Below, piece after piece: positions 1-64,000 of a stretch of DNA of 64,000 nucleotides; the stretch's first letter is position 1, and each line of letters begins with the position of its first letter. The stretch is from a virus. The translations under genes were made by a program, and so were the position numbers. Below the pieces are notes generated by a model. It did no database searches, had not been told where the DNA came from, and saw only the letters and a list, made by a program, of their open reading frames with translations. The stretch lies in the IMG/VR virus record IMGVR_UViG_3300027733_000028, positions 62,001 through 126,000 of that record, one strand, 5' to 3'.

Positions 1-1
1 T

Positions 2-322
2 GGACATAAACCAAATGAAGTTGCTCCTTTTAGTATTAGCTCTTGGTATTCATACGATCAAACGGCTTCTGCCGCATATAGTTATACTTTTGGTGATGGA
101 CCATTTCCATTTCCTGGTAGAGCTTGTGCATTTGGTCCAGGTATTGGAACTCAAACGCTTTTCTCAGCAGATTCAGAAATAACTTTTGGAACCATCCTAT
201 ATACGGATCAAGAATTAACCTCTGCTTTTGCTGGAATGAGCCAATGGTGGTACCGTACCAATTATTCAGTTTATCAAATTGATAATGGAGGATCCGTCCA
301 AGATATTTCAACCTGTGATTAA
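2..322 (+). CDS. C-terminal part of a virion adhesin/tail-fibre-like protein (5' end outside window)
   Basis: An open frame runs from the first bases to a TAA at 320-322 with no start codon, so the gene begins upstream of the window. The roughly 106 residues are rich in Ser, Thr, Gly and aromatics and end with a pattern (GTILYTDQELTSAF, then QWWYRTNYSVYQIDNGG) resembling the short C-terminal modules repeated at the ends of large adhesins and tail proteins in Bacteroidota and their phages. I infer a surface-exposed virion protein such as a tail fibre; receptor binding is a guess. A hairpin follows 26 nt after the stop. The antisense reading frame here is judged a shadow. Confidence 0.6.
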   Translation, partial: GHKPNEVAPFSISSWYSYDQTASAAYSYTFGDGPFPFPGRACAFGPGIGTQTLFSADSEITFGTILYTDQELTSAFAGMSQWWYRTNYSVYQIDNGGSVQDISTCD

Positions 323-347
323 TTCAATAAACTTAATTTTTTGTTTA

Positions 348-372
348 AAAGAGATCATCAGGTGATCTCTTT
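348..372 (+). terminator. Perfect hairpin after the adhesin-like gene
   Basis: AAAGAGATCA (348-357) pairs exactly with TGATCTCTTT (363-372) around a 5-nt loop, just after the stop codon. The T-run is short, but the position fits a transcription terminator. A weaker second hairpin (AGAGATC 396-402 with GATCTCT 419-425) lies downstream. Confidence 0.6.
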
Positions 373-474
373 ATTCCCATGTGGTATTATATAAAAGAGA
401 TCTTAAAGTATCTTAGATGATCTCTCGGATACTCCTCTATACAATAGAGAATCCTCTAGTTAATTAACACCAAA

Positions 475-541
475 ATGTTAATAAGTTTTGAAAAATAATT
501 GACTAAAAATTTTTTTATTCCACTTATTTGTATTATATTTG
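475..541 (+). promoter_or_regulatory. Composite host-type promoter, copy A (67-bp spacing)
   Basis: A GTTAATAAG box at 477-485, a T-tract with TTATTCC, and a Bacteroidota-like -7 element TATATTTG at 534-541. Distance from box start to the end of the -7 element is 67 bp, ten more than in most copies. The start region reads GTTATAAC, an 8-bp palindrome, as in copy G at 33737. It drives the small membrane gene at 565 and perhaps the clamp loader. Confidence 0.75.
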
Positions 542-564
542 TTATAACCAATTAATATAAACAT

Positions 565-759
565 ATGAAATTAACTATCGATCTTAAATTCTTCGCTTAC
601 TTCGTAATTGCATTTCTCGTTTCCTTTTCAATCGTCTCAGGATTTGCACAAAGGTACATTCATTTTGCTGCCGTGGAAAACGAAATGGCTTGCTTCACAC
701 TTTCTTCTACTATGGCCGTAATTTGTTTATTTGCCTCTTTCGAACGAGTAAAAAAGTAA
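565..759 (+). CDS. Small membrane protein, function unknown
   Basis: A 64-residue protein starting at an ATG 24 nt after the -7 element of promoter copy A. Two hydrophobic stretches are visible (about residues 9-27 and 43-57), so it is probably a two-pass inner-membrane protein with a short basic tail ending VKK. I recognise no family. Its place immediately behind a strong early-type promoter and before the clamp-loader gene suggests early expression. Small early membrane proteins of T4-like phages often affect superinfection or host envelope processes, but nothing in the sequence shows which. Confidence 0.6.
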   Translation: MKLTIDLKFFAYFVIAFLVSFSIVSGFAQRYIHFAAVENEMACFTLSSTMAVICLFASFERVKK

Positions 760-797
760 TTTGTCAATCATATAATTAAAACAATTCAAATCTTAAT

Positions 798-1748
798 ATG
801 AAGGTATCAAATATGTTATGGACCGAGAAATATCGTCCAAAGGTTCTAGAAGAACTTATTCTCCCTGAACGTGTCTTTGCCAAAGTTAAAAATGGCGTAT
901 ATCAAAATCTACTTTTTTATGGTGGTCCAGGCAGTGGAAAAACTTCTACGGCAAAAGTACTTGCCAAAGAACATCCAACAATGTATATCAATTGCTCATC
1001 AGAAACTGGTGTCGATGTGGTTCGCACAAAAATCACAGAATTCTGCTCGACTCTTTCTGTAATCGATGGTGAACGTAAAATGAAAGTGGTTATTCTCGAC
1101 GAGTTCGATGGTGTATCTGATCAATATATGAAAGCTCTTCGTGGAACAATCGAACAATTTCATAAAACTGCTCGTTTTATTGCAACTTGTAATTACTTCA
1201 ATAAGATTCCCGATAATATTCAATCTCGATTCGAATGTATTAACTTCGACTTTTCCGACGAAGAATCTAAAGAAATCGAAAAGAAATATCTTCGTCGAGT
1301 ATTTGATATTCTTAAGACTGAAGGTATGGAAATCGAAAAAGATGCTTTACTTGAATTAGTTCGTCGTAAATTCCCAGATCTTCGTGCTACCATCTCGATT
1401 CTTCAAGGTTATAATGCCGAAGGAAGAAATAAAATTACATCCGAAGATGTGAAGAAATTTCATGGTGTATTCCGTGATCTTTACGAACACATATTCTCAA
1501 CTAATGACGAAATCAAGAATTATCAATTTCTCGTTTCCAATTACTCAAATCGAGTTGAAGATGTTATTCAAGCATTAGGAACTGAATTTATCGAATATAT
1601 TCAACTCGAAAAACCTCATCTAATGCGTAAAGTTGGTGAAATCTGTTTCGAAACAAATCGACACTCTTACGAACAACGTTTTGTAATTGATCCGGTAATT
1701 ACCATGCTTTCTTTGGTTTATAAAATACAGGCAATCGTACGATCTTAA
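798..1748 (+). CDS. 44: Sliding-clamp loader ATPase, T4 gp44-like
   Basis: A 316-residue AAA+ clamp-loader subunit that would load the phage sliding clamp on primer-template DNA for the replicative polymerase. Visible motifs: the family N-terminal WTEKYRP (residues 8-14), Walker A GGPGSGKTS (42-50), Walker B VVILDEFD (97-104), sensor-1 Asn in ATCNY (about 132) and the SRF arginine finger (143-145). Length matches T4 gp44 (about 319). An internal ATG at codon 6 is an alternative start. The small subunit gp62 is not obvious next to it; the gene at 11457 is a weak candidate. A TCATATAATTA element lies about 30 nt upstream. Confidence 0.93.
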   Translation: MKVSNMLWTEKYRPKVLEELILPERVFAKVKNGVYQNLLFYGGPGSGKTSTAKVLAKEHPTMYINCSSETGVDVVRTKITEFCSTLSVIDGERKMKVVILDEFDGVSDQYMKALRGTIEQFHKTARFIATCNYFNKIPDNIQSRFECINFDFSDEESKEIEKKYLRRVFDILKTEGMEIEKDALLELVRRKFPDLRATISILQGYNAEGRNKITSEDVKKFHGVFRDLYEHIFSTNDEIKNYQFLVSNYSNRVEDVIQALGTEFIEYIQLEKPHLMRKVGEICFETNRHSYEQRFVIDPVITMLSLVYKIQAIVRS

Positions 1749-1754
1749 ATCACT

Positions 1755-1766
1755 AGATATATAAAG
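1755..1766 (+). promoter_or_regulatory. Candidate late promoter AGATATATAAAG
   Basis: AGATATATAA begins 29 nt before the ATG of the tagged gene at 1784. The same motif at similar distance precedes the sheath gene (18147) and the gene at 38022. It resembles the T4 late-promoter element TATAAATA in composition and placement; assignment to a phage sigma factor is inference. Confidence 0.4.
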
Positions 1767-1783
1767 TAATAAAACATCAGAAT

Positions 1784-2182
1784 ATGAAACATATACAAAA
1801 TTTTGAGGAATTCGTTAACGAATCGATCATAAACGAAGGTAAATTCACTGACGTTTGGCCAACAATGCCTTACGGAGATTGGAAATCTGAATATGACATT
1901 CCAAATAGCATTCAAAAAGAGCTATACCTGGAACTTCAATCTAAATTAGGTTCTAAGTCAGTAAAGGTAAAAGAAGACATTGAAGACCGAGCAAAATCTC
2001 CAGTATTTAATGAATTTATTACGATGCCAGAATGGAATATGTTTTATAATTGGACTAATCGTTCTGAATCTACTACCGTTGCTGCTTTTGAATTAAAAAA
2101 TGGAGAAATTGCAGTTGCCGTATATCAAACGTATTCAAGGAGCGATCCAAAAACCACACAAATGTGGACTATTACTAAATAA
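1784..2182 (+). CDS. Capsid-targeted internal protein candidate (isolated copy of the tagged family)
   Basis: A 132-residue protein beginning MKHIQNFEEFVNES, the same N-terminal tag carried by ten genes at 22424-26841. The tag resembles the T4 internal-protein capsid-targeting sequence (MKTYQEFIAEA), and VNE or the later INE fits the hydrophobic-x-Glu cleavage rule of T4 gp21-type prohead proteases. The rest (about residues 20-132) is soluble, with an unrecognised fold ending in strands with alternating hydrophobics. It stands far from the main array, preceded by an AGATATATAA late-type motif and followed by a strong terminator, so it is probably its own late transcription unit. Confidence 0.7.
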   Translation: MKHIQNFEEFVNESIINEGKFTDVWPTMPYGDWKSEYDIPNSIQKELYLELQSKLGSKSVKVKEDIEDRAKSPVFNEFITMPEWNMFYNWTNRSESTTVAAFELKNGEIAVAVYQTYSRSDPKTTQMWTITK

Positions 2183-2248
2183 TCTCTCAACCGGCGAGTC
2201 ACTTCTAAAGTAGACTCCACTTTTAGGACCGGTATAGTTACGACTATA

Positions 2249-2283
2249 AAAACCAGGAATTCGCTACTCCTGGTTTTGTTTTT
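2249..2283 (+). terminator. Rho-independent terminator
   Basis: AAAACCAGGA (2249-2258) pairs with TCCTGGTTTT (2268-2277), followed by GTTTTT. Upstream at about 2189-2234 a further structured stretch has outer CCGG/CCGG and inner GAGTC/GACTC pairings. Confidence 0.85.
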
Positions 2284-2289
2284 GATAAA

Positions 2290-2346
2290 TTGTTAATAAC
2301 TTTCCTCATAAAGATTTTTTTATTCCCAAAAGATTTATTATATTTG
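2290..2346 (+). promoter_or_regulatory. Composite host-type promoter, copy B
   Basis: TTGTTAATAACTTT box, GATTTTTTTATTCC tract, and TATATTTG ending at 2346: the standard 57-bp geometry. The start region has the 10-bp palindrome TAATATATTA. It lies directly behind the terminator and 31 nt before the gene at 2378. Confidence 0.8.
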
Positions 2347-2377
2347 TAATATATTAATCAATTAAAAAATCAAATCA

Positions 2378-2863
2378 ATGGCAACATTCTTTATCAATCG
2401 CTTCCCTATTTGTACAATGGTTTACAAGGAAGCTGCAGAAATGCAAAATCACGAACCACAATTTGCAAAATCACTTGCAGTCGCTAGAGCAGTATTCTTT
2501 GCTGCCGCCAAGAAAGGATTCACAAACAAAAATGGAAAACATTACAACGGTCTAAATTCTCCAGATTTAGATATGCCTGAAATTTACTCAATGAACTTCT
2601 CCGGTATCGACGCATTTTGTATGGAAACTCCTAATGGTACTCGATCATGTTTACTTGATGGTAAAGTATTTGAACCTGAAGCTTATGATAAAACCGAAGA
2701 AAAAATCATTTCTTTAGTAGGTGTCGATGGGTTACAAAAAATGCAAACTGAAATACGAACTAGATTAGAAAAACTTGGTGATAAAATCAATTCCACTAAG
2801 GTATTCGATGTATATGCATCTATTCGCGATAAAGTACGTTCAATCGAATTTATAAATTCATAA
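2378..2863 (+). CDS. Hypothetical protein, early-type gene
   Basis: A 161-residue soluble protein without a family I recognise. The first half is mixed with an Ala-rich helix (about 30-50, SLAVARAVFFAAAKKG), the second half is charged and helical with coiled-coil character (about 108-160). It is the first gene of a transcription unit started by promoter copy B, and the ligase-like gene follows after only 3 nt, so the two are probably translated from one message. That linkage hints at a role in DNA or RNA metabolism, but no catalytic motif is visible. Confidence 0.65.
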   Translation: MATFFINRFPICTMVYKEAAEMQNHEPQFAKSLAVARAVFFAAAKKGFTNKNGKHYNGLNSPDLDMPEIYSMNFSGIDAFCMETPNGTRSCLLDGKVFEPEAYDKTEEKIISLVGVDGLQKMQTEIRTRLEKLGDKINSTKVFDVYASIRDKVRSIEFINS

Positions 2864-2866
2864 TCT

Positions 2867-3379
2867 ATGCTAGCATATCCTCCTAAACCTACAGCAATTC
2901 TTCCACATGAATCCAAGATAGAGAATTACATAATTCAACCTAAATGGCGTGGATGGCGAATTGCAATACATAAAAATAAATCATGGACAAGGACTGGTAA
3001 TTCAATTCCAGTCCAAACTGATTATCCTGAAAAACCTTATGAATATCAACTAGATGGAGAAATCATTTCAACGGACAAAGAAGTAGAACATCGAGTTCGT
3101 GGTGCAATAAAAAGTGGTCGATATCAAATTCGTATATTTGACATATATCTACCAGAAAGACCTGATGCTACTATTGAGGAAAGACTTCAAGTTCTTAAAT
3201 CGGATTTTGGAATTGAAGTAGAAACTCATAGTGCAAAAACCGGAAAGGATATTGAATCGCTCTTTAAGATGTTTACTGCTCGTGGAAATGAAGGTTTGGT
3301 AATGAAACTTAAGGGATCTAAATATCGAGCATCGCAAAGTGGAAATGAAATTGATAACAATTGGTCAAAAATCCGTTAA
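2867..3379 (+). CDS. Minimal ATP-dependent nucleic-acid ligase (adenylation domain only)
   Basis: A 170-residue protein carrying the nucleotidyltransferase motifs of ATP-dependent DNA/RNA ligases in order: motif I with candidate AMP-accepting Lys26 in QPKWRGW, motif III QLDGE (61-65), motif IIIa RIFDIY (89-94), motif IV EGLVMK (142-147) and a C-terminal WSKIR in the motif V position (166-170). No OB-fold or other C-terminal domain follows, so it is far shorter than T4 gp30 or Rnl1. Motif I reads KWRG rather than the usual KxDG/KxNG. Whether it joins DNA or RNA cannot be told; its place next to the ncRNA locus, Ro60, SmpB and the CCA enzyme favours RNA repair. Confidence 0.75.
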   Translation: MLAYPPKPTAILPHESKIENYIIQPKWRGWRIAIHKNKSWTRTGNSIPVQTDYPEKPYEYQLDGEIISTDKEVEHRVRGAIKSGRYQIRIFDIYLPERPDATIEERLQVLKSDFGIEVETHSAKTGKDIESLFKMFTARGNEGLVMKLKGSKYRASQSGNEIDNNWSKIR

Positions 3380-3393
3380 AAATCAAAGTACCG

Positions 3394-3407
3394 AGATATA
3401 TAATTAA
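3394..3407 (+). promoter_or_regulatory. Candidate late promoter AGATATATAATTAA before the noncoding locus
   Basis: Same element as at 1755, 18119 and 37997, here placed 15 nt after the ligase stop codon with no gene start within 400 nt. The nearest thing downstream is the structured untranslated stretch ending in a terminator at 3782. Confidence 0.35.
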
Positions 3408-3782
3408 CAAACTTTTAAAATGTTTGTATTCTGTGAAACTGGATAACTTTCCATCATATAATATAAACAAACGTTCTTTAAATTAACACAAACTTTAACA
3501 AGTGGTAAGCGGTCGAGTTACTTCGTTATCAGAAAAACACTCACCCATCATTCCCTTGATAAGATATTTTGATAGTAGTTATGCGTAGAGTTACATCGTA
3601 ATCCAACTTCGCAAGAAGTTATTATACAATTAATTCTATAAATGAAAACCAAAGATTGCGGTTCTTAATTGATCCACTATCACACGAATTTAAGCTTAGG
3701 CTTTTATTCAAAACCATCTCTACCCGGGATTCTCTATCAAACATTTTTACAAGGGATTTGCTTTCGAGCGAATCCCTTTTTT
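3408..3782 (+). ncRNA. Structured untranslated locus upstream of the Ro60 gene; candidate Y-type RNA
   Basis: The 433 nt between the ligase and the Ro60 gene hold no reading frame worth calling, yet end in a textbook terminator (3751-3782). Visible structure: ACAAAC 3407-3412 with GTTTGT 3422-3427; TTATCA 3526-3531 with TGATAA 3557-3562; a perfect 6-bp hairpin with a GCAA tetraloop (AACTTC 3605-3610, GAAGTT 3615-3620); and two near-identical 16-mers (GAGTTACTTCGTTATC at 3515, GAGTTACATCGTAATC at 3588). Bacterial Ro60 genes commonly neighbour genes for Y RNAs, which Ro60 binds. I could not identify a tRNA-like module, so the Y-RNA label is inference; a long regulatory leader of the Ro60 gene is the alternative. 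Confidence 0.45.
3751..3782 (+). terminator. Strong rho-independent terminator with TTCG loop
   Basis: AAGGGATTTGCT (3751-3762) pairs along 12 positions (one T-G wobble) with AGCGAATCCCTT (3767-3778) around TTCG, then six T in total. It lies 31 nt before the Ro60 start codon, so it closes a separate upstream transcript or acts as an attenuator. Confidence 0.9.
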
Positions 3783-3812
3783 ATTGAATTGAAATTAATA
3801 TAAAATCGATAT

Positions 3813-5402
3813 ATGGCACGTTACAATCAAAAACCGACAAATACAGTAGAAACTGTAACTAACCACCAAGGTGGAGTATCTGTAAAATTAGATCCTAAAA
3901 TAGAGCTGGTAAGCATTCTAGCTAATGGATTCGATAATACCTATTACGAGAAATTGAGTGATCGAGAAATTCGATTTGCAGACTTAATTCAAGAAATCGC
4001 AAAGACCGATTTGGAATTCGTTGCAAAAGCTCTTGTATATACTCGTTCAGTAATGGGTCAACGATCAGTAACACATTTTGGATCCGTTGCTTTAGCATCC
4101 GAACTTTCAGGAAGTGAAATCGCAAAAAGATTTTTCTCTAAACGAGATCGTAAAGAAAATCAAGGTGGTATTGTATATCGCATTGATGATATGCTCGAAA
4201 TTATGGCTTGCTATCAAGCTCTTAATCCCGGTAAACCAATGCCTAACTCAATGAAAAAAGGTTTTCGAGATACTCTTGAATCATCCGATGCTTATGAGCT
4301 AGCTAAATATCAAGGTAAAGGAAGAACGGTTTCATTGGTTGACTTAATAAACCTAGTTCATCCAAAACCGAATATCAAAATGCAACCCATCTTTAAATCA
4401 TTGATGGAAGGAACTCTTAAACAATTCAATACCGTTGAAGATAAGAATACCTCATCTGGTCAAGAAGTTGCAAAGAAAGTGAAAGAAGGAACCATCACTA
4501 AAGATGAAGCGGTGATCGAGCTAAAGGTTGCAAAGGAATCGAATTATCGTGAGCTAATCACAACGAAGAAAATTGGTTATCTTGCTCTTTTAAGAAATGT
4601 TCGCAATATTCTCTCGAATTCAACCGAAGCAGATTTAATCGATTCAGTTTGTGAAATGTTAACTAACAAAGGTGCAATTCACAAATCTCTAGTATTTCCA
4701 TATCAAATCGATTTAGCAATGGAAATGATTATGGAAACCGGATCTTCTACTAGTCGCAATCGAGTTATTAAAGCTCTTAATGATGCATATGAGCTATCAA
4801 TTCCTAATATGGCTGAATTGGGAATGAGTGGTAGAACTGCAGTTGTACTTGATACATCTGGTTCTATGAATTCTCAAATTCGTTTAGCAAATAAAGCACA
4901 CGGTTCTCAATCAGCACTTGATAAAGGCGGTTTAATCGCTGCAACTTTTGCTAAAGGTTTAAATGCCGATGTTTATGAATTCTCTAATACTTGTAAACGA
5001 GTAAATGTGAATCCATTAGATACCTCCAATACCATCAAAGAAAAGATTATTCGTCAAGGATCTCATGGTGGAACTGAATTTAATTCAATCTTCTCAACCC
5101 TAGAAAAAAATGGTGCATATGATCGAGTATTCATTATTTCCGATATGCAAGGAAGAGATGATATTATTAATGGTAATCAATGGTCATCCAAAGGAAAAAG
5201 TACATACTCAAATTACATATCTAAATTTGGTTCACCACATGTTTATACAATTGATCTTTGTAGTTATGGAACTACCATGTTCAAACCAAATAACAAAGTT
5301 TATCAGCTATTTGGATATTCATCAGAAATGTATGAGTTAGCTAAACGAATGGAAATTGATCCTAAAGCTCTTATCAAAGCGATTGAAGCTATTGTAATCT
5401 AA
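3813..5402 (+). CDS. Ro60 / TROVE-domain RNA-binding protein (Rsr-like)
   Basis: A 529-residue ring-type TROVE protein. The N-terminal two thirds is helical with the family signature SLVDLINLVHPKP (174-186). The C-terminal von Willebrand A domain has an intact MIDAS motif DTSGS (347-351). Bacterial Ro60 orthologues bind misfolded structured RNAs and Y RNAs and can guide exonucleases such as PNPase to them; that is family knowledge. Full length and intact motifs suggest a functional protein. The gene follows a terminator-ended untranslated locus that may encode its RNA partner, ends at its own terminator, and is followed by SmpB. Phage-borne Ro60 genes are uncommon but known in mycobacteriophages and a few others. 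Confidence 0.9.
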   Translation: MARYNQKPTNTVETVTNHQGGVSVKLDPKIELVSILANGFDNTYYEKLSDREIRFADLIQEIAKTDLEFVAKALVYTRSVMGQRSVTHFGSVALASELSGSEIAKRFFSKRDRKENQGGIVYRIDDMLEIMACYQALNPGKPMPNSMKKGFRDTLESSDAYELAKYQGKGRTVSLVDLINLVHPKPNIKMQPIFKSLMEGTLKQFNTVEDKNTSSGQEVAKKVKEGTITKDEAVIELKVAKESNYRELITTKKIGYLALLRNVRNILSNSTEADLIDSVCEMLTNKGAIHKSLVFPYQIDLAMEMIMETGSSTSRNRVIKALNDAYELSIPNMAELGMSGRTAVVLDTSGSMNSQIRLANKAHGSQSALDKGGLIAATFAKGLNADVYEFSNTCKRVNVNPLDTSNTIKEKIIRQGSHGGTEFNSIFSTLEKNGAYDRVFIISDMQGRDDIINGNQWSSKGKSTYSNYISKFGSPHVYTIDLCSYGTTMFKPNNKVYQLFGYSSEMYELAKRMEIDPKALIKAIEAIVI

Positions 5403-5416
5403 TTTAATAACCTCAC

Positions 5417-5450
5417 AAAAGCTCGGATTCGCAAGTTTCCGAGCTTTTTT
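5417..5450 (+). terminator. Rho-independent terminator after Ro60
   Basis: AAAAGCTCGGA (5417-5427) pairs with TCCGAGCTTTT (5438-5448), continuing in T. It lies only 12 nt before the SmpB ATG, so SmpB needs read-through or its own promoter. Confidence 0.85.
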
Positions 5451-5462
5451 AATTTGTACTCC

Positions 5463-5894
5463 ATGAAAAAAGAAATATACATACAAAATCGCAAAGCAAA
5501 ATTTGATTATCATTTTATAGAACAATATGAAGCCGGTATTGTATTATTTGGTACCGAAGTAAAGAGTATCAAAGCGGCTAAAGTGTCTTTAGTAGATTCA
5601 TATTGTTTCTTTGATAAAGGTGAGTTATTTGTCAAATCAATGAATATAACTCCGGTTGACAAATCTTTCGTTCATGAACCAATGAGAATACGAAAACTTC
5701 TTCTACACAAAAAGGAACTTCGTAAATTAGAAAAGGGACTTAATGATGGAATTACTATTATAGTAACTGCACTCAAATCCGTGAATGGAAAAATCAAATG
5801 TGGTATTGCATTAGCCAAAGGTAAGAAAGAATACGACAAACGAGAAACTATTAAGCAGAGAGAATCTGATCGATATGTTCGAGAAGAATGTTAA
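5463..5894 (+). CDS. smpB: SmpB-like tmRNA-binding protein
   Basis: A 143-residue SmpB homologue (ATG at 5463 preferred over an in-frame TTG at 5454). Family blocks are clear: NRKAKFDYHFIEQYEAGI, GTEVKSIKAAKVSL, PMRIRKLLLHKKEL, and GKKEYDKRETIKQRESDR near the end. SmpB carries tmRNA into stalled ribosomes for trans-translation. The C-terminal tail after DKRE is several residues shorter than in typical bacterial SmpB and ends REEC, and that tail is what reads the empty mRNA channel in the cellular protein. It could thus support rescue, or bind tmRNA without completing rescue. No tmRNA gene was found in the window. It lies between Ro60 and a regulator, within a group of RNA-handling genes. Confidence 0.9.
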   Translation: MKKEIYIQNRKAKFDYHFIEQYEAGIVLFGTEVKSIKAAKVSLVDSYCFFDKGELFVKSMNITPVDKSFVHEPMRIRKLLLHKKELRKLEKGLNDGITIIVTALKSVNGKIKCGIALAKGKKEYDKRETIKQRESDRYVREEC

Positions 5895-5899
5895 TAAAG

Positions 5900-5966
5900 A
5901 TGTTAATAAGTTTTGAATCTTTTCCTCAAATAAATTTTTTTATTCCACAAAAAAGTATTATATTTA
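5900..5966 (+). promoter_or_regulatory. Composite host-type promoter, copy C (67-bp spacing)
   Basis: ATGTTAATAAG box at 5900 (a second partial copy, TGTTAATAA, overlaps the SmpB stop codon just upstream), T-tract with TTATTCCAC, and TATATTTA ending at 5966. Spacing is 67 bp as in copy A. The start region TATACTATAATTAAT is shared with copies J and K. It drives the regulator at 5993. Confidence 0.75.
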
Positions 5967-5992
5967 TACTATAATTAATAATACAAATAACC

Positions 5993-6304
5993 ATGGAAAA
6001 ACATAATCTTCTATTAACCGATTTAGAAACACGAGTTCTTGAAAATCTAATCGACAATCTTTATGCAGAACCCGGGTTTTCCGATGTAGACGCAAAAGAT
6101 ATTTCTCGTTCAACTGGAATTCCAACGAAATCCATTCGAGGTGTACTTTCATCACTCGTTAAAAAAGGAATCGTTCATCTAGAAGAAACCGATACATACG
6201 GTGCTTCTGAACAATTCGTTCTCATTTATTTAATGGATTCACATTACTATCTCCATCCACAATGGAAGGAAGAATACGATTCACAAAGATATGGTCAAAT
6301 ATAA
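5993..6304 (+). CDS. Winged-helix DNA-binding regulator
   Basis: A 103-residue protein whose first two thirds looks like a winged helix-turn-helix: helix (about 8-24), the HTH pair around residues 31-58 (DAKDISRSTGIPTKSIRGVL), then a KKGIVHLEE wing. Such domains bind DNA as dimers. It is first in its unit behind promoter copy C, fitting an early regulator, and its targets could include the palindromic start sites of the composite promoters (speculation). The HTH is of a kind common in phages; no effector-binding domain is present. Confidence 0.7.
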   Translation: MEKHNLLLTDLETRVLENLIDNLYAEPGFSDVDAKDISRSTGIPTKSIRGVLSSLVKKGIVHLEETDTYGASEQFVLIYLMDSHYYLHPQWKEEYDSQRYGQI

Positions 6305-6316
6305 AAACAAAACATT

Positions 6317-7051
6317 ATGCCAAAATTATTTAAAGTAGGAGGTTGTGTAAGAGATTCCTTTCTAGGAATTGATTCAAAAGATATCGACTTTACATTTGTT
6401 CTCGATAACCTTGAACAAACCGTCGAACATGGTTTTGCCGATATGGCAAAATGGATGAAAGATAAAGGATTTGTAATATTTCTATCAACTCCAGAAATGT
6501 TTACTATTCGAGCTAAATTTCCGAAAGGAGATACAAACGAAGGTTTAGTCGCTGACTTCGTAATGGCTAGAAAAGAAATTGGTTATGTTGAAGGAACTAG
6601 ACGTCCAATACTTGCATTAGGTACTTTGGAGGATGATCTTTTACGAAGAGATTTTACTCTTAATGCAATGGCTGTTGCAGAAGACGGAACGCTAATCGAT
6701 CTATTCAACGGTAAAGAAGATCTTGAAAATGGTTTACTTAGAACTCCTCTTCCGGCTTCACAAACGATGATGGATGATCCATTAAGGTTCCTAAGAGCTT
6801 TAAGATTTTCCATCACTAAAGATTTTCAAATACATCCTTCTATATTTGTTGCTATGATGCAACCGGATATATTAGAAAAACTTAAACATGTAGTTTCTGC
6901 TGAAAGAATAAGAGATGAAGTTTACAAAATGATGAAAGCCGATACCATAAAAACTCTCGAGCTATTTGCAGTTGTAGAAGCCACTATACCTGGATTTATT
7001 GAATTAGTATTTAGTCGAGGTCTATGGTTAAAACCAACATTCGAATTATAA
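6317..7051 (+). CDS. tRNA nucleotidyltransferase / CCA-adding enzyme-like (short form)
   Basis: A 244-residue class II polymerase-beta-type nucleotidyltransferase that would add or repair the 3' CCA of tRNAs. Motifs: VGGCVRD (7-13) with the catalytic carboxylates D22 and D24 in SKDIDFT, RRDFTLNAMA (110-119), and the base-selecting DDPLRFLRALRF (153-164). Cellular enzymes are usually around 400 residues; here the protein stops shortly after the neck region and lacks most of the body and tail that grip the tRNA. It may act on a narrower substrate or repair only the last bases. It follows the regulator by 12 nt and belongs to the RNA island with Ro60, SmpB and the ligase. Confidence 0.88.
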   Translation: MPKLFKVGGCVRDSFLGIDSKDIDFTFVLDNLEQTVEHGFADMAKWMKDKGFVIFLSTPEMFTIRAKFPKGDTNEGLVADFVMARKEIGYVEGTRRPILALGTLEDDLLRRDFTLNAMAVAEDGTLIDLFNGKEDLENGLLRTPLPASQTMMDDPLRFLRALRFSITKDFQIHPSIFVAMMQPDILEKLKHVVSAERIRDEVYKMMKADTIKTLELFAVVEATIPGFIELVFSRGLWLKPTFEL

Positions 7052-7092
7052 TGGCAATTCCATCATAAAATAATAAAATTAAAACAAAACAA

Positions 7093-7536
7093 ATGGCGCA
7101 AGCACAAAAGAAAAAACCGGTAAGCAAAACAAAAGAGCTAACGGATATAGAAATTGCAAAGAAGATGATTAATATACATCAAAGTGCAATGGATCGTAAA
7201 ATCGAATTTAACCTATCATTTGAATATGTTAAACGTATGTTAGGATTCAAAACCTGTTATTATACAGGAGTAACATTTACTGAAGATGGACCTAATGCAA
7301 GATCATTCGATCGAATAGATTCCGATAAAGGTTATATTGAAGGTAACGTAGTTGCATGCACGATCGATATCAATGGAAAGAAAAGTAATTTAACCATTGA
7401 TGAAATCGCTTGTCTTTACAACAAATTAGTAAAGACTAAAAAGGAACCAATCCATAAAGCATTTGATGAAGATCATGCAACGGATATGGTTCTAAATTCG
7501 ATGGTTGTTGATATCGCTGAAAATCTAAATTGTTAA
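7093..7536 (+). CDS. HNH-like endonuclease-fold protein
   Basis: A 147-residue protein with a Lys-rich N-terminus. The centre resembles phage HNH-type nuclease cores: CYYTGVTF (about 53-60), SFDRIDSDKGYIEGNVV (about 72-88), then a conserved Asn and Lys (NGKKSNLT). The usual zinc-binding cysteine pairs are absent and the first active-site His is replaced by Asp in FDRID, as in several phage members. It could be a free-standing homing-type endonuclease or a structural relative. It sits 41 nt after the CCA enzyme, with no sign that it interrupts another gene. Confidence 0.6.
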   Translation: MAQAQKKKPVSKTKELTDIEIAKKMINIHQSAMDRKIEFNLSFEYVKRMLGFKTCYYTGVTFTEDGPNARSFDRIDSDKGYIEGNVVACTIDINGKKSNLTIDEIACLYNKLVKTKKEPIHKAFDEDHATDMVLNSMVVDIAENLNC

Positions 7537-7551
7537 TAATTAACATAAACT

Positions 7552-7881
7552 ATGAAAAAATCAATTATGATGGTATTATTAGTAAGTAGCTTACTAAGTT
7601 TTACAAAAGTAAACGCACAATCTTTCAACAAAGAAACAAACTATAAATTGCAATTCAGTCCAACCATGATTGGAGCAATTGCTGGTGGAGGTTTTATCGT
7701 GGCAGGAATATTACAGAAACCTGATCGTAAATGGGTGATAGATCAAAACAGTTATAATGCAACCGCTTATGGACAACCAGGTTATTGGCGAAATGAGCAC
7801 ATTTGGGAATCGCCGGGACGTATGGCTGCAATAATTTCTGGAGTAGCAATAATGGGTTTATCTATAACATTTAGTTTTTAA
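7552..7881 (+). CDS. Exported or membrane protein, unknown function
   Basis: A 109-residue protein with a clear N-terminal signal peptide (hydrophobic core 5-18, likely cleavage after VNA near residue 22) and two later hydrophobic segments (about 42-58 and 91-109). The middle is polar and aromatic. It starts 15 nt after the HNH-like gene and precedes a lipoprotein gene by 10 nt, so the pair may act together at the envelope, for example in lysis or superinfection control. I recognise no family. Confidence 0.6.
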   Translation: MKKSIMMVLLVSSLLSFTKVNAQSFNKETNYKLQFSPTMIGAIAGGGFIVAGILQKPDRKWVIDQNSYNATAYGQPGYWRNEHIWESPGRMAAIISGVAIMGLSITFSF

Positions 7882-7891
7882 ACTTACAAAA

Positions 7892-8218
7892 ATGAAACTA
7901 TTATCAACATTTATCCTATTAACCAGTATTTGCGTATCATGTAATTCTGACTATCCATATATCATTAAAGAAACCAGAACAACCGATACAATACAATATC
8001 CGGTTGTTGAGTATACTAACAATATATCTTTTAAAGAAGATACTGCATTTTATGGGATTATAAAGGATTGTCAATTTAATTGTTATGTTATGGATATTTA
8101 TAAGGAAAATGATTCGGTTACTGCATATGTAACAGAATGTGGTCTTTATTTTTATTCGGATATCCCATATAGCATAGGAGATTCACTTTTTAAGTTTTCG
8201 TCACCTAAACATAATTAA
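7892..8218 (+). CDS. Small lipoprotein
   Basis: A 108-residue protein with a lipoprotein signal: hydrophobic stretch followed by a lipobox ending ICVSC at Cys16-18, then NSDYP. The mature part is about 90 residues, Tyr- and Asp-rich, with beta-strand-like alternation. It would be anchored in the host inner or outer membrane, and the residue after Cys (Asn, Ser) does not decide which in Bacteroidota. Paired with the exported protein just upstream; the unit ends before promoter copy D. Possible roles are superinfection exclusion or an outer-membrane lysis component; neither is shown. Confidence 0.6.
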   Translation: MKLLSTFILLTSICVSCNSDYPYIIKETRTTDTIQYPVVEYTNNISFKEDTAFYGIIKDCQFNCYVMDIYKENDSVTAYVTECGLYFYSDIPYSIGDSLFKFSSPKHN

Positions 8219-8233
8219 TCCATTATCTTTAAA

Positions 8234-8290
8234 TTGTTAATAACTTTTTGTCAATAAATTTTTTTATTCCACAAAGATTTATTATATTTG
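8234..8290 (+). promoter_or_regulatory. Composite host-type promoter, copy D
   Basis: TTGTTAATAACTTT box, AAATTTTTTTATTCCAC tract, TATATTTG ending 8290, 57-bp geometry. The start region TTGTATATACAA is a perfect 12-bp palindrome overlapping the last TTG of the -7 box (also in copies E, F, H, I). Confidence 0.85.
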
Positions 8291-8317
8291 TATATACAAT
8301 TTAAACTATTTAAAATT

Positions 8318-8659
8318 ATGTACAAACACGAAGAAAACCAATTAGATCCAAGAGATAAAGCTTTAGTTACTTACTCTCCCACTACAAAAAGATTTATTGT
8401 AGAAGCATCCTCTCTTAAAGGTTCTGGAATCGAACCACAATATCATCCAGGTGTTCTTGGATCTTATTATTATTTATGGTTATGGTCAGAAAAACTACAA
8501 ACGAGTATTCTTTACAAAGAAAAAAATGTAGTAAAATCATCTGATGGTGAAATTATTGCAAATGTTTTTATTCCGGATTTTACTATGATTACTACGGATA
8601 AAGAACTAAAAGCTAGATCATTATCAAAAGAAACGGAATTACACATCTTAAACGATTAA
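8318..8659 (+). CDS. Hypothetical protein, early-type gene
   Basis: The ATG at 8318 (113 residues) is chosen because an upstream in-frame TTG at 8288 lies inside the -7 element of promoter copy D. The protein is soluble, with an aromatic centre (GSYYYLWLWSEKL) and a C-terminus rich in charged residues. No family is recognised. It heads a short early unit with the 63-residue gene at 8670 (10-nt gap). Confidence 0.6.
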   Translation: MYKHEENQLDPRDKALVTYSPTTKRFIVEASSLKGSGIEPQYHPGVLGSYYYLWLWSEKLQTSILYKEKNVVKSSDGEIIANVFIPDFTMITTDKELKARSLSKETELHILND

Positions 8660-8669
8660 TAATCTACAT

Positions 8670-8861
8670 ATGCAAAAACAAGTAATATACCTGCAAATAA
8701 GCAAATATCGTCGTTTGTATAACGATAATGTTCGAAAATCTCTAGAAAGAATTGGAATCAAATATTCAGAAGTATCTACAAAATTCGGTTATCGATTAAT
8801 GGTCAACGAATCAGATTTTTCGGCTGCATCTAGAGCAATATTAAGCATTCCACTTAGATAA
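8670..8861 (+). CDS. Hypothetical small protein
   Basis: A 63-residue basic protein with a beta-alpha-beta look: QVIYLQISKYRRLYNDNVRKS, then a strand pair and a final helix. It starts 10 nt after the preceding early gene and probably shares its message. Function unknown. Confidence 0.5.
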   Translation: MQKQVIYLQISKYRRLYNDNVRKSLERIGIKYSEVSTKFGYRLMVNESDFSAASRAILSIPLR

Positions 8862-8895
8862 AAACATCATATAAAAATAATAAAACATTTATAAA

Positions 8896-10167
8896 ATGGT
8901 TGGTAAATACACTCTTATATTCGATGCAAATTTCTGGTTACACAAAACCTATTTCATCGGTCAAAAAATTAAACAAGGAAAACCTTTTAATTTCTTTGAC
9001 GAACCCGAAGCCGATAAGAATTTGCTTCTTTGGAAACTTTCAGTAGACTTCGCTGCCGAAGTAAAACGTTTCGACGGAATCGTTAATCGTGTGGTTTACT
9101 GCATCGATTCATCTTCATGGCGTAAGGAATTCTTTCCACAAGCCGAATACAAAGGAACTCGTAAAAAATCTAGCGAAATCAATTGGAATGCAATCTATCA
9201 AGTACATGATGAATTTGCTAAAGCTCTTGAATCTCTTGGTGTTACAATTTCTCGAGTACCTGGTGCTGAAGCCGACGATTTAATTTTCGCATGGTCAGCA
9301 TTCCTTAATCAAAATGGTCAAAATGCCCTTATTATCTCTGGTGATAATGATTTACTTCAATTAACTAATCATGATACATCTGCTGGTACAAACACTATTT
9401 ACTACAACAAATTCGATAAAGATATTCACGTCTTCCGAGGATTCGAAAAATGGTTAAATGAAGATGCTACTCAATCTGCACCAACGGATATTTTCAATCT
9501 TCCAGTAGATCTAATGTCTAATGTAAAACTGAATCTTCGAGATATCGTTCGTACTAATAAAATGAAAATCGATGAAGTAAATACTCTTGAATTCGTTTTC
9601 AAAAAAGTACTTATTGGTGATGCCGGCGATAATGTTTCGCCATTAGATACCAAGATTAAAGAAACTAAAAAAGGACCTATTACTTATCGAGTTACCGATA
9701 ATCATGCTCGTCAAGTTCTAGATGAATTCAAAAGCGATAAAGTATTTGTTAATCAATCTCACTTTTTTCAAGATGAATTCATCGAGGAAATCTGTACAAT
9801 TGCTAAAAGAATAATCAAAATCGATAAACCTATCGAAGATATTATTACCAAATGGAAACAAAACCGAGATCTAGTATTCTTACATAAGCGTTGTATCCCG
9901 GAAAGAGTAAACGGTCTTATGTTCGAAAATATCGAAACTAAATGGAACAAATCACTTTCAGGTGCTTCAGTTCATGGTATTCAAGATAAAGATGCTATTC
10001 TTCGAGGAACTACATATTCAAAAGAAAAAACAGATTCATTTAACGAATCAGGAGTTTTCAAAGCAATGAAAATTGAAGATATTATAAAAGGAAATCATGA
10101 AGTAACGGTAACTAAAACTCCGGCTGAAGGATTCAATGATGATTTTTGGTCAAATCTAACTAAATAA
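8896..10167 (+). CDS. rnh: 5'-3' exonuclease / T4 RNase H-like (FEN1 superfamily)
   Basis: A 423-residue flap/5'-exonuclease that would remove RNA primers from lagging-strand fragments. Acidic metal ligands are visible: D10 in LIFDAN, D71 in YCIDSS, E125/D127/D128 in GAEADD, D150/D152 in SGDNDLLQL, and D242/D245 in the helix-three-turn-helix LIGDAGDN (240-246). Helical-arch basic residues occur around 76-92. It is over 100 residues longer than T4 RNase H, with an extra C-terminal tail whose last residues (FNDDFWSNLTK) could be a partner-binding peptide. A TCATATAAAAATAA element lies 29 nt before the ATG. Confidence 0.9.
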   Translation: MVGKYTLIFDANFWLHKTYFIGQKIKQGKPFNFFDEPEADKNLLLWKLSVDFAAEVKRFDGIVNRVVYCIDSSSWRKEFFPQAEYKGTRKKSSEINWNAIYQVHDEFAKALESLGVTISRVPGAEADDLIFAWSAFLNQNGQNALIISGDNDLLQLTNHDTSAGTNTIYYNKFDKDIHVFRGFEKWLNEDATQSAPTDIFNLPVDLMSNVKLNLRDIVRTNKMKIDEVNTLEFVFKKVLIGDAGDNVSPLDTKIKETKKGPITYRVTDNHARQVLDEFKSDKVFVNQSHFFQDEFIEEICTIAKRIIKIDKPIEDIITKWKQNRDLVFLHKRCIPERVNGLMFENIETKWNKSLSGASVHGIQDKDAILRGTTYSKEKTDSFNESGVFKAMKIEDIIKGNHEVTVTKTPAEGFNDDFWSNLTK

Positions 10168-10168
10168 T

Positions 10169-10438
10169 ATGAAACCTAAATTAAAAGAATTTACTACATT
10201 ATTCGTAATACAAGTTATCTCATATTCTCTATTATGTATAAACTTTAGAGCCGTTGCTCAAGCGCATTACATGCAATCAGCAATTACTGACTTTGTAATT
10301 GCGACTCTTTCGTTTTTTGTAATTCGTAAAATTGCTAAAAGTGAAGATACCTTTCATGGATGGGCAGGTTATGCTTTTGGAGGAGTAGTCGGTTCTTTCC
10401 TAGGAATATGGCTTTCTAAAATACTATTAGGATCATAA
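10169..10438 (+). CDS. Small integral membrane protein
   Basis: An 89-residue protein with three hydrophobic segments (about 9-29, 41-55, 66-86) and a conserved-looking GWAGYAFGGVVGSFLGIW helix near the end. It begins one base after the RNase H stop, so it is translationally linked. The same general type, a small polytopic protein with Gly-rich helices, recurs at 37540. No family recognised. Confidence 0.6.
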   Translation: MKPKLKEFTTLFVIQVISYSLLCINFRAVAQAHYMQSAITDFVIATLSFFVIRKIAKSEDTFHGWAGYAFGGVVGSFLGIWLSKILLGS

Positions 10439-10452
10439 AATAAAAAAAATAT

Positions 10453-10683
10453 ATGGCAGAAACAAATTTTCATTCAACTCGTAGAGGATCTAAATTCTAC
10501 GATTTCGATATTCCTAAATTAACTGAGCAATTAGAAAGAATTGCAAATGCATTAGAAGGAAAAAATAAAATCGAAGAAAAACGATTAATTCTAGAACAGA
10601 AAAAATTACTTAAAGAAACCAAAGATGCCAGAGTTACCGGAAGTAGCGAGGACAGCAACGAGTCTACACCAGAGAATGTATAA
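10453..10683 (+). CDS. Small coiled-coil protein overlapping the glycosylase gene
   Basis: A 76-residue protein. Residues 20-60 form a probable coiled coil (LTEQLERIANALEGKNKIEEK region), and the tail is Ser/Thr/Glu-rich. Its last 59 nt overlap the start of the Fpg-type gene in another frame, an unusually long overlap for this genome, whose genes normally abut or overlap by 4-40 nt. Both starts look sound because the Fpg N-terminus is fixed by its catalytic residues. Function unknown. Confidence 0.5.
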   Translation: MAETNFHSTRRGSKFYDFDIPKLTEQLERIANALEGKNKIEEKRLILEQKKLLKETKDARVTGSSEDSNESTPENV

Positions 10684-11443
10684 TTCGGAAATTTCCGAAA
10701 TTAACATTTTATCAGGTCGATATTCTCGACACGGAAAACCTCCAGGTTTCGATGAATTTACCAATAACCTTCCTATGAAGGTAGACAAAGTTTCCTTTTC
10801 CGGGAAACTTTTGATTTTTTATTTAAAAGATAAAAATGACAAACCTTGGTTTATTTGGAATACATTAGGAATGTCTGGTGGATGGCGATTAGAACCATCT
10901 AAACATGGTCATGTTGAAGTAGTAACTGAAGATGGTAGATTTTATTTCACGGATCCTCGAAACTTTGGAACTATGCGTTTCACTGATTCTGAAGAACTTA
11001 CTCGAAGAAAATCAAATGGAATTGGACCAAATCATCTTCAACATGAAATTACCGACGAATTATTTAAGACTCGTTTGATGAAATTTCCACATTTGACACT
11101 CCCGGCAGTTATGATGAATCAAAGTCTAATTGGTGGTATTGGAAATTATATTAAAGCAGAAGCTCTTTATCGAGCTCAACTTTCTCCTCATCGAATTGTT
11201 GAATCTTTAAATGACCGAGATTTTTCTCGTCTTAATGCTGCAGTTAAAGAAGTTATTGTTGGATCATATGAAAATCGAGGTGCAACAATAAGAACATATG
11301 CTAATCTAGACGGAGAATCAGGAGATTTTCCATTCTTCTTTAAAGTCTATGGAAGAAACATTTGCGAAGCCGGCTATGAGGTAATTACCGAAGGAACTCA
11401 AGATGGTAGAACAACACATTGGGTACCACAAATACAAATCTAA
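10625..11443 (+). CDS. Fpg/Nei-family DNA glycosylase (formamidopyrimidine-type)
   Basis: A 272-residue base-excision repair enzyme. The start is certain because the mature N-terminus PELPEV carries catalytic Pro2 and Glu3. A conserved beta-hairpin Lys61 follows in SGKLLIF, and the helix-two-turn-helix includes GIGNYIKAEALY (171-182). The C-terminal region has VYGRN and a final beta-hairpin, but the four zinc-binding cysteines of classical Fpg/Nei are absent (only one Cys in NICEAG), so it is a zincless version. It would excise oxidised purines or pyrimidines from phage DNA. A phage glycosylase may also guard or attack modified bases; no modification genes are visible nearby. Confidence 0.9.
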   Translation: MPELPEVARTATSLHQRMYNSEISEINILSGRYSRHGKPPGFDEFTNNLPMKVDKVSFSGKLLIFYLKDKNDKPWFIWNTLGMSGGWRLEPSKHGHVEVVTEDGRFYFTDPRNFGTMRFTDSEELTRRKSNGIGPNHLQHEITDELFKTRLMKFPHLTLPAVMMNQSLIGGIGNYIKAEALYRAQLSPHRIVESLNDRDFSRLNAAVKEVIVGSYENRGATIRTYANLDGESGDFPFFFKVYGRNICEAGYEVITEGTQDGRTTHWVPQIQI

Positions 11444-11456
11444 TCATATAATTATT

Positions 11457-11870
11457 ATGGAACTATTCGATCTTGTCAGAATTATGTTTTCTGATCAAAA
11501 GAAATATGCAAAGCTATCTTATCATGAAAAGTCTAAAAACTTCTTTATGATTCAAAGATTCATGTCTATTAAATACCCAACAACTGCTCAATCACTTAAT
11601 CGTGTAGGTGCTAATCCCGGTGCCATCATTGATCTATGGCAATTAGTTGCTTCTCGTTTTAGTAAAGTTCCAGGATGGATATATACTAAGACGAAAAAAG
11701 TATCTACTACAACAGAAAAACGTTGGAAACCTGATCCAGAAATTGCAACTATTTGGATGCAAAGAAATTCAGTAGGTCCAAGAGAACTAGATGAATGTAT
11801 CAAATACCGTCCAGAGGAAATGAAAAAACTTTTCAAATCCCTAGAAAAACAGATTGGAATGTATGAATGA
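11457..11870 (+). CDS. Hypothetical protein; weak candidate for clamp-loader small subunit (gp62 position in function)
   Basis: The ATG at 11457 (137 residues) is preferred to an upstream in-frame ATG at 11403 inside the glycosylase gene. The protein is basic and helical, with KNFFMIQRFMSIKYP (about 28-42), LWQLVASRFSKVPGWIYTK (about 60-78) and a helical C-terminus. The R-F-x-S-I-K-Y-P pattern and later W-x-Y-T-K remind me of small replication accessory proteins of T4-like phages, but I cannot confirm it. TCATATAATTATT lies immediately upstream. The last 8 nt overlap the next gene. Confidence 0.55.
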   Translation: MELFDLVRIMFSDQKKYAKLSYHEKSKNFFMIQRFMSIKYPTTAQSLNRVGANPGAIIDLWQLVASRFSKVPGWIYTKTKKVSTTTEKRWKPDPEIATIWMQRNSVGPRELDECIKYRPEEMKKLFKSLEKQIGMYE

Positions 11871-12516
11871 TTACATATCACCATTAGTACAACCTTTAAT
11901 TCTCGAAGTATTTCTCTATCAAAACAATTATAAAGATCGTTTATTGGTATCTGAGTTACGAAAGAAGACTAATATTATTCAAAATGGCGAAGATGAGAAT
12001 TCTTTCTTTGTTAAAGCAGATGATGTTTTTTTCGTGATTAGCTCAAAATTTGCCAAAGATCTAGATACATTCAGAAATTCATCGGATAAAACTATTTTTA
12101 AAAATGCCACTTCGATTTACTTTCTAGATACAATTCTAGAAAGGTTTCAATCTATAAAGTACTTCAAAATTAATGTATCTCAATCTACCAATTTTACTAG
12201 AGAGAAAGAAAACGTCATTAATTTTGATTATCGAATAGCTCATTCTCGAGTAGATCTTACTTCTGAATTTGATGGCGTAGATCTATTTCTATTGGAGTGT
12301 ATTTTGCGAGATATTAAAATTTTCGAATATGATATTCTTCAACCGAAGGCTTATACCGAGATAAATGCACACGATCTAATTGATAAACTATCCATCTATC
12401 TTACCGGCATAGAAGAGAGTAGCGAAGAATTCGAAATTATCCAAAGAATTCTTATGATTATTGGTCCAAAACTCGAACAGGACAATTCAATTATACTTCT
12501 AATTATTAAGAAGTAG
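11863..12516 (+). CDS. Hypothetical protein, probably virion or DNA-metabolism related
   Basis: The ATG at 11863 gives 217 residues, overlapping the previous gene by 8 nt, which suggests coupled translation. The protein is acidic, rich in Ile, Phe and Asp, with many long hydrophobic strands and no signal peptide. There is no catalytic motif or recognised family. The next genes (12548 onward) are virion-type, so this may be the end of the replication group or the start of the structural group. Confidence 0.55.
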   Translation: MNDYISPLVQPLILEVFLYQNNYKDRLLVSELRKKTNIIQNGEDENSFFVKADDVFFVISSKFAKDLDTFRNSSDKTIFKNATSIYFLDTILERFQSIKYFKINVSQSTNFTREKENVINFDYRIAHSRVDLTSEFDGVDLFLLECILRDIKIFEYDILQPKAYTEINAHDLIDKLSIYLTGIEESSEEFEIIQRILMIIGPKLEQDNSIILLIIKK

Positions 12517-12521
12517 TTTGA

Positions 12522-12533
12522 ATATATAAAAAA
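12522..12533 (+). promoter_or_regulatory. Candidate late promoter ATATATAAAAAA
   Basis: Resembles the AGATATATAA elements elsewhere and lies 26 nt before the ATG at 12548, in front of the structural gene group. Confidence 0.3.
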
Positions 12534-12547
12534 AACATTCCGAAATA

Positions 12548-12949
12548 ATGTCAGGAACTGGTCCAACTATAGATAAACGATTCGAAGAAATCTTACTAGC
12601 AATACAAACCATTCAAGCTAAATTACCAAATGGCGAGCTTGAGAGTATGAAATCGATGATTGCATCTATGCAGAACGATCAAAAAGTAATTAAAGAAGAC
12701 TTAGAATATTTCAAAAAACGTCTGTTTAATCCAGATGATGGAGTTATTGTAAGAATCAACAAAAATACCGACTCTATTGAAAGATTCGGAAAGGAAATTG
12801 AGGACATCGTTGATGATTATCCTAGAGTACTTTCTAGATTAGAATCTCTTGAATCTTGGAGAGATGGAGTAAATAAAGCACTTTGGATAATATACACATC
12901 TATTATAGGTTTAATTCTTACTGCAGTTTTCGGCATTATTTTAAAATAA
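12548..12949 (+). CDS. Coiled-coil protein with C-terminal membrane anchor (XhlA-like layout)
   Basis: A 133-residue protein: long amphipathic helices from about 10 to 100 (ERIKED-type heptads), a SLESWRDGVNKA segment, and one C-terminal membrane segment (about 112-131, LWIIYTSIIGLILTAVFGIIL). This layout matches haemolysin XhlA-like proteins that partner holins, and also small tail-associated proteins. It opens a transcription unit leading into virion genes. Function in lysis is possible but not shown. Confidence 0.55.
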   Translation: MSGTGPTIDKRFEEILLAIQTIQAKLPNGELESMKSMIASMQNDQKVIKEDLEYFKKRLFNPDDGVIVRINKNTDSIERFGKEIEDIVDDYPRVLSRLESLESWRDGVNKALWIIYTSIIGLILTAVFGIILK

Positions 12950-12958
12950 CCAAACTTA

Positions 12959-14788
12959 ATGAGATTTGTACTTGATATATCTGCAAACAATAACACTTAC
13001 AAGGCTAATGATTCTTTGGTTGTTAAATTTTCAGATTCTTTTAAATTAATTGGATCTATACAATCAATTAACTTTGATTTTGCTCCACTAGATACTGCAT
13101 CAAATGGACACGATATTTCTATTCGTTGGTCGTATGACGGTATGGTATGGTCAGCATGGGAAGATTGGATAATCAAAACAGCAGCTGTTGCAAATCAACA
13201 AGATCTAATTAGTAAAATTATCACCAATCACGATTCATTCTTTTTAGAATTTCGTTTAGTTAGATATGGTACAGATGTAGGAACTAGAACTCTTACATTA
13301 GCGGCAATGGAATTCGAGAGCAAATCTGCTCCTGAACAAATGGTTGAATCGCCATTTGGAAATACATCATGTTATGCACAATGTTCTCCATCACAAAACT
13401 TCTATACCGGAGTAAGAATTGATTGTGATCCAAGACTTCTATTTCAACCTTACAATTTAATGAATCCGGCAATAAACTTCTATCGAGAAGCTTCGAATGC
13501 CGTATCTGAAATGTTTGGTCATTGTGTTCGTTATTTCAAAACTCAAGCAGATGTTGCTTCAGCTGATGCGGTACTTAAAGAATATTCATTATTCAATGTG
13601 ACTGATGTTAAAGACATCAAAATCATGGTTCCGGATAATACATTCCCAGATAATGCTATTGCATTCTTTCCTTATGATATGGATTTTGGAGAAGGTCTAG
13701 AGATACACATAGTAAGAGATCATTTCGAAAGAGCATTCGGTGTAGATGATTTACCTGAACAAAAAGATTATTTATACTTTCCTCTCATAGATCGTATGTT
13801 CGAAGTTCATTCAGCATATCTTTATAGAGATTTTATGATGTCTCAAGTTTATTACAAAGTGATGCTATACAAATGGCAAGATAAGCTAAATGTAATGAGA
13901 GATATCAAAGAAATCAATGATTATGTAGATAATTTAACTGAGAATTTTGATGAAGTTCTACAACCAGAGGTGGATAAAGAATTTTTACAAATAACGAAAC
14001 CAGATCAATATGTAACTTCATCCATGAATAATATCGGTGGATATGATAATGTTAGATCTCTTATTAATACAGATATTCAAATAAAGACTTATGATCTAAA
14101 CAATTACTTTACAATAGTAGGTAAGTATTTTTACGAATTGAATACCGGAATAAAACAAAATGATTTAGCGGTGAAATATAAATTGTTAGTAAATAGATCA
14201 CAAAGTGAACATACTGCATTTTCTGCATGGTTCAAACCTTTAAAGTCTAATTGGACAACGCAAACAAATACATACGATACAATAATCAATGGATATAATA
14301 CTGCAGAATCCAAAGGTTATCGAATCAATCTTCTTTATAGTAATGTAAATAATACAGTTGTTACTAGTGGAATAGAAGTTAAAATAAATGGACAAACTTT
14401 ACAATTCAATCAAGATTTTCCTCAATTAAATAGAGACGAATGGTATGCAATCGTATTTAATCAGCTAAACGATTTTTCACAGGCATCAATTCATATTTGG
14501 AAAATGAAATGGACAGGGGCACCAAACACACAAAAGACAACCGATCTTCAATTAGTATACACTCAAAACGTTTCAATTATTGCAGAAGAAGTCAAACCAA
14601 CTGCAACTAATTTTACTTTAGTCGGTGGAACTTTAGGAATAACAAATGTAAGAATTTGGAAAGAATCTATTGAAGAAGAAAAACAACCATTGGTTCTTAA
14701 TCAATATGTAGTAAGAGATTCTCATTTATCTTTAGCTACAGACAATGCTATACCACCTTTACGATTAGTTAAAGAATATGTTAGATAA
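12959..14788 (+). CDS. Large virion structural protein with C-terminal ConA/LamG-like domain
   Basis: A 609-residue protein. The N-terminus (1-120) is beta-rich with SIRWSYDGMVWSAWEDW, like baseplate or fibronectin-type modules. The middle (about 130-370) is mixed, with long polar stretches. The C-terminal part (about 400-590) has the strand pattern of a concanavalin-like jelly roll (AFSAWFKPLKS, DEWYAIVFNQL, ITNVRIWKESI), a carbohydrate-binding fold. It lies just before the terminase genes with no signal peptide, so I infer a baseplate, neck or fibre component that may touch host glycans. The name of its T4 counterpart cannot be given from sequence alone. Confidence 0.65.
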   Translation: MRFVLDISANNNTYKANDSLVVKFSDSFKLIGSIQSINFDFAPLDTASNGHDISIRWSYDGMVWSAWEDWIIKTAAVANQQDLISKIITNHDSFFLEFRLVRYGTDVGTRTLTLAAMEFESKSAPEQMVESPFGNTSCYAQCSPSQNFYTGVRIDCDPRLLFQPYNLMNPAINFYREASNAVSEMFGHCVRYFKTQADVASADAVLKEYSLFNVTDVKDIKIMVPDNTFPDNAIAFFPYDMDFGEGLEIHIVRDHFERAFGVDDLPEQKDYLYFPLIDRMFEVHSAYLYRDFMMSQVYYKVMLYKWQDKLNVMRDIKEINDYVDNLTENFDEVLQPEVDKEFLQITKPDQYVTSSMNNIGGYDNVRSLINTDIQIKTYDLNNYFTIVGKYFYELNTGIKQNDLAVKYKLLVNRSQSEHTAFSAWFKPLKSNWTTQTNTYDTIINGYNTAESKGYRINLLYSNVNNTVVTSGIEVKINGQTLQFNQDFPQLNRDEWYAIVFNQLNDFSQASIHIWKMKWTGAPNTQKTTDLQLVYTQNVSIIAEEVKPTATNFTLVGGTLGITNVRIWKESIEEEKQPLVLNQYVVRDSHLSLATDNAIPPLRLVKEYVR

Positions 14789-14990
14789 TGGGAGAATGAA
14801 GGAGATTAACCTAACTAGTAACTACTAGTACTGCCTGAAGAACTATATTATTTCCTCGATCACCTTAGATAAAGGTTATATGTTATTTTGAAGTAGTCAG
14901 ATTCAGTACCATCGTTGATTCATTTACACATTTCCTGCAAATAATAATAAAACCTAAGAGATGCTAATTTATGCATCCAATAAATAAATT
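14789..14990 (+). other. Intergenic region with short inverted repeats
   Basis: 202 nt without a coding frame. It holds repeated CTAGTA/TACTAG units (about 14812-14830) and a small ACCTT/AAGGT hairpin (about 14862-14876), and ends in an A/T-rich leader before the small terminase gene. It may hold the promoter and leader of the terminase-sheath unit. No clear terminator. Confidence 0.4.
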
Positions 14991-15620
14991 ATGGAAGATA
15001 AAAACGATTCAGTAAGAAAATCTATAGATGATTTATTAGCAGAAGATCAACAATCAAATTCTTTGTCTACTACATCAGGTGGAGGTTTACCTGCATTTCA
15101 AGTAACAGATCCTTTAGATTATGATGGAGAAAAAGATATAGCACAGAATAAGGCCAAGAAATTAATGAATTCTCTTTTGAAATTCTACCTATCACAGGAG
15201 ATAATTCAAAAGAATGAATATATTACTCTCAAAGCTAAAATTGATGTAATGACAATGAGTAACTTAATGTTTCAGATGAGAACTGCTGAACATGCAATAG
15301 TTACTTTGTTAAGATCTATTGATGCCGGTGAAGCTTCACCTCGTATGTTTGAAGTTCTTGGTGGACTTCAGAAAACGATGTTAGATATTATGAAACATCA
15401 AACCCTTCATATGATGGCTGCGGAGGAGAACATGAAAAAACTTAAACGTGATATTGATATCTATGGAGATTCAATTGATATTACACCAAAAGACACAAAA
15501 CCTCAGATTGCATCTGTTAATAGAGGAACTAGAAATCTAATGAGAGATATTCAATCAGAAATCAACGGAGAAGAAATTGAAGAAACTGATTTCGATTCCC
15601 AAAATCAAGAAGATATGTAA
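14991..15620 (+). CDS. 16: Small terminase subunit, T4 gp16-like
   Basis: A 209-residue, mostly helical protein. The central helices (about 50-160: KKLMNSLLKFYLSQEII, MTMSNLMFQMRTAEHAI, MLDIMKHQTLHMMAAEENMK) match the coiled-coil oligomerisation core of T4-type small terminases, with disordered acidic ends. It would form the ring that recognises DNA and regulates the large subunit. Position before the large terminase supports this, although a deacetylase gene intervenes. The next gene starts directly at the stop codon. Confidence 0.75.
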   Translation: MEDKNDSVRKSIDDLLAEDQQSNSLSTTSGGGLPAFQVTDPLDYDGEKDIAQNKAKKLMNSLLKFYLSQEIIQKNEYITLKAKIDVMTMSNLMFQMRTAEHAIVTLLRSIDAGEASPRMFEVLGGLQKTMLDIMKHQTLHMMAAEENMKKLKRDIDIYGDSIDITPKDTKPQIASVNRGTRNLMRDIQSEINGEEIEETDFDSQNQEDM

Positions 15621-16298
15621 ATGATTAATCCAATTAAAGGTACTTTTAAAACCTTTCATAATTTCATTAAAATTATAGGTCATAACGATAAAGAGTTAGA
15701 TCCTAAACAATTTACTCGAATTGATACAGAAGAGAAGGTTCTTTATCTAACGTTTGATACCTGTCCAACTAATGGAGTAGACTTCGATACCGTAAATTGG
15801 TTAATGGAAAATAAAATACCAGCAACCATATTTCTAAATATTGAATGGTATAAAACAAACAAATCGAAAGATCTGTCATTCTTAAAATCCTCACAATTTG
15901 AAATTGGTGGTCATGGATATAATCATAAACGTCCATTTAGACAAGATCTTCGAGAACAAACATATGATATTGATTCTTGTGTAAACTTCATTGATAGTGA
16001 ATTAAAACGAGAAGTAAAATGGTATCGTTGTCCTTATGGAAAACCTAATGAAGATACCTTTAATATATTAGAACCTTTAGGTATTAGATACGCATCATGG
16101 GCTGGTCATGTATTTGACAAGAGTGTACCTGATTTAGCAAATCCAAATAAAGTTGCATTATCATATCTAGCTCAAAATACTCGTCCTGGAGATATTTTGT
16201 TATTTCACATCAATGGTGAAGGAATTAATACATTAGAGATTTTAAAGATTGCTCATACATGGGCAATCGATCAAGGATATTCCTTCAAAACGCTATAA
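15621..16298 (+). CDS. Polysaccharide deacetylase (NodB-type) between terminase subunits
   Basis: A 225-residue carbohydrate esterase-4-like protein. Motifs: TFDTCPT (44-50, catalytic Asp46), GGHGYNH with metal-binding His98 and His102, RCPYG (136-140), and LLFHING with His196. The second Asp of the usual TFDD is Thr, as in TFDxCPT-type relatives. There is no signal peptide, so it works in the cytoplasm, in the virion, or reaches the wall after lysis. Substrates are N-acetylated glycans such as peptidoglycan or surface polysaccharide. The insertion between the two terminase genes, with zero- and three-base gaps, is unusual and suggests a late-expressed or virion-borne enzyme. Confidence 0.85.
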   Translation: MINPIKGTFKTFHNFIKIIGHNDKELDPKQFTRIDTEEKVLYLTFDTCPTNGVDFDTVNWLMENKIPATIFLNIEWYKTNKSKDLSFLKSSQFEIGGHGYNHKRPFRQDLREQTYDIDSCVNFIDSELKREVKWYRCPYGKPNEDTFNILEPLGIRYASWAGHVFDKSVPDLANPNKVALSYLAQNTRPGDILLFHINGEGINTLEILKIAHTWAIDQGYSFKTL

Positions 16299-16301
16299 TT
16301 T

Positions 16302-18092
16302 ATGTTTAAAGTAAAAGAATATAAAGAGGAAAATTCAGAAGATAACAAAGTAATTTGGACATCTGCAAAAGTTGAAAAACTTCTTGTGGCAATGGAAGAA
16401 GGATATGCTACGGTTGACCATCCATTTTATGAAGGTGATCCTAGTTATCGAAAAGGAAATATTGTATTTGAATATAGTGATTGGGAATATGAAGAGATAA
16501 AGAAATGTGCTAAGGATATCATTCACTTTGCCAATCATTATTGTACGGTAATGACAGATGAAGGTTACATGAAAATCGAACTTCGTCCATATCAAGAAGA
16601 TGTACTTCGATCATATCAAGCAAATCGTTGGAATATCTTTATGGCATCTCGTCAAATAGGTAAAACTATTACATCTTCTATATTTTTAACATGGTATCTT
16701 CTATTTCACTTTGATAAAAATGTACTCCTTATGTCTAATAAAGGAGCAACCACTAAAGAGATTATGGATAAGATCAAAGCAATCGTTGAAGGTCTTCCAT
16801 TCTTCTTAAAACCTGGTGTTAATAAGAAAGACGTTATGACAATGATATTCGATAATAAATGTCGTATCATTGGTCAGAATACTACAAAAACCGGTGGTAT
16901 TGGATTTACCATCCATTTGCTATTTATAGATGAGTTTGCTCACATTCCAGAAGGAATTAAGAGAACCTTCTATGAAAACGTATATCCAACTTTATCATCA
17001 TCCAAAATATCCAGGGTTATAATCACAAGTACACCTAATGGATTTGATCTATTTCATGATTTATATTCATCTGCTATGGATGGATCTAATGAGTATAAAG
17101 CAATGAGAGTTGATTGGTGGCAAGTTCCAGGTAGAGATGAAGAATGGAAAGAACGAGAGATAGCAAATTTAGGTTCGTTAGAAGCTTTTAATCAACAATA
17201 TGGTTGCCAATTTCTTTCATCTTCTAATTTACTTCTTTCATCCGATGAATTAAAAAGACTTAAGCGAGATGAAGCAGAATATATCTTTCAGGAATTTGAT
17301 GCTTTAGATGATTTAGGTTTGGATTATTCTCAGCTTAAATGGCATCCTGATTTTGATATATTAGATATCGACGATCCAAATAAATTCTTCATATTTGCCA
17401 TTGATTTGGCTGAAGGAATAGGACGAGATCATTCTATCATAAATATATTTGAACTTGATTCGTTAACGTATGAAGATATTGAAAAATTAGAATCGCCAGG
17501 AGGAATAACGGATTTCTTTTCATTAAGACAAGTTGGTTTATTTAGATCTAATATACATCCAATAGAAAGTTTTGCAAAAATTCTTTATACGATGTCTGTG
17601 AAAATTTTTGATCAGGAAAATCTACGACATGTAATTGAATATAATGTTTATGGTGCTGAGTTAATGAAAAACTTAATTACGTTATATCCATCATCCAATG
17701 ATTTTGATGAGGATTGTGTAGTTAGGTATCATCATAGAGTCGGTGCTAAAGTTAAACAACCCGGACTTAGATTAAATAAAGATTTGAAGAAAATTTATTG
17801 TGAAAAGATGAAAGCTTTGATAATGTCTGGAAAAATTCAATTAAACGAGAGACAATCTATACAAGAGGCTTCTATGTTTTCTAGAAATCCTTCTGGAACA
17901 TATTCAGCTCAAACTGGCCATGATGATATTATTATGTCGGCGGTTTCTGTATCTTCTTTCTTCGATACTTTAGATTTTGCAGACATCGTAGAAGAGTATT
18001 TCGAATTCCTCGATGGTGAGAAAGTCGCTAAAATAGAACAGATCCTAGATGAACTAGGAGACGATACAGGGGAAATATATGATATTTTTTAG
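16302..18092 (+). CDS. 17: Large terminase subunit, T4 gp17-like
   Basis: A 596-residue packaging motor and nuclease. The ATPase has Walker A SRQIGKT (116-122, the T4-type SRQxGKT form), Walker B LLFIDEFAH (207-215) and the STPNGFD coupling motif (about 244-250). The RNase H-fold nuclease starts at FIFAIDLAEG (about 366-375) with catalytic Asp and ends near GHDDIIMSAVS (about 540-550). Length is close to T4 gp17 (610). It would cut and package concatemeric DNA by a headful mechanism. The gene follows the deacetylase by 3 nt, and a late-type promoter separates it from the sheath gene. Confidence 0.95.
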   Translation: MFKVKEYKEENSEDNKVIWTSAKVEKLLVAMEEGYATVDHPFYEGDPSYRKGNIVFEYSDWEYEEIKKCAKDIIHFANHYCTVMTDEGYMKIELRPYQEDVLRSYQANRWNIFMASRQIGKTITSSIFLTWYLLFHFDKNVLLMSNKGATTKEIMDKIKAIVEGLPFFLKPGVNKKDVMTMIFDNKCRIIGQNTTKTGGIGFTIHLLFIDEFAHIPEGIKRTFYENVYPTLSSSKISRVIITSTPNGFDLFHDLYSSAMDGSNEYKAMRVDWWQVPGRDEEWKEREIANLGSLEAFNQQYGCQFLSSSNLLLSSDELKRLKRDEAEYIFQEFDALDDLGLDYSQLKWHPDFDILDIDDPNKFFIFAIDLAEGIGRDHSIINIFELDSLTYEDIEKLESPGGITDFFSLRQVGLFRSNIHPIESFAKILYTMSVKIFDQENLRHVIEYNVYGAELMKNLITLYPSSNDFDEDCVVRYHHRVGAKVKQPGLRLNKDLKKIYCEKMKALIMSGKIQLNERQSIQEASMFSRNPSGTYSAQTGHDDIIMSAVSVSSFFDTLDFADIVEEYFEFLDGEKVAKIEQILDELGDDTGEIYDIF

Positions 18093-18118
18093 TCATCTAT
18101 CACATATCAGAAAAACCC

Positions 18119-18132
18119 AGATATATAATTAA
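18119..18132 (+). promoter_or_regulatory. Candidate late promoter before the sheath gene
   Basis: AGATATATAATTAA begins 28 nt before the sheath ATG. Identical in its 14 bases to the copy at 3394 and very close to those at 1755 and 37997. Confidence 0.5.
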
Positions 18133-18146
18133 AAAATTAAAGACCC

Positions 18147-21100
18147 ATGGCAATATCTCCTAGTCTACAACAATTCAAATCTTCAGGTGTTTACCGATTA
18201 GAATTCGACAAGAGTCAAATTACTAATATTCCATCTGAAACAATCCGTTTAATTATCGGATTCTCAAAAAAAGGACCTTTTAATACTCCTGTTCTTTGTA
18301 AAGACACCGTCTTCTTTAAAGAAATTTTTGGAGATATTGATACTTCTCTTGAAAGAAAAGGTTCGTTCTTCCATAGAACGGCTCTAGTTTCTCTTGATAG
18401 AGGTCCAGTTATTGTATTGAATCTTTTGAATCTTGACGATACTCTAGATCAATCACAATTCCGCTCAATCTCTACTGCTTCTTGGCAAGCTAATTCAGCG
18501 GTTAAGTATGCTCCAGTATCAAATTATTTCAACCAAGATAAATTCTGGTTCACTGATGCTCAAGCTCTTATTGACACTGCAGATAATTCTGATTATCAAT
18601 CAGTTTTAGCTCAAAGATTACTTAACCTTGCAAATGTTGGTAGAAAAAACATGTCAGTTTTTACTAAAAAATCTACAACTTTAGGTTTCGATATTTTAGC
18701 TAAAGATTGGTACGGAACTGGTAAAGTTCCAGAATTCATTAACGAAAATGATTACATCTCTGATTATATGGTAGATTTGATTATCGTTGAAGGTGACTTC
18801 TCTAATTATCAATCTCTTGCAATCGATCCAATTTATGGAACTTATTTCGATGCAACTGGTTTAAAAACTACTATCACTGATTCTTATGGAAATATTTTAG
18901 ATGGTTTAACTGCATTCTTAAACTTAAATTCAGTTAATGTACTAGGTGTTTATACTGGTTGTTTAATTCCAGAATTCCAAGATAAAAATGGTAATAACCT
19001 TTTCATTCAAGATCTAGTTAATCTAGAAACTTCTAAGACTGGTTTGCTATTAGGAATTAATGTAGATACTATTGATGATGCTCCTGAAACTATTGGAAAC
19101 GATTTAATTGACTTAATTGGTCATGGTATCGAATCTCAAGAACCTACAGTAGTAGACTTCCTTTCTTATTATGGTTCTATTGTTTCTGCAATGCCTTATG
19201 CCGGAGCTACCGGTATCGATACTCTTATCGTTGCTGGAACTGCTGGTCAAACTGGTGCTCAGGCATTAATGATTGCTTCTGCTGGTTTAACTGGAGCTTC
19301 TGCTACAAACGGTTGGAAAACTACAACAGGTCATTATGATACTTTATTGGTATATGGTCCTTCTGCTACTCTTCCCACTTCATTTGCATCTAAATTTGCT
19401 AACGAAACAGCATTCGCTACTTTCCGTACTGCCGTTTCAGTGGATAATACATTCATTAAAGCTGGTGCTTCAGCGAATACAACTGGTGCTTCAGGTAACT
19501 ACTCTTATTTAGCTTCCGAATCTTATGATACTACAACTGATATCTTAACACTTAAGATCTCTAACGTTGCTGGTTCTGGTGTTACTGGTCCTACTTCAGT
19601 TGCTCAAGGTTATTATTACTTATACCCAGTTGGTTTAACCGCTGGTGGTACTGCTTCATTACCGGTTATCCAATCAGTGAATTTCAATTTTGCTGAAGGT
19701 GGTAATTTGTTTACTGGTGTTGCAAATCAACTTTATCAAGATAATCTTTCTGGTATTTTAACTGATGGAGATAAAGTTAAAGTTAATAATGCAGGTGCTA
19801 CTGCTACTGCTTATGCTGAATTTAACCGAGTATCTACTAATGACTTTAGTGGTGCTACATTTACTAACGCTAATGCTTTTGGTAATGAAGCTCCTATTCT
19901 AAATGCATTTACTAATTACATTGAAGTTAATGCTTATACAAATCCTAACTTATCTACTGGAGCTACTGCAATTACTCCGCAAACTACTTATGTGGTAAAT
20001 ACTTTAACCGGTAATATCAACGAATCTTTCGCTCTATGGGGTGGAACTGCCTATACAAATCCTACTAACGTAGTTTGGGTAGATAATGGTTCTACTGGTC
20101 CTCTTGGATTAAATGGTTTCAATGGTCTAATCATTAAAAATCAATTATTGCTTCAGAACTTTGGCGGAACTGGTGGTGCTACATCTAACAGTCCTATTAC
20201 TGGAAAATCAAGATTAACTCGCATCCTTTCAGTTGCTGAAATTACCGATCCTACATCTGATCTTTACAAAAAGATCAAGATTACTACAGTAGATCCCATC
20301 TTTATTTCTGCAACAAGTGAAATTGAAAGATATAAAGAGGCTTCTAATTTTGTTACTCACTACAGACCTTCTGCTCTTAGAGGTTATACTTTAAGAACTG
20401 GTCAAATGCCTGATGGTACTGATACTCGTCAAAATGAAATTCTAGACGTTATGTATAACAGTAATATCGCGGCTGCTCTTGCTGATCGTGAAACTATTAG
20501 TTTCCGTTATATTATCGATTCATTCCAAGGAACAATCGAACCTTCAACGAAGATTCGTTTAACTAAACTTGCTAAGAATCGTCAATCTGCTTTAGCAATT
20601 GTCAATATGCCTTCAGTGAAACAATTTAAAGATAGTACTAACCCTATATTCAAATTAACTTCATCTTCTCAATTCGATGCTGCTTATATTGCTGATGGTG
20701 GTAATCTATCAACAAATCCTTCAAACATATTCAGCTTACCAGGTATTGCTGATGGTGGTAATTACTCCGCTTTCTATGGTCCTAACTTGACTATCAGAGA
20801 AGCCGGTAAAAACACTTCAGTTCCTCCTGCTGCTCATGTTGGTAACTTATACATTGACAAATACACTCAAGCCCTTCCTTATTCAATTATCGCTGGTCCT
20901 CGTAGAGGTGTGATAACAGGAACTGGTCTTGTAGGTGTTGAATACAATTTTGATAGAACCGATCTAGATTCAATTGAACCATTTGGTTACAATGCAATCG
21001 TTAACAAGAGAGGTTTTGGATTAACTATTAATGCCAATCAAACTGCTCAACAAACTGTAAAATCTGCTCTTTCACAAATTCACGTAAGAGAGTTATTAAT

Positions 21101-21398
21101 TTACATTCAAGATGGTATTGAGGCTATCCTTAAAAATTACCGTTGGGAATTCAACAGTGCTAATAATCGTTTAGAAATTAAAACTTTAGCCGACAATTTC
21201 CTATCACAAATCCTTTCTGATGGTGGAGTTTACGACTTCCAAAACATTATGGATACAACTAACAATACGACTGAGATCATCGATAACAATTATGGAATCC
21301 TTGATACTTACATCGAACCTGTTAGAGGAATGGGTATCTTAGTTCACAGAACTACAATTCTAAGAACTGGTGCTATTTCAACTGGTAACTTTATTTAA
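18147..21398 (+). CDS. 18: Contractile tail sheath protein, T4 gp18-like, enlarged
   Basis: A 1083-residue sheath subunit. The N-terminus (PSETIRLIIGFSKKGPFNTP and following strands) and the C-terminal polymerisation domain (residues about 960-1083, HVRELLIYIQDGIEAIL through GMGILVHRTTILRTG) match contractile-tail sheaths. T4 gp18 is 659 residues; the extra length lies in a Gly/Ala/Thr/Ser-rich central region (about 340-690) that looks like added surface beta-domains, which could decorate the tail outside. The gene follows a late-type motif, and a hairpin and the tube gene follow, the usual sheath-tube order. Confidence 0.92.
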   Translation: MAISPSLQQFKSSGVYRLEFDKSQITNIPSETIRLIIGFSKKGPFNTPVLCKDTVFFKEIFGDIDTSLERKGSFFHRTALVSLDRGPVIVLNLLNLDDTLDQSQFRSISTASWQANSAVKYAPVSNYFNQDKFWFTDAQALIDTADNSDYQSVLAQRLLNLANVGRKNMSVFTKKSTTLGFDILAKDWYGTGKVPEFINENDYISDYMVDLIIVEGDFSNYQSLAIDPIYGTYFDATGLKTTITDSYGNILDGLTAFLNLNSVNVLGVYTGCLIPEFQDKNGNNLFIQDLVNLETSKTGLLLGINVDTIDDAPETIGNDLIDLIGHGIESQEPTVVDFLSYYGSIVSAMPYAGATGIDTLIVAGTAGQTGAQALMIASAGLTGASATNGWKTTTGHYDTLLVYGPSATLPTSFASKFANETAFATFRTAVSVDNTFIKAGASANTTGASGNYSYLASESYDTTTDILTLKISNVAGSGVTGPTSVAQGYYYLYPVGLTAGGTASLPVIQSVNFNFAEGGNLFTGVANQLYQDNLSGILTDGDKVKVNNAGATATAYAEFNRVSTNDFSGATFTNANAFGNEAPILNAFTNYIEVNAYTNPNLSTGATAITPQTTYVVNTLTGNINESFALWGGTAYTNPTNVVWVDNGSTGPLGLNGFNGLIIKNQLLLQNFGGTGGATSNSPITGKSRLTRILSVAEITDPTSDLYKKIKITTVDPIFISATSEIERYKEASNFVTHYRPSALRGYTLRTGQMPDGTDTRQNEILDVMYNSNIAAALADRETISFRYIIDSFQGTIEPSTKIRLTKLAKNRQSALAIVNMPSVKQFKDSTNPIFKLTSSSQFDAAYIADGGNLSTNPSNIFSLPGIADGGNYSAFYGPNLTIREAGKNTSVPPAAHVGNLYIDKYTQALPYSIIAGPRRGVITGTGLVGVEYNFDRTDLDSIEPFGYNAIVNKRGFGLTINANQTAQQTVKSALSQIHVRELLIYIQDGIEAILKNYRWEFNSANNRLEIKTLADNFLSQILSDGGVYDFQNIMDTTNNTTEIIDNNYGILDTYIEPVRGMGILVHRTTILRTGAISTGNFI

Positions 21399-21403
21399 TA
21401 TTT

Positions 21404-21440
21404 GAATGAAGCTGGGATTCGCAAGGATCCCAGCCAATTC
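21404..21440 (+). terminator. Hairpin between sheath and tube genes
   Basis: GCTGGGAT (21411-21418) pairs with ATCCCAGC (21427-21434), extended by GAAT/ATTC. There is no strong T-run, so it may be a partial terminator or mRNA-stabilising hairpin separating the two highly expressed genes. Confidence 0.6.
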
Positions 21441-21492
21441 ATTTACGAATCAGTAAGATAAATAATAAAATACACAAAAAAAGCAATATACA

Positions 21493-22047
21493 ATGCCAGG
21501 ATTACCACATTTTCTAAACAGTAAAGCGGCTACTAAATACTACGAACCGTTTTATCAAAACTTGTTTGAGGTAAACATTCTTCCTCCTTCTACTATTTCT
21601 GGTGGAGAGATCTTGATTGAACACGTAAATAAAATCGGCGGTTTAACTCAAGATAGAGGTTCAGAAGCAACCACTCAATCATACAAATTCGCTAAGAGAT
21701 CTTACGCAATGGGAACTCCTACAGATACCATTACAGATTTAACAATCGGTTTCTCTCTTAACTTAAACGATGCAAACGAACTATACGTATATAAAACATT
21801 ACGTGATTGGTTCCGTTTGATCTATAACCCACTTACTGGTGAACAAGGTTTGAAGAAAGATTATGTAGGTACTCTCGTTATTACAAACTATAATCGTGCC
21901 GGAGATATCTTCTGGCAACGTACTTTCCATGATTGTTTCCCTACTGGAGATATCGGTGAATTAGCTGCAGATTACTCAGGTGGTGAAAAAGTTGATATGC
22001 CAGACGTTAAATTTCGTTCTGATTGGTGGGAAGAGAACATCGTTTAA
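21493..22047 (+). CDS. 19: Tail tube protein, T4 gp19-like
   Basis: A 184-residue tube subunit, slightly longer than T4 gp19 (163). The typical N-terminal KYYEPFYQNLFEVNILPP and the beta-rich core ending YSGGEKVDMPDVKFRSDWWEENIV fit the tube/Hcp fold. It forms the inner tube that the sheath surrounds. Start ATG follows an A-rich leader. A strong terminator comes after the gene. Confidence 0.92.
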   Translation: MPGLPHFLNSKAATKYYEPFYQNLFEVNILPPSTISGGEILIEHVNKIGGLTQDRGSEATTQSYKFAKRSYAMGTPTDTITDLTIGFSLNLNDANELYVYKTLRDWFRLIYNPLTGEQGLKKDYVGTLVITNYNRAGDIFWQRTFHDCFPTGDIGELAADYSGGEKVDMPDVKFRSDWWEENIV

Positions 22048-22068
22048 TTTCAATCTATTAAGACTTTT

Positions 22069-22096
22069 AAAGAGAACTTCGAAAGAGGTTCTCTTT
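22069..22096 (+). terminator. Terminator after tail tube, GAAA tetraloop
   Basis: AAAGAGAACTTC (22069-22080) pairs over 12 positions (one wobble) with GAGGTTCTCTTT (22085-22096) around GAAA, followed by TGTTGT. Confidence 0.85.
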
Positions 22097-22156
22097 TGTT
22101 GTATATTCATATAAGTAAGAGATAAATATAATAACGAAAAAAAATTATATTTAAAA

Positions 22157-22420
22157 ATGGGTGAAACGTCGGTTGTTGGTATAATTTTAGCACTAATCGG
22201 TATATTTAAAGGAAAAGACATATGGGAATTCTTTAAACATCGAGCTACTATTAAAAGTAAAACTAATGACAAGGTCATTGAGATTTATGAAAAACAACTA
22301 AATACTTGCGAAACTAAAGTTCAGCTTTTAGAAACAAAAAATGATAAATTGTCTAAGAGATTTGAAACTAAATTGAAGAGTCGAGGAAAAACCAAAGAAG
22401 AACCTCTTAAAAAAGATTAA
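22157..22420 (+). CDS. Membrane-anchored coiled-coil protein
   Basis: An 87-residue protein with one N-terminal membrane segment (about 5-19, SVVGIILALIGIF) and a long basic coiled coil (about 30-80) ending in a Lys-rich tail. The layout resembles small spanin- or holin-associated proteins. It is the first gene after the tube terminator and runs into the tagged array after 3 nt, so it may be co-transcribed with the array. It does not itself carry the tag. Confidence 0.55.
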   Translation: MGETSVVGIILALIGIFKGKDIWEFFKHRATIKSKTNDKVIEIYEKQLNTCETKVQLLETKNDKLSKRFETKLKSRGKTKEEPLKKD

Positions 22421-22423
22421 AAT

Positions 22424-22687
22424 ATGAAAAACTACATAAACACATTTGAAGAGTTCTTAAATGAATCAATTAACGAAAATGTTTGGGCAGATATAACTAA
22501 ATCAGCAAAACCTACTAAAGGTCCTTGGACTCTAGTATCATCTGATAATAAAAAAGTTTTAGCCCAGAGCACAACTGATAATATACACATGCTTCCTGCT
22601 CATTTTGAATCACTGAAACTAAAATTTCCAAAATCAAGTATTCATATAGAAAGTGCTTCCGGTGAAGTAATTTGGAAAATGAAATAA
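22424..22687 (+). CDS. Tagged internal-protein candidate 1
   Basis: 87 residues beginning MKNYINTFEEFLNES, first of ten consecutive genes with this N-terminal tag. The tag is like T4's capsid-targeting sequence; LNE at residues 12-14 fits a prohead-protease cleavage site and INE follows at 16-18. The mature part of about 70 residues looks like a compact beta-alpha domain (GPWTLVSSDNKKVLAQS, then SIHIESASGEVIWKMK). Function unknown; by analogy with T4 internal proteins it could be injected with the DNA to act against host defences. Confidence 0.7.
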   Translation: MKNYINTFEEFLNESINENVWADITKSAKPTKGPWTLVSSDNKKVLAQSTTDNIHMLPAHFESLKLKFPKSSIHIESASGEVIWKMK

Positions 22688-22692
22688 TCAAT

Positions 22693-23148
22693 ATGAAAAA
22701 TTACATAAACACATTTGAAGGTTTCTTAAATGAAGTTCGATTAAATGAAGATAAAATGCCGGTAGTTTCGGACTTTAAAGCTAACCCAACCGTATTGGAT
22801 GGTGTTAAAATTAAAAACCTAGCCGAAGAAAATCCTGAACAGGTGTTCATTATAAAGAAGGAATATGGCAAATGGCCTGATGATATACTTGCTAAATACA
22901 GCAAAACAGAAACTTCGATAACTGAATTTCTACCAATCGATAAATATGCTACAATGACAAAGTTAGAGTACTTAGGTTCTATGGCTGAAGTTATTGATAT
23001 GATGTTCGGAGCTGACGAATGGCCACCAGCTAAACAGAAAGAACTTGCAAATGAACCATACTTATCTACTAATAAACAAGGAGAAGTTATAATAGATGTT
23101 CAACGAGGAAATATCAGTAAGTTTGTAAAATTAGCAGAAAAAAAGTAA
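22693..23148 (+). CDS. Tagged internal-protein candidate 2
   Basis: The ATG at 22693 (151 residues, MKNYINTFEGFLNEV) is chosen over an upstream in-frame ATG because it starts the tag and leaves a 5-nt gap after the preceding gene. A second potential cleavage site, RLNE, follows at 16-19. The body is mostly polar and helical (MTKLEYLGSMAEVIDMMFG) with a C-terminal strand segment. No family recognised. The first 42 nt are almost identical to those of the neighbours at 22424, 23159 and 23766 while the bodies differ. Confidence 0.7.
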   Translation: MKNYINTFEGFLNEVRLNEDKMPVVSDFKANPTVLDGVKIKNLAEENPEQVFIIKKEYGKWPDDILAKYSKTETSITEFLPIDKYATMTKLEYLGSMAEVIDMMFGADEWPPAKQKELANEPYLSTNKQGEVIIDVQRGNISKFVKLAEKK

Positions 23149-23158
23149 TTTAACTAAT

Positions 23159-23764
23159 ATGAAAAATTACATAAACACATTTGAAGGCTTCTTAAATGAA
23201 TCTAAATACAAAGGAAATATCTCAGGAGATTCTGCTGAATATATTGCTAAAGAAATGTCACAATATGTTAAAGGCATAATTAAACAGCCTAATGATAATG
23301 TTACTTACTTCCATTTAAAAGATAAATCCGGCAAATCAAAAGTTATTAAAACCTTATTAGATGTTTATGGATTAGAAGCAGTAGATGGTGGAAATCAATT
23401 TTCTCCATCACCTACTATTAAATTTGATAACGATCAACTTCTTGAATCCCTTAGATCAGGTCCTAATGATGCTAAAATATATCCCATTAAAAAAGGAAGT
23501 GATCCAGAAGATCTTCTTTCCGGTAGATCTAGAGGATCATGGGTAAGTTCAAAAACCATTAATGATATATTAGACGTTTTTGGTAAGGAAATGACCATTT
23601 ATAAAGGTGACGAAATCACAGAATTCCTTCAAGTTAATAGCCGAGATAATAGTGACATATATAAAATAGTTAGACGAGATTTAAGAGGACCTAGAACGGT
23701 TGGTTATATCCCTTCATATTATCAGAATTTTGACCAAACCGAAGAAATAAACAATACTCGTTAA
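23159..23764 (+). CDS. Tagged internal-protein candidate 3
   Basis: 201 residues beginning MKNYINTFEGFLNES. The mature part seems to have two halves: a helix-strand module (SAEYIAKEMSQYVKGIIK, VTYFHLKDKSG) to about residue 90 and a second, basic module to the end (SWVSSKTINDILDVFGKEMT, then a Tyr-rich tail). No catalytic motif is obvious. It is followed after one base by the next tagged gene. Role inferred only from the tag. Confidence 0.68.
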   Translation: MKNYINTFEGFLNESKYKGNISGDSAEYIAKEMSQYVKGIIKQPNDNVTYFHLKDKSGKSKVIKTLLDVYGLEAVDGGNQFSPSPTIKFDNDQLLESLRSGPNDAKIYPIKKGSDPEDLLSGRSRGSWVSSKTINDILDVFGKEMTIYKGDEITEFLQVNSRDNSDIYKIVRRDLRGPRTVGYIPSYYQNFDQTEEINNTR

Positions 23765-23765
23765 T

Positions 23766-24248
23766 ATGAAAAACCACATAAACACATTTGAAGGATTCTT
23801 AAATGAAGCTCGATTAAATGAAAGCAAACCTGCTATGATGTACTATGTAGTAGCCAAGGATGTCATTAAGGATAGAAGACTTAAAGTATATCCTGAAAAC
23901 ATCGAAAGACTTTTGAACAACTTACAAGCAGACGGACATTTATCATATGATGCAACGATAACATCAGATGCAAAGAAAGATATTGAAAACGCATTAGATA
24001 AGTTAGACTTGAAAGGGAATGAATTGCTTTCATATGCAAGAAAAGGCATGAAGTACGAAAGTGAAGATGTTAATGAAGCCAATCAAATTAAAGTTGGAAC
24101 TTTTGTTAGATACAAAAAAGACGAAGATTTTACTGGTGGTAAGATCAAATCTATAAGTTCTGGTAAAGCAGAAATACATAATTGGGATGGTTCAACAACA
24201 GAACTTCCACTTAAAGATCTTGAATATATTGAGTCTTGGAATAATTAA
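23766..24248 (+). CDS. Tagged internal-protein candidate 4, with KOW/SH3-like C-terminal segment
   Basis: 160 residues beginning MKNHINTFEGFLNEA, with a second site RLNE. The middle (about 20-100) is helical, and a VNEA sequence near residue 103 offers a third protease-like site that would release the last 50 residues. That tail (GTFVRYKKDEDFTGGKIKSI, then AEIHNWDGSTTELP) looks like a small SH3-like barrel as in KOW domains that bind nucleic acid or protein. It may therefore yield two peptides after processing. Confidence 0.68.
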   Translation: MKNHINTFEGFLNEARLNESKPAMMYYVVAKDVIKDRRLKVYPENIERLLNNLQADGHLSYDATITSDAKKDIENALDKLDLKGNELLSYARKGMKYESEDVNEANQIKVGTFVRYKKDEDFTGGKIKSISSGKAEIHNWDGSTTELPLKDLEYIESWNN

Positions 24249-24251
24249 AAT

Positions 24252-24659
24252 ATGAAACCTATCAAACTATATAAAGAGTTTATTAATGAGGCAAAAGACG
24301 TTGATTCGGCAATGAAGAAAATCGATGATTTGCCAAAAGGATCAACCTTTGAAGATGCCAAAAGAATAGATCGTATTTTTGATATCAGTAAACATAGTTG
24401 GAGTGAGGTTGTGGAAACTTTTGAAAAGAATCAAAAATCCGCAAAGATTAAACCGATAAATATAAAAGACATACAAATAACTCAACCAAATATCCAGAGC
24501 AATAAAGTGAAAGCCATGATTGAGAAATTTGATAAATTACCTACAATTAATGCAGTTCAATTTCCGGATGGAATATCCATATATGATGGACATCATCGTC
24601 TATTAACTGCTTGGTCAATAGGAGAAACACGAATCAAAGTTAATCTTGTAAAAATATGA
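24252..24659 (+). CDS. Tagged internal-protein candidate 5, ParB/sulfiredoxin-like domain
   Basis: 135 residues beginning MKPIKLYKEFINEAKD; its YKEFINEA is the closest in the array to the T4 sequence YQEFIAEA. The C-terminal half (about 70-135) resembles the ParB N-terminal/sulfiredoxin superfamily: an INIKDIQITQPN strand, then FPDGISIYDGHHRLLTAWSI with the characteristic DGHHR. Such domains hydrolyse CTP or ATP, or act as DNases in phages and plasmids. A packaged nuclease or nucleotide-binding effector is a reasonable hypothesis. The end overlaps the next gene by 4 nt. Confidence 0.7.
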   Translation: MKPIKLYKEFINEAKDVDSAMKKIDDLPKGSTFEDAKRIDRIFDISKHSWSEVVETFEKNQKSAKIKPINIKDIQITQPNIQSNKVKAMIEKFDKLPTINAVQFPDGISIYDGHHRLLTAWSIGETRIKVNLVKI

Positions 24660-24886
24660 AACACCTACACACATACAAAGAGTTCTTATTCGAGTCAACG
24701 ATTTCCGAAATGAAGATAACTTCAGTTGGCGTTAAAGAGATTCTTAAGAAGCTTTATGACGATGCTAAACTTACAAAAGCATTACATTTTAAAAACTTCC
24801 GAGATGCACTCGATTCTATTCTTGGATATAGTCAAACGGAATTAGAAGAATTAGAAACAGAGATAAAAGAACTAGAGCACGCTTAA
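24656..24886 (+). CDS. Tagged internal-protein candidate 6 (short)
   Basis: 76 residues beginning MKHLHTYKEFLFEST; LFE at 11-13 fits the cleavage rule, as does the following ISE. The rest is helical and acidic at the end (ELEELETEIKELEHA), with a probable coiled coil. ATGA overlap with the upstream gene indicates coupled translation. Function unknown. Confidence 0.62.
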   Translation: MKHLHTYKEFLFESTISEMKITSVGVKEILKKLYDDAKLTKALHFKNFRDALDSILGYSQTELEELETEIKELEHA

Positions 24887-24908
24887 GATAATTTAAAAAA
24901 TAAAAAAC

Positions 24909-25739
24909 ATGAAACATACACAAACATTCAAAGAGTTCTTAAATGAACAAGAAGAGATACTTAATGAAGATAGTTCTCTTGCACTTATGGTAATACTGCA
25001 AGCGGCTATAGTTAATGGACTTCTAATAGGTCAAATGGCGGCTAGTGGTGGTGGAGATGGCTTTCATCCTATCGATGATTTAAAAGCTTGGTGGGCGAAA
25101 CGTAAAAAAGATAAAGCTGTAAAAAGTATTGTTGATAAATTAAAAGAAGATCCTGAAGTTTTAGCCTTTTTGAAAATGTCAAATTGGGCACAAAAAGGAA
25201 AATGGTATAAACTTATTGAACCTAAACTTAATGACGAAGAGAAAAAATATCTAAAAAGTATTTCAAGAACTCCATTTATGAATGAGGAAGTTAATGAAAA
25301 TTCCGCAATCCTTCTTGATCTTTCTGATAAGCAGTTGGCACTTTCTATAAAGGCTAAATTACCAGCCAAGTATAAAAAAGATACGAAGACTTTAATATAC
25401 AATGCTCCATATTCAATGGTTTCTCATGGTGCTAAACTTACAAACCTTCCAACTCCTTCACGAGTATATCAATTGGAAAAAATGAATGAAACTTATAGAG
25501 GATCTGATAATTGGATATCTTTATCTTCATTAGCTATTGTACAAGATACAACCAATCAAGTTACTTTTGTAATTGTATATGAAGAATTTGATCCAATTCA
25601 ATTTGATGAAATAAAATCAAATAAAGATTTGTACAAAGAAGAGGATTATAAAGACGAAAAAGATTTGCTTAAAAAGATGCAAACTTGGTTTGCTTATTCT
25701 GAAAAGGTCTTTAAAGAAGTAATAGAAGATCACTCATAA
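24909..25739 (+). CDS. Tagged internal-protein candidate 7 (longest, with hydrophobic segment)
   Basis: 276 residues beginning MKHTQTFKEFLNEQ, with further LNE (19-21) and VNE (about 128-130) sites. A hydrophobic, Gly-ending stretch (about 25-46, LALMVILQAAIVNGLLIGQM) could insert in a membrane, followed by a basic helical region and, after about residue 130, a soluble mixed domain (LSDKQLALSIKAKLPAKYKK onward). If cut at the internal site it would yield a membrane-active peptide and a C-terminal protein. Function unknown. Confidence 0.68.
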   Translation: MKHTQTFKEFLNEQEEILNEDSSLALMVILQAAIVNGLLIGQMAASGGGDGFHPIDDLKAWWAKRKKDKAVKSIVDKLKEDPEVLAFLKMSNWAQKGKWYKLIEPKLNDEEKKYLKSISRTPFMNEEVNENSAILLDLSDKQLALSIKAKLPAKYKKDTKTLIYNAPYSMVSHGAKLTNLPTPSRVYQLEKMNETYRGSDNWISLSSLAIVQDTTNQVTFVIVYEEFDPIQFDEIKSNKDLYKEEDYKDEKDLLKKMQTWFAYSEKVFKEVIEDHS

Positions 25740-25750
25740 AAAAACATAAT

Positions 25751-26227
25751 ATGAAACATATACTCACATTCAAAAACTTCTTAAACGAGGAAAGAGTTTA
25801 TGGAATGTTCAATGATTCTCAAGGAAAACCATCTAAACTTTCACAAGAGATTTTAGATATTTGTCTAAAAGCACTACCTAAATATGTAATAGATAATATT
25901 GAATCAGTTGAAGCTTCCGGTTATTCTAAGACAAATTTAGCATCACCTCCTACGGTTAGTAATAAAGGTCAATCAAGAGGTGAAAATGATTATACGACTA
26001 TTGTTCTAATATTCAAAAATCCAATGGGAAAATCTAAAACAACTGAATTGACGGTTGGATTAAGAAAAAGAACTTCTGGACCAGGAACTGGTTATCTTGC
26101 GGTTAAACCTACTGCAAATGGTCATTATGTTTTACCTGAACATAGTGCCGCAATTGAATTTTATGATGCAGCGCCTGAAAGTTTAGCGGATTTATATAAG
26201 AGTACACTAGAAAAATTAATGAAATAA
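25751..26227 (+). CDS. Tagged internal-protein candidate 8
   Basis: 158 residues beginning MKHILTFKNFLNEE. Nucleotides 1-40 are nearly identical to those of the gene at 26593 while the bodies are unrelated. The mature region has helices up to about 60, a Gly/Ser/Asn loop, a strand block (YTTIVLIFKNPMGKSKTTEL) and ends in a short helix. Six bases of leader repeat the usual AATATGAAA pattern. No family recognised. Confidence 0.66.
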   Translation: MKHILTFKNFLNEERVYGMFNDSQGKPSKLSQEILDICLKALPKYVIDNIESVEASGYSKTNLASPPTVSNKGQSRGENDYTTIVLIFKNPMGKSKTTELTVGLRKRTSGPGTGYLAVKPTANGHYVLPEHSAAIEFYDAAPESLADLYKSTLEKLMK

Positions 26228-26228
26228 T

Positions 26229-26591
26229 ATGAAACATATACCAACATTCGATAATTTCCTAAATGAAGGAACCATCATGATTTTTCACTACTCAAAGAAA
26301 TCTTCAGAGATTGATGGTGACGTGAAAGAATTACAGAAGAAAGCTCAAGAATTTATTAAAATCGCAAGAGACAAAGATTACAATATATCTTCTAACGATT
26401 CCGTACTTTATTTTCCAAATTTTAAATGGGCAGGAGGTAAACAAATCTTTGGACCATCATTAGGTATTAAAGCAGGATCAGAAACAATGCTAATTAATCC
26501 AATAGGCTCTGATAAAATAATCAAGATTAGCGAAGGCTTGCTTGTTCGTTTTGTAAAAGACGGCAGAATCGAATCATATAATTTATACTAA
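26229..26591 (+). CDS. Tagged internal-protein candidate 9
   Basis: 120 residues beginning MKHIPTFDNFLNEG. After the LNE site comes TIMIFHYSKK, an acidic-basic helix (DVKELQKKAQEFIKIARDK) and a beta-rich remainder. One base separates it from the preceding stop codon. The function is unknown; assignment rests on the tag and location. Confidence 0.66.
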   Translation: MKHIPTFDNFLNEGTIMIFHYSKKSSEIDGDVKELQKKAQEFIKIARDKDYNISSNDSVLYFPNFKWAGGKQIFGPSLGIKAGSETMLINPIGSDKIIKISEGLLVRFVKDGRIESYNLY

Positions 26592-26592
26592 T

Positions 26593-26841
26593 ATGAAACA
26601 TATACTCACATTCAAAAACTTCTTAAATGAAGGATTCAAGAAACCTTATAGCGAAAAAATGAGCCTTGAGGATTTTTCTGCTATAGAAGTTGGAAGTGAG
26701 GTTCTTTATGCTGGAGCAACTTACGAAGTGGTTAACAACGATGGTGCAACTCTTCAATTAAAACCGGCTAAAGGTGCTAATGGTAAAGCGACTAAAGTTA
26801 ATTTCTCAATGTTTAATGTTGCTGGAGCAATCCGCGATTAG
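26593..26841 (+). CDS. Tagged internal-protein candidate 10 (last of array)
   Basis: 82 residues beginning MKHILTFKNFLNEG. After the cleavage-like site the mature part of about 68 residues forms a probable small beta-barrel (IEVGSEVLYAGATYEVVNND, LQLKPAKGANGKATKVNF), again SH3/KOW-like as in candidate 4. It ends the array; an 85-nt leader with TCATATAATTA separates it from the sugar genes. Confidence 0.66.
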   Translation: MKHILTFKNFLNEGFKKPYSEKMSLEDFSAIEVGSEVLYAGATYEVVNNDGATLQLKPAKGANGKATKVNFSMFNVAGAIRD

Positions 26842-26926
26842 TTGAATCTTCATAAATTTCAAATCATATAATTAAAATTATAAGTCTAAGGATATGATCT
26901 GCTTATAGTAAAAAATATCATATGTT

Positions 26927-28288
26927 TTGAAATTAAGACAAGGGTTATTATTCCTAAAATCTCTACACACAAGATCTAAATCCGATGAAGAAGTTCTTCA
27001 ATGGATAGAATCTAGACGATCATTAGTTAAGCACACGATTCAACAAATCGATCTTAATAAGCTAAATGGTTGGAATTTCTACGATCATAAGATAGAACAT
27101 ACTTCTGGTAAATTTTATCAGATTCATATTAGACGCAATGAGTTAGATGGAAGGATTTGGGATCAACCAATAATCAATCAACCCGAAATTGGTATTCTTG
27201 GATTTATTACCAAACAAATCGATGACGTACTTCATTTTCTAGTTCAAGCTAAAATTGAACCAGGAAATATCAATATCGTTCAGTTATCACCAACCGTACA
27301 ATCAACTAAAAGTAATTTCACTAAAGTTCATGGTGGTGCATTAACACCCTTTGTAGAATATTTCTTAAAAGGAGAATCTAGAATTTTAGTAGATCAACTA
27401 CAATCCGAACAATCTAGTAGGTTCTTTCAAAAACGTAATCGCAATATTATTATAGAAGTTGAAGATGAGTTATCTCATGAAAATTATTTATGGATGACTC
27501 TTGGAGATCTTGTTGCATTAACTAGATATCCTAATACTGTCAATATGGATAGTCGAACCGTTTTAAGTTGTATTCACTTTGGTTCATATTCATTTGAACA
27601 TCTAGAACTAAGAGATTTTCTTGGTGGAATTTCACATGATTCTGCTTGGATAGATTCACTACTTCGTAAAGATGTATATCAAAAATCCCATCCAGAAATT
27701 CTTTCATTAATTACCGATCTTAAATTTAGAAGAGAAGCTTTGACTAGGTTAATTTATCTTTCAGAATCACATGATTGGAATTTGATTGATGGTAAGATTG
27801 TTCATAAAGATGAAAAATATTTTGATGTAGTAGGTTATCGAATATTTATTGAAAATCGAGAATCCGCTCAATGGGATCAACCTTTAATCCGACCTAAATC
27901 TACTGGAATATGTTGTTTCTTTGCTCGTAAATTTGAAGGAGTATTTCACTTACTAGTTCAGCTAAAAGATGAGATTGGATCTTTTGATGGTGTTGAAATG
28001 GCACCAACTATTCAAATGTCTGAAGAGAATTTAGATCTATCGCCTTTCTTTGAATCGTATCAAAGACTAATAAATACAGATTCGGTTTTATTTGATGTTA
28101 TGCAATCCGAAGAAGGAGGAAGATTTTATCAAGAACAAAACCGAAATATTATCATAGAAGTTAATGAAGAACTGGAACTTCCAAGAAATTATATTTGGAT
28201 GACTCTTAATCAACTTAAAACATTCTTACAATATAACAATTACGTAAATATTCAAACACGTTCAATTATGTCATCTTTACCTCTATGA
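26927..28288 (+). CDS. NDP-hexose 2,3-dehydratase (EvaA family)
   Basis: A 453-residue protein made of two homologous halves (about 1-220 and 235-453), each with W-x-x-x-x-x-x-I-x-H, a WDQP-I sequence, LVQ-K, E/QMAPT-or-LSPTVQ, and R-F-x-x-x-x-R-N-I-I-I-E; the tandem layout is typical of NDP-4-keto-6-deoxyhexose 2,3-dehydratases that start 2-deoxysugar synthesis. The start is a TTG at 26927, because a stop codon lies in frame just upstream and no ATG is nearby. It overlaps the reductase gene by 4 nt. The 4,6-dehydratase and nucleotidyltransferase that must act before it are not in the window. Confidence 0.88.
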   Translation: MKLRQGLLFLKSLHTRSKSDEEVLQWIESRRSLVKHTIQQIDLNKLNGWNFYDHKIEHTSGKFYQIHIRRNELDGRIWDQPIINQPEIGILGFITKQIDDVLHFLVQAKIEPGNINIVQLSPTVQSTKSNFTKVHGGALTPFVEYFLKGESRILVDQLQSEQSSRFFQKRNRNIIIEVEDELSHENYLWMTLGDLVALTRYPNTVNMDSRTVLSCIHFGSYSFEHLELRDFLGGISHDSAWIDSLLRKDVYQKSHPEILSLITDLKFRREALTRLIYLSESHDWNLIDGKIVHKDEKYFDVVGYRIFIENRESAQWDQPLIRPKSTGICCFFARKFEGVFHLLVQLKDEIGSFDGVEMAPTIQMSEENLDLSPFFESYQRLINTDSVLFDVMQSEEGGRFYQEQNRNIIIEVNEELELPRNYIWMTLNQLKTFLQYNNYVNIQTRSIMSSLPL

Positions 28289-29238
28289 AAGTAGCTATTC
28301 TAAATTGTTCAGATATTGCAAAACGAAGAATGATTCCGGCATTTCAGGCAATACCTGAAGTTGAAGTTTCTATCGTATGTAGCCGAGATATTCGTAGAGC
28401 TAAACAATATGCTGAAGAATTTGGAATCCCAAAATATACGGATAATCCAGATGAAATTATTGGAGTTGATCTAGTTTATATTTCATCTCCTCCATCTGAA
28501 CATTTTGATGCGATTAAAACATTTATAAAGAGAAAAATTAATATTCTTTGCGAAAAATCTCTTACCATAGATGCATATCAAACAACCTATCTAATTAATC
28601 TAGCCGATAAACAAGGAGTTCTTATACAAGAAAATTATGGATTTCCTTTTCATACTCAGTGGAAATGGATAAAAGAAAACCTAAATAAAATAGGAGATCT
28701 TCTTTACATAAGAAGTGGATTTGAATTTCCTCCAAGAAATACCGAAACAGATTTTCGTTACAAATCTGCTCTCGGTGGTGGTGCTCTTTTCGATGCCGGT
28801 GGATATCCTATTAAATTAGCCTCTTTATTATTGGGAACTCCTCAAAAACTTGATGCAGTTACTCATATATCAAAATCACTTGATATTGATCTTTCTGGAA
28901 GAACATTTATTATTGATGAAACTGGAAAATCTGCATTTTTAACTTGGAGTTTTGAATCTACTTATCGTTGTGATGTAGAAATTGTAGGAACTCAAGGAAC
29001 AATTAAAGCTGGTAAGATATTTACTCCTAGAATTGATGAACATGTTGAAGTGTCAATTTCACTTATTGGAGAGCCGGTAGAAAGACAACAATTTGTTTGC
29101 GATCATTTCGTTGAACTTATTCGAGATTTTATAAATAGAATAAAGATTAAAGATAACTCTCATCATAAAAGTATATTAAAACAATCAAAATGGCAAACAT
29201 ATGTATCGTCTACTAGTATCAGAACCTTCACTAACTAA
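28285..29238 (+). CDS. Gfo/Idh/MocA-family sugar oxidoreductase
   Basis: A 317-residue NAD(P)-dependent enzyme: N-terminal Rossmann fold (VAILNCSDIAKRRMIPA, 3-19; the usual Gly-x-Gly is altered to N-C-S), YISSPPSEHF (65-74) and the family CEKS (89-92) with catalytic Lys91. In 2-deoxysugar pathways such enzymes reduce the 3-keto group left by the 2,3-dehydratase, and this gene overlaps that dehydratase by 4 nt, so that is the likely step. The C-terminal domain is complete. The end overlaps the aminotransferase start by 38 nt. Confidence 0.88.
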   Translation: MKVAILNCSDIAKRRMIPAFQAIPEVEVSIVCSRDIRRAKQYAEEFGIPKYTDNPDEIIGVDLVYISSPPSEHFDAIKTFIKRKINILCEKSLTIDAYQTTYLINLADKQGVLIQENYGFPFHTQWKWIKENLNKIGDLLYIRSGFEFPPRNTETDFRYKSALGGGALFDAGGYPIKLASLLLGTPQKLDAVTHISKSLDIDLSGRTFIIDETGKSAFLTWSFESTYRCDVEIVGTQGTIKAGKIFTPRIDEHVEVSISLIGEPVERQQFVCDHFVELIRDFINRIKIKDNSHHKSILKQSKWQTYVSSTSIRTFTN

Positions 29239-30283
29239 CTTCGAAGAATTTGCAAATATTGCAAAAGAAGTTTGGGCAAGTGGAATCCTAACGCACAATG
29301 GACCTAAGGTCAAAGAACTCGAACATCGGTTAAAAGAACAATGGCAGATACCTCATCTATCATTAGTTACAAATGGAACTATTGCACTTGAAGTTGCAAT
29401 GAGAGCTCTAGAACTTCCTAAAGGAAGTGAAATTATTACAACTCCATTTACCTGGATTGCAACTGCATCAGCTATTCAATGGCAAGATTATGAACCTATT
29501 TTTGTTGACGTTGATCCAAATACTCTTAATATAGATCCGGCTAAAATTGAAGAAAAAATAACAGATAGAACATCTGCTATTTTAGCGGTTCATGTATTCT
29601 CGAATCCATGTGATGTAGATTCTATTCAAGAAATTGCAGATCGTCGAGGTCTACGAGTTATTTATGATGGTGCTCATGCAGTTGGTGTAAAATATAAAGG
29701 AGTAGATCTTTCTCAATTCGGTGATATTACAACTCATTCATATCATGCAACTAAAATTTATAATAGTGGAGAAGGTGGATCGATTATTACTAGAAATCCA
29801 GAGTTAGCTAAAAGAATTGATCGTCTTCGCTTCTTTGGACATAATGAAAAGAAAGATATTGTACATGAAGGAACTAATGCTAAAATGCATGAAATCTCTG
29901 CTGCAATTGGATTAGCTAATTTAAAAATGTTACCTAAAACAATTATGCATAGAAAACTTTTAACTCTTATGTATAAACATAGAATGGAAGGTTTACCGGT
30001 TAGATATCAAGCAATCAGCAACGACTCTTATAATTTTTCATATTTCCCCATCATATTTGAAACAGAAGAACAATGTCTTAAAGTGTATGCGGCATTAGAT
30101 GCTATTAAAATTATGCCTCGTAGATATTTCTATCCATCAGTTAACGAATTCAAAATCTTTGATCCTCAATCATGTCCTATTAGCGAAGATATTTCTAGAC
30201 GAATTCTTTGTCTACCATGTCACGATGGTGTGAAGCTTATGGATGTCGATGAAATCTCACACACAATAATCAAAACTTTCTAA
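29201..30283 (+). CDS. DegT/DnrJ/EryC1-type sugar aminotransferase
   Basis: A 360-residue PLP-dependent aminotransferase. Signatures: NGTIALEVAMRAL (58-70), TPFTWIATASAIQW (81-94), FVDVDPNTLNID (101-112), YDGAHAVG (155-162) and the PLP-binding Lys185 in SYHATKIYNSGEGG. It would aminate a keto-deoxysugar nucleotide, probably at C4 after the dehydratase and reductase. The next gene is an acetyltransferase starting 1 nt after the stop, so the product is likely an N-acetylated amino-deoxyhexose. Confidence 0.92.
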   Translation: MYRLLVSEPSLTNFEEFANIAKEVWASGILTHNGPKVKELEHRLKEQWQIPHLSLVTNGTIALEVAMRALELPKGSEIITTPFTWIATASAIQWQDYEPIFVDVDPNTLNIDPAKIEEKITDRTSAILAVHVFSNPCDVDSIQEIADRRGLRVIYDGAHAVGVKYKGVDLSQFGDITTHSYHATKIYNSGEGGSIITRNPELAKRIDRLRFFGHNEKKDIVHEGTNAKMHEISAAIGLANLKMLPKTIMHRKLLTLMYKHRMEGLPVRYQAISNDSYNFSYFPIIFETEEQCLKVYAALDAIKIMPRRYFYPSVNEFKIFDPQSCPISEDISRRILCLPCHDGVKLMDVDEISHTIIKTF

Positions 30284-30284
30284 G

Positions 30285-30899
30285 ATGCATGTAGTTATTG
30301 GAGCTAATGGATTAGCTAAACAAGTACTTCCTTTATACGACGCAAATCCTAGAGTTATCTTCTTTGATGATACTGAAAATGCAGGAGAGAACCTATATGA
30401 ACATAAAATTGCACATGATCTTAAATGGGTAAAAGAGTATACGTCAATTGGCGAGACAGTAAATTTCTCAATTTGTATAGGAAATCCTAAATGGCGTGAG
30501 TATTTTTATTATCTTCTGGTTGATATGGGAGCCACACCAATTAATATCTTATCGGAATTATCCTCCATTCAAGAGAGATCCGAGATTGACACAGGGAATA
30601 TCTTTTTAGACTACACTTTAGTAGAAACCGATGTAAAAATTGGAAAAGGAAACCTTATAAATTGCTATGCCGGTTTATTTCATGATTCTCAAATAGGAGA
30701 TTTTAATGAGATTATGCCAGGAGCTAAAATTCTAGGAGGAGCTAAAATAGGTAACTCTTGTAGAATAGGAACGAATGCAACAATTCTTCCACAAATACAT
30801 ATTTGCTCGAATGTAGTAATTGGAGCTGGAGCAGTGGTTACTAAAAATATTACTGAACCAGGAACATATATTGGAATTCCTGCAAGGAAGCAAGGATAA
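30285..30899 (+). CDS. Sugar N/O-acetyltransferase, left-handed beta-helix (NeuD/PglD type)
   Basis: A 204-residue protein with an N-terminal small nucleotide-sugar-binding domain (VVIGANGLAKQVLPLYD, 3-19) and a C-terminal hexapeptide-repeat helix (about 95-195: IGKGNLINCYAG, IGDFNEIMPGAKILGG, IGTNATILPQIHIC, VIGAGAVVTKNI) ending GIPARK. This is the NeuD/PglD/PerB layout, which acetylates amino or hydroxyl groups on nucleotide sugars. Together with the three genes before it, it forms a compact pathway to an acetamido-deoxysugar. Confidence 0.88.
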   Translation: MHVVIGANGLAKQVLPLYDANPRVIFFDDTENAGENLYEHKIAHDLKWVKEYTSIGETVNFSICIGNPKWREYFYYLLVDMGATPINILSELSSIQERSEIDTGNIFLDYTLVETDVKIGKGNLINCYAGLFHDSQIGDFNEIMPGAKILGGAKIGNSCRIGTNATILPQIHICSNVVIGAGAVVTKNITEPGTYIGIPARKQG

Positions 30900-30922
30900 A
30901 TAACAAAATACAACATATATTA

Positions 30923-31804
30923 ATGGAATTTTTAAAGTACAACAACTTCATTCTTAATGAGCAATCTAAATGGGTTAATTTAGACACTATTAATGAAGCT
31001 GCACTTACGGCTACTCCAGATAAAAGCGTTAAGTTTGGTATTTGTATTACCACTTACAAAATTGATGCTGGTGGTAGACAAAATCACATGTCCACCGAAA
31101 AAGTTCTGAGAGAATGTTTAGAGTCAGTTAAAACACAGAGTTGGCCAGAATGGAAAGTCTATATTATGGGAGACGCATATCCACAAGAAGAATGGCCGGA
31201 AATTGAAAAACTTGCTGCATCTATCGTTCCAAAAGATAAACTTTGGATGGATAATCTAAAAACACCAGGAGAAAGAGACAAATATGATGGATCTATTCCA
31301 CATCTAACAGGAGGAAATACGGCAGCAAACGTGACCATCGCTCAAATGAAAAAAGATGGCATTAAGTATTTTGCACGTCTTGACCATGATGATGCTTGGA
31401 AAACCGATCATTTAAAAACTCATGCTACTGCTTATACACAATTCCCAGAAGTTGTTTATAGTTTAACACAAGCTCGCAAGAAAAGAGTAAAAGGAGATGC
31501 CGGATCTTACATGTATTTTCCTGACAAAGGAACATATGAGAATTCTGAAAATAATTACACATTAGGTCTTGGTGGACAATGTCATTCAGCAATGACTTGG
31601 AAATTAGAACCTTTAAAATATATCAAGTATCGTACTTGGGATCAACAAAAAGCGACACAACCTCGTAGAAAAGAGTGCTTCCCTGGCGATTGGGATAATA
31701 CTGAAAGAATTAAAAGAATTGTAGAAGATGAAAATAATAAACACTCAATGATTTTTGTTCCTAAATTAACTGTAAAATATCGTAACTCTGAAGGAAAATT
31801 TTAA
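30923..31804 (+). CDS. GT-A glycosyltransferase (family 2-like) with capsid-tag-like N-terminus
   Basis: A 293-residue protein. After a non-conserved N-terminus, the fold of family 2 glycosyltransferases begins at FGICITTYK (about 38-46), with YIMGD and the metal/nucleotide-binding LDHDDAW (153-159). The first 13 residues MEFLKYNNFILNE resemble the tag of the internal-protein family, with a further INE at 23-25, although one residue longer. It is next to the amino-sugar pathway and may transfer its product. Whether it is packaged or processed is only suggested by the tag. Confidence 0.82.
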   Translation: MEFLKYNNFILNEQSKWVNLDTINEAALTATPDKSVKFGICITTYKIDAGGRQNHMSTEKVLRECLESVKTQSWPEWKVYIMGDAYPQEEWPEIEKLAASIVPKDKLWMDNLKTPGERDKYDGSIPHLTGGNTAANVTIAQMKKDGIKYFARLDHDDAWKTDHLKTHATAYTQFPEVVYSLTQARKKRVKGDAGSYMYFPDKGTYENSENNYTLGLGGQCHSAMTWKLEPLKYIKYRTWDQQKATQPRRKECFPGDWDNTERIKRIVEDENNKHSMIFVPKLTVKYRNSEGKF

Positions 31805-31805
31805 T

Positions 31806-32378
31806 ATGAAAAAACTACTAATCTTATTAATCTCGAGTCTTCCTCTTTTTGGATATTCACAAGACACTCTGGTAAAAAGACCTATCTATACTGTAAAATA
31901 TTCTCAATCACTACAACAACCTCTTTGGTTAGAGTATTCTGTTAAAAGTCGTGAATGTGGAGCGAAACGAGATGGAATGGATTTTTATTCCGAAAAGGGA
32001 ATTATAACAAGTGACAACGCTGATTATGCCGATAATGTTTATGATAAAGGTCATATGGCTCCTGCTGCCGATTTCTGTGTTAATCGAGAAACTCTATTAC
32101 TAACATTTTCCTATCTCAATTGTGCTCTTCAACACTATAAATTAAACCGAGGTGTATGGAAACAACTTGAATCAAATGAACGTGAATGGTCTAAAACTGA
32201 TTCATTGATTATTCGAATCGATGTTATTTTTGAAAATGCTACCAAACTTCCTAGTGGTGCAACTATTCCTACTGCTTTTAAGAAGACTATTAAATTCTAT
32301 AATTCAAAGAAGACGGTTGTTTATTACTTCAAAAACGAACCTCCTACAAAAACACTAGATCAATATCTAGTTAAATAA
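31806..32378 (+). CDS. Exported DNA/RNA non-specific endonuclease (NUC1/EndoG-like)
   Basis: A 190-residue beta-beta-alpha metal nuclease with an N-terminal signal peptide (hydrophobic 3-16, cleavage near GYS-Q). The active-site motif is YDKGHMAPAADF (79-90), the DRGH motif with catalytic His83, and a downstream LNCALQHYKLNRGVW supplies the metal-binding Asn. It would act in the periplasm or outside: digesting host or competing phage DNA, or nucleic acid in the biofilm. It starts 1 nt after the glycosyltransferase. Bacteroidota carry many secreted relatives, so acquisition from the host is plausible. Confidence 0.88.
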   Translation: MKKLLILLISSLPLFGYSQDTLVKRPIYTVKYSQSLQQPLWLEYSVKSRECGAKRDGMDFYSEKGIITSDNADYADNVYDKGHMAPAADFCVNRETLLLTFSYLNCALQHYKLNRGVWKQLESNEREWSKTDSLIIRIDVIFENATKLPSGATIPTAFKKTIKFYNSKKTVVYYFKNEPPTKTLDQYLVK

Positions 32379-32382
32379 CTAA

Positions 32383-32439
32383 TTGTTAATAACTTTTGAT
32401 CCCGAGATTTTTTAATCTCGGGATTTTGTATTATATTTG
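32383..32439 (+). promoter_or_regulatory. Composite host-type promoter, copy E, with embedded terminator
   Basis: TTGTTAATAACTTT box and TATATTTG ending 32439, exactly 57 bp. The intervening sequence is a terminator hairpin (32398-32425) whose loop provides the GATTTTTT tract found at that position in the other copies. Start palindrome TTGTATATACAA. Drives the Nudix gene. Confidence 0.82.
32398..32425 (+). terminator. Terminator hairpin nested in promoter E
   Basis: ATCCCGAGATT pairs perfectly with AATCTCGGGAT around TTTT, then TTTTG. It ends the nuclease unit while lying between the upstream box and -7 box of the next promoter. Confidence 0.85.
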
Positions 32440-32461
32440 TATATACAATTTAAAACAATAT

Positions 32462-32854
32462 ATGCAAAAGATTAGTGCTCAAGTTGTCCTCATCAACGAG
32501 GAAGGAAAAATTCTCTGTGTTTCTAGAAAAGATAACCATTCTGATTTTGGTTTACCTGGTGGTAAATCCGATCCTGAAGATAATGGTGATCCCGTTCAAA
32601 CTGCCATTAGAGAAACCAAAGAAGAAACCGGTTTAGATGTTCACGATCTTAAACTTATATTTGCAATTCATAAATACGGTTTCATGAATTATACTTATGT
32701 TGCCAAGTATTCTGGTGAAATTCATTTTAATGAACCTCATATTGTTAAATGGGCACCAATCAAATTAGCAACGGAAGGAACCTTCGGTGTGTATAATCAA
32801 TTAGTTGCAGAATCCTTAAGAGATTCAAATTATGAATTCATCCGCCATTTTTAA
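32462..32854 (+). CDS. Nudix hydrolase
   Basis: Start at ATG 32462 (131 residues), downstream of promoter E; an in-frame upstream start at 32396 would lie within the promoter. The Nudix box runs from GLPGGKSDPED to AIRETKEETGLDV (about 28-57): the REx2EExG core is intact, but the first half carries an insertion and a Gly replaces the first conserved Glu. Nudix enzymes hydrolyse nucleoside diphosphate derivatives; in phages they may clean nucleotide pools, trim RNA 5' ends or act on NAD derivatives. Monocistronic early-type unit. Confidence 0.85.
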   Translation: MQKISAQVVLINEEGKILCVSRKDNHSDFGLPGGKSDPEDNGDPVQTAIRETKEETGLDVHDLKLIFAIHKYGFMNYTYVAKYSGEIHFNEPHIVKWAPIKLATEGTFGVYNQLVAESLRDSNYEFIRHF

Positions 32855-32856
32855 AA

Positions 32857-32913
32857 TTGTTAATAACTTTATTCAAAAAGATTTTTTTATTTCACAAAGA
32901 TTTATTATATTTG
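32857..32913 (+). promoter_or_regulatory. Composite host-type promoter, copy F
   Basis: TTGTTAATAACTTT, GATTTTTTTATTTCAC and TATATTTG ending 32913; 57-bp geometry; TTGTATATACAA palindrome at the start. Drives the unit at 32939-33736. Confidence 0.85.
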
Positions 32914-32938
32914 TATATACAATTTAAACAAATAACAT

Positions 32939-33148
32939 ATGCAACCTTTCGTAATTACTCTATCCGCTAAAGCCGCAAAATCTTTTCTTAAAGATCTTCG
33001 ATCAAATGCAATTTCATTACAAACCATCGTAGAAAAAACCCATTTTACGCATTTCGGATTTATGGAAGATTCACCTAAACTCCAAATGGCAATTCATTTA
33101 GTGAAAGAAAGATTCGGTACTAAATCATTTTCAATTGAATACATCTAA
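32939..33148 (+). CDS. Hypothetical small protein, early-type
   Basis: A 69-residue basic protein beginning 26 nt after the -7 element of promoter F: MQPFVITLSAKAAKSFLKDL, then TIVEKTHFTHFGF and a C-terminal KERFGTKSFSIEYI. It is first of a three-gene early unit. No family or motif is recognised. Confidence 0.6.
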   Translation: MQPFVITLSAKAAKSFLKDLRSNAISLQTIVEKTHFTHFGFMEDSPKLQMAIHLVKERFGTKSFSIEYI

Positions 33149-33166
33149 TATTAAAACCAAAATCAT

Positions 33167-33586
33167 ATGAGCAATTACAAACAATGGATGAATCAAAAAC
33201 AATCAGAAGTAAAAATAACAATTTCACCTTCTGATCTTGAGTACTCTGAAATTATAAAAGAATATACATTACTTACTGGATCTACGAATTATTACGATAA
33301 TCGTGATCTATACAATCAAATTACCAATAATATACGAAAGGTAATTATCTTAGAAAATGTTTCTTTAAACGAAGCTCAAACTTTCGCTGAACCTTTAAGA
33401 ATTACATTCCCTAATCAATGTGTTTCACTTTATGCTGGTGAAAATTCATTCGTTGGTAATACCACTTGGAACGATCAATTAAAAATGTTTTTTGAATATC
33501 CAACATTTACGGAAATTGGAAAATCCATAATGGCAATCCGAAAAGAAGAAGCAAACGCAATGGGAATCGAAGCATCTTGGGAATAA
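33167..33586 (+). CDS. Hypothetical protein, early-type
   Basis: A 139-residue soluble protein with two helical regions flanking strands (KVIILENVSLNEAQTFAEPL about 57-76). The last helix (about 112-135) is Ala/Met/Glu-rich. It is co-directional and close behind the 69-residue gene and ahead of a zinc-ribbon peptide. No known family identified. Confidence 0.6.
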   Translation: MSNYKQWMNQKQSEVKITISPSDLEYSEIIKEYTLLTGSTNYYDNRDLYNQITNNIRKVIILENVSLNEAQTFAEPLRITFPNQCVSLYAGENSFVGNTTWNDQLKMFFEYPTFTEIGKSIMAIRKEEANAMGIEASWE

Positions 33587-33601
33587 TCAAAATTAATCTA
33601 T

Positions 33602-33736
33602 ATGCAATATATCAAAAAAATCTATCGTGCAATACGATGCAAATTTTGCGGAAAGAATATATCTTCCGTTGGTGCAGGAACCGAACCTCGACCTGAAATG
33701 TGTGAGCGATGCTATGAACATGGCGGAGATGAATAA
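33602..33736 (+). CDS. Tiny zinc-ribbon protein (44 aa)
   Basis: ATG at 33602 to TAA at 33734-33736 encodes 44 residues. CKFC (13-16) and CERC (34-37) form two CxxC knuckles about 17 residues apart, with a basic N-terminus (KKIYRAIR), so a single zinc ribbon is likely. It is in the same unit as the two genes before it, and its stop codon touches the next promoter (copy G). Small zinc ribbons of this kind often bind RNA polymerase or nucleic acids; the target here is unknown. Confidence 0.65.
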   Translation: MQYIKKIYRAIRCKFCGKNISSVGAGTEPRPEMCERCYEHGGDE

Positions 33737-33793
33737 TTGTTAATAACTTTCCTACAAAACATTTTTTTATTCCACAAAAAAGTATTATATTTG
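33737..33793 (+). promoter_or_regulatory. Composite host-type promoter, copy G
   Basis: TTGTTAATAACTTT, CATTTTTTTATTCCAC, TATATTTG ending 33793; 57 bp. Start region GTTATAACCAATTAA as in copy A. It begins right after the stop codon of the zinc-ribbon gene. Confidence 0.85.
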
Positions 33794-33817
33794 TTATAAC
33801 CAATTAAAAAATAATCT

Positions 33818-34060
33818 ATGAATTCATTCTATGACAATCTAAAAGGCGTTGAAAAAGTAATGTACAAAACAAAATTCGACTTTCACATGAAATATTCTAC
33901 CGGTGCTACCAAAGATTCTGCACATACTGCTGGTATTAAAGAGCTAGAAAGACTTGGAAAAATGCGTAAAGAAATGGATCAACCACAAACTTATGTAGAT
34001 CTTTCAACTGGTCGTAAATTTCGTTCAACCGAATCAGAACTTATATCACGTAATTCTTAA
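33818..34060 (+). CDS. Hypothetical small protein, early-type
   Basis: An 80-residue charged protein directly behind promoter G. A basic helical N-terminus (YDNLKGVEKVMYKTKFDFHMK) is followed by a second helix (HTAGIKELERLGKMRKEM) and a Ser/Thr-rich tail. Not recognised. It shares its message with the lipoprotein gene at 34081. Confidence 0.58.
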   Translation: MNSFYDNLKGVEKVMYKTKFDFHMKYSTGATKDSAHTAGIKELERLGKMRKEMDQPQTYVDLSTGRKFRSTESELISRNS

Positions 34061-34080
34061 CATCATATAAATTATAACTA

Positions 34081-34326
34081 ATGAAAAAATTACTCACATT
34101 TGCTCTTATCATTGTTTCTATTGCAACTTCATGTAAAGAGCCAAAAAGTAAAACCGTTGTTAATCACATAGTTCAATCTATTGACACATCATTAAAATGG
34201 AATCCGACTATTCAACGAATGGAACCAATCTATGTTTATCATTATATAGATGGTGATAGTGTAAGAATGGCTGCTGATCGAATAAAAATCGGTGATACCA
34301 TACCATACATATATTATAAATACTAA
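34081..34326 (+). CDS. Small lipoprotein
   Basis: An 81-residue protein with a lipoprotein signal (hydrophobic 3-15, lipobox IATSC with Cys18) and a mature domain of about 63 residues including VYHYIDGDSVRMAADRIKIGD. It would be lipid-anchored in the host envelope early in infection. Adjacent to topoisomerase genes but probably unrelated to them. Superinfection exclusion is a possible role. Confidence 0.65.
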   Translation: MKKLLTFALIIVSIATSCKEPKSKTVVNHIVQSIDTSLKWNPTIQRMEPIYVYHYIDGDSVRMAADRIKIGDTIPYIYYKY

Positions 34327-34335
34327 TCTTTTCGA

Positions 34336-36171
34336 ATGAAAGTAACAGACATAAGTAAAAAATACGAATTACTCGATGAAATACAGCACGTCTTAAAAAG
34401 ACCTGGAATGTATATTGGTTCAACCAAACCACATCAATCATCCGAGTATTTTTTAGAAGATGGTAAATTTCAAAAAGAAGAAATTGAATTTAATCCAGGC
34501 TTTCTAAAATTATTTGATGAAATCGTTTCCAACTCGGTAGATGAATCTAAACGTAATAAGACACTAGATACTATCGTTGTAAATGTAAACGAACAAACAA
34601 ATGAAATTACCATTTGGGATAATGGTGGTATTCCAGTTGTTCAACATACTGAACACAAACAATGGATTCCAGAATTAATCTTCTCAAATCTTCGTGCTGG
34701 TTCAAATTTCGATGATACTCAATCAAGAACCGTTGCTGGAACAAATGGTGTTGGTTCCACATTAACTAATATCTTTTCCAAGAAATTTACAGTAAAAACG
34801 GCAGATGGTAAAAATCAATACCTTCAAACCTTTTCCGACAACATGGGAAAACGAACCGAAGCTAAGATTTCCAAATCTGATAGAAAATTTACTGAAATAT
34901 CTTATATCGCGGATCTTCAACAATTTGGAATGAAATCAATTGGCGAAAAGCATCTCAAAATGATGCGTAAACGTTTAATCGATATTGCCGCTGCAAATCC
35001 AGGACTTCGAGTAAATTTCAATAAAGAGAAATATCGTTTCAAATCATTTTTAGAATATGTTAAATTATACGTCAATGAAGCTTTATTCGAATCTTCAGAA
35101 AATTGGGAATTCGCTTTTGCACCATCAAACGGATCTTTTCAATCTGTTTCCTTTGTTAACTCCATTGAAACTAAGGATGGTGGAACTCATATCAATTACA
35201 TCTTAAATCAAGCAGTTGAAAAACTACGAATTCTAATTAAGAAAAAACATAAAGTCGAGGTAAAACCAGCCGAGATTCGTAATCACATTTTTCTATTTGT
35301 TAATGCAACGGTATTCAATCCGGCATTCTCATCCCAAACTAAAGAAAAACTAATTACCGAACCTAAAGATTTTGGATCTTCTCATATCATTTCAGATAAA
35401 CTTGCAATGCGTATCTTTCAATCTGAAATTGTAAAATCATTACTTGATTGGATAGATCGTAAAAAGGAAGCTGATGAAAGAGCACAACTTCGTAAATTAA
35501 ACAAGAATTTAGATACCACCAAGATTCAAAAGCTAATTGATGCAAAATCTAGAGGTGATCGTGATAAATGTGTACTTGGTATATTCGAAGGAATGAGTGC
35601 ATTAAGTGCCGTTCGTAAATTTAGAGAACCTCAATCATTCGGTGCATTTCCACTCAAAGGAAAATTCCTAAATGTTAATGAACTAAAACCATCTGATGTT
35701 ATTAAGAATCGTGAAGTAGTCGATCTTATGGGTTCGCTTGGACTTCGTTTAGGTGAAGCACCTGAAAATCTTCGATATGGTAAAATTTACATATATACCG
35801 ATGCTGATCCAGATGGTGATGCAATCGCTGCATTGTTAATTAATTTCTTCGCTAAATTTTGGCCAGAATTATTTACTGAAAATCGCATCTTCCGTATTAT
35901 GACTCCTATTGTGGTTGCTCAAAAAGGAAAACAAACCATGAGTTTCTATACTAACGAAGAATATCATAAATGGTTTAAAGAAATCGATCCAAAACCCTGG
36001 TCTATCGAATACAAAAAAGGTCTTGCATCTCTTGAAGATGTGGAATACAACGATATCATTCGTAATCCAAATACTTTATTGCTTACTAGCGATAAATTAT
36101 TCAAACAAACTTTATCTGAATGGTTCGGTGGAGATTCAACCCCTAGAAAAACAAAATTGTTAAAAGCGTAA
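34336..36171 (+). CDS. 39: Type II topoisomerase ATPase/TOPRIM subunit (T4 gp39/gp60-like)
   Basis: A 611-residue GyrB/ParE-like subunit. GHKL ATPase: DEIVSNSVDESK (61-72), DNGGIPV (95-101), a Gly-rich lid TNGVGSTLTNIF, and QTKEKL as the transducer Lys loop. TOPRIM: LGIFEGMSA with the catalytic Glu and TDADPDGDAI with DxDxD. In T4 this function is split between genes 39 and 60; here it is one gene. With the gp52-like subunit 4 nt downstream it forms the phage topoisomerase used in replication. Confidence 0.95.
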   Translation: MKVTDISKKYELLDEIQHVLKRPGMYIGSTKPHQSSEYFLEDGKFQKEEIEFNPGFLKLFDEIVSNSVDESKRNKTLDTIVVNVNEQTNEITIWDNGGIPVVQHTEHKQWIPELIFSNLRAGSNFDDTQSRTVAGTNGVGSTLTNIFSKKFTVKTADGKNQYLQTFSDNMGKRTEAKISKSDRKFTEISYIADLQQFGMKSIGEKHLKMMRKRLIDIAAANPGLRVNFNKEKYRFKSFLEYVKLYVNEALFESSENWEFAFAPSNGSFQSVSFVNSIETKDGGTHINYILNQAVEKLRILIKKKHKVEVKPAEIRNHIFLFVNATVFNPAFSSQTKEKLITEPKDFGSSHIISDKLAMRIFQSEIVKSLLDWIDRKKEADERAQLRKLNKNLDTTKIQKLIDAKSRGDRDKCVLGIFEGMSALSAVRKFREPQSFGAFPLKGKFLNVNELKPSDVIKNREVVDLMGSLGLRLGEAPENLRYGKIYIYTDADPDGDAIAALLINFFAKFWPELFTENRIFRIMTPIVVAQKGKQTMSFYTNEEYHKWFKEIDPKPWSIEYKKGLASLEDVEYNDIIRNPNTLLLTSDKLFKQTLSEWFGGDSTPRKTKLLKA

Positions 36172-36175
36172 ATAT

Positions 36176-37534
36176 ATGAAAGTAGCTGAACAGAAATCAA
36201 AATCGGTAACTGAATATCTGGATACCGAATATTTAAGTTATGCCAAGTATGTGGTGGAAAATCGTGCAATACCTTCGGTTATTGATGGATTCAAACCAAC
36301 ACAAAGAAAAATCATTTTTACTGCAAATCGAGCATGGAAGAATGGAACTGAAAAACCTTTTAAGATTTTTCAATTGAGCGGTAAAGTTGCAGTTGAATCT
36401 TTTTATCATCATGGTAATGCATCACTTGATGCTGCAATTATTGGTATGGCACAATCATTTAAGAATTCACTTCCGCTCCTTGAAGAGATTGGTCAATTTG
36501 GATCTTTGCGATCTCCTGAAGCCGGTGCTCCTCGTTATATCTCAACTAAATTATCTAAAAATTTCAGATTGATTTATAAAGACTTCGAATTACTTACTCC
36601 TCGAATGGAAGAAGGAAATGAAATTGAACCTGAATATTTCTTACCAATTATACCTACTGTTTTATTAAATGGATCTTCCGGTATTGCAGTTGGATTTGCC
36701 ACTAACATTCTTAACCGAAATCCAATTGATTTAATCGATGCTTGTCTTGCGATTGTTAATGGAAAGAAATTTAAAGAACCTTTACCATGGTGGAGAGACT
36801 TTAACGGTAACGTTGAAAAAGTCGATGGCAGTGCATCATCATTTGTATTTCGTGGAATCTATGATGTAAAAGATACTACAACCGTAGAAATCACAGAACT
36901 TCCACCTTCAATGACTCTTGAGAAATATGATAATATTCTTAATGGTTTATTGGAAAAAGGAATCATTCGTCATTATGATGATAATTGTTCAAATGGAATT
37001 AGCTATACCGTAAAAATTGGTAGAGCAGAAATGAAACAACATGAACCTCGTCTTGAAGGTTATTTAAAATTAGCCGAAGCCGAAACAGAAAATCTAACTT
37101 GTTTAGATGAACGTGGTAAGCTAATCATTTTCAAAAACGTAAATGAAATTATCAATTACTTTGTAAACTTCCGTCTAAGTTATTATGACAAACGAAAACA
37201 ATATTACGTTGATCTATATACCCGAGACCTAACTAGATTATCAAATCGAGCTAGATTTATTAAAATGGTTGTTGATAGCAAACTAAAAATTAATAACGTT
37301 CCTAAAGCACAAATCGAAGCTGAATTAATAAAGAATAAATTCGATCAGCTAGATGGATCGTTTACTTACTTACTTTCAATGCCTATTCATTCATTAACGA
37401 AAGAAAAAATCGATGAATTGCTTAAAGATGTTGAAACCAAAAAATCTGAAATCGAAGAAATTCAAAAGTTAACTAAGGAAGAATGGTATAAACAAGACCT
37501 TATGGCTCTTAAAAAATCATTACAAACCAAATAA
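36176..37534 (+). CDS. 52: Type II topoisomerase DNA-cleavage subunit (T4 gp52-like)
   Basis: A 452-residue GyrA/ParC-like subunit without the C-terminal beta-pinwheel, like T4 gp52. The winged-helix region and catalytic Tyr are in SPEAGAPRYIST (113-124, Tyr121), preceded by RAIPSVIDGFKPTQRKI (30-46). A coiled-coil C-gate segment lies at about 345-450. It pairs with the upstream ATPase/TOPRIM subunit and is translated 4 nt after it. Confidence 0.95.
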   Translation: MKVAEQKSKSVTEYLDTEYLSYAKYVVENRAIPSVIDGFKPTQRKIIFTANRAWKNGTEKPFKIFQLSGKVAVESFYHHGNASLDAAIIGMAQSFKNSLPLLEEIGQFGSLRSPEAGAPRYISTKLSKNFRLIYKDFELLTPRMEEGNEIEPEYFLPIIPTVLLNGSSGIAVGFATNILNRNPIDLIDACLAIVNGKKFKEPLPWWRDFNGNVEKVDGSASSFVFRGIYDVKDTTTVEITELPPSMTLEKYDNILNGLLEKGIIRHYDDNCSNGISYTVKIGRAEMKQHEPRLEGYLKLAEAETENLTCLDERGKLIIFKNVNEIINYFVNFRLSYYDKRKQYYVDLYTRDLTRLSNRARFIKMVVDSKLKINNVPKAQIEAELIKNKFDQLDGSFTYLLSMPIHSLTKEKIDELLKDVETKKSEIEEIQKLTKEEWYKQDLMALKKSLQTK

Positions 37535-37539
37535 TTCAC

Positions 37540-37800
37540 ATGAAAAAATATATCATCATTGCGATTGCAGCCTTAATTATAGAAGCTGCTGGTACCATGT
37601 ACATATCAACCGTTGCTGATAAAAGTATATCAATGATATTTTGGGCTTCTCTTGGTCCTTTCCTCGGTCTACCATTTGTAGGCTATATGGTTGAATCTAA
37701 AACTTGGAAAGACCGTATAAAAATGGCTTTAGCCTCTTCTACTGGTTTTACTATTGGAGCGGCAATCATTTATGGAGTTAACAGCACTCATCTTTTTTGA
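37540..37800 (+). CDS. Small polytopic membrane protein
   Basis: An 86-residue protein with three hydrophobic segments (about 4-22, 29-48, 66-84) and Gly-rich final helices. The layout resembles the 89-residue membrane protein at 10169. It starts 5 nt after the topoisomerase gene. Function unknown. Confidence 0.6.
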   Translation: MKKYIIIAIAALIIEAAGTMYISTVADKSISMIFWASLGPFLGLPFVGYMVESKTWKDRIKMALASSTGFTIGAAIIYGVNSTHLF

Positions 37801-38021
37801 TGGCCTAGTAGATATATTCCCAATAAGTATTTTGATTATACTTCTCGGATCAATAGATGACCACCTTTGTTTAATGATAATTTTGTTAAGGAAAAACTTT
37901 ATCAAATAAATTCTGGTCATTAGAGTATCATATATTGAATCCATATTTTTAGATTATAGGAATACTATAATCATATACTATTTTATTATAGTTCTTAGAT
38001 ATATAAAATAAAACCAAGGAA
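37801..38021 (+). other. Structured intergenic region
   Basis: 221 nt without a gene. It contains ATGACCA (37857-37863) pairing with TGGTCAT (37914-37920) and a perfect 8-bp hairpin GATTATAG/CTATAATC (37952-37959 and 37965-37972), then an AGATATATAA element. It may end the topoisomerase unit, hold a small RNA, or be the leader of the baseplate unit. Confidence 0.4.
37997..38011 (+). promoter_or_regulatory. Candidate late promoter before the baseplate/tape-measure unit
   Basis: AGATATATAAAATAA begins 25 nt before the ATG at 38022, matching the elements at 1755, 3394 and 18119. Confidence 0.45.
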
Positions 38022-38264
38022 ATGAAAGAGAACAAAGATAGAAAATACCAAGTTCTACTCTCTCCTTCGGATGACCATAAATTAAAGAACATTATCATCA
38101 ATTACTCATCGGTGAAAGGTCAATTAATGACGGCATCAGCTTATATTCGAGATATGATTAACAATCATATAAGAGAATATGAAGGAGAACAAAATTCGTT
38201 TGTGAATGAACGAGTTAAAGAAATTATTCAAACAACAAAACAAAATTCAAAAAACGAAAATTAA
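38022..38264 (+). CDS. Small ribbon-helix-helix-like protein
   Basis: An 80-residue charged protein: KYQVLLSPSDDHKLKNII resembles the beta-strand and first helix, and ASAYIRDMINNHIREYE the second helix, of Arc/CopG-type ribbon-helix-helix proteins. A polar coiled tail follows. It is the first gene in a late-type unit, 3 nt before the gp26-like gene. A DNA-binding repressor is possible, but a tail-assembly accessory role is equally open given the company. Confidence 0.5.
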   Translation: MKENKDRKYQVLLSPSDDHKLKNIIINYSSVKGQLMTASAYIRDMINNHIREYEGEQNSFVNERVKEIIQTTKQNSKNEN

Positions 38265-38267
38265 AAA

Positions 38268-39230
38268 ATGGAAAACAAAAATAATTATGAGGCAGGGATG
38301 AATGATTTAGAGAATCGTGAATTTCGCCAAGAAACGAAAATTGAAGAACAGGAAGTAAAACCTACTTCATTGGGTAAAGCTAGAGATTATACTGATCGTG
38401 GATCAGATGAAGCGGCTTTATTACCAGGTTATCATGAAATCTATGCAGAGCAATTCCCATCAAAAGGAATTTTTTATCCAGAAGGAACTCGCTTTATGAT
38501 TCGTGCAGCACAAGTAAAAGAGATTCGTCATTTCTCTACAATCGACGAACAAAATCCCTTTTCGGTAGATGAAGCCTTAAATGAAATTCTTAATGGATGT
38601 ATGCAAATTCGTGTACCTGGCCGTCAAGCATCTTTTAAAGATCTTAAAGAAGAAGATCGTATATTCATAATCATGGCTATTCGTGAATTAACTTTCCTTA
38701 AAGGTGAAAATCGTCTAATGTTAAGTGTAACTTGCAAAGAGTGTAGTACTGATAATGAACTTGATATTCGTAATGATGCATTTGAATCTACTAAATTAGA
38801 AGATACCATTATGAAATATTACGATCCAGAATCTCGTATATTTGATGTACAAACTAAATCATCAGGTAATATTAAAATCTCTCCACCATCAATTGGTATC
38901 ATGAGAGAAATTACTAAATATATTCAAAAGACTCAACAAGAAGGAAAGAAAATCGATCAATCATTCGTTAAGGTTCTTCCTTACATGATTCAAGAATGGA
39001 GAGGATTTACTGAAGCATCCATTAAAAATATGGAAGTTGAATTTATGCGTTGGGATACTACTAAATATCAAACAATGAGTAAATTAACTGAAATGACTCG
39101 AATAGGGGTAAAAGAAGAGCTAAGTCATAATTGCTCAAAGTGCGGTACGGAGTTGCGCACTCCCATTAGCTTTCCCGGCGGTATCAAAAGTCTTTTCGTT
39201 ATTTCAGATATCTCTGGAGAACTTATTTAA
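38268..39230 (+). CDS. Baseplate hub protein, T4 gp26-like, with zinc ribbon; candidate zero-frame tail chaperone
   Basis: A 320-residue protein of the T4 baseplate gp26/gp51-type family: EIYAEQFPSKGIFYPEG (60-76 region), a helical core, a first zinc knuckle CKECSTDNELDIRN, and a second CSKCGTELRTPISFPGGIKSLF near the end. It lies just upstream of the tape measure. The +1 reading frame is open from 39124 across this gene's stop codon into the next open frame, so a fraction of the product is probably extended by frameshifting, as is common for tail-assembly chaperones. Family name is inferred from motifs and position. Confidence 0.7.
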   Translation: MENKNNYEAGMNDLENREFRQETKIEEQEVKPTSLGKARDYTDRGSDEAALLPGYHEIYAEQFPSKGIFYPEGTRFMIRAAQVKEIRHFSTIDEQNPFSVDEALNEILNGCMQIRVPGRQASFKDLKEEDRIFIIMAIRELTFLKGENRLMLSVTCKECSTDNELDIRNDAFESTKLEDTIMKYYDPESRIFDVQTKSSGNIKISPPSIGIMREITKYIQKTQQEGKKIDQSFVKVLPYMIQEWRGFTEASIKNMEVEFMRWDTTKYQTMSKLTEMTRIGVKEELSHNCSKCGTELRTPISFPGGIKSLFVISDISGELI

Positions 39231-39285
39231 GACTAAAACTTATTTACTTTATCATCTACGACTACAGCCTTCAGAAATTGAAGGC

Positions 39286-39495
39286 ATGTCGTATTATGAG
39301 TACGAATATATCACACAGAACTTGATAGATATATTAAAGGAGAAACAAGATGCCGAAGAACGTTCTCATAAAGGACAATCTGATAGTATGAATGTTAATT
39401 CCATGATGAAAGACGCTAAAAAGAGTTTACCTTCAATGCCTAGCATGGGTTCACTATCATCTTTCCCTGGAATTCCCTCCTCATTAAAAATATAA
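39286..39495 (+). CDS. Frameshift extension or small baseplate protein upstream of the tape measure
   Basis: The first ATG gives 69 residues (MSYYEYEYITQNLIDILKEK, then a Met/Ser/Pro-rich tail). However, the frame is open from 39124 and the upstream part reads like real protein (ENLFKTKTYLLYHLRLQPSE just before the ATG), so the ATG is unlikely to be the true start. Either ribosomes shift +1 (or -2) within 39124-39230 from the gp26-like gene, or a non-ATG start is used. Similar acidic extensions with a Y-E-Y/E motif follow gp26-type proteins in other phages. The tape-measure gene begins 8 nt after its stop. Confidence 0.6.
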   Translation: MSYYEYEYITQNLIDILKEKQDAEERSHKGQSDSMNVNSMMKDAKKSLPSMPSMGSLSSFPGIPSSLKI

Positions 39496-39502
39496 TTTGT
39501 AA

Positions 39503-42500
39503 TTGAGCGCTAGACAAGTAAATGCACAAGAAGCAATTGTTTCCATCACTAGCAAGATGGAAGCGATGCTTCAGCAAGTGCAAACCCAATATGATCAGTC
39601 AATTAATTTATTAACGTCATTAAATACAACAATGACGGTTGATGTTGGGCAGGAGCTTAAGAAGCAAACCTCCTTACTTATGTCCATTGAGGCTAAGATA
39701 GGAACCAATGGAGGTAGTGCTGGCGAAGATAAAATGTTAGGCAAGAATTTAGAAATTCTCTCTAAAGGATTGAGTAAACTTGTTAAAGCGGCTGAAAAAA
39801 TTAAACCTAAAACTGGCGAACAAGTAAAAGAATTTTTAGGTAATATAGCTGATGGTCTAGCTAGTTTAACTGATAAAATAGATGAAAAGAAAGCTGAAAT
39901 TATAGCGAATACGGTTATAACTTTAGCAAAAGGTGTTCTTCTATTTGGATTAGCAATGACTCTATATGTAATACTCGGACCAACCGCAATGTTAGGTTCA
40001 ATGCTATTTGGATTAACAATTAGACTCTTATTGAAATCTGCCGGAGAAGTAGATGAAAATTCGCTTAAAGGAATTGTTGCAGTTGCTGCATTAGGTCTTG
40101 GTGTTATATATTTTGGATTAGCAATGGCTTTATATGCAGTTATTGGTATTCCTGCAATGCTAGGTGCTGTTTTATTTGGATTAACCGTTAGATTATTAGC
40201 TAAAACTGCCGGATTAAATGATCCTAAAGTTGCTGCTGGAATTGTCGGAATTGCTGCATTAGGTCTTGGAGCCATATATTTTGGATTAGCAATGTTGGGT
40301 TATGCAATTATCGGTATTCCAGCAATGCTAGGTGCTGTTTTATTTGGATTAACCGTTAGATTATTAGTGAAAACAGCTGGTTTAAACGATCCTAAAGTTG
40401 CTGCCGGAATGCAAGCCTTAATAGGACTTGGTAAAGCTATTTTAATATTCGGTTTAGTTATGTTGGCTTATGCAATTATTGGTATTCCTGGATTGATTGG
40501 TGCTTTGGTTCTTGCATTAACTCTTAAACTTCTTTCGAAAAGTATTAAGTCAATGGGATCTAATATGGTCAGAAAAGGAATTATAAATATGGCTTTAGGA
40601 GCTATTGCTATTATTCTTCTCGGATTAACTATTATATTATTTGCAAAAGAGGTTCCTATAATGAGTTCTCTTTATGTTATTCTTACCATTGGTGCATTTG
40701 CTTTAGCCTTCTATATAGTAGGTAAATTCTTTAATGATATATTAAAAGGAGCTCTTGCAGTTGCTGCTATAGGATTAGGTATATCATTCTTAGCCTTAGG
40801 TTTATTCTTTTATAAATCAGTTGGAATGACTTGGGAAGAAACCGCAATGTTAGGGGTTACTATCGCTGGTCTTGGATTAGTAATGGGAGGTGCTGGTGAA
40901 TTCTTTATGGAAATTATTAAAGGATCCGCTGCAATGATAGTCGCCGGAATTGCTCTAATAGTTATTTCTGCGGGTTTACTTGTATTCGCTCAAACTAAAT
41001 TAACATTTCAAGATGCTGCTATTCTAGGAGCTACCATCTTAGGACTTGGTGTTGTAATGGGAATTGCCGGTGCTGGACCGGTACCTTTATTTATTGCATT
41101 AGGATCTGCCGCAATGATTGTTGCTGGTTTATCTTTAGTAGTTCTTTCTCTTGGTCTTGGAGCATTCAAGCTAACCGGATTTAAAGTTGAAGATGCTTTA
41201 TCTTTAGGAGCTGCTATAGGTGCAGTTGGTGTAACTATGGGTATTGCCGGATTAGCCTCTCCATTTATTATATTAGGTAGTGCAGCAATGGCTATTGCCG
41301 GTGTTGCATTAATGCCTCTTGCATTAGGATTGGCCGTATTCAAAGCTATTGGTTGGAAAAAAGGAACCGATGATGAGAGTTTAAAATCTGCATTAGGTTC
41401 CGTAATATCTGGTTTTCTTGGAGGAGATATGCCTGGTGGTATTCTTGCATCAATTAAATTTGCTGCTCAAGCGGCAGCTAGATCGGTTCTTCTATTCATA
41501 GCAATTCCGCCATTAATTCTTGCCGGTGTTGCTTTATTGTCTATCTCTTTAGGATTAGCCGCATTTAAGAAAGCCGGATTTACTTCTTCGGATTCTGCTA
41601 ATATGGAAGCTGCTATTGGTGGTATCGTTGGAGCATTCTCATTAGTTACTGATAAAGAACGTCAGAAGAAAATGGGAATCAATGTCGATTGGATGGATTT
41701 AATGATTGGTATTATGGCACTTTCACAAGCCGGAAATACTCTATCTTCATTAGCAAAAGGAATTCAAGCATTTGCTAATCTTTCAGTTATTGAATATGAG
41801 GTGGTTGGTGCTGGAACTAAAAATGCTAAAATCGTTCCTAAAGGAATTACCAAATTAAGCAAGTCCGATTTTGAATCAGCGGCTTATGGAATGGCACAAG
41901 TAATTGGGGCTATTGCCGAACCATTCGCTTTAGTTGGTAAATTAGAAAAGGGTACACCATCTGGAAATCCTTTCTATGATGCAATATTCGGTGGTGGATT
42001 TGTATCTGCCGGTATTGATGCATTATCAAGATCTGGAGATACTCTTGTTAATTTAGCAAAAGGAGTACAAGCATTCGCTAATCTCGAAATAACTGAATAT
42101 GAAGTAATTGGTGCTGGAACTAAAAATGCTAAAATAATTCCTAAATCGATTACGAAAATGTCGCCGACAGATTTTGCTGCTGCCGGAGCCAATATAGCAA
42201 AAATTATTGCGGTTGTTGCCGAAGCATTCGCTAAAGTAGGTAAAGATGAAGCTGCATCTGAAGGAGTATTCTCTGGAGGATTCTTATCTAAAGGAGTCGA
42301 AGCATTAGCTAACATAGGAGAAAATCTACAAGGAATTACTGAATCGGTTATTAAAGTTGCAACAGGAACATTTACTCCAATGACTGCCGTTCAAGACGGA
42401 AAAGGTACTAAATTAGTACCTGGAACTCCTATTAAAATTTCTAAGGCAATGTTAGAAGAGGCTGCCAGAACAATTAATAGTGTTATAATGGTTCTAGGAC

Positions 42501-43243
42501 AGGGAATGATGGACTTCGGAACATTCGTTGACGAGAATGAAGATTCTATCGACGAAGCTATTGAATACATTCCTACAATGAGTGAAGCCTTAATGAAGAT
42601 GGTAGAGGTTAATGAAAAATTCTCTAAGATAACAGATGCAGATAAAGGAGTTAAATCATTTACTAGTTTTAATCAAGCAGTAATGGATGCTTATGATCCA
42701 GCCAAGCAGAAAAATCTTCCTCAAACAGCAGGATATATGATGCTATTCGTTAAAGGTATTGAAAGACTTGCTGCACCGGCCGATCAATTAGGTAAGGTTG
42801 CATCTAACGTAGAACGTATAGAAGCAGCAATGAAAAATATCAAAACTCATGTTAATGGATTTGATATGGAAAGGCTTACTAAAACGGATTCTCTATTTAA
42901 GTCAATGGCGATTTTATCAAAGAATCCTGAAGCTATGGCTGCTAAAATTAATGATACTCTTAAAGTTGCATTTGAAGAATTTGGTAAAGCTCTTACCGAA
43001 GCAATTAAAGAATCCGGTGGTGGTGGTGGCGGTGGCGGTGGTGGAATACTTGAAGGCGTTAAAGATATTTTGACTCCAGGTCCAGCAGGTGCTGCTCCAA
43101 AAGCTACCGATCCAAAAGGAAAGGCTGCTCCTGGACCTGCTCCTCTCACTGCAGAGGCGATTGGAGCTGCTATGTCGAAAGCTTTAAATGCCGCTTCAAT
43201 TACCATAAAACCGGCAGCAAACGCGGTATTCAAAACCACCTAA
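39503..43243 (+). CDS. Tail tape-measure protein
   Basis: A 1246-residue protein starting at a TTG (an in-frame stop lies immediately before). An N-terminal coiled coil (about 1-130) is followed by a long series of hydrophobic, Gly/Ala-rich segments (about 140-720), a ~100-residue duplicated module containing YEVxGAGTKNAKIxPK (about 765-940), a helical part, a run of ten Gly after Ser near residue 1175, and an Ala/Pro-rich tail. Size, hydrophobic segments and position after the baseplate/chaperone genes fit a tape measure, which sets tail length and may help DNA cross the inner membrane. T4 gp29 is about 590 residues, so the tail may be longer than T4's. Confidence 0.85.
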   Translation: MSARQVNAQEAIVSITSKMEAMLQQVQTQYDQSINLLTSLNTTMTVDVGQELKKQTSLLMSIEAKIGTNGGSAGEDKMLGKNLEILSKGLSKLVKAAEKIKPKTGEQVKEFLGNIADGLASLTDKIDEKKAEIIANTVITLAKGVLLFGLAMTLYVILGPTAMLGSMLFGLTIRLLLKSAGEVDENSLKGIVAVAALGLGVIYFGLAMALYAVIGIPAMLGAVLFGLTVRLLAKTAGLNDPKVAAGIVGIAALGLGAIYFGLAMLGYAIIGIPAMLGAVLFGLTVRLLVKTAGLNDPKVAAGMQALIGLGKAILIFGLVMLAYAIIGIPGLIGALVLALTLKLLSKSIKSMGSNMVRKGIINMALGAIAIILLGLTIILFAKEVPIMSSLYVILTIGAFALAFYIVGKFFNDILKGALAVAAIGLGISFLALGLFFYKSVGMTWEETAMLGVTIAGLGLVMGGAGEFFMEIIKGSAAMIVAGIALIVISAGLLVFAQTKLTFQDAAILGATILGLGVVMGIAGAGPVPLFIALGSAAMIVAGLSLVVLSLGLGAFKLTGFKVEDALSLGAAIGAVGVTMGIAGLASPFIILGSAAMAIAGVALMPLALGLAVFKAIGWKKGTDDESLKSALGSVISGFLGGDMPGGILASIKFAAQAAARSVLLFIAIPPLILAGVALLSISLGLAAFKKAGFTSSDSANMEAAIGGIVGAFSLVTDKERQKKMGINVDWMDLMIGIMALSQAGNTLSSLAKGIQAFANLSVIEYEVVGAGTKNAKIVPKGITKLSKSDFESAAYGMAQVIGAIAEPFALVGKLEKGTPSGNPFYDAIFGGGFVSAGIDALSRSGDTLVNLAKGVQAFANLEITEYEVIGAGTKNAKIIPKSITKMSPTDFAAAGANIAKIIAVVAEAFAKVGKDEAASEGVFSGGFLSKGVEALANIGENLQGITESVIKVATGTFTPMTAVQDGKGTKLVPGTPIKISKAMLEEAARTINSVIMVLGQGMMDFGTFVDENEDSIDEAIEYIPTMSEALMKMVEVNEKFSKITDADKGVKSFTSFNQAVMDAYDPAKQKNLPQTAGYMMLFVKGIERLAAPADQLGKVASNVERIEAAMKNIKTHVNGFDMERLTKTDSLFKSMAILSKNPEAMAAKINDTLKVAFEEFGKALTEAIKESGGGGGGGGGGILEGVKDILTPGPAGAAPKATDPKGKAAPGPAPLTAEAIGAAMSKALNAASITIKPAANAVFKTT
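40060..40500 (+). repeat. Tandem 56-codon repeats in the tape-measure gene
   Basis: The segment GIPAMLGAVLFGLTVRLL recurs with a period of 168 nt (GCAATGCTAGG at 40154 and again at 40322), with a more divergent unit before (from about 39900) and after (to about 40530). Near-identical DNA in two units shows recent duplication. Confidence 0.8.
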
Positions 43244-43261
43244 CCTAATAAAAAACAATAT

Positions 43262-44008
43262 ATGGCTAAAAGAAGAAAGAATTATCAAGAGGAAGAACAA
43301 GATTACCAAGAGGTAATCAATCATTTCCAACCAAATCAACCCATTCTTGAAAAATACAAAATTGAGTTAAAACCTAAAAGCGAAAATCAAAAGATTTTTT
43401 TAGACTTAATAAGTAATAAGGAAATTGTAATATGTTCGGGTCCAGCTGGTACAGGTAAAACTTTCTTAGCTTGCGTTCAAGCACTTAAATTATTCAAATC
43501 CGAATTTAAGTATCGTAAAATCGTATTAGTAAAATCCGTTACAACTCTTAAGGATGAAGAGATTGGTTATCTTAAAGGAACTATGGAAGAAAAAATGGAA
43601 CCTTTCGTTTATTCATTCTTTCACAACTTCGAGAAAATCCTTCCCAAGAATGTTATTAAAAATTTAAAAGACTCTCAATCAATTGAAGTTCTTCCTCTTG
43701 CATATATGCGAGGAATTAATCTAGATAATTGTATTGTAATTGTCGATGAATGTCAAAATATTACACCTGATAATATGAGAACTATTATGACTCGTATAGG
43801 TGAAAATTGTAAGATGATATTCTTAGGTGATGAAGGTCAAATCGATTTGAAAAATAAGAAAAACTCTTCTTTACAGCTAATCATGGATAAATTCTCAACG
43901 GTTCCAGCAATTGGATGTATTAGATTCACCGAAGAAGATACGGTTAGAAATCCATTAATCAGAAAAATAGAAGAAGTTTTTAGATCTATTTCTAATCCTA
44001 CTGCATAA
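43262..44008 (+). CDS. phoH: PhoH-like ATPase
   Basis: A 248-residue P-loop protein: Walker A SGPAGTGKTF (59-68), Walker B VIVDECQN (about 160-167), then RIGENCKMIFLGDEGQIDL, the PhoH pattern. The N-terminus adds a charged helix. PhoH proteins are common in phages; RNA or phosphate-related roles have been proposed, and some are helicases paired with nucleases. Here it follows the tape measure by 18 nt and precedes a phosphoesterase-fold gene by 7 nt. Confidence 0.9.
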   Translation: MAKRRKNYQEEEQDYQEVINHFQPNQPILEKYKIELKPKSENQKIFLDLISNKEIVICSGPAGTGKTFLACVQALKLFKSEFKYRKIVLVKSVTTLKDEEIGYLKGTMEEKMEPFVYSFFHNFEKILPKNVIKNLKDSQSIEVLPLAYMRGINLDNCIVIVDECQNITPDNMRTIMTRIGENCKMIFLGDEGQIDLKNKKNSSLQLIMDKFSTVPAIGCIRFTEEDTVRNPLIRKIEEVFRSISNPTA

Positions 44009-44015
44009 AATAGGT

Positions 44016-44537
44016 ATGAAAAGAAAAAAGCCAAATGTCTTCTTAATATCCGATACTTTCTTTGGTAGAAATTTAGCTGCCGTTGAAAGAGGATTTGAGA
44101 GTGTAGAAGAGATGGAAGATAACATGATTGATTTATGGAATGAAACCGTCGGTGAAGATGATGTAGTATATCATTTAGGTAATTTTGCATGGGATCCTAT
44201 TTCAGCAGAAACGGCAATCAATTTTCTGAAAGGTAAAATTTATTTCGTATCCGGTAAATGTGATACCTTTCTACCGACCATATCTTTAGTTAAAACTGGA
44301 GTTCATACTTTATTTACCAATCAGATTGGAACTATGAAAGATCACAATTTTATATTTTCTCATTGGCCTATGTTAGATTGGCCTGGAAAAGAAAATGGAT
44401 TTATGCAATTTCATGCCGGAGAAGAACCAACAAATATTAAAGAACAACGAATCAATGTCAATTGTAAGAATTGGGGTTTAAAACCAGTTGCCCTAGATGC
44501 TATACTTGATATTATTGAAATAACAAATAAAAAATAA
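44016..44537 (+). CDS. Calcineurin-like phosphoesterase-fold protein lacking most metal ligands
   Basis: A 173-residue protein aligned by eye with small phage phosphoesterases such as that at 55720. Expected motifs are degraded: SDTFFGRN instead of SDTHxxHxN, HLGNFAWD instead of HLGDxxxx, VSGKCDT instead of GNHD; only SHWP is intact. The C-terminal VNCKNWGLKPVALDAI block is typical of the family. It thus keeps the fold but probably cannot hold two metals, so it may be a binding protein or a decaying copy. It is in the PhoH unit. Confidence 0.75.
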   Translation: MKRKKPNVFLISDTFFGRNLAAVERGFESVEEMEDNMIDLWNETVGEDDVVYHLGNFAWDPISAETAINFLKGKIYFVSGKCDTFLPTISLVKTGVHTLFTNQIGTMKDHNFIFSHWPMLDWPGKENGFMQFHAGEEPTNIKEQRINVNCKNWGLKPVALDAILDIIEITNKK

Positions 44538-44555
44538 ACATAGAGCCTCACTCTT
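44536..44555 (+). repeat. Left arm of imperfect inverted repeat flanking the zinc-ribbon gene
   Basis: AAACATAGAGCCTCACTCTT overlaps the end of the phosphoesterase gene region. Its reverse complement recurs at 45412-45433 with one extra base, enclosing the gene at 44633. Confidence 0.65.
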
Positions 44556-44632
44556 GTTTGTCTTGGGTTTAATCACCCTAGAGTAGTCTAATCGGCTACA
44601 ATAAGATTAACAAACTAAAAACAAAGGTAAAA

Positions 44633-45409
44633 ATGTACACAACAACCACAACAGAAAAAGCTTGCGAAGCTCATATCGCTATTAATCACAGCCGTCTAAA
44701 GAGCTATGATAAAAATCGCTACTATCTTAAAGATAAAACAAATTTCGAGATAGAGGTATTCAATCCACATACCGTTTCGGTATTAGCAAAAATCAAAATG
44801 AATGGTGAGTATATCTCAACTGCCGGATTGATTATTAAACCAGGTCAACGAGTATTTCTTTCTCGTTATCTAGACACAAACAATTCCTTCCTTTTCGAAA
44901 CATATGATGTTGAGAATAATCATGAAGTACTTGAAGCAATTGCCAACAATGGTAAAATTGAAGTTGAATTCTTCTTAGAACAGAATTATTATAATCCTAC
45001 TTTTAGTGGAATATCGTGGACTTCATCGCCAACGGTTTATTATCAAAACAACTTCCATAATGGAAATATGTTGTTCGATTCACAACCCATCTTTGGAGGA
45101 ATTGCCTCTACCTTCACATCATCTCTTAATATGCCTATTGCCGGTAGTTCAGATGTAAAATCTCTTTCGGTAGATGCATCAATAGAAACGGGAAGAATTG
45201 AGAAAGGTGAAAAGACTAATCAAAAAATGGAATCATCTTATGGATCTTATAATTCATGGCCAACGAACGCCATTCAAATTCAGCTATTCCCGGAATCAAT
45301 CAAACCAATTGAGGTTTCTGAAATTCGTACATATTGTACTGAATGTGGAACTCGAATGAAAAAACAAACATGGAAATTCTGCCCTAATTGCGGAACTAAA
45401 AATGACTAA
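44633..45409 (+). CDS. Beta-rich protein with C-terminal zinc ribbon
   Basis: A 258-residue protein. The N-terminal part (about 15-120) is a beta-sandwich-like module (NFEIEVFNPHTVSVLAKIK, GLIIKPGQRVFLSRYLD) of a type seen in large DNA viruses and jumbo phages. A long polar linker (125-225) follows, then a zinc ribbon with CTEC and CPNC pairs (about 236-254). There is no signal peptide. It has a 95-nt leader containing small hairpins and is bounded by an inverted repeat of about 20 bp. A virion or host-interaction role is possible. Confidence 0.65.
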   Translation: MYTTTTTEKACEAHIAINHSRLKSYDKNRYYLKDKTNFEIEVFNPHTVSVLAKIKMNGEYISTAGLIIKPGQRVFLSRYLDTNNSFLFETYDVENNHEVLEAIANNGKIEVEFFLEQNYYNPTFSGISWTSSPTVYYQNNFHNGNMLFDSQPIFGGIASTFTSSLNMPIAGSSDVKSLSVDASIETGRIEKGEKTNQKMESSYGSYNSWPTNAIQIQLFPESIKPIEVSEIRTYCTECGTRMKKQTWKFCPNCGTKND

Positions 45410-45411
45410 TT

Positions 45412-45433
45412 AGAGAGTGAGGCCTCTATGTTT
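45412..45433 (+). repeat. Right arm of imperfect inverted repeat
   Basis: AGAGAGTGAGGCCTCTATGTTT is nearly the reverse complement of 44536-44555. It ends 4 bases before promoter copy H. Confidence 0.65.
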
Positions 45434-45437
45434 TAAT

Positions 45438-45494
45438 TTGTTAATAACTTTATTCAAATAAATTTTTTTATTCCACAAAAAAGTATTATATTTG
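45438..45494 (+). promoter_or_regulatory. Composite host-type promoter, copy H
   Basis: TTGTTAATAACTTT, AAATTTTTTTATTCCAC, TATATTTG ending 45494; 57 bp; TTGTATATACAA palindrome. It drives a run of five small genes (45521-46730). Confidence 0.85.
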
Positions 45495-45520
45495 TATATA
45501 CAATTTAAAACAATATACAT

Positions 45521-45721
45521 ATGACAATGACTAAATTAGACTACAACAAAATCTCAAACGTATTCGTAGGTGGAATCGATATGGAAGATTTTCCAGATTT
45601 CTGTGACGCTTACATCGAATCTGCTGATTATGATAATCGTGAAATGACCGACGAAGAATTAGATATTCTTAACGAAGACGGTAGCTTTATTTCCGAACAC
45701 GCACATTCACAAATTTGTTAA
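45521..45721 (+). CDS. Small acidic conserved-type protein
   Basis: A 66-residue, strongly acidic protein: FVGGIDMEDFPDFCDAYIES, then DNREMTDEELDILNED. The pattern (DxxDFPDFCDAYI followed by TDEELDxLNED) is one I recognise from many phage and bacterial hypothetical proteins, with no known function. It is first behind promoter H. An in-frame ATG three codons in is an alternative start. Confidence 0.7.
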   Translation: MTMTKLDYNKISNVFVGGIDMEDFPDFCDAYIESADYDNREMTDEELDILNEDGSFISEHAHSQIC

Positions 45722-45722
45722 T

Positions 45723-45884
45723 ATGATAATTTACATGATACAAACTCTTCAGATGTTCGTAAACATAAGAGGAGAAGAATTCGCAAAACGAATTTCAGAA
45801 TGTGGAAGATTCCAACAAACTAAAGATGGAGTTCCATTTTTAATAATTGAAGACGAAGATAAACTTAATACTCTACTAAATTAA
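45723..45884 (+). CDS. Hypothetical 53-aa protein
   Basis: The ATG at 45723 follows the previous stop by one base; the frame ends TAA at 45882-45884. It has a hydrophobic start (MIIYMIQTLQMFVN), a basic centre and an acidic end (IIEDEDKLN). It is supported by tight packing in the early unit behind promoter H and by the one-base gaps at both ends. Function unknown. Confidence 0.55.
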   Translation: MIIYMIQTLQMFVNIRGEEFAKRISECGRFQQTKDGVPFLIIEDEDKLNTLLN

Positions 45885-45885
45885 T

Positions 45886-46047
45886 ATGGAAGATAAAGAG
45901 ATAATCATAAAAGCAATCGCTCAAAGAATCAAAGATGAGCAAAAGAAACATGAACGAAGTATTCCAGATTGGCATGAAATTGCTGCACGAAAAATATATG
46001 CTTCATTAGATATTAAACCTAAAACAGATTCAGATGAAAACTTATGA
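45886..46047 (+). CDS. Hypothetical 53-aa protein
   Basis: ATG at 45886, TGA at 46045-46047. It is a charged, helical protein (MEDKEIIIKAIAQRIKDEQK, then IPDWHEIAARKIYASL). It overlaps the start of the next gene by 14 nt and is one base from the preceding stop. Its compact helical pattern and packing support a real gene; no function is suggested. Confidence 0.55.
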   Translation: MEDKEIIIKAIAQRIKDEQKKHERSIPDWHEIAARKIYASLDIKPKTDSDENL

Positions 46048-46261
46048 ACCAACCGATTCTATGCGAACGAATCAACTATCATTTACTCCAGGAGGATCTA
46101 CTATAAAGGTTCTATATGAAACTCATGAAGTGGTATACACAAAAGTAAAATATCCAAATGCATATATTAGGAAAATTCTAACCGATGCTCAACCTGAAGC
46201 AATTTGGATAAACGATCAATTAACACACATAAAAAAAGATGGGACGATTACGAAACTTTAA
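46034..46261 (+). CDS. Hypothetical small protein
   Basis: A 75-residue protein (MKTYEPTDSMRTNQLSFTPG, with strands VLYETHEVVYTKV and a C-terminal HIKKDGTI). It looks like a small beta-domain. It overlaps both neighbours (14 nt upstream, 23 nt downstream), as in a tightly packed early cassette. Note its MKTYE start resembles, but does not continue as, the capsid tag. Confidence 0.5.
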   Translation: MKTYEPTDSMRTNQLSFTPGGSTIKVLYETHEVVYTKVKYPNAYIRKILTDAQPEAIWINDQLTHIKKDGTITKL

Positions 46262-46730
46262 TAAATTAAAATGGAAACCTTTTCAATTGAGAGAGGGTTC
46301 AATTTCCATAACTAATTACTTTATCGATAAAGATGGAAAGAAATGTCCAATGCAATCACATTTAGATATTCCCAAATATTCATTCTTTGAGATTGTAAAA
46401 TGGGAACCTAATCAATATTATGGTAAGCTTCAAGAATATTTAGATAATGGATGGAACATATCATTTGGCGGAGATTTCCTTCAACGGAATAATACCTCTA
46501 TTTCTCTATCATTCTTTACCGGATCTCCTGAATCTTGTTTCATGCTTGCCTCATGGGAAAACATGGATCATGATGAAAAATCTCCTGACCTTAAATTTGT
46601 AGGATCTCGTCCAATGGATTTAAATGAAGAAGAACAGGCAATTTTCATGCAGATTGCAAAAGCCGGTCAACAACATATAGAAAAGGTATTAAGCAAATTC
46701 AACGAAGAAGATCACGATCATTGGAATTAA
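46239..46730 (+). CDS. Hypothetical protein, early-type
   Basis: A 163-residue protein: basic start (GRLRNFNKLKWKPFQ), beta-rich middle with NNGWNISFGG-like turns and SFFTGSPESCFMLASWENM, and an acidic helical end (DLNEEEQAIFMQIAKAGQQ, then EEDHDHWN). There is no signal peptide and no known family. It is last of the promoter-H unit. A downstream in-frame start would shorten it slightly, since the 23-nt overlap is not decisive. Confidence 0.58.
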   Translation: MGRLRNFNKLKWKPFQLREGSISITNYFIDKDGKKCPMQSHLDIPKYSFFEIVKWEPNQYYGKLQEYLDNGWNISFGGDFLQRNNTSISLSFFTGSPESCFMLASWENMDHDEKSPDLKFVGSRPMDLNEEEQAIFMQIAKAGQQHIEKVLSKFNEEDHDHWN

Positions 46731-46731
46731 A

Positions 46732-46788
46732 TTGTTAATAACTTTTGAAACAAATATTTTTTTATTCCAAAAAGATTTATTATATTTG
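46732..46788 (+). promoter_or_regulatory. Composite host-type promoter, copy I
   Basis: TTGTTAATAACTTT, ATATTTTTTTATTCCA, TATATTTG ending 46788; 57 bp; TTGTATATACAA palindrome. Drives the gene at 46815. Confidence 0.85.
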
Positions 46789-46814
46789 TATATACAATTT
46801 AAAACAATATACAT

Positions 46815-47084
46815 ATGACACACAGAGAATTCCATTTAAACGTAACAAAAGCAATTACCGAAAACTCCGGTAGAGAAGTTTATCCCATAATATACAAAGT
46901 TGGTGATACTTTAACACTTAACGAAAAACAATTCGATGATCTTCAATCTGGTTCTACTATCACTTTTTATACTAACGAAGGAATCATGGAATTTGACAAA
47001 TATAATTTTAATAATGAAGTTTCCTTCACAGAAATAACCGTTCAATCCGGAACTCGCAAATTAGGTCAACGTAAAAAGAAATAA
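46815..47084 (+). CDS. Hypothetical small protein, early-type
   Basis: An 89-residue protein, single gene between promoters I and J. It begins MTHREFHLNVTKAITENSG, contains a beta-rich centre (VYPIIYKVGDTLTLNEKQ, then TITFYTNEGIMEFDK) and ends in a basic tail RKLGQRKKK suited to nucleic-acid binding. Not recognised. Confidence 0.58.
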   Translation: MTHREFHLNVTKAITENSGREVYPIIYKVGDTLTLNEKQFDDLQSGSTITFYTNEGIMEFDKYNFNNEVSFTEITVQSGTRKLGQRKKK

Positions 47085-47085
47085 T

Positions 47086-47142
47086 TTGTTAATAACTTTC
47101 CATCAATAAATTTTACTTTACCAATTTTTTTTATTATATTAT
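47086..47142 (+). promoter_or_regulatory. Composite promoter, copy J (divergent -7 box) before the sigma gene
   Basis: TTGTTAATAACTTT is intact and the 57-bp geometry is kept, but the T-tract is degraded and the -7 box reads TATATTAT without the TTTG. Start region ATACTATAAATAAT as in C and K. It may be weaker or read differently. Confidence 0.65.
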
Positions 47143-47173
47143 ACTATAAATAATAACTTAAACAAATCAACTT

Positions 47174-47773
47174 ATGGCTAAAAACGAATCATTAAAGGAA
47201 TTAGGCGTTTCATTTAAAGAAACCAGATCAGAACGAGTATTTACCGATTTGTATCATCGACTTAAACCAGGATTAACAAATTATGTCTTTCAAATTGTAA
47301 AAGATTACGATATGTCTAATCATATTGTTTCGGCGGTAATGTCTGAGGTTTACAATAAAATCGATAAATATGATCCCAAATGGCATATATCAACGTGGAT
47401 TTATCGAATAGCATACACTCATGCTTGTGGTTATCTTCGTGCTAAAAAAGTACAAAGAACGGTTTCCCTTTCTGCATTCGATAACGATGAAAATCGTAAC
47501 CGTTTACATAAACTTGAATTTGAATCTATCGAAGATCATCGTGATGCAATCGAAAAACGTGAGGATGCTGATGCGGAAAAAGCACACATTTTATACCTTC
47601 GTACAATCGTCGATAATTTACCAATCGAATATCGTGAGGTAGTAGTTGAAAAATTCTATAACGATTTAAAATACGATGAAATCGCCGAGAAACTAAATAT
47701 TCCATTACATACCGTAAAAAATCGAATTTCTCGAGGAAAACGAATCATTCAAGAAGAACTTACCAAAAAATAA
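47174..47773 (+). CDS. ECF-like RNA polymerase sigma factor
   Basis: A 199-residue sigma-70 family protein. Region 2 (about 20-90) includes KYDPKWHISTWIYRIAYTHA, with the -10 recognition helix pattern, and region 4 (about 135-195) contains LPIEYREVVVEKFYNDLKY, then EIAEKLNIPLHTVKNRISRG as the helix-turn-helix. Regions 1 and 3 are absent, as in ECF factors. It probably redirects host RNA polymerase to phage late promoters, the role gp55 has in T4. It has its own promoter (copy J) and a strong terminator. Confidence 0.88.
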   Translation: MAKNESLKELGVSFKETRSERVFTDLYHRLKPGLTNYVFQIVKDYDMSNHIVSAVMSEVYNKIDKYDPKWHISTWIYRIAYTHACGYLRAKKVQRTVSLSAFDNDENRNRLHKLEFESIEDHRDAIEKREDADAEKAHILYLRTIVDNLPIEYREVVVEKFYNDLKYDEIAEKLNIPLHTVKNRISRGKRIIQEELTKK

Positions 47774-47789
47774 ATTAATTTGAAATATT

Positions 47790-47822
47790 CAATTGTCACT
47801 TATCAATGATAGGTGACAATTG
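47790..47822 (+). terminator. 15-bp hairpin terminator after the sigma gene
   Basis: CAATTGTCACTTATC pairs with GATAGGTGACAATTG (47808-47822) with one wobble and a 3-nt loop. There is no long T-run, yet it is the strongest hairpin of the region and symmetric enough to be bidirectional. Confidence 0.8.
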
Positions 47823-47896
47823 CTGTTCCTACAGACCGCTAGTAGTAAGCAATTTTTTCATCACTTTTAGGATACATATCTTAAAACAAAAACAAA

Positions 47897-49819
47897 ATGA
47901 AGAAATTGCTTAAATCATTTCTATTGATGATTATTCTAGCTCTTCCAATTCTTACGTTTGCACAATCTGGTCCACCAGCACCAAGTGCAGGAATCTGGGC
48001 TTTAATAGATACCAACTATTCTGTTGGTACATCAACATTAGGAATATCAAAAGCCAGAATAACTCTTAAAAACACAACCAGTACATTATATACTGGTGTA
48101 CAATTTAGAGTATTCTACGACAAAAATGCTTTCTCATCTGCATCAGTTGCTTTAGTAGGATCAACAACTAATCTTTACCTACAATCAGTAGATAACAATA
48201 CGGCAGGTTATGTTACTATGTCTCTAGTTTATACAGGAAATAGTTCAGCATATACATTAGCAGACGGTGAAAGATTTGAAATTACATTTAATCACGTATC
48301 ATCCGGTGCATTTTTTGCCTTACCAAGTATTAGTGCATTAACCTGGACTGGTTCTGCTACTTTTCCTGAGATTGCTGCTGAGCAAACTGGTTTAGATACG
48401 GTCTTAAATTTACATAGTTATGGTGGAACTTGGTTAAGACCACAACTTAGTTATCATGGTAAATTTACTAACGTAACCGCAACACCAGCTAAAAACCTTC
48501 CGCTTTCATTAGAAAAAAAAGTTAAGATTGGTGGAACTTGGGGTGCACATGCAACTTACACAACTAACCTTTTAGGAGTATTTTCATTTACGGAATTAAT
48601 CGATACAACTTATTATGATGTTCGTCTTTCTATTCAAGGAGATACAATGTCAGTTGGTAACGTTATTTCAACTGCCGATGCTCAGCTAATTAATCAATGG
48701 GTTCTTGGTGGAGCTACTCCTTCTGGATTTGATTTTTATACTGGAGACGTTAATTCATCTAATGGAATATCCATCACCGATGCTTATGGAGTATTTGGTA
48801 GAATTGCCGGTAGATTTAGCACTTGGCCTAACTCAGTTAAAGATGTAAAATTCTTTACTGAAACAGAATATACCACAATCGTTGGAACCCCAACCACAAA
48901 CTTTACTGGAACTATTTCAGGAGCTACGAACTTCTATTTTGATATACTTCCTGGAGCACCAGATAGTGTAACTTATTATGTATGTGTACCTGGTGATGCA
49001 AATGGAACCGGTTATCATATGGCTCGTCTAACCCCAATAGATATTATTGTTAGTCCACCTGCCGGAACTCCTATCCAACAAGAAAATGTTATTGATATGA
49101 AAGTTGAATATGACTTTCCTACATCTTCTATGGAAATAGGTCTACCTTCACTTTCTGTTAAAGAAGGAAATCTAGTGGAACTTCCAGTTACTGTTAAAAC
49201 TAATGGAAAAGATATTTCAGCATTACAACTTTCAATGCTATACGATCAAACGCTTTTACAATTCAAAGATGTTAAGAATTCTCAAAAATCCATGTTTTGG
49301 ATGTCTTCTATTAATCCTATGAATGGTATTATAGAATGGGCCGGATATGATCCTTCATCTAACAAATCATATATGATTTCTGATGGATATGAAATATTCA
49401 CTCTTCGTTTCTTGGCTTTGAAACCTCAAGCAGAATGGAATCAATCACCTCTTTATACTTCTCGTAAATTTTCAGGTGATGCTTATTCTAAAGATATGAA
49501 TATTACTCCAGCAAATGGAATTTTGATTGTCGCTAAAATGGCACCTATTTCTGGAGGTTTAAGTGAAAATGAAATGACTATATTTCCAAATCCAACATCT
49601 GGTGAAATTACCATCGACTTTACCGTAAAACAGACAGGTCGAGTAAAGTTATATATAGTAGGCATGAATGGAGAAATCAATCACATAATTCTTGATAAAG
49701 ATATGCCAGAAGGTGAATATGTTTATACTTCAAATATTAATCATCTTACTCAAGGAATTTATGTTGCTTCTTTACAAGCCAAGAATCAAACTATAAGTAA
49801 AAAAATAATCAAAAACTAA
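47897..49819 (+). CDS. Exported surface protein: cohesin-like and dockerin-like domains with T9SS sorting domain
   Basis: A 640-residue protein. Signal peptide (1-22, LPILTFAQ). Beta-sandwich (about 25-170) with cohesin-like strands, then a carboxypeptidase-like fold, then a dockerin-like motif (DVNSSNGISITDAYGVFGRIAGRF, shortened: Asp/Asn loop then ITDAYGV). A second cohesin-like domain follows (about 405-545). The last 80 residues start ENEMTIFPNPTSGEITIDF and end IYVASLQAKNQTISKKIIKN, a type A T9SS C-terminal sorting domain. It would be secreted by the host type IX system and displayed on or released from the cell surface. T9SS cargo in a phage is very unusual. Confidence 0.85.
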   Translation: MKKLLKSFLLMIILALPILTFAQSGPPAPSAGIWALIDTNYSVGTSTLGISKARITLKNTTSTLYTGVQFRVFYDKNAFSSASVALVGSTTNLYLQSVDNNTAGYVTMSLVYTGNSSAYTLADGERFEITFNHVSSGAFFALPSISALTWTGSATFPEIAAEQTGLDTVLNLHSYGGTWLRPQLSYHGKFTNVTATPAKNLPLSLEKKVKIGGTWGAHATYTTNLLGVFSFTELIDTTYYDVRLSIQGDTMSVGNVISTADAQLINQWVLGGATPSGFDFYTGDVNSSNGISITDAYGVFGRIAGRFSTWPNSVKDVKFFTETEYTTIVGTPTTNFTGTISGATNFYFDILPGAPDSVTYYVCVPGDANGTGYHMARLTPIDIIVSPPAGTPIQQENVIDMKVEYDFPTSSMEIGLPSLSVKEGNLVELPVTVKTNGKDISALQLSMLYDQTLLQFKDVKNSQKSMFWMSSINPMNGIIEWAGYDPSSNKSYMISDGYEIFTLRFLALKPQAEWNQSPLYTSRKFSGDAYSKDMNITPANGILIVAKMAPISGGLSENEMTIFPNPTSGEITIDFTVKQTGRVKLYIVGMNGEINHIILDKDMPEGEYVYTSNINHLTQGIYVASLQAKNQTISKKIIKN

Positions 49820-49824
49820 TAATC

Positions 49825-50154
49825 ATGTCAGAAGAAACACAAGATCAAAATGACGGAACTTGGTCAGGTCTAAAGAAAACTTTAATAGGAACTCTAACCA
49901 CAGTTATTGCTGGCGGAGGAATCTGGTTATCTACTACTCTATTTGGTGGTGGACACGAAGATAAAGAAGAAACTAAAACCGAGCAAGCTGCACCAGCACC
50001 AGTTGTAATTAATGTACAACAAAATCAAGAGAATACTCAAAAACAACAAAACAATGGTGGTACCACTACTATCATCAAAGAAAGAGTTATAGAGAAAGCT
50101 CCTGCTGAAAAGAAAGAAGAAAAGAAAAAAGAATCTGAGGATGCTCCTTGGTAA
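49825..50154 (+). CDS. Single-pass membrane protein with charged, low-complexity tail
   Basis: A 109-residue protein: a short N-terminus, one Gly-rich membrane segment (about 19-41, TLIGTLTTVIAGGGIWLSTT), then a Gln/Asn-rich linker and an acidic/basic tail (EKKEEKKKESEDAPW). The layout fits a spanin-like or holin-related protein, or a membrane partner of the exported cluster. It follows the T9SS protein by 5 nt. Confidence 0.6.
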   Translation: MSEETQDQNDGTWSGLKKTLIGTLTTVIAGGGIWLSTTLFGGGHEDKEETKTEQAAPAPVVINVQQNQENTQKQQNNGGTTTIIKERVIEKAPAEKKEEKKKESEDAPW

Positions 50155-50173
50155 TTAAAAAAATTAAAACAAA

Positions 50174-50470
50174 ATGGCTAAATTACAAAACACCAAACCT
50201 GGATTCTTTAAGAGAATGTTTATGGATGATAACGATATTAATGAAAAATCTATCGTTGGATTTTGTGCTTTCATTGTGATGGTTATTGCATTTGGAGTTG
50301 ATATTTATACCGGTTTCAAAGGTATGCCTTTCGAGATTAATGAATTCATTTTTGATGGATTTATGGTTATTACTTTAGGTGCATTTGGTATCGCTTCAGT
50401 TGATAAGTACTTAACCGGAAAGAATAAAAATGAGAGTTCATCATCTAATGAAGAACCGCCTATTGAATAA
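50174..50470 (+). CDS. Two-pass membrane protein, holin-like
   Basis: A 98-residue protein with two membrane segments (about 27-47 and 58-80), a basic N-terminus and an Asn/Ser/Glu tail. The size and topology match class II holins, and the small membrane gene before it could be an accessory. The 3' end overlaps the in-frame upstream extension of the next gene. Whether it acts in lysis or supports the exported cluster cannot be decided. Confidence 0.6.
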   Translation: MAKLQNTKPGFFKRMFMDDNDINEKSIVGFCAFIVMVIAFGVDIYTGFKGMPFEINEFIFDGFMVITLGAFGIASVDKYLTGKNKNESSSSNEEPPIE

Positions 50471-50480
50471 ACCAAAATTT

Positions 50481-51200
50481 ATGAAAGCGATTATAATTTC
50501 TATATTGCTATTATTTTTTGCTCAAGCAAGTATTGCTCAGATTGGTACTATAAAATCTGAGCAATATCAAGCTGAGTTTGAAAAGAAGCAATCTCTTGAT
50601 GCATTACCAGAATATACTGATACAGTTAAAGTTCCCATTCAAATTCTTAAAATTGGAATCAATTCAGAATTGTATGAGATGTACCCTGAATTGAAAGATA
50701 AAAGAGTTGGTTTAGGTGTAACTAATATTGTTCTAGAATATCTTGAATATACTAATCGTTTTGTATTCACTGAAGATAAACTTGAAATTAAAGAACGTAT
50801 GGTTCAGCAATTTAAAGCATCTGATAAAGGATTTACTGAAAATAAAATAGACGGTAGAGGAAAGATCAAACTCGCTAAATATTTTGTTTATATTGAGGTC
50901 TATGATTTTTCTGTATCTGATGATGAAGTTGTAAAAATTAATGGCGAATCAAAAACCACTCAAATAACTCGTTTAGGTTTACAAATTAAATTTGTGGATG
51001 CTGAGACTGGTGAAATTATTATGGGATCCGGTCTTGGTGAAGCATCAACTATTAAGACGGTTTCTATTTTAGATGGAGTTGATGATAGTGAAATTAAGTT
51101 CAATCAATCACACATTGGTATAACTACCAAGAAATCTCTTGAAACGGCATCTTCTAGAATTGTTTCGAGAATGATTAAAAAAGGCATATTCAAATCGTAA
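50481..51200 (+). CDS. CsgG-like outer-membrane secretion protein
   Basis: The ATG at 50481 is chosen because it starts a signal peptide (MKAIIISILLLFFAQASIAQ); an upstream in-frame ATG at 50430 lies in the preceding gene. 239 residues: the pattern VGLGVTNIVLEYLEYTNRFVF, IKLAKYFVYIEVYDFSV, ITRLGLQIKFVDAETGEI and SLETASSRIVSRMIKKGIF is that of CsgG, the curli secretion channel of Gram-negative bacteria. No lipobox Cys is evident after the signal, unlike E. coli CsgG. It may form an outer-membrane pore for neighbouring exported proteins. Confidence 0.75.
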   Translation: MKAIIISILLLFFAQASIAQIGTIKSEQYQAEFEKKQSLDALPEYTDTVKVPIQILKIGINSELYEMYPELKDKRVGLGVTNIVLEYLEYTNRFVFTEDKLEIKERMVQQFKASDKGFTENKIDGRGKIKLAKYFVYIEVYDFSVSDDEVVKINGESKTTQITRLGLQIKFVDAETGEIIMGSGLGEASTIKTVSILDGVDDSEIKFNQSHIGITTKKSLETASSRIVSRMIKKGIFKS

Positions 51201-52964
51201 ATGTACATTAGATCAATTATATTCTTTATTGCCTTTTGGTTCACGTCAATAGCAAGTTATGGTCAGTCTTTTAATTATTCATATACTGATCCTTGTACAG
51301 GTGTAGTCAAGACAATACCGGTTTCTACTAATGGAATAACGGTAACCTATTACGGCCAAATCCATACATTTCAACCTACTGATTTTTACAATGGAGGTTT
51401 TGAAAGTTGGGCTCAAACGGTATACTCATCCTTTGGAAATAATAATCCATGTGCTTCTATTGTAGGTCTTCCTACTGGAATTAATATAGCACAAAACACA
51501 GCAATCAATTTCTTAAGTATTATAAATTCTCTATCTGCTATTAGTGATTTATCTTCTTTAGGTGGAGCTACTAATTTATTATCAGGAATTGGAAGTGTTT
51601 CCGGTTCTACTAGTAATAAAAAGAAAGATGATAAAAAGAGTGGATCCGCTCAAACAGACGGAACAACCACAACTACTGAAGGTAGCGTATCAACTCCTAA
51701 TGGAGGATCAACAACATCAGGTTCATCAGGAAATTCCGGATCCACTCAAACGAATGGAACTGCTACAAATACGGAAGGAAGCGTATCAACTCCAAGTGGA
51801 GGTTCAACAACTTCAGGATCTTCTACTAATCAAGGAACTGGAAATACAAATCCAACTCAACCTACTCAAACAGGAGGTCAAACAACTCAACCACCGGTAG
51901 GTTCTACTCAAAATCAAACTGGCACAAATGGAAATAATAACACGAGTAATACCAATAGTAATTCTAGTGGGTCTAGTAATACTAGCAATAATACAAACAA
52001 TACTCAACCTACGACTGGTACAAATCAAACACAAAACCCTACCACAACCCAAAATGGAAATTCACAGAGTGGAAGCACAAATTCAAATAGCGGCAATGCT
52101 AACCAAAATGGGAGTGGATCCTCTAATAGCAATGGATCGAGCAACCAAAATGGTAGCGGATCAAACTCAAACGATGGATCTTCTCAAGAAGGTAAAAGTG
52201 GAAGCGGAAATACTCAAGGAAGCGAAACGCCTAAAGAAGAAGGTGGAAAAACCAACCTAGTAGGTGGAGCCGTTTCGACTTTAGCAAATTCAACTAGTTC
52301 TGGTAAAGCCGCTTCAACTGAAAGTAGAAAACCCACAATTCTAGGAAGTAGTGATTTTGTTGGATTTAATTTTAAAGATTCCGATATTGATCGAGGAGCT
52401 AAATTTACAGGAGGTTATACTTCATTAAGATGGGATGGACAAAGATCCCATGGAATTTTAGTTGATTATACAACTGCTCTTAAAGGACCAAATATTACTG
52501 GATTTTATGCAATCATAAAGAAGAAGAGAATTGATTTAATATCAACTACGCTTACATTAGGATTTGATCGAAAGACTTCGGTTTATGGAACTTTGGCTCT
52601 TGGTCAAATGTGGAATATTGATAAAAAGAAAAAACTTAAAGCAGTATACATGTTAACCGGATCATTTGGTTCTGTATATGGCGAAGAATTTGTTGGTACT
52701 GCTGCAATTGCCGGTGTAATGTACGATTGGAAAATTTCTAAACGAATAGATATTAAATTAATGGGGCTATATGTCTATGCTCCATATGTTAGTTATTATA
52801 ATGACATACTACTAAAATCTCCTCATGTAGTTCTTCCTATCATTGGAACTAACATTGGACTTACGAAGAGATTTAAGTTAAACATAAATGGTGGTGGAGC
52901 TTGGGCATTACAAGAAAATGCATTAAACTACACCATAATGATGGGTACTAGATTTTTATTATGA
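51201..52964 (+). CDS. Exported protein: long Ser/Asn/Gly/Thr/Gln-rich region and C-terminal beta-barrel candidate
   Basis: A 587-residue protein starting at the stop codon of the CsgG-like gene. Signal peptide (1-21, SIASYGQ). An N-terminal domain (22-140), then about 220 residues of low-complexity S/N/G/T/Q sequence with repeating blocks (GSVSTPNGGSTTSGSS), then about 200 residues with amphipathic strands (GFNFKDSDIDRGAKF, then YTSLRWDGQRSHGILVDYTT) ending GTRFLL, as in small outer-membrane barrels. It resembles a displayed surface anchor or adhesin stalk. A +2-frame open frame within the low-complexity region is judged a compositional shadow. Confidence 0.7.
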   Translation: MYIRSIIFFIAFWFTSIASYGQSFNYSYTDPCTGVVKTIPVSTNGITVTYYGQIHTFQPTDFYNGGFESWAQTVYSSFGNNNPCASIVGLPTGINIAQNTAINFLSIINSLSAISDLSSLGGATNLLSGIGSVSGSTSNKKKDDKKSGSAQTDGTTTTTEGSVSTPNGGSTTSGSSGNSGSTQTNGTATNTEGSVSTPSGGSTTSGSSTNQGTGNTNPTQPTQTGGQTTQPPVGSTQNQTGTNGNNNTSNTNSNSSGSSNTSNNTNNTQPTTGTNQTQNPTTTQNGNSQSGSTNSNSGNANQNGSGSSNSNGSSNQNGSGSNSNDGSSQEGKSGSGNTQGSETPKEEGGKTNLVGGAVSTLANSTSSGKAASTESRKPTILGSSDFVGFNFKDSDIDRGAKFTGGYTSLRWDGQRSHGILVDYTTALKGPNITGFYAIIKKKRIDLISTTLTLGFDRKTSVYGTLALGQMWNIDKKKKLKAVYMLTGSFGSVYGEEFVGTAAIAGVMYDWKISKRIDIKLMGLYVYAPYVSYYNDILLKSPHVVLPIIGTNIGLTKRFKLNINGGGAWALQENALNYTIMMGTRFLL

Positions 52965-53953
52965 GAAAGTTTATCACCACAATAATTGCCATCTTGTTAA
53001 CCGGTGCTACATATGCACAAGCGTTTACATATTCAGGCTACATATATAACGCAAATGGTACAGGAGCAGTAAATGTTCCAGTAAAGTTATATAAGAGAAC
53101 AACTCCAAATATAACTGGTTTTACGTCTCAAACAAACTATAATGGTCACTCATATTATAGATCAACCGGTTCTATGACGTGGACTGATGCAAAACAAGCT
53201 TGCATAAATATGAATGGGCACTTGGTTACAATTGCTAACGCCTCTGAACAATCATTCGTATTTAATACATGGCCATCAGGATGGATTGGATTTACTGATG
53301 AATCGGTTGAAGGTACATTTGTATGGGTAACTGGAGAACCTGTAAATTATACCAATTGGAATCCTGGTGAACCAAATAATGCAGGCAATGAAGATTATGC
53401 TCAATTTGTTAGTGGCGGTAAATGGAATGATCTACCTAACACATCTTTACCTTATGTAATTGAATTTGATTATATTGTAACCACTACTCCATGGGTTTTG
53501 CATCAAACCGTATACACAAACGCTAGTGGATATTATTCATTCAATCAATTGACAAATCCATCAGTTGAATGGTATATTCGATATGATGCACCAACACCAA
53601 TCACAATACATCAAACATCTGATTTAAGTACAATTGGAAATATCGTATTAGGAGTTACCACCAAGAAATCTTTACATTGGAATATGTTCGATGTGAATAA
53701 TGATGGAAATATAACGATATCTGATGCATACTATGTGAGTGGAAAGAAAAACGGAATATTTGCAAGTTGGATTGGATCTCAATCATCAGCCTTATATACG
53801 CCAGCCCAATTTAATATTCTAAATACCGGAACTACTAATTTAAAGGCAACATACCCTGGAGTAAGCTCATTTACAATATCAACTCCAGTGAATGGTGGAT
53901 CTGCAAATTATTACCTAATTGCTCCAGGTTATGCTGGACAAGTAACATACTAA
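52961..53953 (+). CDS. Exported C-type lectin-domain protein with dockerin-like module
   Basis: A 330-residue protein with signal peptide (1-19, TGATYAQA). A short carboxypeptidase-like start, then a C-type lectin domain (about 43-160): WTDAKQACINMNGHLVTI, the GEPNN (EPN-type) loop and KWNDLP (WND). EPN predicts mannose- or glucose-type ligand binding with Ca2+. Then a dockerin-like stretch FDVNNDGNITISDAYYVSGK (about 241-260), matching the one at 47897. The start overlaps the upstream stop codon (ATGA). There is no T9SS signal. Confidence 0.82.
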   Translation: MRKFITTIIAILLTGATYAQAFTYSGYIYNANGTGAVNVPVKLYKRTTPNITGFTSQTNYNGHSYYRSTGSMTWTDAKQACINMNGHLVTIANASEQSFVFNTWPSGWIGFTDESVEGTFVWVTGEPVNYTNWNPGEPNNAGNEDYAQFVSGGKWNDLPNTSLPYVIEFDYIVTTTPWVLHQTVYTNASGYYSFNQLTNPSVEWYIRYDAPTPITIHQTSDLSTIGNIVLGVTTKKSLHWNMFDVNNDGNITISDAYYVSGKKNGIFASWIGSQSSALYTPAQFNILNTGTTNLKATYPGVSSFTISTPVNGGSANYYLIAPGYAGQVTY

Positions 53954-53959
53954 ATATTT

Positions 53960-54415
53960 ATGAAAAATCTACTTCTTATATTACTTCTGCTTCCAATGTT
54001 ATCATTCGGACAAATCAATTCATGTGTTCATGTTGATTCGGTTTATTCAACCGCTAAATATAAGGATATGGGTAATCGTGATATTCGCTTTGGTATTAGA
54101 CAAATGACCGAGGATATTCTTTCTGAAAAATATTGTATCAATTCATCATCTCCGGATGTAGATGTAGAGGTATTTTTCTTTGGTTTACCTAGAAGTACTT
54201 ATAGAATAATTGGAGTAGAGAAAACTAATCAAATAACTCAAGTTGGCATTCGTATTTATTATAATGGTGTTAAATACGAAGCTTATGGAGAATCTGATAC
54301 TGAAATACGAACTGTGATGTTAGAGATTGTTGAAGGACAGACTCCATTTTCAAAGATGACGGTTTCTAATGCGATAAAAAAAGCAATAGAATCATGCGTA
54401 TCTCAAATGCCTTAA
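53960..54415 (+). CDS. Small exported protein with CsgG-like strand pattern
   Basis: A 151-residue protein with a signal peptide (1-18, LPMLSFGQ). The mature part has DIRFGIRQMTEDILSEKY, IGVEKTNQITQVGIRIYYNG and a C-terminal helix NAIKKAIESC, which recalls the CsgG-like protein at 50481 (IT.LGLQI and the C-terminal helix) at smaller size. It may be a partner or decayed relative of that channel. It lies 6 nt after the lectin gene and overlaps the next gene by 22 nt. Confidence 0.6.
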   Translation: MKNLLLILLLLPMLSFGQINSCVHVDSVYSTAKYKDMGNRDIRFGIRQMTEDILSEKYCINSSSPDVDVEVFFFGLPRSTYRIIGVEKTNQITQVGIRIYYNGVKYEAYGESDTEIRTVMLEIVEGQTPFSKMTVSNAIKKAIESCVSQMP

Positions 54416-54855
54416 TTATATTCTTACTCTTTATACCATCATTCATATTTGGACAAATTAAAGTTCAAGATGTTGGTGACGGATGGCAAAGCAAAGTAGA
54501 TTCTGCTATTACTCTTATACAGAAAACTGATACCATCGCCTATCAAATCTTAATAGAAAATTGTAAGGATGTGGAATTTATTATTGGTAAGTACTCTACT
54601 ACTAAACCTCCTTATACGATTGCTATAACCACTAAAGATATGAATCTAAATTCCATCAATAATATAGCAGCCGTGTTAATACATGAATCATATCATCTTT
54701 TTATATACAATAACAAAATAGTATATTCACCAACCGATGAAGAAGCCACTTGCTATGAAAGAGAATATGAATTTCTTTGTAAACTCCCTAATGTTGAAGA
54801 TTGGCTATTTCTTAATGCCATGAACAACATCATCCTTTTCCGAAATCGGAAGTAA
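54394..54855 (+). CDS. Exported HExxH protein, putative zinc peptidase
   Basis: A 153-residue protein with signal peptide (1-20, IPSFIFGQ). HESYH (about 107-111) matches the zincin motif HExxH, followed by DEEATCYEREYEFL with a possible third ligand. Small size and lack of a typical propeptide make peptidase activity uncertain. It ends the run of six exported proteins that began at 47897; the common direction, small gaps and overlaps suggest one operon. Confidence 0.65.
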   Translation: MRISNALIIFLLFIPSFIFGQIKVQDVGDGWQSKVDSAITLIQKTDTIAYQILIENCKDVEFIIGKYSTTKPPYTIAITTKDMNLNSINNIAAVLIHESYHLFIYNNKIVYSPTDEEATCYEREYEFLCKLPNVEDWLFLNAMNNIILFRNRK

Positions 54856-54909
54856 CTTTTTATTACACGGTTCATATAATTAATATATTGATCTCTTAAA
54901 ATTAAGGAA

Positions 54910-55536
54910 ATGAAACCACACAAGCTAAAAGGAGATTTTGATCTAGATGAATCTTCATCTAACAAAATCAAAGAAGTAAAAGATAAAATATCCAATTGGC
55001 TTTGGATGAATATTGGATGGCAATTTAGATACATTTATCGTAAAATTCGTAATCTAATTAGATGGACTCCTATTATTTGGAAAGATCAAGATTGGGATGA
55101 TACTTTCATATTTGAAATTCTAAAATTCAAATTGACCAATCAAGCTAAATATATTGGTGGTCAGGATCGTCATACAACGGCAAAAAGAGATGCCGAGATT
55201 ATGATGACTTGCGTTAGATTAATTGATCGTATACAAGATGATTTCTATGATAGTGAATATACAGATTATCATGAAGCTGATTTTAGATTTGAAGATTGCG
55301 AAGATAAACCCGGATATTCACAATTACACATTGATGAGATTTCTAATAGATTTCCAGAATACTTCTCTAAATATCCAAGACAATATAAACGAGCATTAGA
55401 TCCTAATACTCATTGGTATTATAGCGAGAAATCTGATAAGACAATTGCAATGTGGATTAGTAACGAAAATCAAAAACGAGCACAAACTCTACTCTTCAAA
55501 ATTATAAACGAAAGAATCCAAGGATGGTGGGATTAA
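54910..55536 (+). CDS. Hypothetical conserved-type phage protein
   Basis: A 208-residue protein: Trp-rich basic start (ISNWLWMNIGWQFRYIYRK, about 26-45), then a charged helical body with HTTAKRDAEIMMTCVRLIDR and an end HWYYSEKSDKTIAMWIS. I recognise this layout from many T4-like phages as a hypothetical protein without assigned function. It begins 54 nt after the exported cluster with a TCATATAATTAA element about 38 nt before the ATG. Confidence 0.6.
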   Translation: MKPHKLKGDFDLDESSSNKIKEVKDKISNWLWMNIGWQFRYIYRKIRNLIRWTPIIWKDQDWDDTFIFEILKFKLTNQAKYIGGQDRHTTAKRDAEIMMTCVRLIDRIQDDFYDSEYTDYHEADFRFEDCEDKPGYSQLHIDEISNRFPEYFSKYPRQYKRALDPNTHWYYSEKSDKTIAMWISNENQKRAQTLLFKIINERIQGWWD

Positions 55537-55543
55537 TCAACAG

Positions 55544-55639
55544 ATGTACTTCTTAGTTCATCTATTGACCCTAATAGAATCAATAACTATTATATACATT
55601 ATCTTACAATCAATACCTCTATTGTTAATAATTGGCTAA
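55544..55639 (+). CDS. Possible 31-aa membrane peptide
   Basis: ATG at 55544 encodes 31 residues that are almost entirely hydrophobic (LVHLLTLIESITIIYIILQS), a possible single membrane helix. It lies between the preceding gene and promoter copy K. Such short A/T-rich frames occur by chance, so this is tentative. Confidence 0.25.
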   Translation: MYFLVHLLTLIESITIIYIILQSIPLLLIIG

Positions 55640-55641
55640 AA

Positions 55642-55698
55642 TTGTTAATAACTTTATGACTCGAGATTTTTTAATCTCGGTTTTTTGTATTATATTTA
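55642..55698 (+). promoter_or_regulatory. Composite host-type promoter, copy K, with embedded terminator
   Basis: TTGTTAATAACTTT and TATATTTA ending 55698, 57 bp; an extra partial box (TTGTTAATAATT) lies 20 bp upstream. As in copy E, the middle is a terminator hairpin (55662-55679). Start region TATACTATAATTAATT. Drives the phosphoesterase-kinase unit. Confidence 0.8.
55662..55686 (+). terminator. Terminator hairpin nested in promoter K
   Basis: CGAGATT (55662-55668) pairs with AATCTCG (55673-55679) around TTTT, followed by GGTTTTTT. Confidence 0.8.
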
Positions 55699-55719
55699 TA
55701 CTATAATTAATTAAACAAT

Positions 55720-56364
55720 ATGAAGATAGAAATTCCAAAAGGCGTAAACGTTTGGTTTACTTCGGATACCCATTACAATCACAAAAACATTTGTCGAGGC
55801 GTAAGTACATGGGAAGCTGGAAGAGGAACTCGAGATTTTACAAATCTACAAAAGATGAACGATGCGATCGTTAATCAAATCAATTCAAAGGTAATGGAAG
55901 ATGATATTCTTTTCCATCTTGGTGATTGGTCATTTGGTGGATTTGAATCTATTATGGAATTTCGTAATCGTATCGTTTGTAAAAACATTCACTTAATCTT
56001 AGGTAATCATGACCATCATATCGAAAATAATGCAGATGATGTTCAAGATTTATTTTCTTCTGTTAATCAGTACTTGAAAATGCAAATCAACATTAACCGA
56101 ACAGCAAATGGCGTAGATAAACATAACTTCGTTTTATGTCATTATCCTCTTGGATCTTGGCACGATATGGCAATGGGTGTAATACATTTACATGGTCACG
56201 TTCACCTTCCACCAAATTTAAAACTTGGTGAAGGAAAGGCAATGGATGTAGGTGTTGATGGAAATAATATGGCAGTATACTCATTACAAGAAATTGTGAA
56301 CATCATGAAGAAACAACCAATTGCCTCTTTACGTTTACCAAAAGATCATCATGAACAAGTCTAA
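55720..56364 (+). CDS. Metallophosphoesterase (calcineurin-like), intact motifs
   Basis: A 214-residue enzyme with all motifs: TSDTHYNHKN (about 14-23), FHLGDWSFGG, LGNHDHH, CHYPLGSW and HLHGHVH. These bind two metal ions and hydrolyse phosphoesters such as cyclic phosphates, nucleotides or RNA ends. It contrasts with the decayed paralogue at 44016. It is first behind promoter K and precedes a kinase-like gene by 12 nt, suggesting joint action on nucleic-acid ends. Confidence 0.9.
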   Translation: MKIEIPKGVNVWFTSDTHYNHKNICRGVSTWEAGRGTRDFTNLQKMNDAIVNQINSKVMEDDILFHLGDWSFGGFESIMEFRNRIVCKNIHLILGNHDHHIENNADDVQDLFSSVNQYLKMQININRTANGVDKHNFVLCHYPLGSWHDMAMGVIHLHGHVHLPPNLKLGEGKAMDVGVDGNNMAVYSLQEIVNIMKKQPIASLRLPKDHHEQV

Positions 56365-56376
56365 CATAAAATAAAT

Positions 56377-56781
56377 ATGAAAAATCTAATTCTACTTCGA
56401 GGATTACCAGGTTCTGGAAAATCCACAGCTGCAAAACTATTTCAAGGATCAGGATATTCTTCACATTATGAAGCCGATATGTATTTCCTTAATAAAGAAA
56501 CTGGTGAATATCAATTTGATCCGAGTAAATTAAAATTGGCTCATAATTGGTGTGCTATACAAACTCAAAAAGCAATGGTTGATGAGATACCTACTATTAT
56601 AATCTCGAATACATTTACTCAAGAATGGGAAATGGACAATTATCGTGAATTAGCAAAAATGCACGATTATCAAGTATTTACTCTAATTGTAGAAAATCGT
56701 CATGGTGGAGTTAATGTACATGGAGTACCTGATGATAAATTAAAAGCAATGGAAGACCGTTTTGAACTTAAATTAATATAA
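56377..56781 (+). CDS. P-loop kinase (polynucleotide-kinase-like)
   Basis: A 134-residue P-loop protein: LILLRGLPGSGKSTAAK (3-19) with Walker A, YEADMYFL with a substrate-site Asp (about 31-38), and ISNTFTQEWEMDNYRELA. This is the pattern of small polynucleotide/zeta-type kinases such as the kinase domain of T4 Pnkp. It lacks the phosphatase domain, but a HAD phosphatase is encoded at 58165 in the same unit, which together would recreate an end-healing pair. Confidence 0.82.
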   Translation: MKNLILLRGLPGSGKSTAAKLFQGSGYSSHYEADMYFLNKETGEYQFDPSKLKLAHNWCAIQTQKAMVDEIPTIIISNTFTQEWEMDNYRELAKMHDYQVFTLIVENRHGGVNVHGVPDDKLKAMEDRFELKLI

Positions 56782-56782
56782 C

Positions 56783-57001
56783 ATGAAAAATGACAGACAC
56801 ATTTGGGAAGGTTGGACAGCTCAATCTTTTATCGATGAATTACAACCAATCTTTAATATGATAATCCAAAATCAATCTCATATTAAACCTTTTAAAACAA
56901 AAGAAGAACTTAAAACCTGGTGTAAGGATCATCAACCTTACTATAAGAAACATATACCAGAAGTATACAATCATTTCTTAGAACTTACTGAATTAAAATA
57001 A
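56783..57001 (+). CDS. Hypothetical small protein
   Basis: A 72-residue protein starting 1 nt after the kinase: MKNDRHIWEGWTAQSFIDEL, then basic and aromatic sequence ending LELTELK. Its helical pattern suggests a small accessory. No family recognised. Confidence 0.55.
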   Translation: MKNDRHIWEGWTAQSFIDELQPIFNMIIQNQSHIKPFKTKEELKTWCKDHQPYYKKHIPEVYNHFLELTELK

Positions 57002-57250
57002 ATGGGAAAAATAATATTAGAATTCGATTCAATCGAAGAATCGCAAGATGCAAGAGTAGCATTGGATGCGATGAAATGGAAAATGGCAATGTGGGACTTA
57101 GATCAAAAGTTAAGAGGAACTACTAAATATGGAGCAAGTCAACTTGATACAGCAAAAGAAGCAACAGATGAAGAGATGAATATTGCAGAAAAATACAGAA
57201 ATACGATTAGGGAAATACTTAATGAATATAATCTAAACATAGAAGATTAA
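57002..57250 (+). CDS. Hypothetical small protein
   Basis: An 82-residue protein: ILEFDSIEESQDARVALDAM and WKMAMWDLDQKLRGTTKYG, then a helical acidic end. I recall this pattern (EFxxxEExxxAxxALxAxxW) from phage hypothetical proteins of unknown function. It starts directly after the previous stop codon. Confidence 0.6.
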   Translation: MGKIILEFDSIEESQDARVALDAMKWKMAMWDLDQKLRGTTKYGASQLDTAKEATDEEMNIAEKYRNTIREILNEYNLNIED

Positions 57251-57270
57251 ACGATTACAAAATATAATAG

Positions 57271-57531
57271 ATGAAAAATATTGATATTGAATTAGACCGA
57301 ATAAATGTTCGTTCAGAACAAATACTTGATAGATTAAAAGAAATTCAAGGAGAAAGAACAACTATTAAATTCAAGATAAAAAATAATCTAATAGATTTTG
57401 TTTTAGGAGAGCTACAAATGCAAACACTCGATTATGAAGCACTTCTTCTAGTCGAAGAAACGGTAGAATTAGAAGTAGATATTTCGTTCGTGGAGTTAAT
57501 CGATGAATTGGATATTGATATACAAAGATAA
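57271..57531 (+). CDS. Hypothetical small acidic coiled-coil protein
   Basis: An 86-residue acidic protein: a coiled-coil start (IDIELDRINVRSEQILDRLK) followed by alternating helix and strand, ending DELDIDIQR. Co-directional in the unit behind promoter K. No function suggested. Confidence 0.5.
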   Translation: MKNIDIELDRINVRSEQILDRLKEIQGERTTIKFKIKNNLIDFVLGELQMQTLDYEALLLVEETVELEVDISFVELIDELDIDIQR

Positions 57532-57537
57532 AAAATT

Positions 57538-58152
57538 ATGAAAGCGTTAAAAAAAATAAAGTACTTCATCAAAGATTTCGAATTTTTGAAGGCGTATAAC
57601 TCACCATTCCTAGCACCAAAACCTCATTTGTACATTGGAAAAATTGCTTTAGGAACACCACATTTTTTTCCTAGAAAATGGGTAAAGGCTACTCCAGAAA
57701 GAGCTACTGAGGCAGCTTTACGAGAAATTGAAGATACCAAGAAATTTAATGAAAATCATACCGAATATAAAAGAACCGTCAAGACTTTTGATGATCTTTA
57801 TGTAGAGAAGATGAGATGGTCTTATACCGAACCTAAAAAAATCGGTTTTGATTTTGTTTCACTTGGTTGGAAAACTAAATGGTCAGATACCGATTATCGT
57901 TTTGAATGGTCGCCTAGATGGTCATTTGTCTTTTTTAAATGGCAAATTGCCATTACGTTTGTTGCTCCTCAAATAGATCATTATTGGGAATGTTGGTTAT
58001 TTTATACTCGAAATACTGATAAAACTAAATCAATTGAACAAAGAATCATTCAATGTAGAAAAGAATTTCCTTGTAATTGGATTTCCTCAATTGATGGAGT
58101 AAAAACAACTACTTGTTATTGGGATGTAATTTTAAAGGAAAAATGGTTATAA
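57538..58152 (+). CDS. Hypothetical protein, Trp/Lys-rich
   Basis: A 204-residue soluble protein, unusually rich in Trp and Phe (KWSDTDYRFEWSPRWSFVFF, about 113-132) with a basic N-terminus and several Arg/Lys-rich helices. It may bind nucleic acid or membrane, but I recognise no family. It begins 6 nt after the previous gene and is followed after 12 nt by the HAD gene. Confidence 0.55.
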   Translation: MKALKKIKYFIKDFEFLKAYNSPFLAPKPHLYIGKIALGTPHFFPRKWVKATPERATEAALREIEDTKKFNENHTEYKRTVKTFDDLYVEKMRWSYTEPKKIGFDFVSLGWKTKWSDTDYRFEWSPRWSFVFFKWQIAITFVAPQIDHYWECWLFYTRNTDKTKSIEQRIIQCRKEFPCNWISSIDGVKTTTCYWDVILKEKWL

Positions 58153-58164
58153 CATATAATAGAT

Positions 58165-58731
58165 ATGAAAGTAATATTTTTAGATAATGATGGAGTAATT
58201 TGTTTATCTAGCAATTGGGGTGGAAGATCTAAGAAATGGTCTAATTATAGGAGTGAAAATCCTGAATCTAGTAATGACTTAAGATCTGCTCCTGTTACCG
58301 TGAGATTTGATAATTTCGATAAGAAAGCCATTAAAATTCTTAACGAAGTTATTGAGGAAACTGGTGCTGAAATTGTGGTAAGTTCTGATTGGAAACTTCA
58401 CGCAAATCTCGAAGAACTTGGAGATTATTATGAATCACAAGGAATCGTTAAAAGGCCTATTGCAATAACTCCTAACTTAGAAGATTTTGATCCTGATTCT
58501 GCTGGCATATATCATTGGAAAGGGTGGAAGGAAAGAGCTCGAATATTAGAAATACAAAAGTATCTTGAACTACATCCAGAGATTACACATTGGGTTGCTA
58601 TTGATGATTTGAATATGTCACCAGAATATAACCAAGATCATGGATTAGAACATTTCGTTTTAACGCCGAGATCGAATGAAGGAATTAAACAATCCGGTAT
58701 AAAAGAAAAACTAATTAATAAATTGAAATAG
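58165..58731 (+). CDS. HAD-superfamily phosphatase, RNA-repair (SAK) type
   Basis: A 188-residue HAD protein: motif I FLDNDGVI (5-12; the second Asp of DxD is intact as D-N-D), motif II IVVSSDWK (about 73-80), and motif III/IV region HWVAIDDLNM (about 145-154). The VVSSDWR-like and IDDLN pattern resembles the HAD domain of Swiss-army-knife RNA-repair proteins. It would remove 3'-phosphates or similar groups from nucleic-acid ends, complementing the kinase at 56377. Confidence 0.78.
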   Translation: MKVIFLDNDGVICLSSNWGGRSKKWSNYRSENPESSNDLRSAPVTVRFDNFDKKAIKILNEVIEETGAEIVVSSDWKLHANLEELGDYYESQGIVKRPIAITPNLEDFDPDSAGIYHWKGWKERARILEIQKYLELHPEITHWVAIDDLNMSPEYNQDHGLEHFVLTPRSNEGIKQSGIKEKLINKLK

Positions 58732-59394
58732 ATGGAAACGAAGATTGTTTGTATCTCTGATACACATGGTAAACACAAACAAATTCCCGAAGATTGGTTT
58801 CCTGAAGGAGATATTATCGTACATGCCGGTGATATTAGTTCAATGGGTTATTTACACGAAATAGAAGAATTTTGTAAATGGTACTCTAATCTATCATATT
58901 CTTATAAGATTCTTATTGCAGGAAATCATGATTGGGGATTCCAAACTAAACCTCAGGAAGTAAAAGAAATTCTTGATCGTTATCCAGAAATTACCTACCT
59001 ACAAGATTCTAGTATAGAAATACGAGGTATTAAATTCTGGGGTTCTCCATGGCAACCTGAATTTTGTGATTGGGCTTTCAATCTTAAAAGAGGACCTCGA
59101 ATTCTAGAAAGATGGAAACAAATACCCGAAGATACTCGAGTACTTATTACTCATGGTCCTGTACAGGGAAGATGTGATATGACATTAAGTGGAGAATTCG
59201 TTGGTTGTGAAATGCTTGAAATGGAACTTCATACTAGATTAAATGTTGAGCTACATATATGCGGACATATTCATTGTGCTCATGGAGAAACTCATGATGG
59301 TAAAACACATTTCATCAATGCCGCAATTCTAAACGAACGTTATCAAGTACAATATAAACCGATCGTTTACACCGTTGACCTAAACGACGAATAA
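58732..59394 (+). CDS. Metallophosphoesterase (MPPED-like)
   Basis: A 220-residue calcineurin-like enzyme, intact motifs: CISDTHGKH (7-15), HAGDISSMG, AGNHDWG, THGPVQGRCD and CGHIHCAHG. The arrangement resembles class III nucleotide phosphodiesterases and MPPED-type proteins. It starts directly after the HAD stop codon. It is the third phosphoesterase-fold gene of the window, with substrates possibly cyclic nucleotides or RNA ends. Confidence 0.9.
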   Translation: METKIVCISDTHGKHKQIPEDWFPEGDIIVHAGDISSMGYLHEIEEFCKWYSNLSYSYKILIAGNHDWGFQTKPQEVKEILDRYPEITYLQDSSIEIRGIKFWGSPWQPEFCDWAFNLKRGPRILERWKQIPEDTRVLITHGPVQGRCDMTLSGEFVGCEMLEMELHTRLNVELHICGHIHCAHGETHDGKTHFINAAILNERYQVQYKPIVYTVDLNDE

Positions 59395-59413
59395 ATATAA
59401 AAAACAACTTACC

Positions 59414-59707
59414 ATGGATAAAATTCCTACATATAAAAACTATAAACAAGATTTTACGACTAAGAAGCTAGATGAAGCCGGCATGAAAGTATCTCGTCAA
59501 CTTCAAAAAGCAACCGAAGATTATCATCAAGCACAACTAGATATGCAGACTATACAAAAAGATTTTATTGCAACTGCTAAAAATGATGAATCTAAACGTA
59601 AAGAACTTAAAGATAAACTAATTAAACAAAATGAAATCGTCAAAACCAAAGAGAAAGCGTTTCATCAAGCCCTTGGCAACGAGGACATTGACGATCTTGA
59701 AATCTAA
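59414..59707 (+). CDS. Hypothetical coiled-coil protein
   Basis: A 97-residue charged protein: basic start (KIPTYKNYKQDFTTKK), one long coiled coil (about 25-85: VSRQLQKATEDYHQAQLDM, ESKRKELKDKLIKQNEIV) and an acidic end NEDIDDLEI. It may be a scaffold or accessory. Its 3' end overlaps an alternative longer start of the next gene. Confidence 0.55.
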   Translation: MDKIPTYKNYKQDFTTKKLDEAGMKVSRQLQKATEDYHQAQLDMQTIQKDFIATAKNDESKRKELKDKLIKQNEIVKTKEKAFHQALGNEDIDDLEI

Positions 59708-59711
59708 AAAT

Positions 59712-60197
59712 ATGGGTCTATTTAATTTCTGGTCATGGCCAGCTGAACTTATCGATGATATACGACAATGGTTTGTTGTTAGATCAGCACTTAAAGAACC
59801 GGCTACTGATGCTGAGTTTAAAGCATTTAAAGATCTTGAAATCAGAAAAGATAAAATTGGTAGATTATATACCGTCGTAAATTTACCCGAAGAACTTTGG
59901 CCATATGAAAAAAAGAATATGGCTTGGCCTTATGTCCTAGATAAATTAAGAACTGTAGATGAACTTCTAATGAGATTGCGTCTAAACGAACTTCTATTTC
60001 CAGATGTTAGACCTATCGAAGATTCATTTGCATATTTGGTAATTCTTTCTCCATCAATTGAATCCTTTTCGATATGGAAATTTTTAAGATGGTTACTTAA
60101 TTTATCAGTAACTACCGGAACATTATTTTTAATCGATCGAATAGTACTTAAACTTTCCGGATTAGGTATACTAGATCACTTCATAACATTATTTTGA
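59712..60197 (+). CDS. Membrane-associated hypothetical protein
   Basis: The ATG at 59712 gives 161 residues (the longer in-frame start at 59631 falls within the preceding gene). Trp-rich start MGLFNFWSWPAELIDDIRQW, a soluble mixed middle, and two C-terminal hydrophobic segments (about 112-128 and 133-160). It may lie on the inner membrane. The end overlaps the nuclease start by 4 nt. Confidence 0.55.
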   Translation: MGLFNFWSWPAELIDDIRQWFVVRSALKEPATDAEFKAFKDLEIRKDKIGRLYTVVNLPEELWPYEKKNMAWPYVLDKLRTVDELLMRLRLNELLFPDVRPIEDSFAYLVILSPSIESFSIWKFLRWLLNLSVTTGTLFLIDRIVLKLSGLGILDHFITLF

Positions 60198-60916
60198 GAA
60201 CTACAATAGGAAACCACGGTGCTGGTAGATACTATGTTGTAGACGAAGAGAAACAAATCAAACTCCCATCTGTCACTACTATACTTGGTGAAATGATGGA
60301 CAAATCCGGTTTGCTAGAATGGCAAAAACGAGTTGGTGTTGAAGAGGCAGAAAAAATCGCCAAGAAAGCAGCAAATCGAGGAACATTCATGCATGCCGTT
60401 TTAGAGAATTATGTTGATAACTTATTCGTTGCACCTATAGAAAATGCATTACAAGAATCTTTTAAAAAGGCAGTAGCCGAAAACGATTTCACTGAAGAAG
60501 AATTTGAAATTGGTAAGAACTTATTCTTTAACTTTTATCAATCCGACTTTTTTAATAAAATTGATGGAGTTCTTTATCAAGAAGAAGCTCTATGGTCTAA
60601 TCGAGGTGGTGGTTATGCTGGTCGTATGGACTTAGCAGTTAGGTATAAAGATCAAAAGAAAAAAGTCGTAGATTATAAAACATCTAAAAAACCTAAAAGA
60701 GATGATTGGATTCTAGGTTATAAAATGCAAGTATCCGCTTATGCAGTTGCGTTATACGATCGATTTGGAATTGTCATAGATGAATGTGAAATATGGATAT
60801 CTTGTGAGACTGGAGATTTACAAACATTTACACTAACACAACCAGATATGAAATTTTATTTCGGTGAATTTATGAAGTTAGTTAAAGGTTATCATGAGAA
60901 ATTCCCACAGAATTAA
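60194..60916 (+). CDS. PD-(D/E)XK exonuclease (RecB/Cas4-like)
   Basis: A 240-residue nuclease starting at a TTG that overlaps the previous stop codon. Motifs: LPSVTTILG near the start, RGTFMHAVLENYV with catalytic His (about 66), GGYAGRMDLAVRYK (Asp about 149) and KVVDYKTSKK (Asp-Lys pair about 161-163), then a QVSAYAVAL helix as in RecB family (QxxxY). It may process DNA ends in recombination. Iron-sulfur cysteines of Cas4 are absent. Confidence 0.85.
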   Translation: MRTTIGNHGAGRYYVVDEEKQIKLPSVTTILGEMMDKSGLLEWQKRVGVEEAEKIAKKAANRGTFMHAVLENYVDNLFVAPIENALQESFKKAVAENDFTEEEFEIGKNLFFNFYQSDFFNKIDGVLYQEEALWSNRGGGYAGRMDLAVRYKDQKKKVVDYKTSKKPKRDDWILGYKMQVSAYAVALYDRFGIVIDECEIWISCETGDLQTFTLTQPDMKFYFGEFMKLVKGYHEKFPQN

Positions 60917-60929
60917 CATATAATAGAAT

Positions 60930-61583
60930 ATGGCGATACCTAAAATTATACATCAAATTTGGATTGGTCCCAAGAAATGCCCTGATAAATTAATACAAAC
61001 TTGGCGAGATCTACATCCAGAAGAAGATGGTTGGCAACATATACTTTGGACAGATAAAGATGTAGATGATTTCAAAATGAAAAATATCCGTCATTATAAT
61101 GATATTGAAGAATGGGCAGGAAAAGCAGATGTTTGGCGATATGAAATACTTTATCGTTATGGTGGATTCTTTTGTGATGCAGATTCTATTTGCACTAATA
61201 CATTAGATGATTTTTTCTTTGAACATGATTGTTTTGCTGGTTTCGAAAATGAACAAGCTAGACCTAATCTAGTGGCAAACGGTTATATCGGTGCTTCAAA
61301 AGAAAATCCATTCATGAAAATCCTTATTGATGAGTTATACAAAACTACATCGGTTTCTCATAAATATACTAATCGTATGGCTTGGCAAAATACCGGTCCT
61401 CTTTTCTTTACGAACACAATCATTAAACATCAATATCCAATTTCGGTTTATCCATCATTTGTTTTTATACCTGAACATTATTCAGGAGTCAAATATACAG
61501 GAGATAAAAAATCTTACTCTAAACAATTATGGGGTAGTACGCAAGAATTTGGAGCTAACCCAAACTTTTATAACGAATTATGA
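60930..61583 (+). CDS. Glycosyltransferase family 32-like (Och1/capsule type)
   Basis: A 217-residue enzyme: IPKIIHQIWIGPKKCPDKL (3-21, typical GT32 start), WAGKADVWRYEILYRYGG (about 62-79) and FCDADSI with the DxD motif (about 81-87). Such enzymes transfer hexoses to glycans from nucleotide sugars. It opens the last gene group in the window, all of glycan synthesis. It may build a glycan on host surface or virion. Confidence 0.88.
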   Translation: MAIPKIIHQIWIGPKKCPDKLIQTWRDLHPEEDGWQHILWTDKDVDDFKMKNIRHYNDIEEWAGKADVWRYEILYRYGGFFCDADSICTNTLDDFFFEHDCFAGFENEQARPNLVANGYIGASKENPFMKILIDELYKTTSVSHKYTNRMAWQNTGPLFFTNTIIKHQYPISVYPSFVFIPEHYSGVKYTGDKKSYSKQLWGSTQEFGANPNFYNEL

Positions 61584-62284
61584 TAGCATCTGTAATTGTT
61601 CCTATTTACAATACACCCATTGAATGGCTTAAACTTTCAATCGAATCGATAAAAGCACAGACATATAAAGATCTGCAAATTTTACTTATTGATGATTGTT
61701 CAACCGATCTTGAAGTACAAAAAGCCTGTCAAGAGCTAGAGGATTCTGATAATAGAATTGAATACTATAGATTAGAAGAAAATCGAGGTATTGCCGGTGC
61801 ACTTAATGTAGGTTTGCATTATTCGAAATCTGAATGGGTTTTTAGAATGGATGCCGATGATATTATGTTACCAGGAAGAATTCAATTACAAATGGATTAT
61901 CTTAAAGAAAATCCAACCGTTGATATTCTTGGTGGTGGTCTTTTTTATCTAATTAAAAATGAAGATACTTGGAATTATGATCCTAATCCAATAATTCATC
62001 CTAATATAATTACTCGTGAAATTGGTAAAAACTCTCATTGGTTTATTAATCATCCAACAGTAGTTTACAGAAAATCTAAGATTCGAGAAATTGGTGGTTA
62101 CGATGAATCTTTACGAGGTCTTCCTGAAGATTATGAACTTTGGTGTCGTTCTTTACGTAATGGATTGACCATACATAACATTGCTCTTCCTTTAATATTT
62201 CTAAGACTTTCGCCAAAATCACTTTCTCAAAATTTCGATTCTAGAGTACTTGATTTTCTAAATCAAAACCAGAAAACCCTATGA
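61580..62284 (+). CDS. Family 2 glycosyltransferase
   Basis: A 234-residue GT-A enzyme: SVIVPIYNTP (4-13), QILLIDDCSTD (33-43), ENRGIAGALNVGL (69-81) and RMDADDIMLPGR (90-101) with the DxD-type metal site; GLPEDYELWCR (160-170) has the catalytic-base region. Overlaps its neighbours by 4 nt on each side, so it is part of the operon. Acceptor unknown. Confidence 0.92.
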   Translation: MIASVIVPIYNTPIEWLKLSIESIKAQTYKDLQILLIDDCSTDLEVQKACQELEDSDNRIEYYRLEENRGIAGALNVGLHYSKSEWVFRMDADDIMLPGRIQLQMDYLKENPTVDILGGGLFYLIKNEDTWNYDPNPIIHPNIITREIGKNSHWFINHPTVVYRKSKIREIGGYDESLRGLPEDYELWCRSLRNGLTIHNIALPLIFLRLSPKSLSQNFDSRVLDFLNQNQKTL

Positions 62285-63054
62285 TAACTACTGCATTAAT
62301 AGGTGGACTTGGAAATTACATGTTCCAAATTGCCACAGCTCATTCTATCGCTAAAGATGTAAGAACTGATGCCTTTTTTGATTTAAGTAGAACCGGCCAA
62401 TCACAAAGACACATCAATTATTATTTAGATAATATCTTCAAAAATGTAAAGTTCGGAACCCCAATCCCGAAATACTTATATAACGAGAAAAAATTCAGTT
62501 TTGATACGATCCCAGCAGTAGATGATTTATATTTAAGCGGATATTTTCAAAGTGAAAAGTATTTTGAAAAATACGCTAAAGAAATACGAGATCTATTTAG
62601 ATGCAAAGAAACTGAAATTAAATTAAGGGAACATATCTCACAAATCGATTTTACTTGCTCAATACATGTTAGACGAGGAGATTATCTTCAATATCCGAAT
62701 AAACACAATCAATCACCTGCAGATTATTATAAAACAGCAATTCAATTAGTAAAAGATCAATTTCCTAATTATGAAGTAACTTTTCTGGTATTCTCTGATG
62801 ATATACAATGGTGTAAAAATCATTTCATTGGAATGGAATATATGTTCATTGAAGGATTCGAAGATTGGGAAGACATGATACTCATGTCTTTATGTGATGC
62901 TAATATTATAACAAATTCCACCTTTTCTTGGTGGGCAGCTTGGTTAGGTGAAACTCCTAATAAGCTAATCATTGCACCAGAAAAATGGTTTGGTTCAGAA
63001 GGACCACAAGATCAACAAGATATTATACCTGAACGATGGATAAAATTAAGATAA
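62281..63054 (+). CDS. Alpha-1,2-fucosyltransferase-like, family GT11
   Basis: A 257-residue GT11 enzyme: GGLGNYMFQIATAHSIA (8-24) and the hallmark SIHVRRGDYLQYP (127-139, HxRRxDY binding GDP-fucose), then VFSDDIQW and NSTFSWWAAWLG (216-227). It would add fucose in alpha-1,2 linkage. The overlap of 19 nt with the next gene suggests coupled translation. A GDP-fucose pathway gene may start at 63863. Confidence 0.9.
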   Translation: MITTALIGGLGNYMFQIATAHSIAKDVRTDAFFDLSRTGQSQRHINYYLDNIFKNVKFGTPIPKYLYNEKKFSFDTIPAVDDLYLSGYFQSEKYFEKYAKEIRDLFRCKETEIKLREHISQIDFTCSIHVRRGDYLQYPNKHNQSPADYYKTAIQLVKDQFPNYEVTFLVFSDDIQWCKNHFIGMEYMFIEGFEDWEDMILMSLCDANIITNSTFSWWAAWLGETPNKLIIAPEKWFGSEGPQDQQDIIPERWIKLR

Positions 63055-63866
63055 GAGATTATGCCTTTGCTCATGCAAAGTACAGTACAGATTTTCAAAA
63101 CTCTCAATTTATTGAATGGGATAGAGGACCTATAACTGCTGAAGACAAAGTGGTATTCTATACTGACAATTCATTAGAATTAGTTCACCGAGAATCTTCG
63201 CAAAATGCACATTGTAAAAAGATTGCATGGTTGCTAGAACAGGTGGATGTATGTCCTCATTCATACGATTTCATCCGAATAACTCGTTATTTTGATTTAG
63301 TTCTTTCGCATAACATAGATTTCGTAAATGAAATGCAAAATCGAGGAGTTGAAGCATTATGGGTACCATTTGGTGGTTGTTGGATAAAACCAGAAGATCA
63401 ACGAATATATGATAAACATGGAATGACTTCAATCATTGCATCAGATAAACAAATGACGGTTGGTCATCGTTTACGACACTCAGTCATTGCAGCAACTAGA
63501 GATAAACTAACTGTTCGAGGAAGAGGCTATACGCCTGTTGATTATAAGCTCGATTTACTCAAAGATTTTAGATTCCATGTAGTTATTGAAAACGCTAATA
63601 TTGCTGGTTGGTTTACTGAAAAGCTAATTGATTGCTTTAGAACAGGAACCGTTCCTATTTATTGGGGAAATCCTCTGATCGAAGAAATTTTTGATCGTGA
63701 AGGAATGATACTTTGCTACAATGAACAACAAATTATTGATGCAATAAATTCTGTTACTCTAGAAAAATATGATACGATGAAAGAGGCAATACAACGAAAT
63801 TTCGAAATTGCACAAACCTACCTAATTGCCGAAGATTATATCTATAAAAATATTCTCAATAAATGA
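63036..63866 (+). CDS. Alpha-1,3-fucosyltransferase-like, family GT10
   Basis: A 276-residue protein. The donor-binding region FHVVIENANIAGWFTEKLID (178-197) with IENxxxxxxxTEK and TGTVPIYWGNP (202-212) matches GT10 fucosyltransferases. The N-terminal half is GT-B-like acceptor domain. It overlaps the GT11 gene upstream and the epimerase gene downstream (4 nt), consistent with a fucosylation operon. Specific linkage is uncertain. Confidence 0.82.
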   Translation: MDKIKIRDYAFAHAKYSTDFQNSQFIEWDRGPITAEDKVVFYTDNSLELVHRESSQNAHCKKIAWLLEQVDVCPHSYDFIRITRYFDLVLSHNIDFVNEMQNRGVEALWVPFGGCWIKPEDQRIYDKHGMTSIIASDKQMTVGHRLRHSVIAATRDKLTVRGRGYTPVDYKLDLLKDFRFHVVIENANIAGWFTEKLIDCFRTGTVPIYWGNPLIEEIFDREGMILCYNEQQIIDAINSVTLEKYDTMKEAIQRNFEIAQTYLIAEDYIYKNILNK

Positions 63867-64000
63867 AACAAAAAATTCTAATAACTGGATCTAATGGAAT
63901 GGTTGGTAAAGACCTTATTAGATTAATAGAAGACGAAGGGTTATACTCAGTAATAGGAGTTCCTTCTAAAGTATATGATCTTAGAGATTCTCAAGAAGTA
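63863..64000 (+). CDS. NAD-dependent epimerase/reductase, GDP-fucose synthase-like (N-terminal part, runs off window)
   Basis: The ATG at 63863 overlaps the previous stop codon; 46 codons are visible before the window ends. ILITGSNGMVGKDLIRLIE (5-23) is a short-chain epimerase Rossmann motif GxxGxxG, and the following SVIGVPSKVYDLRDSQEV fits GDP-L-fucose synthase (VDLRD-type NADP region). Placement after two fucosyltransferases supports that function. The remaining part lies outside the window. Confidence 0.75.
   Translation, partial: MKQKILITGSNGMVGKDLIRLIEDEGLYSVIGVPSKVYDLRDSQEV

Follow-up and report, generated by a model that had tools for sequence, protein, structure and literature searches.

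A large, uncultured, T4-like phage encodes about 39 proteins that share a short N-terminal sequence, probably a T4-type capsid-targeting tag that copies a motif of the scaffold core, so that the tagged proteins would be packaged, cut by the prohead protease and ejected with the DNA. We also lean towards a broader reading, in which the scaffold repeat would be both a universal loading tag and a cut site, its DNA would be a recombination joint, and uncultured T4-like phages, probably of Bacteroidota, would use it to swap dozens of injected effectors. Payload genes would, on that reading, encode polyproteins, single or in tandem, whose modules can be exchanged.

Genomic setting of the array

The window, the whole stretch of 64,000 nucleotides analyzed here, covers bases 62001-126000 of a 207,040-base IMG/VR virus record. 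Ten tagged genes, separated by gaps of -4 to 22 nt, directly follow the genes for the tail sheath and a probable tail tube protein, the latter without a Pfam match (Table 1). Head genes for a T4-type gp20 portal (PF07230, 5e-71) and a gp23 capsid protein (4e-36) are located upstream of the window. An S77 (gp21-type) prohead protease (PF03420, E 1.6e-14 / 6.3e-13) is also encoded there, and the gp21-like protease for which an earlier note on this DNA had suggested looking in the rest of the genome is therefore present. Since relatives of the capsid protein are found in phages of Tenacibaculum, Chryseobacterium, Flavobacterium and Prevotella, as well as in phage PAU, the host is probably a member of the Bacteroidota. 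PAU was deposited as a Sphingomonas phage; its host is a Sphingobacterium.

Table 1. Tagged genes and neighboring landmarks, in window coordinates
Feature	Position	Strand	Remarks
Eleventh tagged gene, MKHIQNFEEFVNES..., 132 aa	1784..2182	+	
T4-type terminase large subunit	16302..18092	+	PF03237, E 3.9e-20
Tail sheath	18147..21398	+	PF17482, E 9.4e-8; upstream of array, same gene run
Probable tail tube	21493..22047	+	Position after sheath; conserved anchor just upstream of array
Array gene 1, MKNYINTFEEFLNE	22424..22687	+	Variant G026: extra 148-aa module after tag
Array gene 2, MKNYINTFEGFLNE, 151 aa	22693..23148	+	Variant: unchanged, 97.4% identical
Array gene 3, MKNYINTFEGFLNE, 201 aa	23159..23764	+	82-aa module ending ...DNDQLLE missing from variant
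Array gene 4, MKNHINTFEGFLNE, 160 aa	23766..24248	+	Variant without ~83-aa module
Array gene 5, MKPIKLYKEFINE, 135 aa	24252..24659	+	ParB/sulfiredoxin-like body (IYDGHHRLLTAW)
Tag stretch forming apparent recombination joint	24268..24289	+	Two copies flank extra module in variant
Array gene 6, MKHLHTYKEFLFE, 76 aa	24656..24886	+	
Array gene 7, MKHTQTFKEFLNE, 276 aa	24909..25739	+	
Array gene 8, MKHILTFKNFLNE, 158 aa	25751..26227	+	Different tag on relative's ortholog
Array gene 9, MKHIPTFDNFLNE, 120 aa	26229..26591	+	
Array gene 10, MKHILTFKNFLNE, 82 aa	26593..26841	+	
Looser tag, MEFLKYNNFILNE..., glycosyltransferase-like body	30923..31804	+	

Frequency of the tag

The earlier note had reported that ten consecutive genes (22424-26841) share an N-terminal [F/Y]xxF[L/I]xE, that the gene at 1784 is an additional carrier and that the bodies behind the tag are unrelated. 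The open reading frames, all ten of the array on the + strand, bear this out, with array gene 2 starting at ATG 22693 and not at TTG 22672, and blastp of the tag-stripped proteins (E<=0.01) found no pair within the array and only two related pairs among 39 proteins genome-wide. Scanning the 291 predicted proteins with a strict core pattern, [FYW]xx[FYW][LIVM][NFTSAG]E, gave 38 occurrences, 29 of them within the first 13 residues. Shuffled N-termini gave a mean of 0.24 and a maximum of 2 over 200 shuffles, ruling out a chance origin. Three further core matches become N-terminal after start correction, for 32 strict tagged genes, and looser tag forms raise the number to about 39 in the 207-kb record; the earlier count of eleven was too low. 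The genes cluster at about 13-15, 20, 27-29, 44-50, 60-64, 84-89, 93, 128-141 and 168-175 kb of the record, and in a longer contig of this phage (G001, 254 kb) the extra 49 kb contain three more. The looser-tag gene of Table 1 begins almost exactly like a tagged gene of 293 aa in a relative, G003 (MEFLKYKNFVLNEQ).

At the DNA level, the pattern F..F.NE occurs 25 times on the forward strand of the record and once on the reverse (reversed control, 1 and 5). Relatives contain up to 39 (294 kb), 26 (167 kb) and 23 (246 kb) matches, almost all on a single strand, with 0-8 per strand in the reversed control. The same DNA pattern showed no enrichment in PTm1, pT24 and MaF61 and was not clear of the control in Lak-B5. 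Chryseobacterium phage MA9V-1, a cultured tagged relative, has a small number of matching tags.

Near-identity of the tag DNA in array genes 1-4 could mean that the tags are alike because gene starts were duplicated recently, and that they have no function today. Between these genes the 42-nt tag DNA has 1-3 differences, compared to 19-35 in the next 42 nt and 13-21 in the upstream 30 nt. Such an origin is barely credible, as widely varying codons encode the same amino-acid pattern in the records of diverse phages, 110 unrelated representatives of the tagged proteins align only in MKxIxTFExFLNE, and tag homology has sharp limits, at the start codon on one side and behind the Glu on the other. 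Simple gene duplication as the source of the tagged genes is ruled out by the unrelated bodies.

Similarity to the T4 targeting sequence and to the scaffold

T4 internal proteins begin MKTYQEFIAEA. Positions 4, 7, 8 and 10 of this sequence (Y, F, I and E) correspond to the four conserved positions of the phage tag, an aromatic at i and i+3, a hydrophobic residue at i+4 and Glu at i+6, and the T4 gp23 processing site FGSFLTE matches the same core. In T4 IPIII, mutational work assigned targeting mainly to residues 4 and 7, while residues 8 and 10 matter for processing (PMC9026906). As in T4, where propeptides are 10-19 residues long, a short N-terminal propeptide precedes unrelated bodies, and a gp21-family (S77) protease is encoded in the same genome. 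Against this reading, T4 gp22 has no match to the core pattern, and most phage tags have 5-7 residues before the first aromatic, compared to 3 in T4. Searching with the T4-spaced pattern gave 3 sites in T4, 4 in RB69 and 1 in KVP40, with no match in Aeh1 or S-PM2. Because T4-spaced patterns find nothing in the IMG/VR record, we rejected the idea that the tag is simply the T4 peptide. Another point against the reading is that basic mature proteins, a property of the T4 set that does not define it, are not the rule among the tagged proteins, which have a median pI of 6.4 (38% above pI 8) versus 5.9 for untagged proteins.

The protease of the phage and its relatives continues into a long repeat region, the kind of fusion annotated in Tenacibaculum phage PTm1, and an S77 protease was found in 16 of 21 tag-bearing records, including all records >130 kb. 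Counting the core motif gave 202 matches in the 33,724 aa of the relatives' protease-scaffold proteins versus 30 in 330,445 aa of other internal sequence, an enrichment of about 66-fold. Two of the six real internal core matches of the record are in its own protease-scaffold protein, whose scaffold repeats have a 14-residue period. An HFxxF[LIV]xE element is invariant in the relatives' scaffolds, as seen in 21 listed variants. Because the motif is enriched in the protease-scaffold as 14-residue repeats and with the HFxxFLxE element, the tag resembles a segment of the scaffold core. A profile (PSSM) built from the scaffold repeats of other phages ranks tagged above untagged genes of the record with an AUC of 0.90, a test that is partly circular since scaffold repeats and tagged genes were both found with the same core. 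If the tag is indeed scaffold-like in this way, this would suggest why the T4 targeting peptide works.

Capsid targeting and cleavage, as proposed in the earlier note, are thus well supported at the level of sequence by the S77 protease, the T4 residue pattern, the gp23 site and the scaffold enrichment. Its suggestion of an arsenal much larger than that of T4 also holds, with about 39 genes compared to 3 T4-spaced sites in T4 and 4 in RB69; at least ten internal proteins are reported across T-even phages (PMC12373910). For the capsid protein of PAU, a mature form of 520 of 585 residues has been published (PMC5646251), which places its cut at most one residue from LME64/N65.

Gain and loss of modules at the tag and cleavage motif

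A strain variant, contig G026, is 92.7-99% identical to the record in shared stretches around the array, with one array body at 87%. Four of the first five array genes differ between the two by a whole module placed between tag and C-terminal body, of 148 residues in gene 1, 82 in gene 3, about 83 in gene 4 and 117 in gene 5. The module joints, SAVNE/NIWADI, QLLE/SLRSG, DVNE/ANQIK and EFINE/AKDVD, fall at hydrophobic-x-Glu in genes 3 and 5. They are described as at or near it in genes 1 and 4, because the aligned joint of gene 4, which carries the internal site ESEDVNE/ANQIK, is a few residues before NE, and gene 1 has several NE sites.

Gene 5 of the variant has one copy of the tag on each side of its extra module. 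The flanking matches (blastn of L168 and L174 versus the window; 99.1% and 98.6% for L168) overlap by 22 nt inside the tag. This direct repeat is the apparent mark of recombination between two tag copies. The arrangement recurs in a second contig from another sample, and an assembly artefact was rejected for this indel because the two contigs come from different samples. In a relative (L178), homologs of array genes 1 and 7 are found in one ORF, with INESLINE between them and the gene 7 part behind. This ORF and variant gene 5 each join two unrelated modules in one polypeptide.

Cleavage-like sites recur elsewhere in the set. Internal [LIVM]NE[AGSN] occurs 9 times in the tagged bodies versus 1.5 expected, and 104 times versus 15 expected in those of relatives; gene 136672 has four ESVNE[AG] sites between segments. 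Boundaries of shifted homology are near cleavage-like sites in 48 of 105 cases versus 19.7 expected, counted over pairs that are not independent. Whole modules thus appear to be gained and lost at the tag or cleavage motif between close strains. Together, the findings suggest that the tagged set is exchangeable cargo delivered into the host along with the DNA.

Some tagged clusters are far from head genes and the array itself comes after tail genes, as might be expected if the tag sent proteins to some other destination or partner made by the phage (replication compartment, tail or membrane) and the link to the head were coincidental. This is very improbable given the enrichment of the motif in the protease-scaffold protein, its match to the T4 gp23 processing site, and the location of joints and internal sites at hydrophobic-x-Glu.

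Diversity of the bodies

The 347 tagged proteins comprise 161 body families (110 singletons), and orthologous bodies carry different tags. The nearest well-covered relative, with a tail tube 94-95% and a capsid 94% identical, has four tagged genes at the array site, three with bodies 65-83% identical; the array is absent at the corresponding site in eight further relatives. None of the ten array proteins gave anything above Pfam cut-offs, a tblastn search of 50,697 phage records gave no match for three of the array bodies, and most bodies were unlike anything in the libraries searched. The body of array gene 5 matches a ParB-like PHROG (4.8e-4), and its low-confidence model (pLDDT 58) has sulfiredoxin/ParB as top Foldseek matches.

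Elsewhere in the tagged set, supported identities are RimK-like ligase, cytidylyltransferase-like, KTSC and PAP2, and relatives' tagged bodies include ATP-grasp, GNAT acetyltransferase, pentapeptide and cREC domains. Two ADP-ribosyltransferase-like bodies, two nucleotidyltransferase-like bodies and one kinase-like body are recognized at the motif level. For the ADP-ribosyltransferase-like pair (169027/173301), the motif YRGT...FTSFT...E-x-E was spotted by eye and then aligned, the model has a pLDDT of 33, and PDB sequence searches found nothing, so the identity is a motif-level guess. An NleE-like Pfam match of 169658 was below cut-off and was set aside. Pfam scans of the tagged proteins found no peptidase family above cut-off; the RimK protein has a sub-threshold Zn_protease match.

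This diversity bears on whether the tag is a docking and cleavage peptide of proteins that mostly form the prohead core or its filler, like T4 gp67/gp68, and are not cargo. In favor of this, many relatives encode a tagged family close to the portal, the tag is similar to an element of the scaffold, and in T4 some core proteins stay behind in part after being cut (PMC9026906). As an account of most tagged proteins this is nevertheless unlikely: the many families and singletons are unlike conserved assembly parts, the array is present or absent between related phages, and several bodies are folded like enzymes or ligand-binding proteins (RimK, cytidylyltransferase, PAP2, ParB/Srx). Some tagged genes that are conserved across relatives, namely the RimK family and the family near the portal, could belong to the core and not to the ejected cargo.

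Comparison with known systems

The T4 internal proteins share with this set a short N-terminal aromatic-x-x-Phe-hydrophobic-x-Glu peptide, unrelated diverse bodies and a gp21-family protease. They are few, whereas the phage has about 39 genes, a longer tag with different spacing that resembles a fused protease-scaffold repeat, bodies that are not generally basic, and tagged polyproteins with internal sites and module turnover at these sites. In polyvalent proteins (Iyer et al. 2017, PMC5512222), one polypeptide, thought to be injected early, combines several unrelated modules, and some tagged proteins may do likewise. Their domains overlap with those found here, ParB/Srx with support, and ART, Pol-beta NTase and kinase at the motif level only. 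The phage modules, in contrast, are small, they are linked through sites of the prohead-protease type and many occur as separate tagged genes, and no built-in metallopeptidase was found in the tagged proteins; an embedded peptidase domain is present in many polyvalent proteins, but not all.

T4 IPI, IPII and IPIII are injected and block GmrSD (type IV) restriction (PMC12373910). Because T4 internal proteins do so and the kinds of body overlap with polyvalent proteins, anti-defence, which the earlier note had proposed for the array, is likely for some tagged bodies and host take-over for others. The recognizable folds point as much to host take-over enzymes as to anti-defence.

In phage P1, an N-terminal signal on DarB loads this anti-restriction protein into the head, although the Dar proteins are few and large, and have no consensus common to them (PMC9024508). 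SPN3US and phiKZ have many head proteins, several of them cut by the prohead protease and ejected (PMC5694885), but with propeptides that are mostly much longer and no short common tag. Phage PAU (JQ362498) has related head genes, and at least 13 surrounding genes begin with a shared tag of its own, MKT[LI]xxL[YF]E; two of these are annotated as internal capsid protein. Its tag sequence is different and its protease and scaffold are annotated as separate genes.

Proposed mechanism and implications

The tag, the protease, the enrichment of the scaffold motif, and the gain and loss of modules at the motif are read from the genomes themselves; from these we infer late expression, docking, cleavage, ejection and a host-directed function. 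Tagged proteins would be made late, together with head and tail proteins, and the aromatic/hydrophobic face of the tag would dock each of them in the prohead core. The gp21-type protease would then cut after hydrophobic-x-Glu and remove the tag, recurring internal sites would allow a protein to be split into several mature pieces, and the pieces would be ejected along with the DNA. A point against this scheme is that payloads of 250-500 aa would probably need unfolding or cutting to pass a portal. As one short sequence would serve for both loading and cutting, recombination between copies of the tag or cleavage motif could add or remove payload modules without breaking the frame, and a new module would be packaged and released without further change.

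The set is best read as a large, modular extension of T4-type internal proteins. What is new is the scaffold resemblance of its tag and the module exchange at cleavage motifs, neither of which we found described in the open-licence literature. If this is true, injected phage proteins could be listed from sequence alone by reading the tag, and hundreds of proteins of unknown function would become candidate host take-over or counter-defence factors. What phages inject, and how the set renews itself, could be tested directly. A new payload would be added in one step, as anything recombined behind the tag would be loaded and cut free, and protein delivery into bacteria would have a natural model in a T4 relative with such broad cargo.

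Genomic surroundings of the tagged genes

The genes that directly follow the array on its 3' side look like sugar or surface-modification genes (Table), and their homologs in more distant relatives are located elsewhere or are absent from the corresponding spot. The array gene 5 ortholog of a relative (sequences L169, L170 and L173, near position 1453) has an apparent non-ATG start codon, which is followed by a NHIPTFESFLNES tag. Elsewhere in the record, a prohead protease is fused to a scaffold-like region; the versions of this protein in Chryseobacterium phage MA9V-1 and in phage MaF61 each exceed 1,300 aa.

Table. Features of the virus record (L004, L005 and L007, stretches of the record with local numbering)
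Feature	Position	Content
Genes directly 3' of array	window 28285-30899	sugar or surface-modification genes by appearance
Prohead protease fused to scaffold-like region	record 52920-54821 (L004:920-2821)	14-residue repeats in scaffold-like region
RimK-like ATP-grasp protein, tagged	record 60362-61864 (L004:8362-9864)	
Tagged 507-aa protein	record 136672-138195 (L005:11172-12695)	four ESVNE[AG] sites separating segments
Two tagged proteins	record 169027-169647 and 173301-174083 (L007)	YxGTS, S[FW]T and ExE motifs common to both

In phage PAU, at least 13 genes surrounding the head cluster (for example, JQ362498.1, 100248-113735) share an N-terminal tag, MKT[LI]xxL[YF]E, which differs from that of the present record. 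A pattern search gave 14 matches across the PAU genome and 0 in controls.

Tagged proteins: a possible polyprotein and enzyme-like candidates

With its four ESVNE[AG] sites, the tagged 507-aa protein looks like a polyprotein. The two tagged proteins with common motifs resemble an ADP-ribosyltransferase, by motif only; T4 Alt is a packaged protein with ADP-ribosyltransferase activity. The RimK-like protein is kept in relatives, tag included, and is a candidate for modifying a host ribosomal protein after injection.

Follow-up and report, generated by a model that had tools for sequence, protein, structure and literature searches.

Gene content and distribution of the module

The window analyzed here is a 64,000-nt stretch (positions 62,001-126,000) of the IMG/VR virus record IMGVR_UViG_3300027733_000028, and the cluster under study spans window positions 47,897-54,855. 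Its genes, designated A to H, are all ORFs at the coordinates given in Table 1 and run head to tail on the same strand, consecutive genes being separated by -41 to +19 nt. The first-pass annotation had described six exported proteins encoded by overlapping or abutting genes, and the homologues bear this out. By an in-house heuristic, signal-peptide-like N-termini occur in 99% (103/104) of distinct homologues of A, 96% of D, 92% of E, 93% of F, 79% of G and 96% of H, against 9% of the other ORFs in the same loci, a frequency of predicted export that exceeds chance for all six.

Table 1. Features of the cluster and its upstream region, in window coordinates
Feature	Position	Strand	Description
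Inverted repeat, 15-bp stem	47790..47822	+	Between sigma-factor gene and gene A
Gene A, 640 aa	47897..49819	+	Signal peptide, cohesin-like domain 1, X-module, dockerin-like domain, cohesin 2, T9SS sorting tail
A, cohesin-like domain 1	47978..48436	+	Residues ~28-180, boundary approximate; beta-sandwich in model
A, X-module, dockerin-like domain and cap	48443..49012	+	Residues ~183-372
A, cohesin domain 2	49133..49516	+	Residues ~413-540; PF00963 at residues 414-514
A, T9SS C-terminal sorting domain	49580..49810	+	Residues 562-638; PF18962, E 1.7e-10
Gene B, 109 aa	49825..50154	+	Small single-span membrane protein, P/Q/K-rich tail; conserved module member
Gene C, 98 aa	50174..50470	+	Small two-span membrane protein; optional, not core
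Gene D, 239 aa from likely start	50481..51200	+	CsgG-fold protein, predicted exported; ORF from 50430
Gene E, 587 aa	51201..52964	+	Signal peptide, conserved N-domain, S/T/G/N/Q-rich stretch, barrel-like C-terminus
Gene F, 330 aa	52961..53953	+	Predicted exported; C-type lectin head, X-dockerin-like stem
F, X-dockerin-like half	53435..53950	+	Residues ~159-330; one further copy in the genome record, in A
Gene G, 151 aa	53960..54415	+	Small relative of D, predicted exported; in 144/162 loci
Gene H, 153 aa	54394..54855	+	HESxH metallopeptidase-like protein, predicted exported; frequent, not universal

The order A-B-(C)-D-E-F-G-(H), in which parentheses mark optional genes, is kept across 45 non-redundant phage loci; the carriers are large phages that infect Flavobacterium-like bacteria. 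A, D, E, F and G are all detected in 125 of 162 loci, many of the remainder being cut by contig ends. Among module-bearing phages, the lowest terminase identities to that of the window are 25-31%. Two loci (L043 and L045) encode a D that is 68-69% identical to the window's while their terminases are just 28-31% identical, and in the cultured Flavobacterium phage vB_FspM_immuto (NC_055915, hereafter immuto) the corresponding values are 63% and 27%. Because identity in D is high while terminase identity is low, these sequences indicate that the module moves as a whole between phage lineages that are only distant relatives.

Comparison with host loci had been proposed as a way of finding an origin by transfer, and it gave none. 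Among 201 Flavobacteriaceae genomes, D occurs on one phage-like contig (L165; the centre genome was brought in by it) and otherwise as one weak partial match, and recent transfer from host chromosomes was rejected on these genomes. Nearly all of the matches listed for A in Flavobacteriaceae genomes are confined to the T9SS tail. Three matches labelled bacterial would appear to be phage contigs inside MAGs.

The 123-nt gap between the sigma-factor gene and A folds at -17 kcal/mol (z -4.4), with none of 200 shuffled sequences as stable, and its inverted repeat, also kept in locus L006, is probably a transcript boundary or leader. Sigma-70-type promoters and terminators in the cluster region are not above shuffled sequence, and a TATTTAT element tried as a late promoter lies 5' of A in 22/53 and is frequent in the background too. 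The sigma factor itself does not belong to the module: it is a neighbour at 6 of the 131 loci, which are near-identical, close relatives, and it was rejected as the module's regulator.

Cohesin-like and X-dockerin-like domains of A and F

Gene A was initially read as T9SS cargo, and its signal peptide and PF18962 sorting domain, the sole copy in the genome record, agree with that reading. What had been missed are two cohesin-like domains. PF00963 (cohesin) matches A above the cut-off (8.1e-13) in two stretches, of which the best one alone is located, and the best PDB matches of the AF2 model (pLDDT 85.8) are cohesins and scaffoldin Coh-X-Doc chains, 4fl4 and 3kcp among them. The first cohesin-like domain is called from the model and the minor PF00963 stretch; Pfam does not call this domain in immuto gp14. 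Sequence and model together suggest that A is most likely a two-cohesin surface scaffold.

Also missed was an X-dockerin-like half common to the middle of A and to F (31-32% identity, E 7e-13 and 1.9e-14, F residues 159-325). One cohesin protein (A) was found in the genome record, and A and F are the only two X-dockerin-like proteins found there. The dockerin-like region of A matches scaffoldin dockerin weakly (E 0.25), F matches PF00404 (dockerin) at E 0.0013, under the curated cut-off, and Pfam gives no PF00404 match in immuto gp13 or gp14. A calcium-loop pattern is present in 91/105 distinct A and 92/102 F sequences, with one of the two calcium loops canonical. We infer that the X-dockerin of F, and probably that of A too, binds the cohesins of A. 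Co-variation of the F stem with the A T9SS tail (partial r 0.21) and with the A cohesins (0.20-0.24) is weak and does not single out the cohesin, and it was dropped as evidence of partnership.

At 13 loci A is split into two genes, each with a signal-peptide-like N-terminus. In these immuto-type phages the first gene is cohesin-X-dockerin and the second, by Pfam, carries a cohesin and the T9SS tail. This arrangement matches an anchor and an adaptor joined non-covalently.

The lectin assignment of F is upheld by PF00059 (C-type lectin, E 3.5e-17), and among 92 distinct lectin-headed F proteins the sugar-site motifs EPN and WND are kept in 81 and 85, respectively. Other heads occur on the same stem: a lectin with a LamG insert (LamG 3e-13), GEVED (1.4e-11) and PA14 (2.5e-10). 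In pairs of F whose D proteins are 96-99% identical, the stems are 79-85% identical and the heads 0-19%, indicating head swapping.

Such swapping resembles tail-fibre variation, and lectin-fold and LamG domains are known from phage tails and from the virions of jumbo phages (PMC7824862), so that the lectin and scaffold could be read as receptor-binding structures of the particle. However, the conserved N-terminal signal peptides, like the T9SS tail, would route the proteins out of the compartment of virion assembly. The module also lies apart from the terminase and tail sheath, which are at 16-21 kb of the window, and in immuto it sits among replication and nucleotide genes. We regard virion parts as the least probable of the explanations considered here, and a very improbable one.

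CsgG-fold proteins and the accompanying genes

Gene D probably starts at 50,481 (MKAIIIS...) rather than at 50,430. The first-pass annotation called its product a CsgG-like channel, and the fold stands. The AlphaFold model is of moderate quality (pLDDT 70.7), and CsgG accounts for every one of its top 20 foldseek matches in the PDB (best E 1.1e-8, prob 1.00). Profile-profile alignment by hhalign links D to a broad CsgG set (prob 92, E 6.6e-7), whereas the match to a strict CsgG profile is poor (prob 14). D has no Pfam match, and PF03783 (CsgG) is absent from the genome even at E<=1. The model has long paired strands at 134-153 and 156-173, but the CsgG hairpin signature (GGVGARYFGIG) is not in D, the corresponding region being shorter and charged. 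A lipobox-like Cys is seen in divergent D homologues (e.g. L100, L105, L112, L127, L131, L132, L144, L150 and L157) and is absent from the window D. Model and profiles thus assign D the CsgG fold; since the window D has no lipobox Cys and matches the strict profile poorly, a pore is at most putative, as is lipidation. G, described earlier as a second CsgG-like protein, is homologous to D, from which it has diverged (hhalign prob 96, E 4.4e-9), but it has no direct link to CsgG itself (prob 15) and no Pfam match.

The earlier description of E as a low-complexity and barrel protein is consistent with its sequence. Homologues are found in 157/162 loci, and E has a low-complexity S/T/G/N/Q stretch at about residues 145-345 and a conserved C-terminal region of ~190 aa with a barrel-like pattern in the alignment; E, this region included, has no Pfam match. 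The stretch could be taken for an amyloid fibre secreted through a T8SS channel of D and G, as in curli, given the CsgG fold of D and the curli clusters known in pelagimyophages (PMC7029224). Yet the Pfam scan of the module proteins found no curli family (neither CsgA/B curlin nor CsgE/F), and E, with its conserved barrel-like C-terminal domain, is not a small repeat protein. We consider curli-like secretion improbable, nearly as much so as a place in the virion.

Both small membrane proteins had been assigned to the cluster, which holds for B as a conserved member and for C as an optional one. B homologues adjoin D in 142/162 loci, and B is 64% identical to immuto gp16 over 53 residues. C is found in 65/162 loci, and its immuto homologue (55%) is gp192 (43,476-43,655), directly before the endolysin gp191 and the holin gp190; C is probably lysis-related. 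The HExxH motif reported for H takes the form HESxH, invariant in all 89 homologues (89/162 loci). Pfam assigns H to no family, SprT-like reaching only E 0.092, and H has no match among annotated phages.

Together, CsgG-fold proteins, a barrel protein, a metallopeptidase and a holin-like C might serve to open the outer membrane at lysis, for which the CsgGF pore proposed in phage Melnitz is a precedent (PMC9004378); the place of the C homologue beside lysis genes and the peptidase-like character of H speak for it. But this would leave the cohesin scaffold, the T9SS tail and the exchangeable adhesin heads unexplained. Moreover, C is optional, H is not found in immuto, and immuto carries endolysins and a holin elsewhere. 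A lysis set is unlikely, if a little less so than a curli-like system.

A proposed adhesin scaffold on the infected cell

We hypothesize, as a reading somewhat more probable than not, that the cluster encodes an adhesin scaffold displayed on the surface of infected Bacteroidota host cells. Hypothetically, A would be exported by the host type IX secretion system, be anchored outside the cell by its sorting tail and present its cohesins. F, with a glycan-binding lectin head carried on its X-dockerin stem, would clip onto these, as probably would the X-dockerin of A itself. The result would be an anchor, an adaptor and dockerin-bearing cargo in the style of a cellulosome scaffoldin, with adhesion heads replacing enzymes. 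Because F has no T9SS tail, it would need another outer-membrane route, which D, G and the barrel protein E may form or assist, and H may process the components as a metallopeptidase of the periplasm or the cell surface. One surface machine had been suggested from the outset. A conserved module of exported surface proteins agrees with this; the curli-type organization does not, as D lies outside PF03783, has no CsgG hairpin signature and has no curli family beside it in the module. What organizes the module is most likely a cohesin/X-dockerin scaffold that bears exchangeable adhesin heads, not a curli-type fibre.

What the phage gains, and when in infection, we can only infer. The displayed head may bind surface glycans, in which case other cells or particles would be held at the infected cell, captured or aggregated in readiness for the next round. 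As a counterpoint, phage Melnitz, which carries curli pore genes, gave no host clumping (PMC9004378). Alternatively, the lectin may bind the host's own glycans, mask them as receptors and block adsorption of competing phages; head swapping would then follow from differences among the glycan receptors used by rival phages. Exchange of heads on a constant stem, retention of the sugar-binding residues and the glycan-modifying genes that the phage also encodes all fit such superinfection exclusion, as do the variable T9SS cargo genes of Cryophage, PA14 included, for which a role in inter-strain competition or superinfection was proposed (PMC7468147). However, a secreted lectin alone would do, leaving the scaffold and CsgG-fold proteins superfluous, and the glycan ligand of the heads is putative. 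We judge masking a possible but doubtful explanation, well ahead of the other rivals, and slightly prefer capture or aggregation.

Cellulosome scaffoldins (e.g. C. thermocellum CipA, with type I/II cohesin-dockerin pairs) provide the closest structural matches of A, and they share with the module cohesins, an X-module that precedes a dockerin-like domain, an anchor at the cell surface and modular cargo with a common dockerin. Unlike them, the module is phage-encoded, has a T9SS-tail anchor and two cohesins only, and it carries lectins or adhesion domains as cargo heads rather than glycoside hydrolases, with cohesin-dockerin binding predicted. We know of no virus-encoded cohesin-dockerin assembly; this system would be the first.

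The curli clusters of the pelagimyophage HTVC008M and the methylophage Melnitz are likewise phage operons of exported proteins with a CsgG-fold member, and 'sibling capture' is among their suggested roles (PMC7029224, PMC9004378). They have CsgF, curlin-like genes and a PF03783-type CsgG (37-40% to E. coli), all of which the module lacks, and the module has a cohesin/lectin scaffold. The Cryophage cargo is also phage-encoded, T9SS-tailed and strain-variable with a proposed surface or superinfection role, but it consists of individual variable genes, and no multi-gene cohesin/X-dockerin/CsgG-fold module is described there (PMC7468147). The earlier impression that no phage system of this composition had been described agrees with the open-access literature searched, in which none was found.

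The same module, with A split, is present in immuto as gp13-gp19, where it differs from the window in having the lectin gene first, no H, and C beside the endolysin. The NC_055915 annotation gives gp13 as 'lectin C-type', gp15 as 'cohesin domain-containing' and gp14 and gp16-gp19 as hypothetical; neither immuto virion proteomics nor a description of the module as a system was found in the literature searched. With a cultured carrier whose host is Flavobacterium LMO8, direct tests of binding, display on the surface, aggregation and superinfection are possible.

Phages are mostly thought to alter the host surface through single exclusion proteins or sugar-modifying enzymes. We give about even chances to the fuller proposal, a mobile phage 'scaffoldin' system with a dedicated CsgG-fold export route that rebuilds the infected cell surface, whether for the capture of new hosts or for keeping out rivals. 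The puzzle of curli-like genes in phages gains a testable partner set. If the proposal is true, the cells that large phages infect would carry extracellular structures of phage making, in the form of a multi-protein display platform that is conserved, moves horizontally and has exchangeable heads.

Layout and conservation of the module

The window spans bases 62,001-126,000 of a 207,040-bp virus record, and its phage is contractile-tailed (terminase at 16.3 kb, tail sheath at 18.1 kb). The module comprises A (cohesin scaffold with a T9SS tail), B and C (small membrane proteins), D (CsgG-fold protein), E (low-complexity and barrel-like), F (lectin), G (small D relative) and H (HESxH protein). 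Its genes were described in the first-pass annotation as overlapping or abutting, and they do lie on one strand with intergenic distances of -41 to +19 nt, although a likelier D start at 50,481 removes the C-D overlap. A hairpin with a 15-bp stem (z -4.4) separates the sigma-factor gene from A, and no plus-strand terminator-like site occurs within the module before the last bases of H. The sigma factor adjoins the module in just 6 of 131 loci, and because these are all near-identical relatives, it is a feature separate from the module. Of 53 representative loci, 22 have a TATTTAT element no more than 120 bp ahead of A; a related motif is also frequent upstream of background ORFs.

Coordinates of the module and associated features (L002, immuto)
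Feature	Sequence	Position	Family or remark
Tail sheath protein, long (1,083 aa)	window	18147-21398	phrog_34521
Glycan genes: GFO/IDH oxidoreductase, DegT sugar aminotransferase, GT2 and GT10 (fucosyltransferase-like) glycosyltransferases	window	28285-30283, 61580-63866	
Phage sigma factor	window	47174-47773	PF08281, phrog_1740; directly upstream of module
Module, genes A-H	window	47,897-54,855	
Exported nuclease gp12	L002	9935-10513	NUC1-like, signal-peptide-like start; precedes module
Region with C homologue	L002	43413-44779	C homologue directly upstream of annotated endolysin and holin
Second F-like protein (388 aa)	L157	10938-12104	beside first

Viral-contig scans yielded 144 D relatives and 156 relatives of the lectin F, of which the top 80 in each set were retained, and iterated HMMs were run on 162 loci that included the window and the cultured Flavobacterium phage vB_FspM_immuto (immuto). 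E was matched in 157 loci, D in 148, G in 144, B in 142, H in 89 and C in 65. The A and F models matched all 162, the two cross-matching via the half common to both proteins; when the genes are told apart, each occurs in 149 loci. Across 45 loci non-redundant at 90% D identity the genes run A-B-(C)-D-E-F-G-(H); among the variants, F and G exchange places, F leads in immuto-type loci and H is sometimes ahead of A. D is 68-69% identical between the window and loci L043 and L045, but terminase only 28-31%; for immuto the values are 63% and 27%. The module is a real unit moving between phage lineages. Many loci (e.g. L009, L010, L020, L022, L025) have a B-D gap of ~390-630 bp, absent from the window, which probably holds an additional small gene.

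Anatomy of A and F

Pfam identifies a cohesin (8.1e-13) and a T9SS tail (1.7e-10) in A, and a C-type lectin (3.5e-17) with a sub-threshold dockerin (0.0013) in F, so that the earlier calls of T9SS cargo and lectin both stand. The predicted A structure (pLDDT 85.8) matches PDB cohesins and the Coh-X-Doc scaffoldin chains 4fl4 and 3kcp. The proteins have homologous halves (A residues 197-368, F 159-325; 31% identity, E 7e-13), and neither a third copy nor a second cohesin protein was found in the genome record. A calcium-loop pattern is shared by most distinct proteins of both families (A, 91 of 105; F, 92 of 102).

In 13 loci (immuto and kin) A is two genes, one encoding cohesin-like and X-dockerin-like parts without a tail, the other a cohesin and T9SS tail. 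Each has its own signal-peptide-like start, and we therefore reject a frameshift artefact as the source of the split. Only the second A protein of these phages carries a surface anchor, and an X-dockerin half ends both the lectin and the first A protein. In the simplest arrangement, gp15 of immuto would be the anchor, gp14 the adaptor and gp13 the adhesin, joined by cohesin-dockerin contacts.

Locus pairs with D 96-99% and F stems 79-85% identical have F heads just 0-19% identical. Pfam recognizes C-type lectin, C-type lectin interrupted by LamG (3e-13), GEVED (1.4e-11) and PA14 (2.5e-10) heads; a further head (L010, L011, L014, L054) has no Pfam assignment and is NIDO-like by eye only. Among 92 distinct lectin-headed F proteins, EPN is kept in 81 and WND in 85. 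The second F-like protein of L157 has a different, unassigned head and a diverged stem.

Export, remaining proteins and origin

Six proteins (A, D, E, F, G, H) carry signal-peptide-like N-termini, the same number previously thought exported; by our own heuristic the rate is 79-99% per family among distinct homologues versus 9% among the remaining ORFs of those loci. For D, called a CsgG-like channel, the fold is upheld by structure search (best E 1.1e-8) and a broad CsgG profile set (prob 92), but there is no match to PF03783 and strict CsgG compares poorly (prob 14). Its lipobox is absent in the window and present in divergent homologues. G is homologous to D by profile comparison (prob 96). 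In E an S/T/G/N/Q stretch links two conserved parts, an N-domain and a barrel-like C-terminus, with no Pfam family assigned. The HExxH motif reported for H is an invariant HESxH (89/89). B has a single membrane span; C is optional and, given its position in immuto, may be a lysis gene.

D is essentially absent among 201 Flavobacteriaceae genomes, and nearly all A matches listed there cover the T9SS tail alone. From sequence, the module looks phage-resident, not a recent host loan. Three D-coding contigs from bacterial MAGs (L164, L165, L166; Bacteroidetes, Flavobacterium, Sphingomonadaceae) have the appearance of phage DNA that was binned with bacterial genomes.

Proposed mechanism and precedents

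Beyond the observed conservation, export signals, domains, A split and head swapping, we hypothesize that A would be displayed on the cell surface via the host T9SS, and that F, having no T9SS tail, would be exported with help from D, G and E. Cohesin-dockerin contacts would hold F and A together, and glycans would be bound outside the infected cell. Co-variation between the F stem and A's cohesins was weak and no more specific than that with A's T9SS tail. The benefit could be capture or aggregation of cells, following the 'sibling capture' idea (PMC7029224), or alternatively receptor masking. Against the former, clumping was not seen with Melnitz, a phage that has curli pore genes (PMC9004378); for the latter, superinfection is among the proposed roles of variable Cryophage T9SS cargo (PMC7468147). 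With its glycan genes the phage may modify surface sugars of the host as well.

Precedents include curli clusters in pelagimyophages (PMC7029224) and Melnitz (PMC9004378) and T9SS cargo in Cryophage (PMC7468147). Single annotations also exist in immuto and for a protein of an uncultured phage with 58% identity to A. In the open-access literature searched, no description of a phage cohesin-dockerin system was found, and the claim that no phage system of this composition had been described held there. Membership tests place the module outside curli systems and make it at most a candidate cellulosome. The novelty lies in how the parts are assembled rather than in the parts themselves. Were cohesin-dockerin binding to fail, the module would be a further form of phage-encoded surface-protein cluster.
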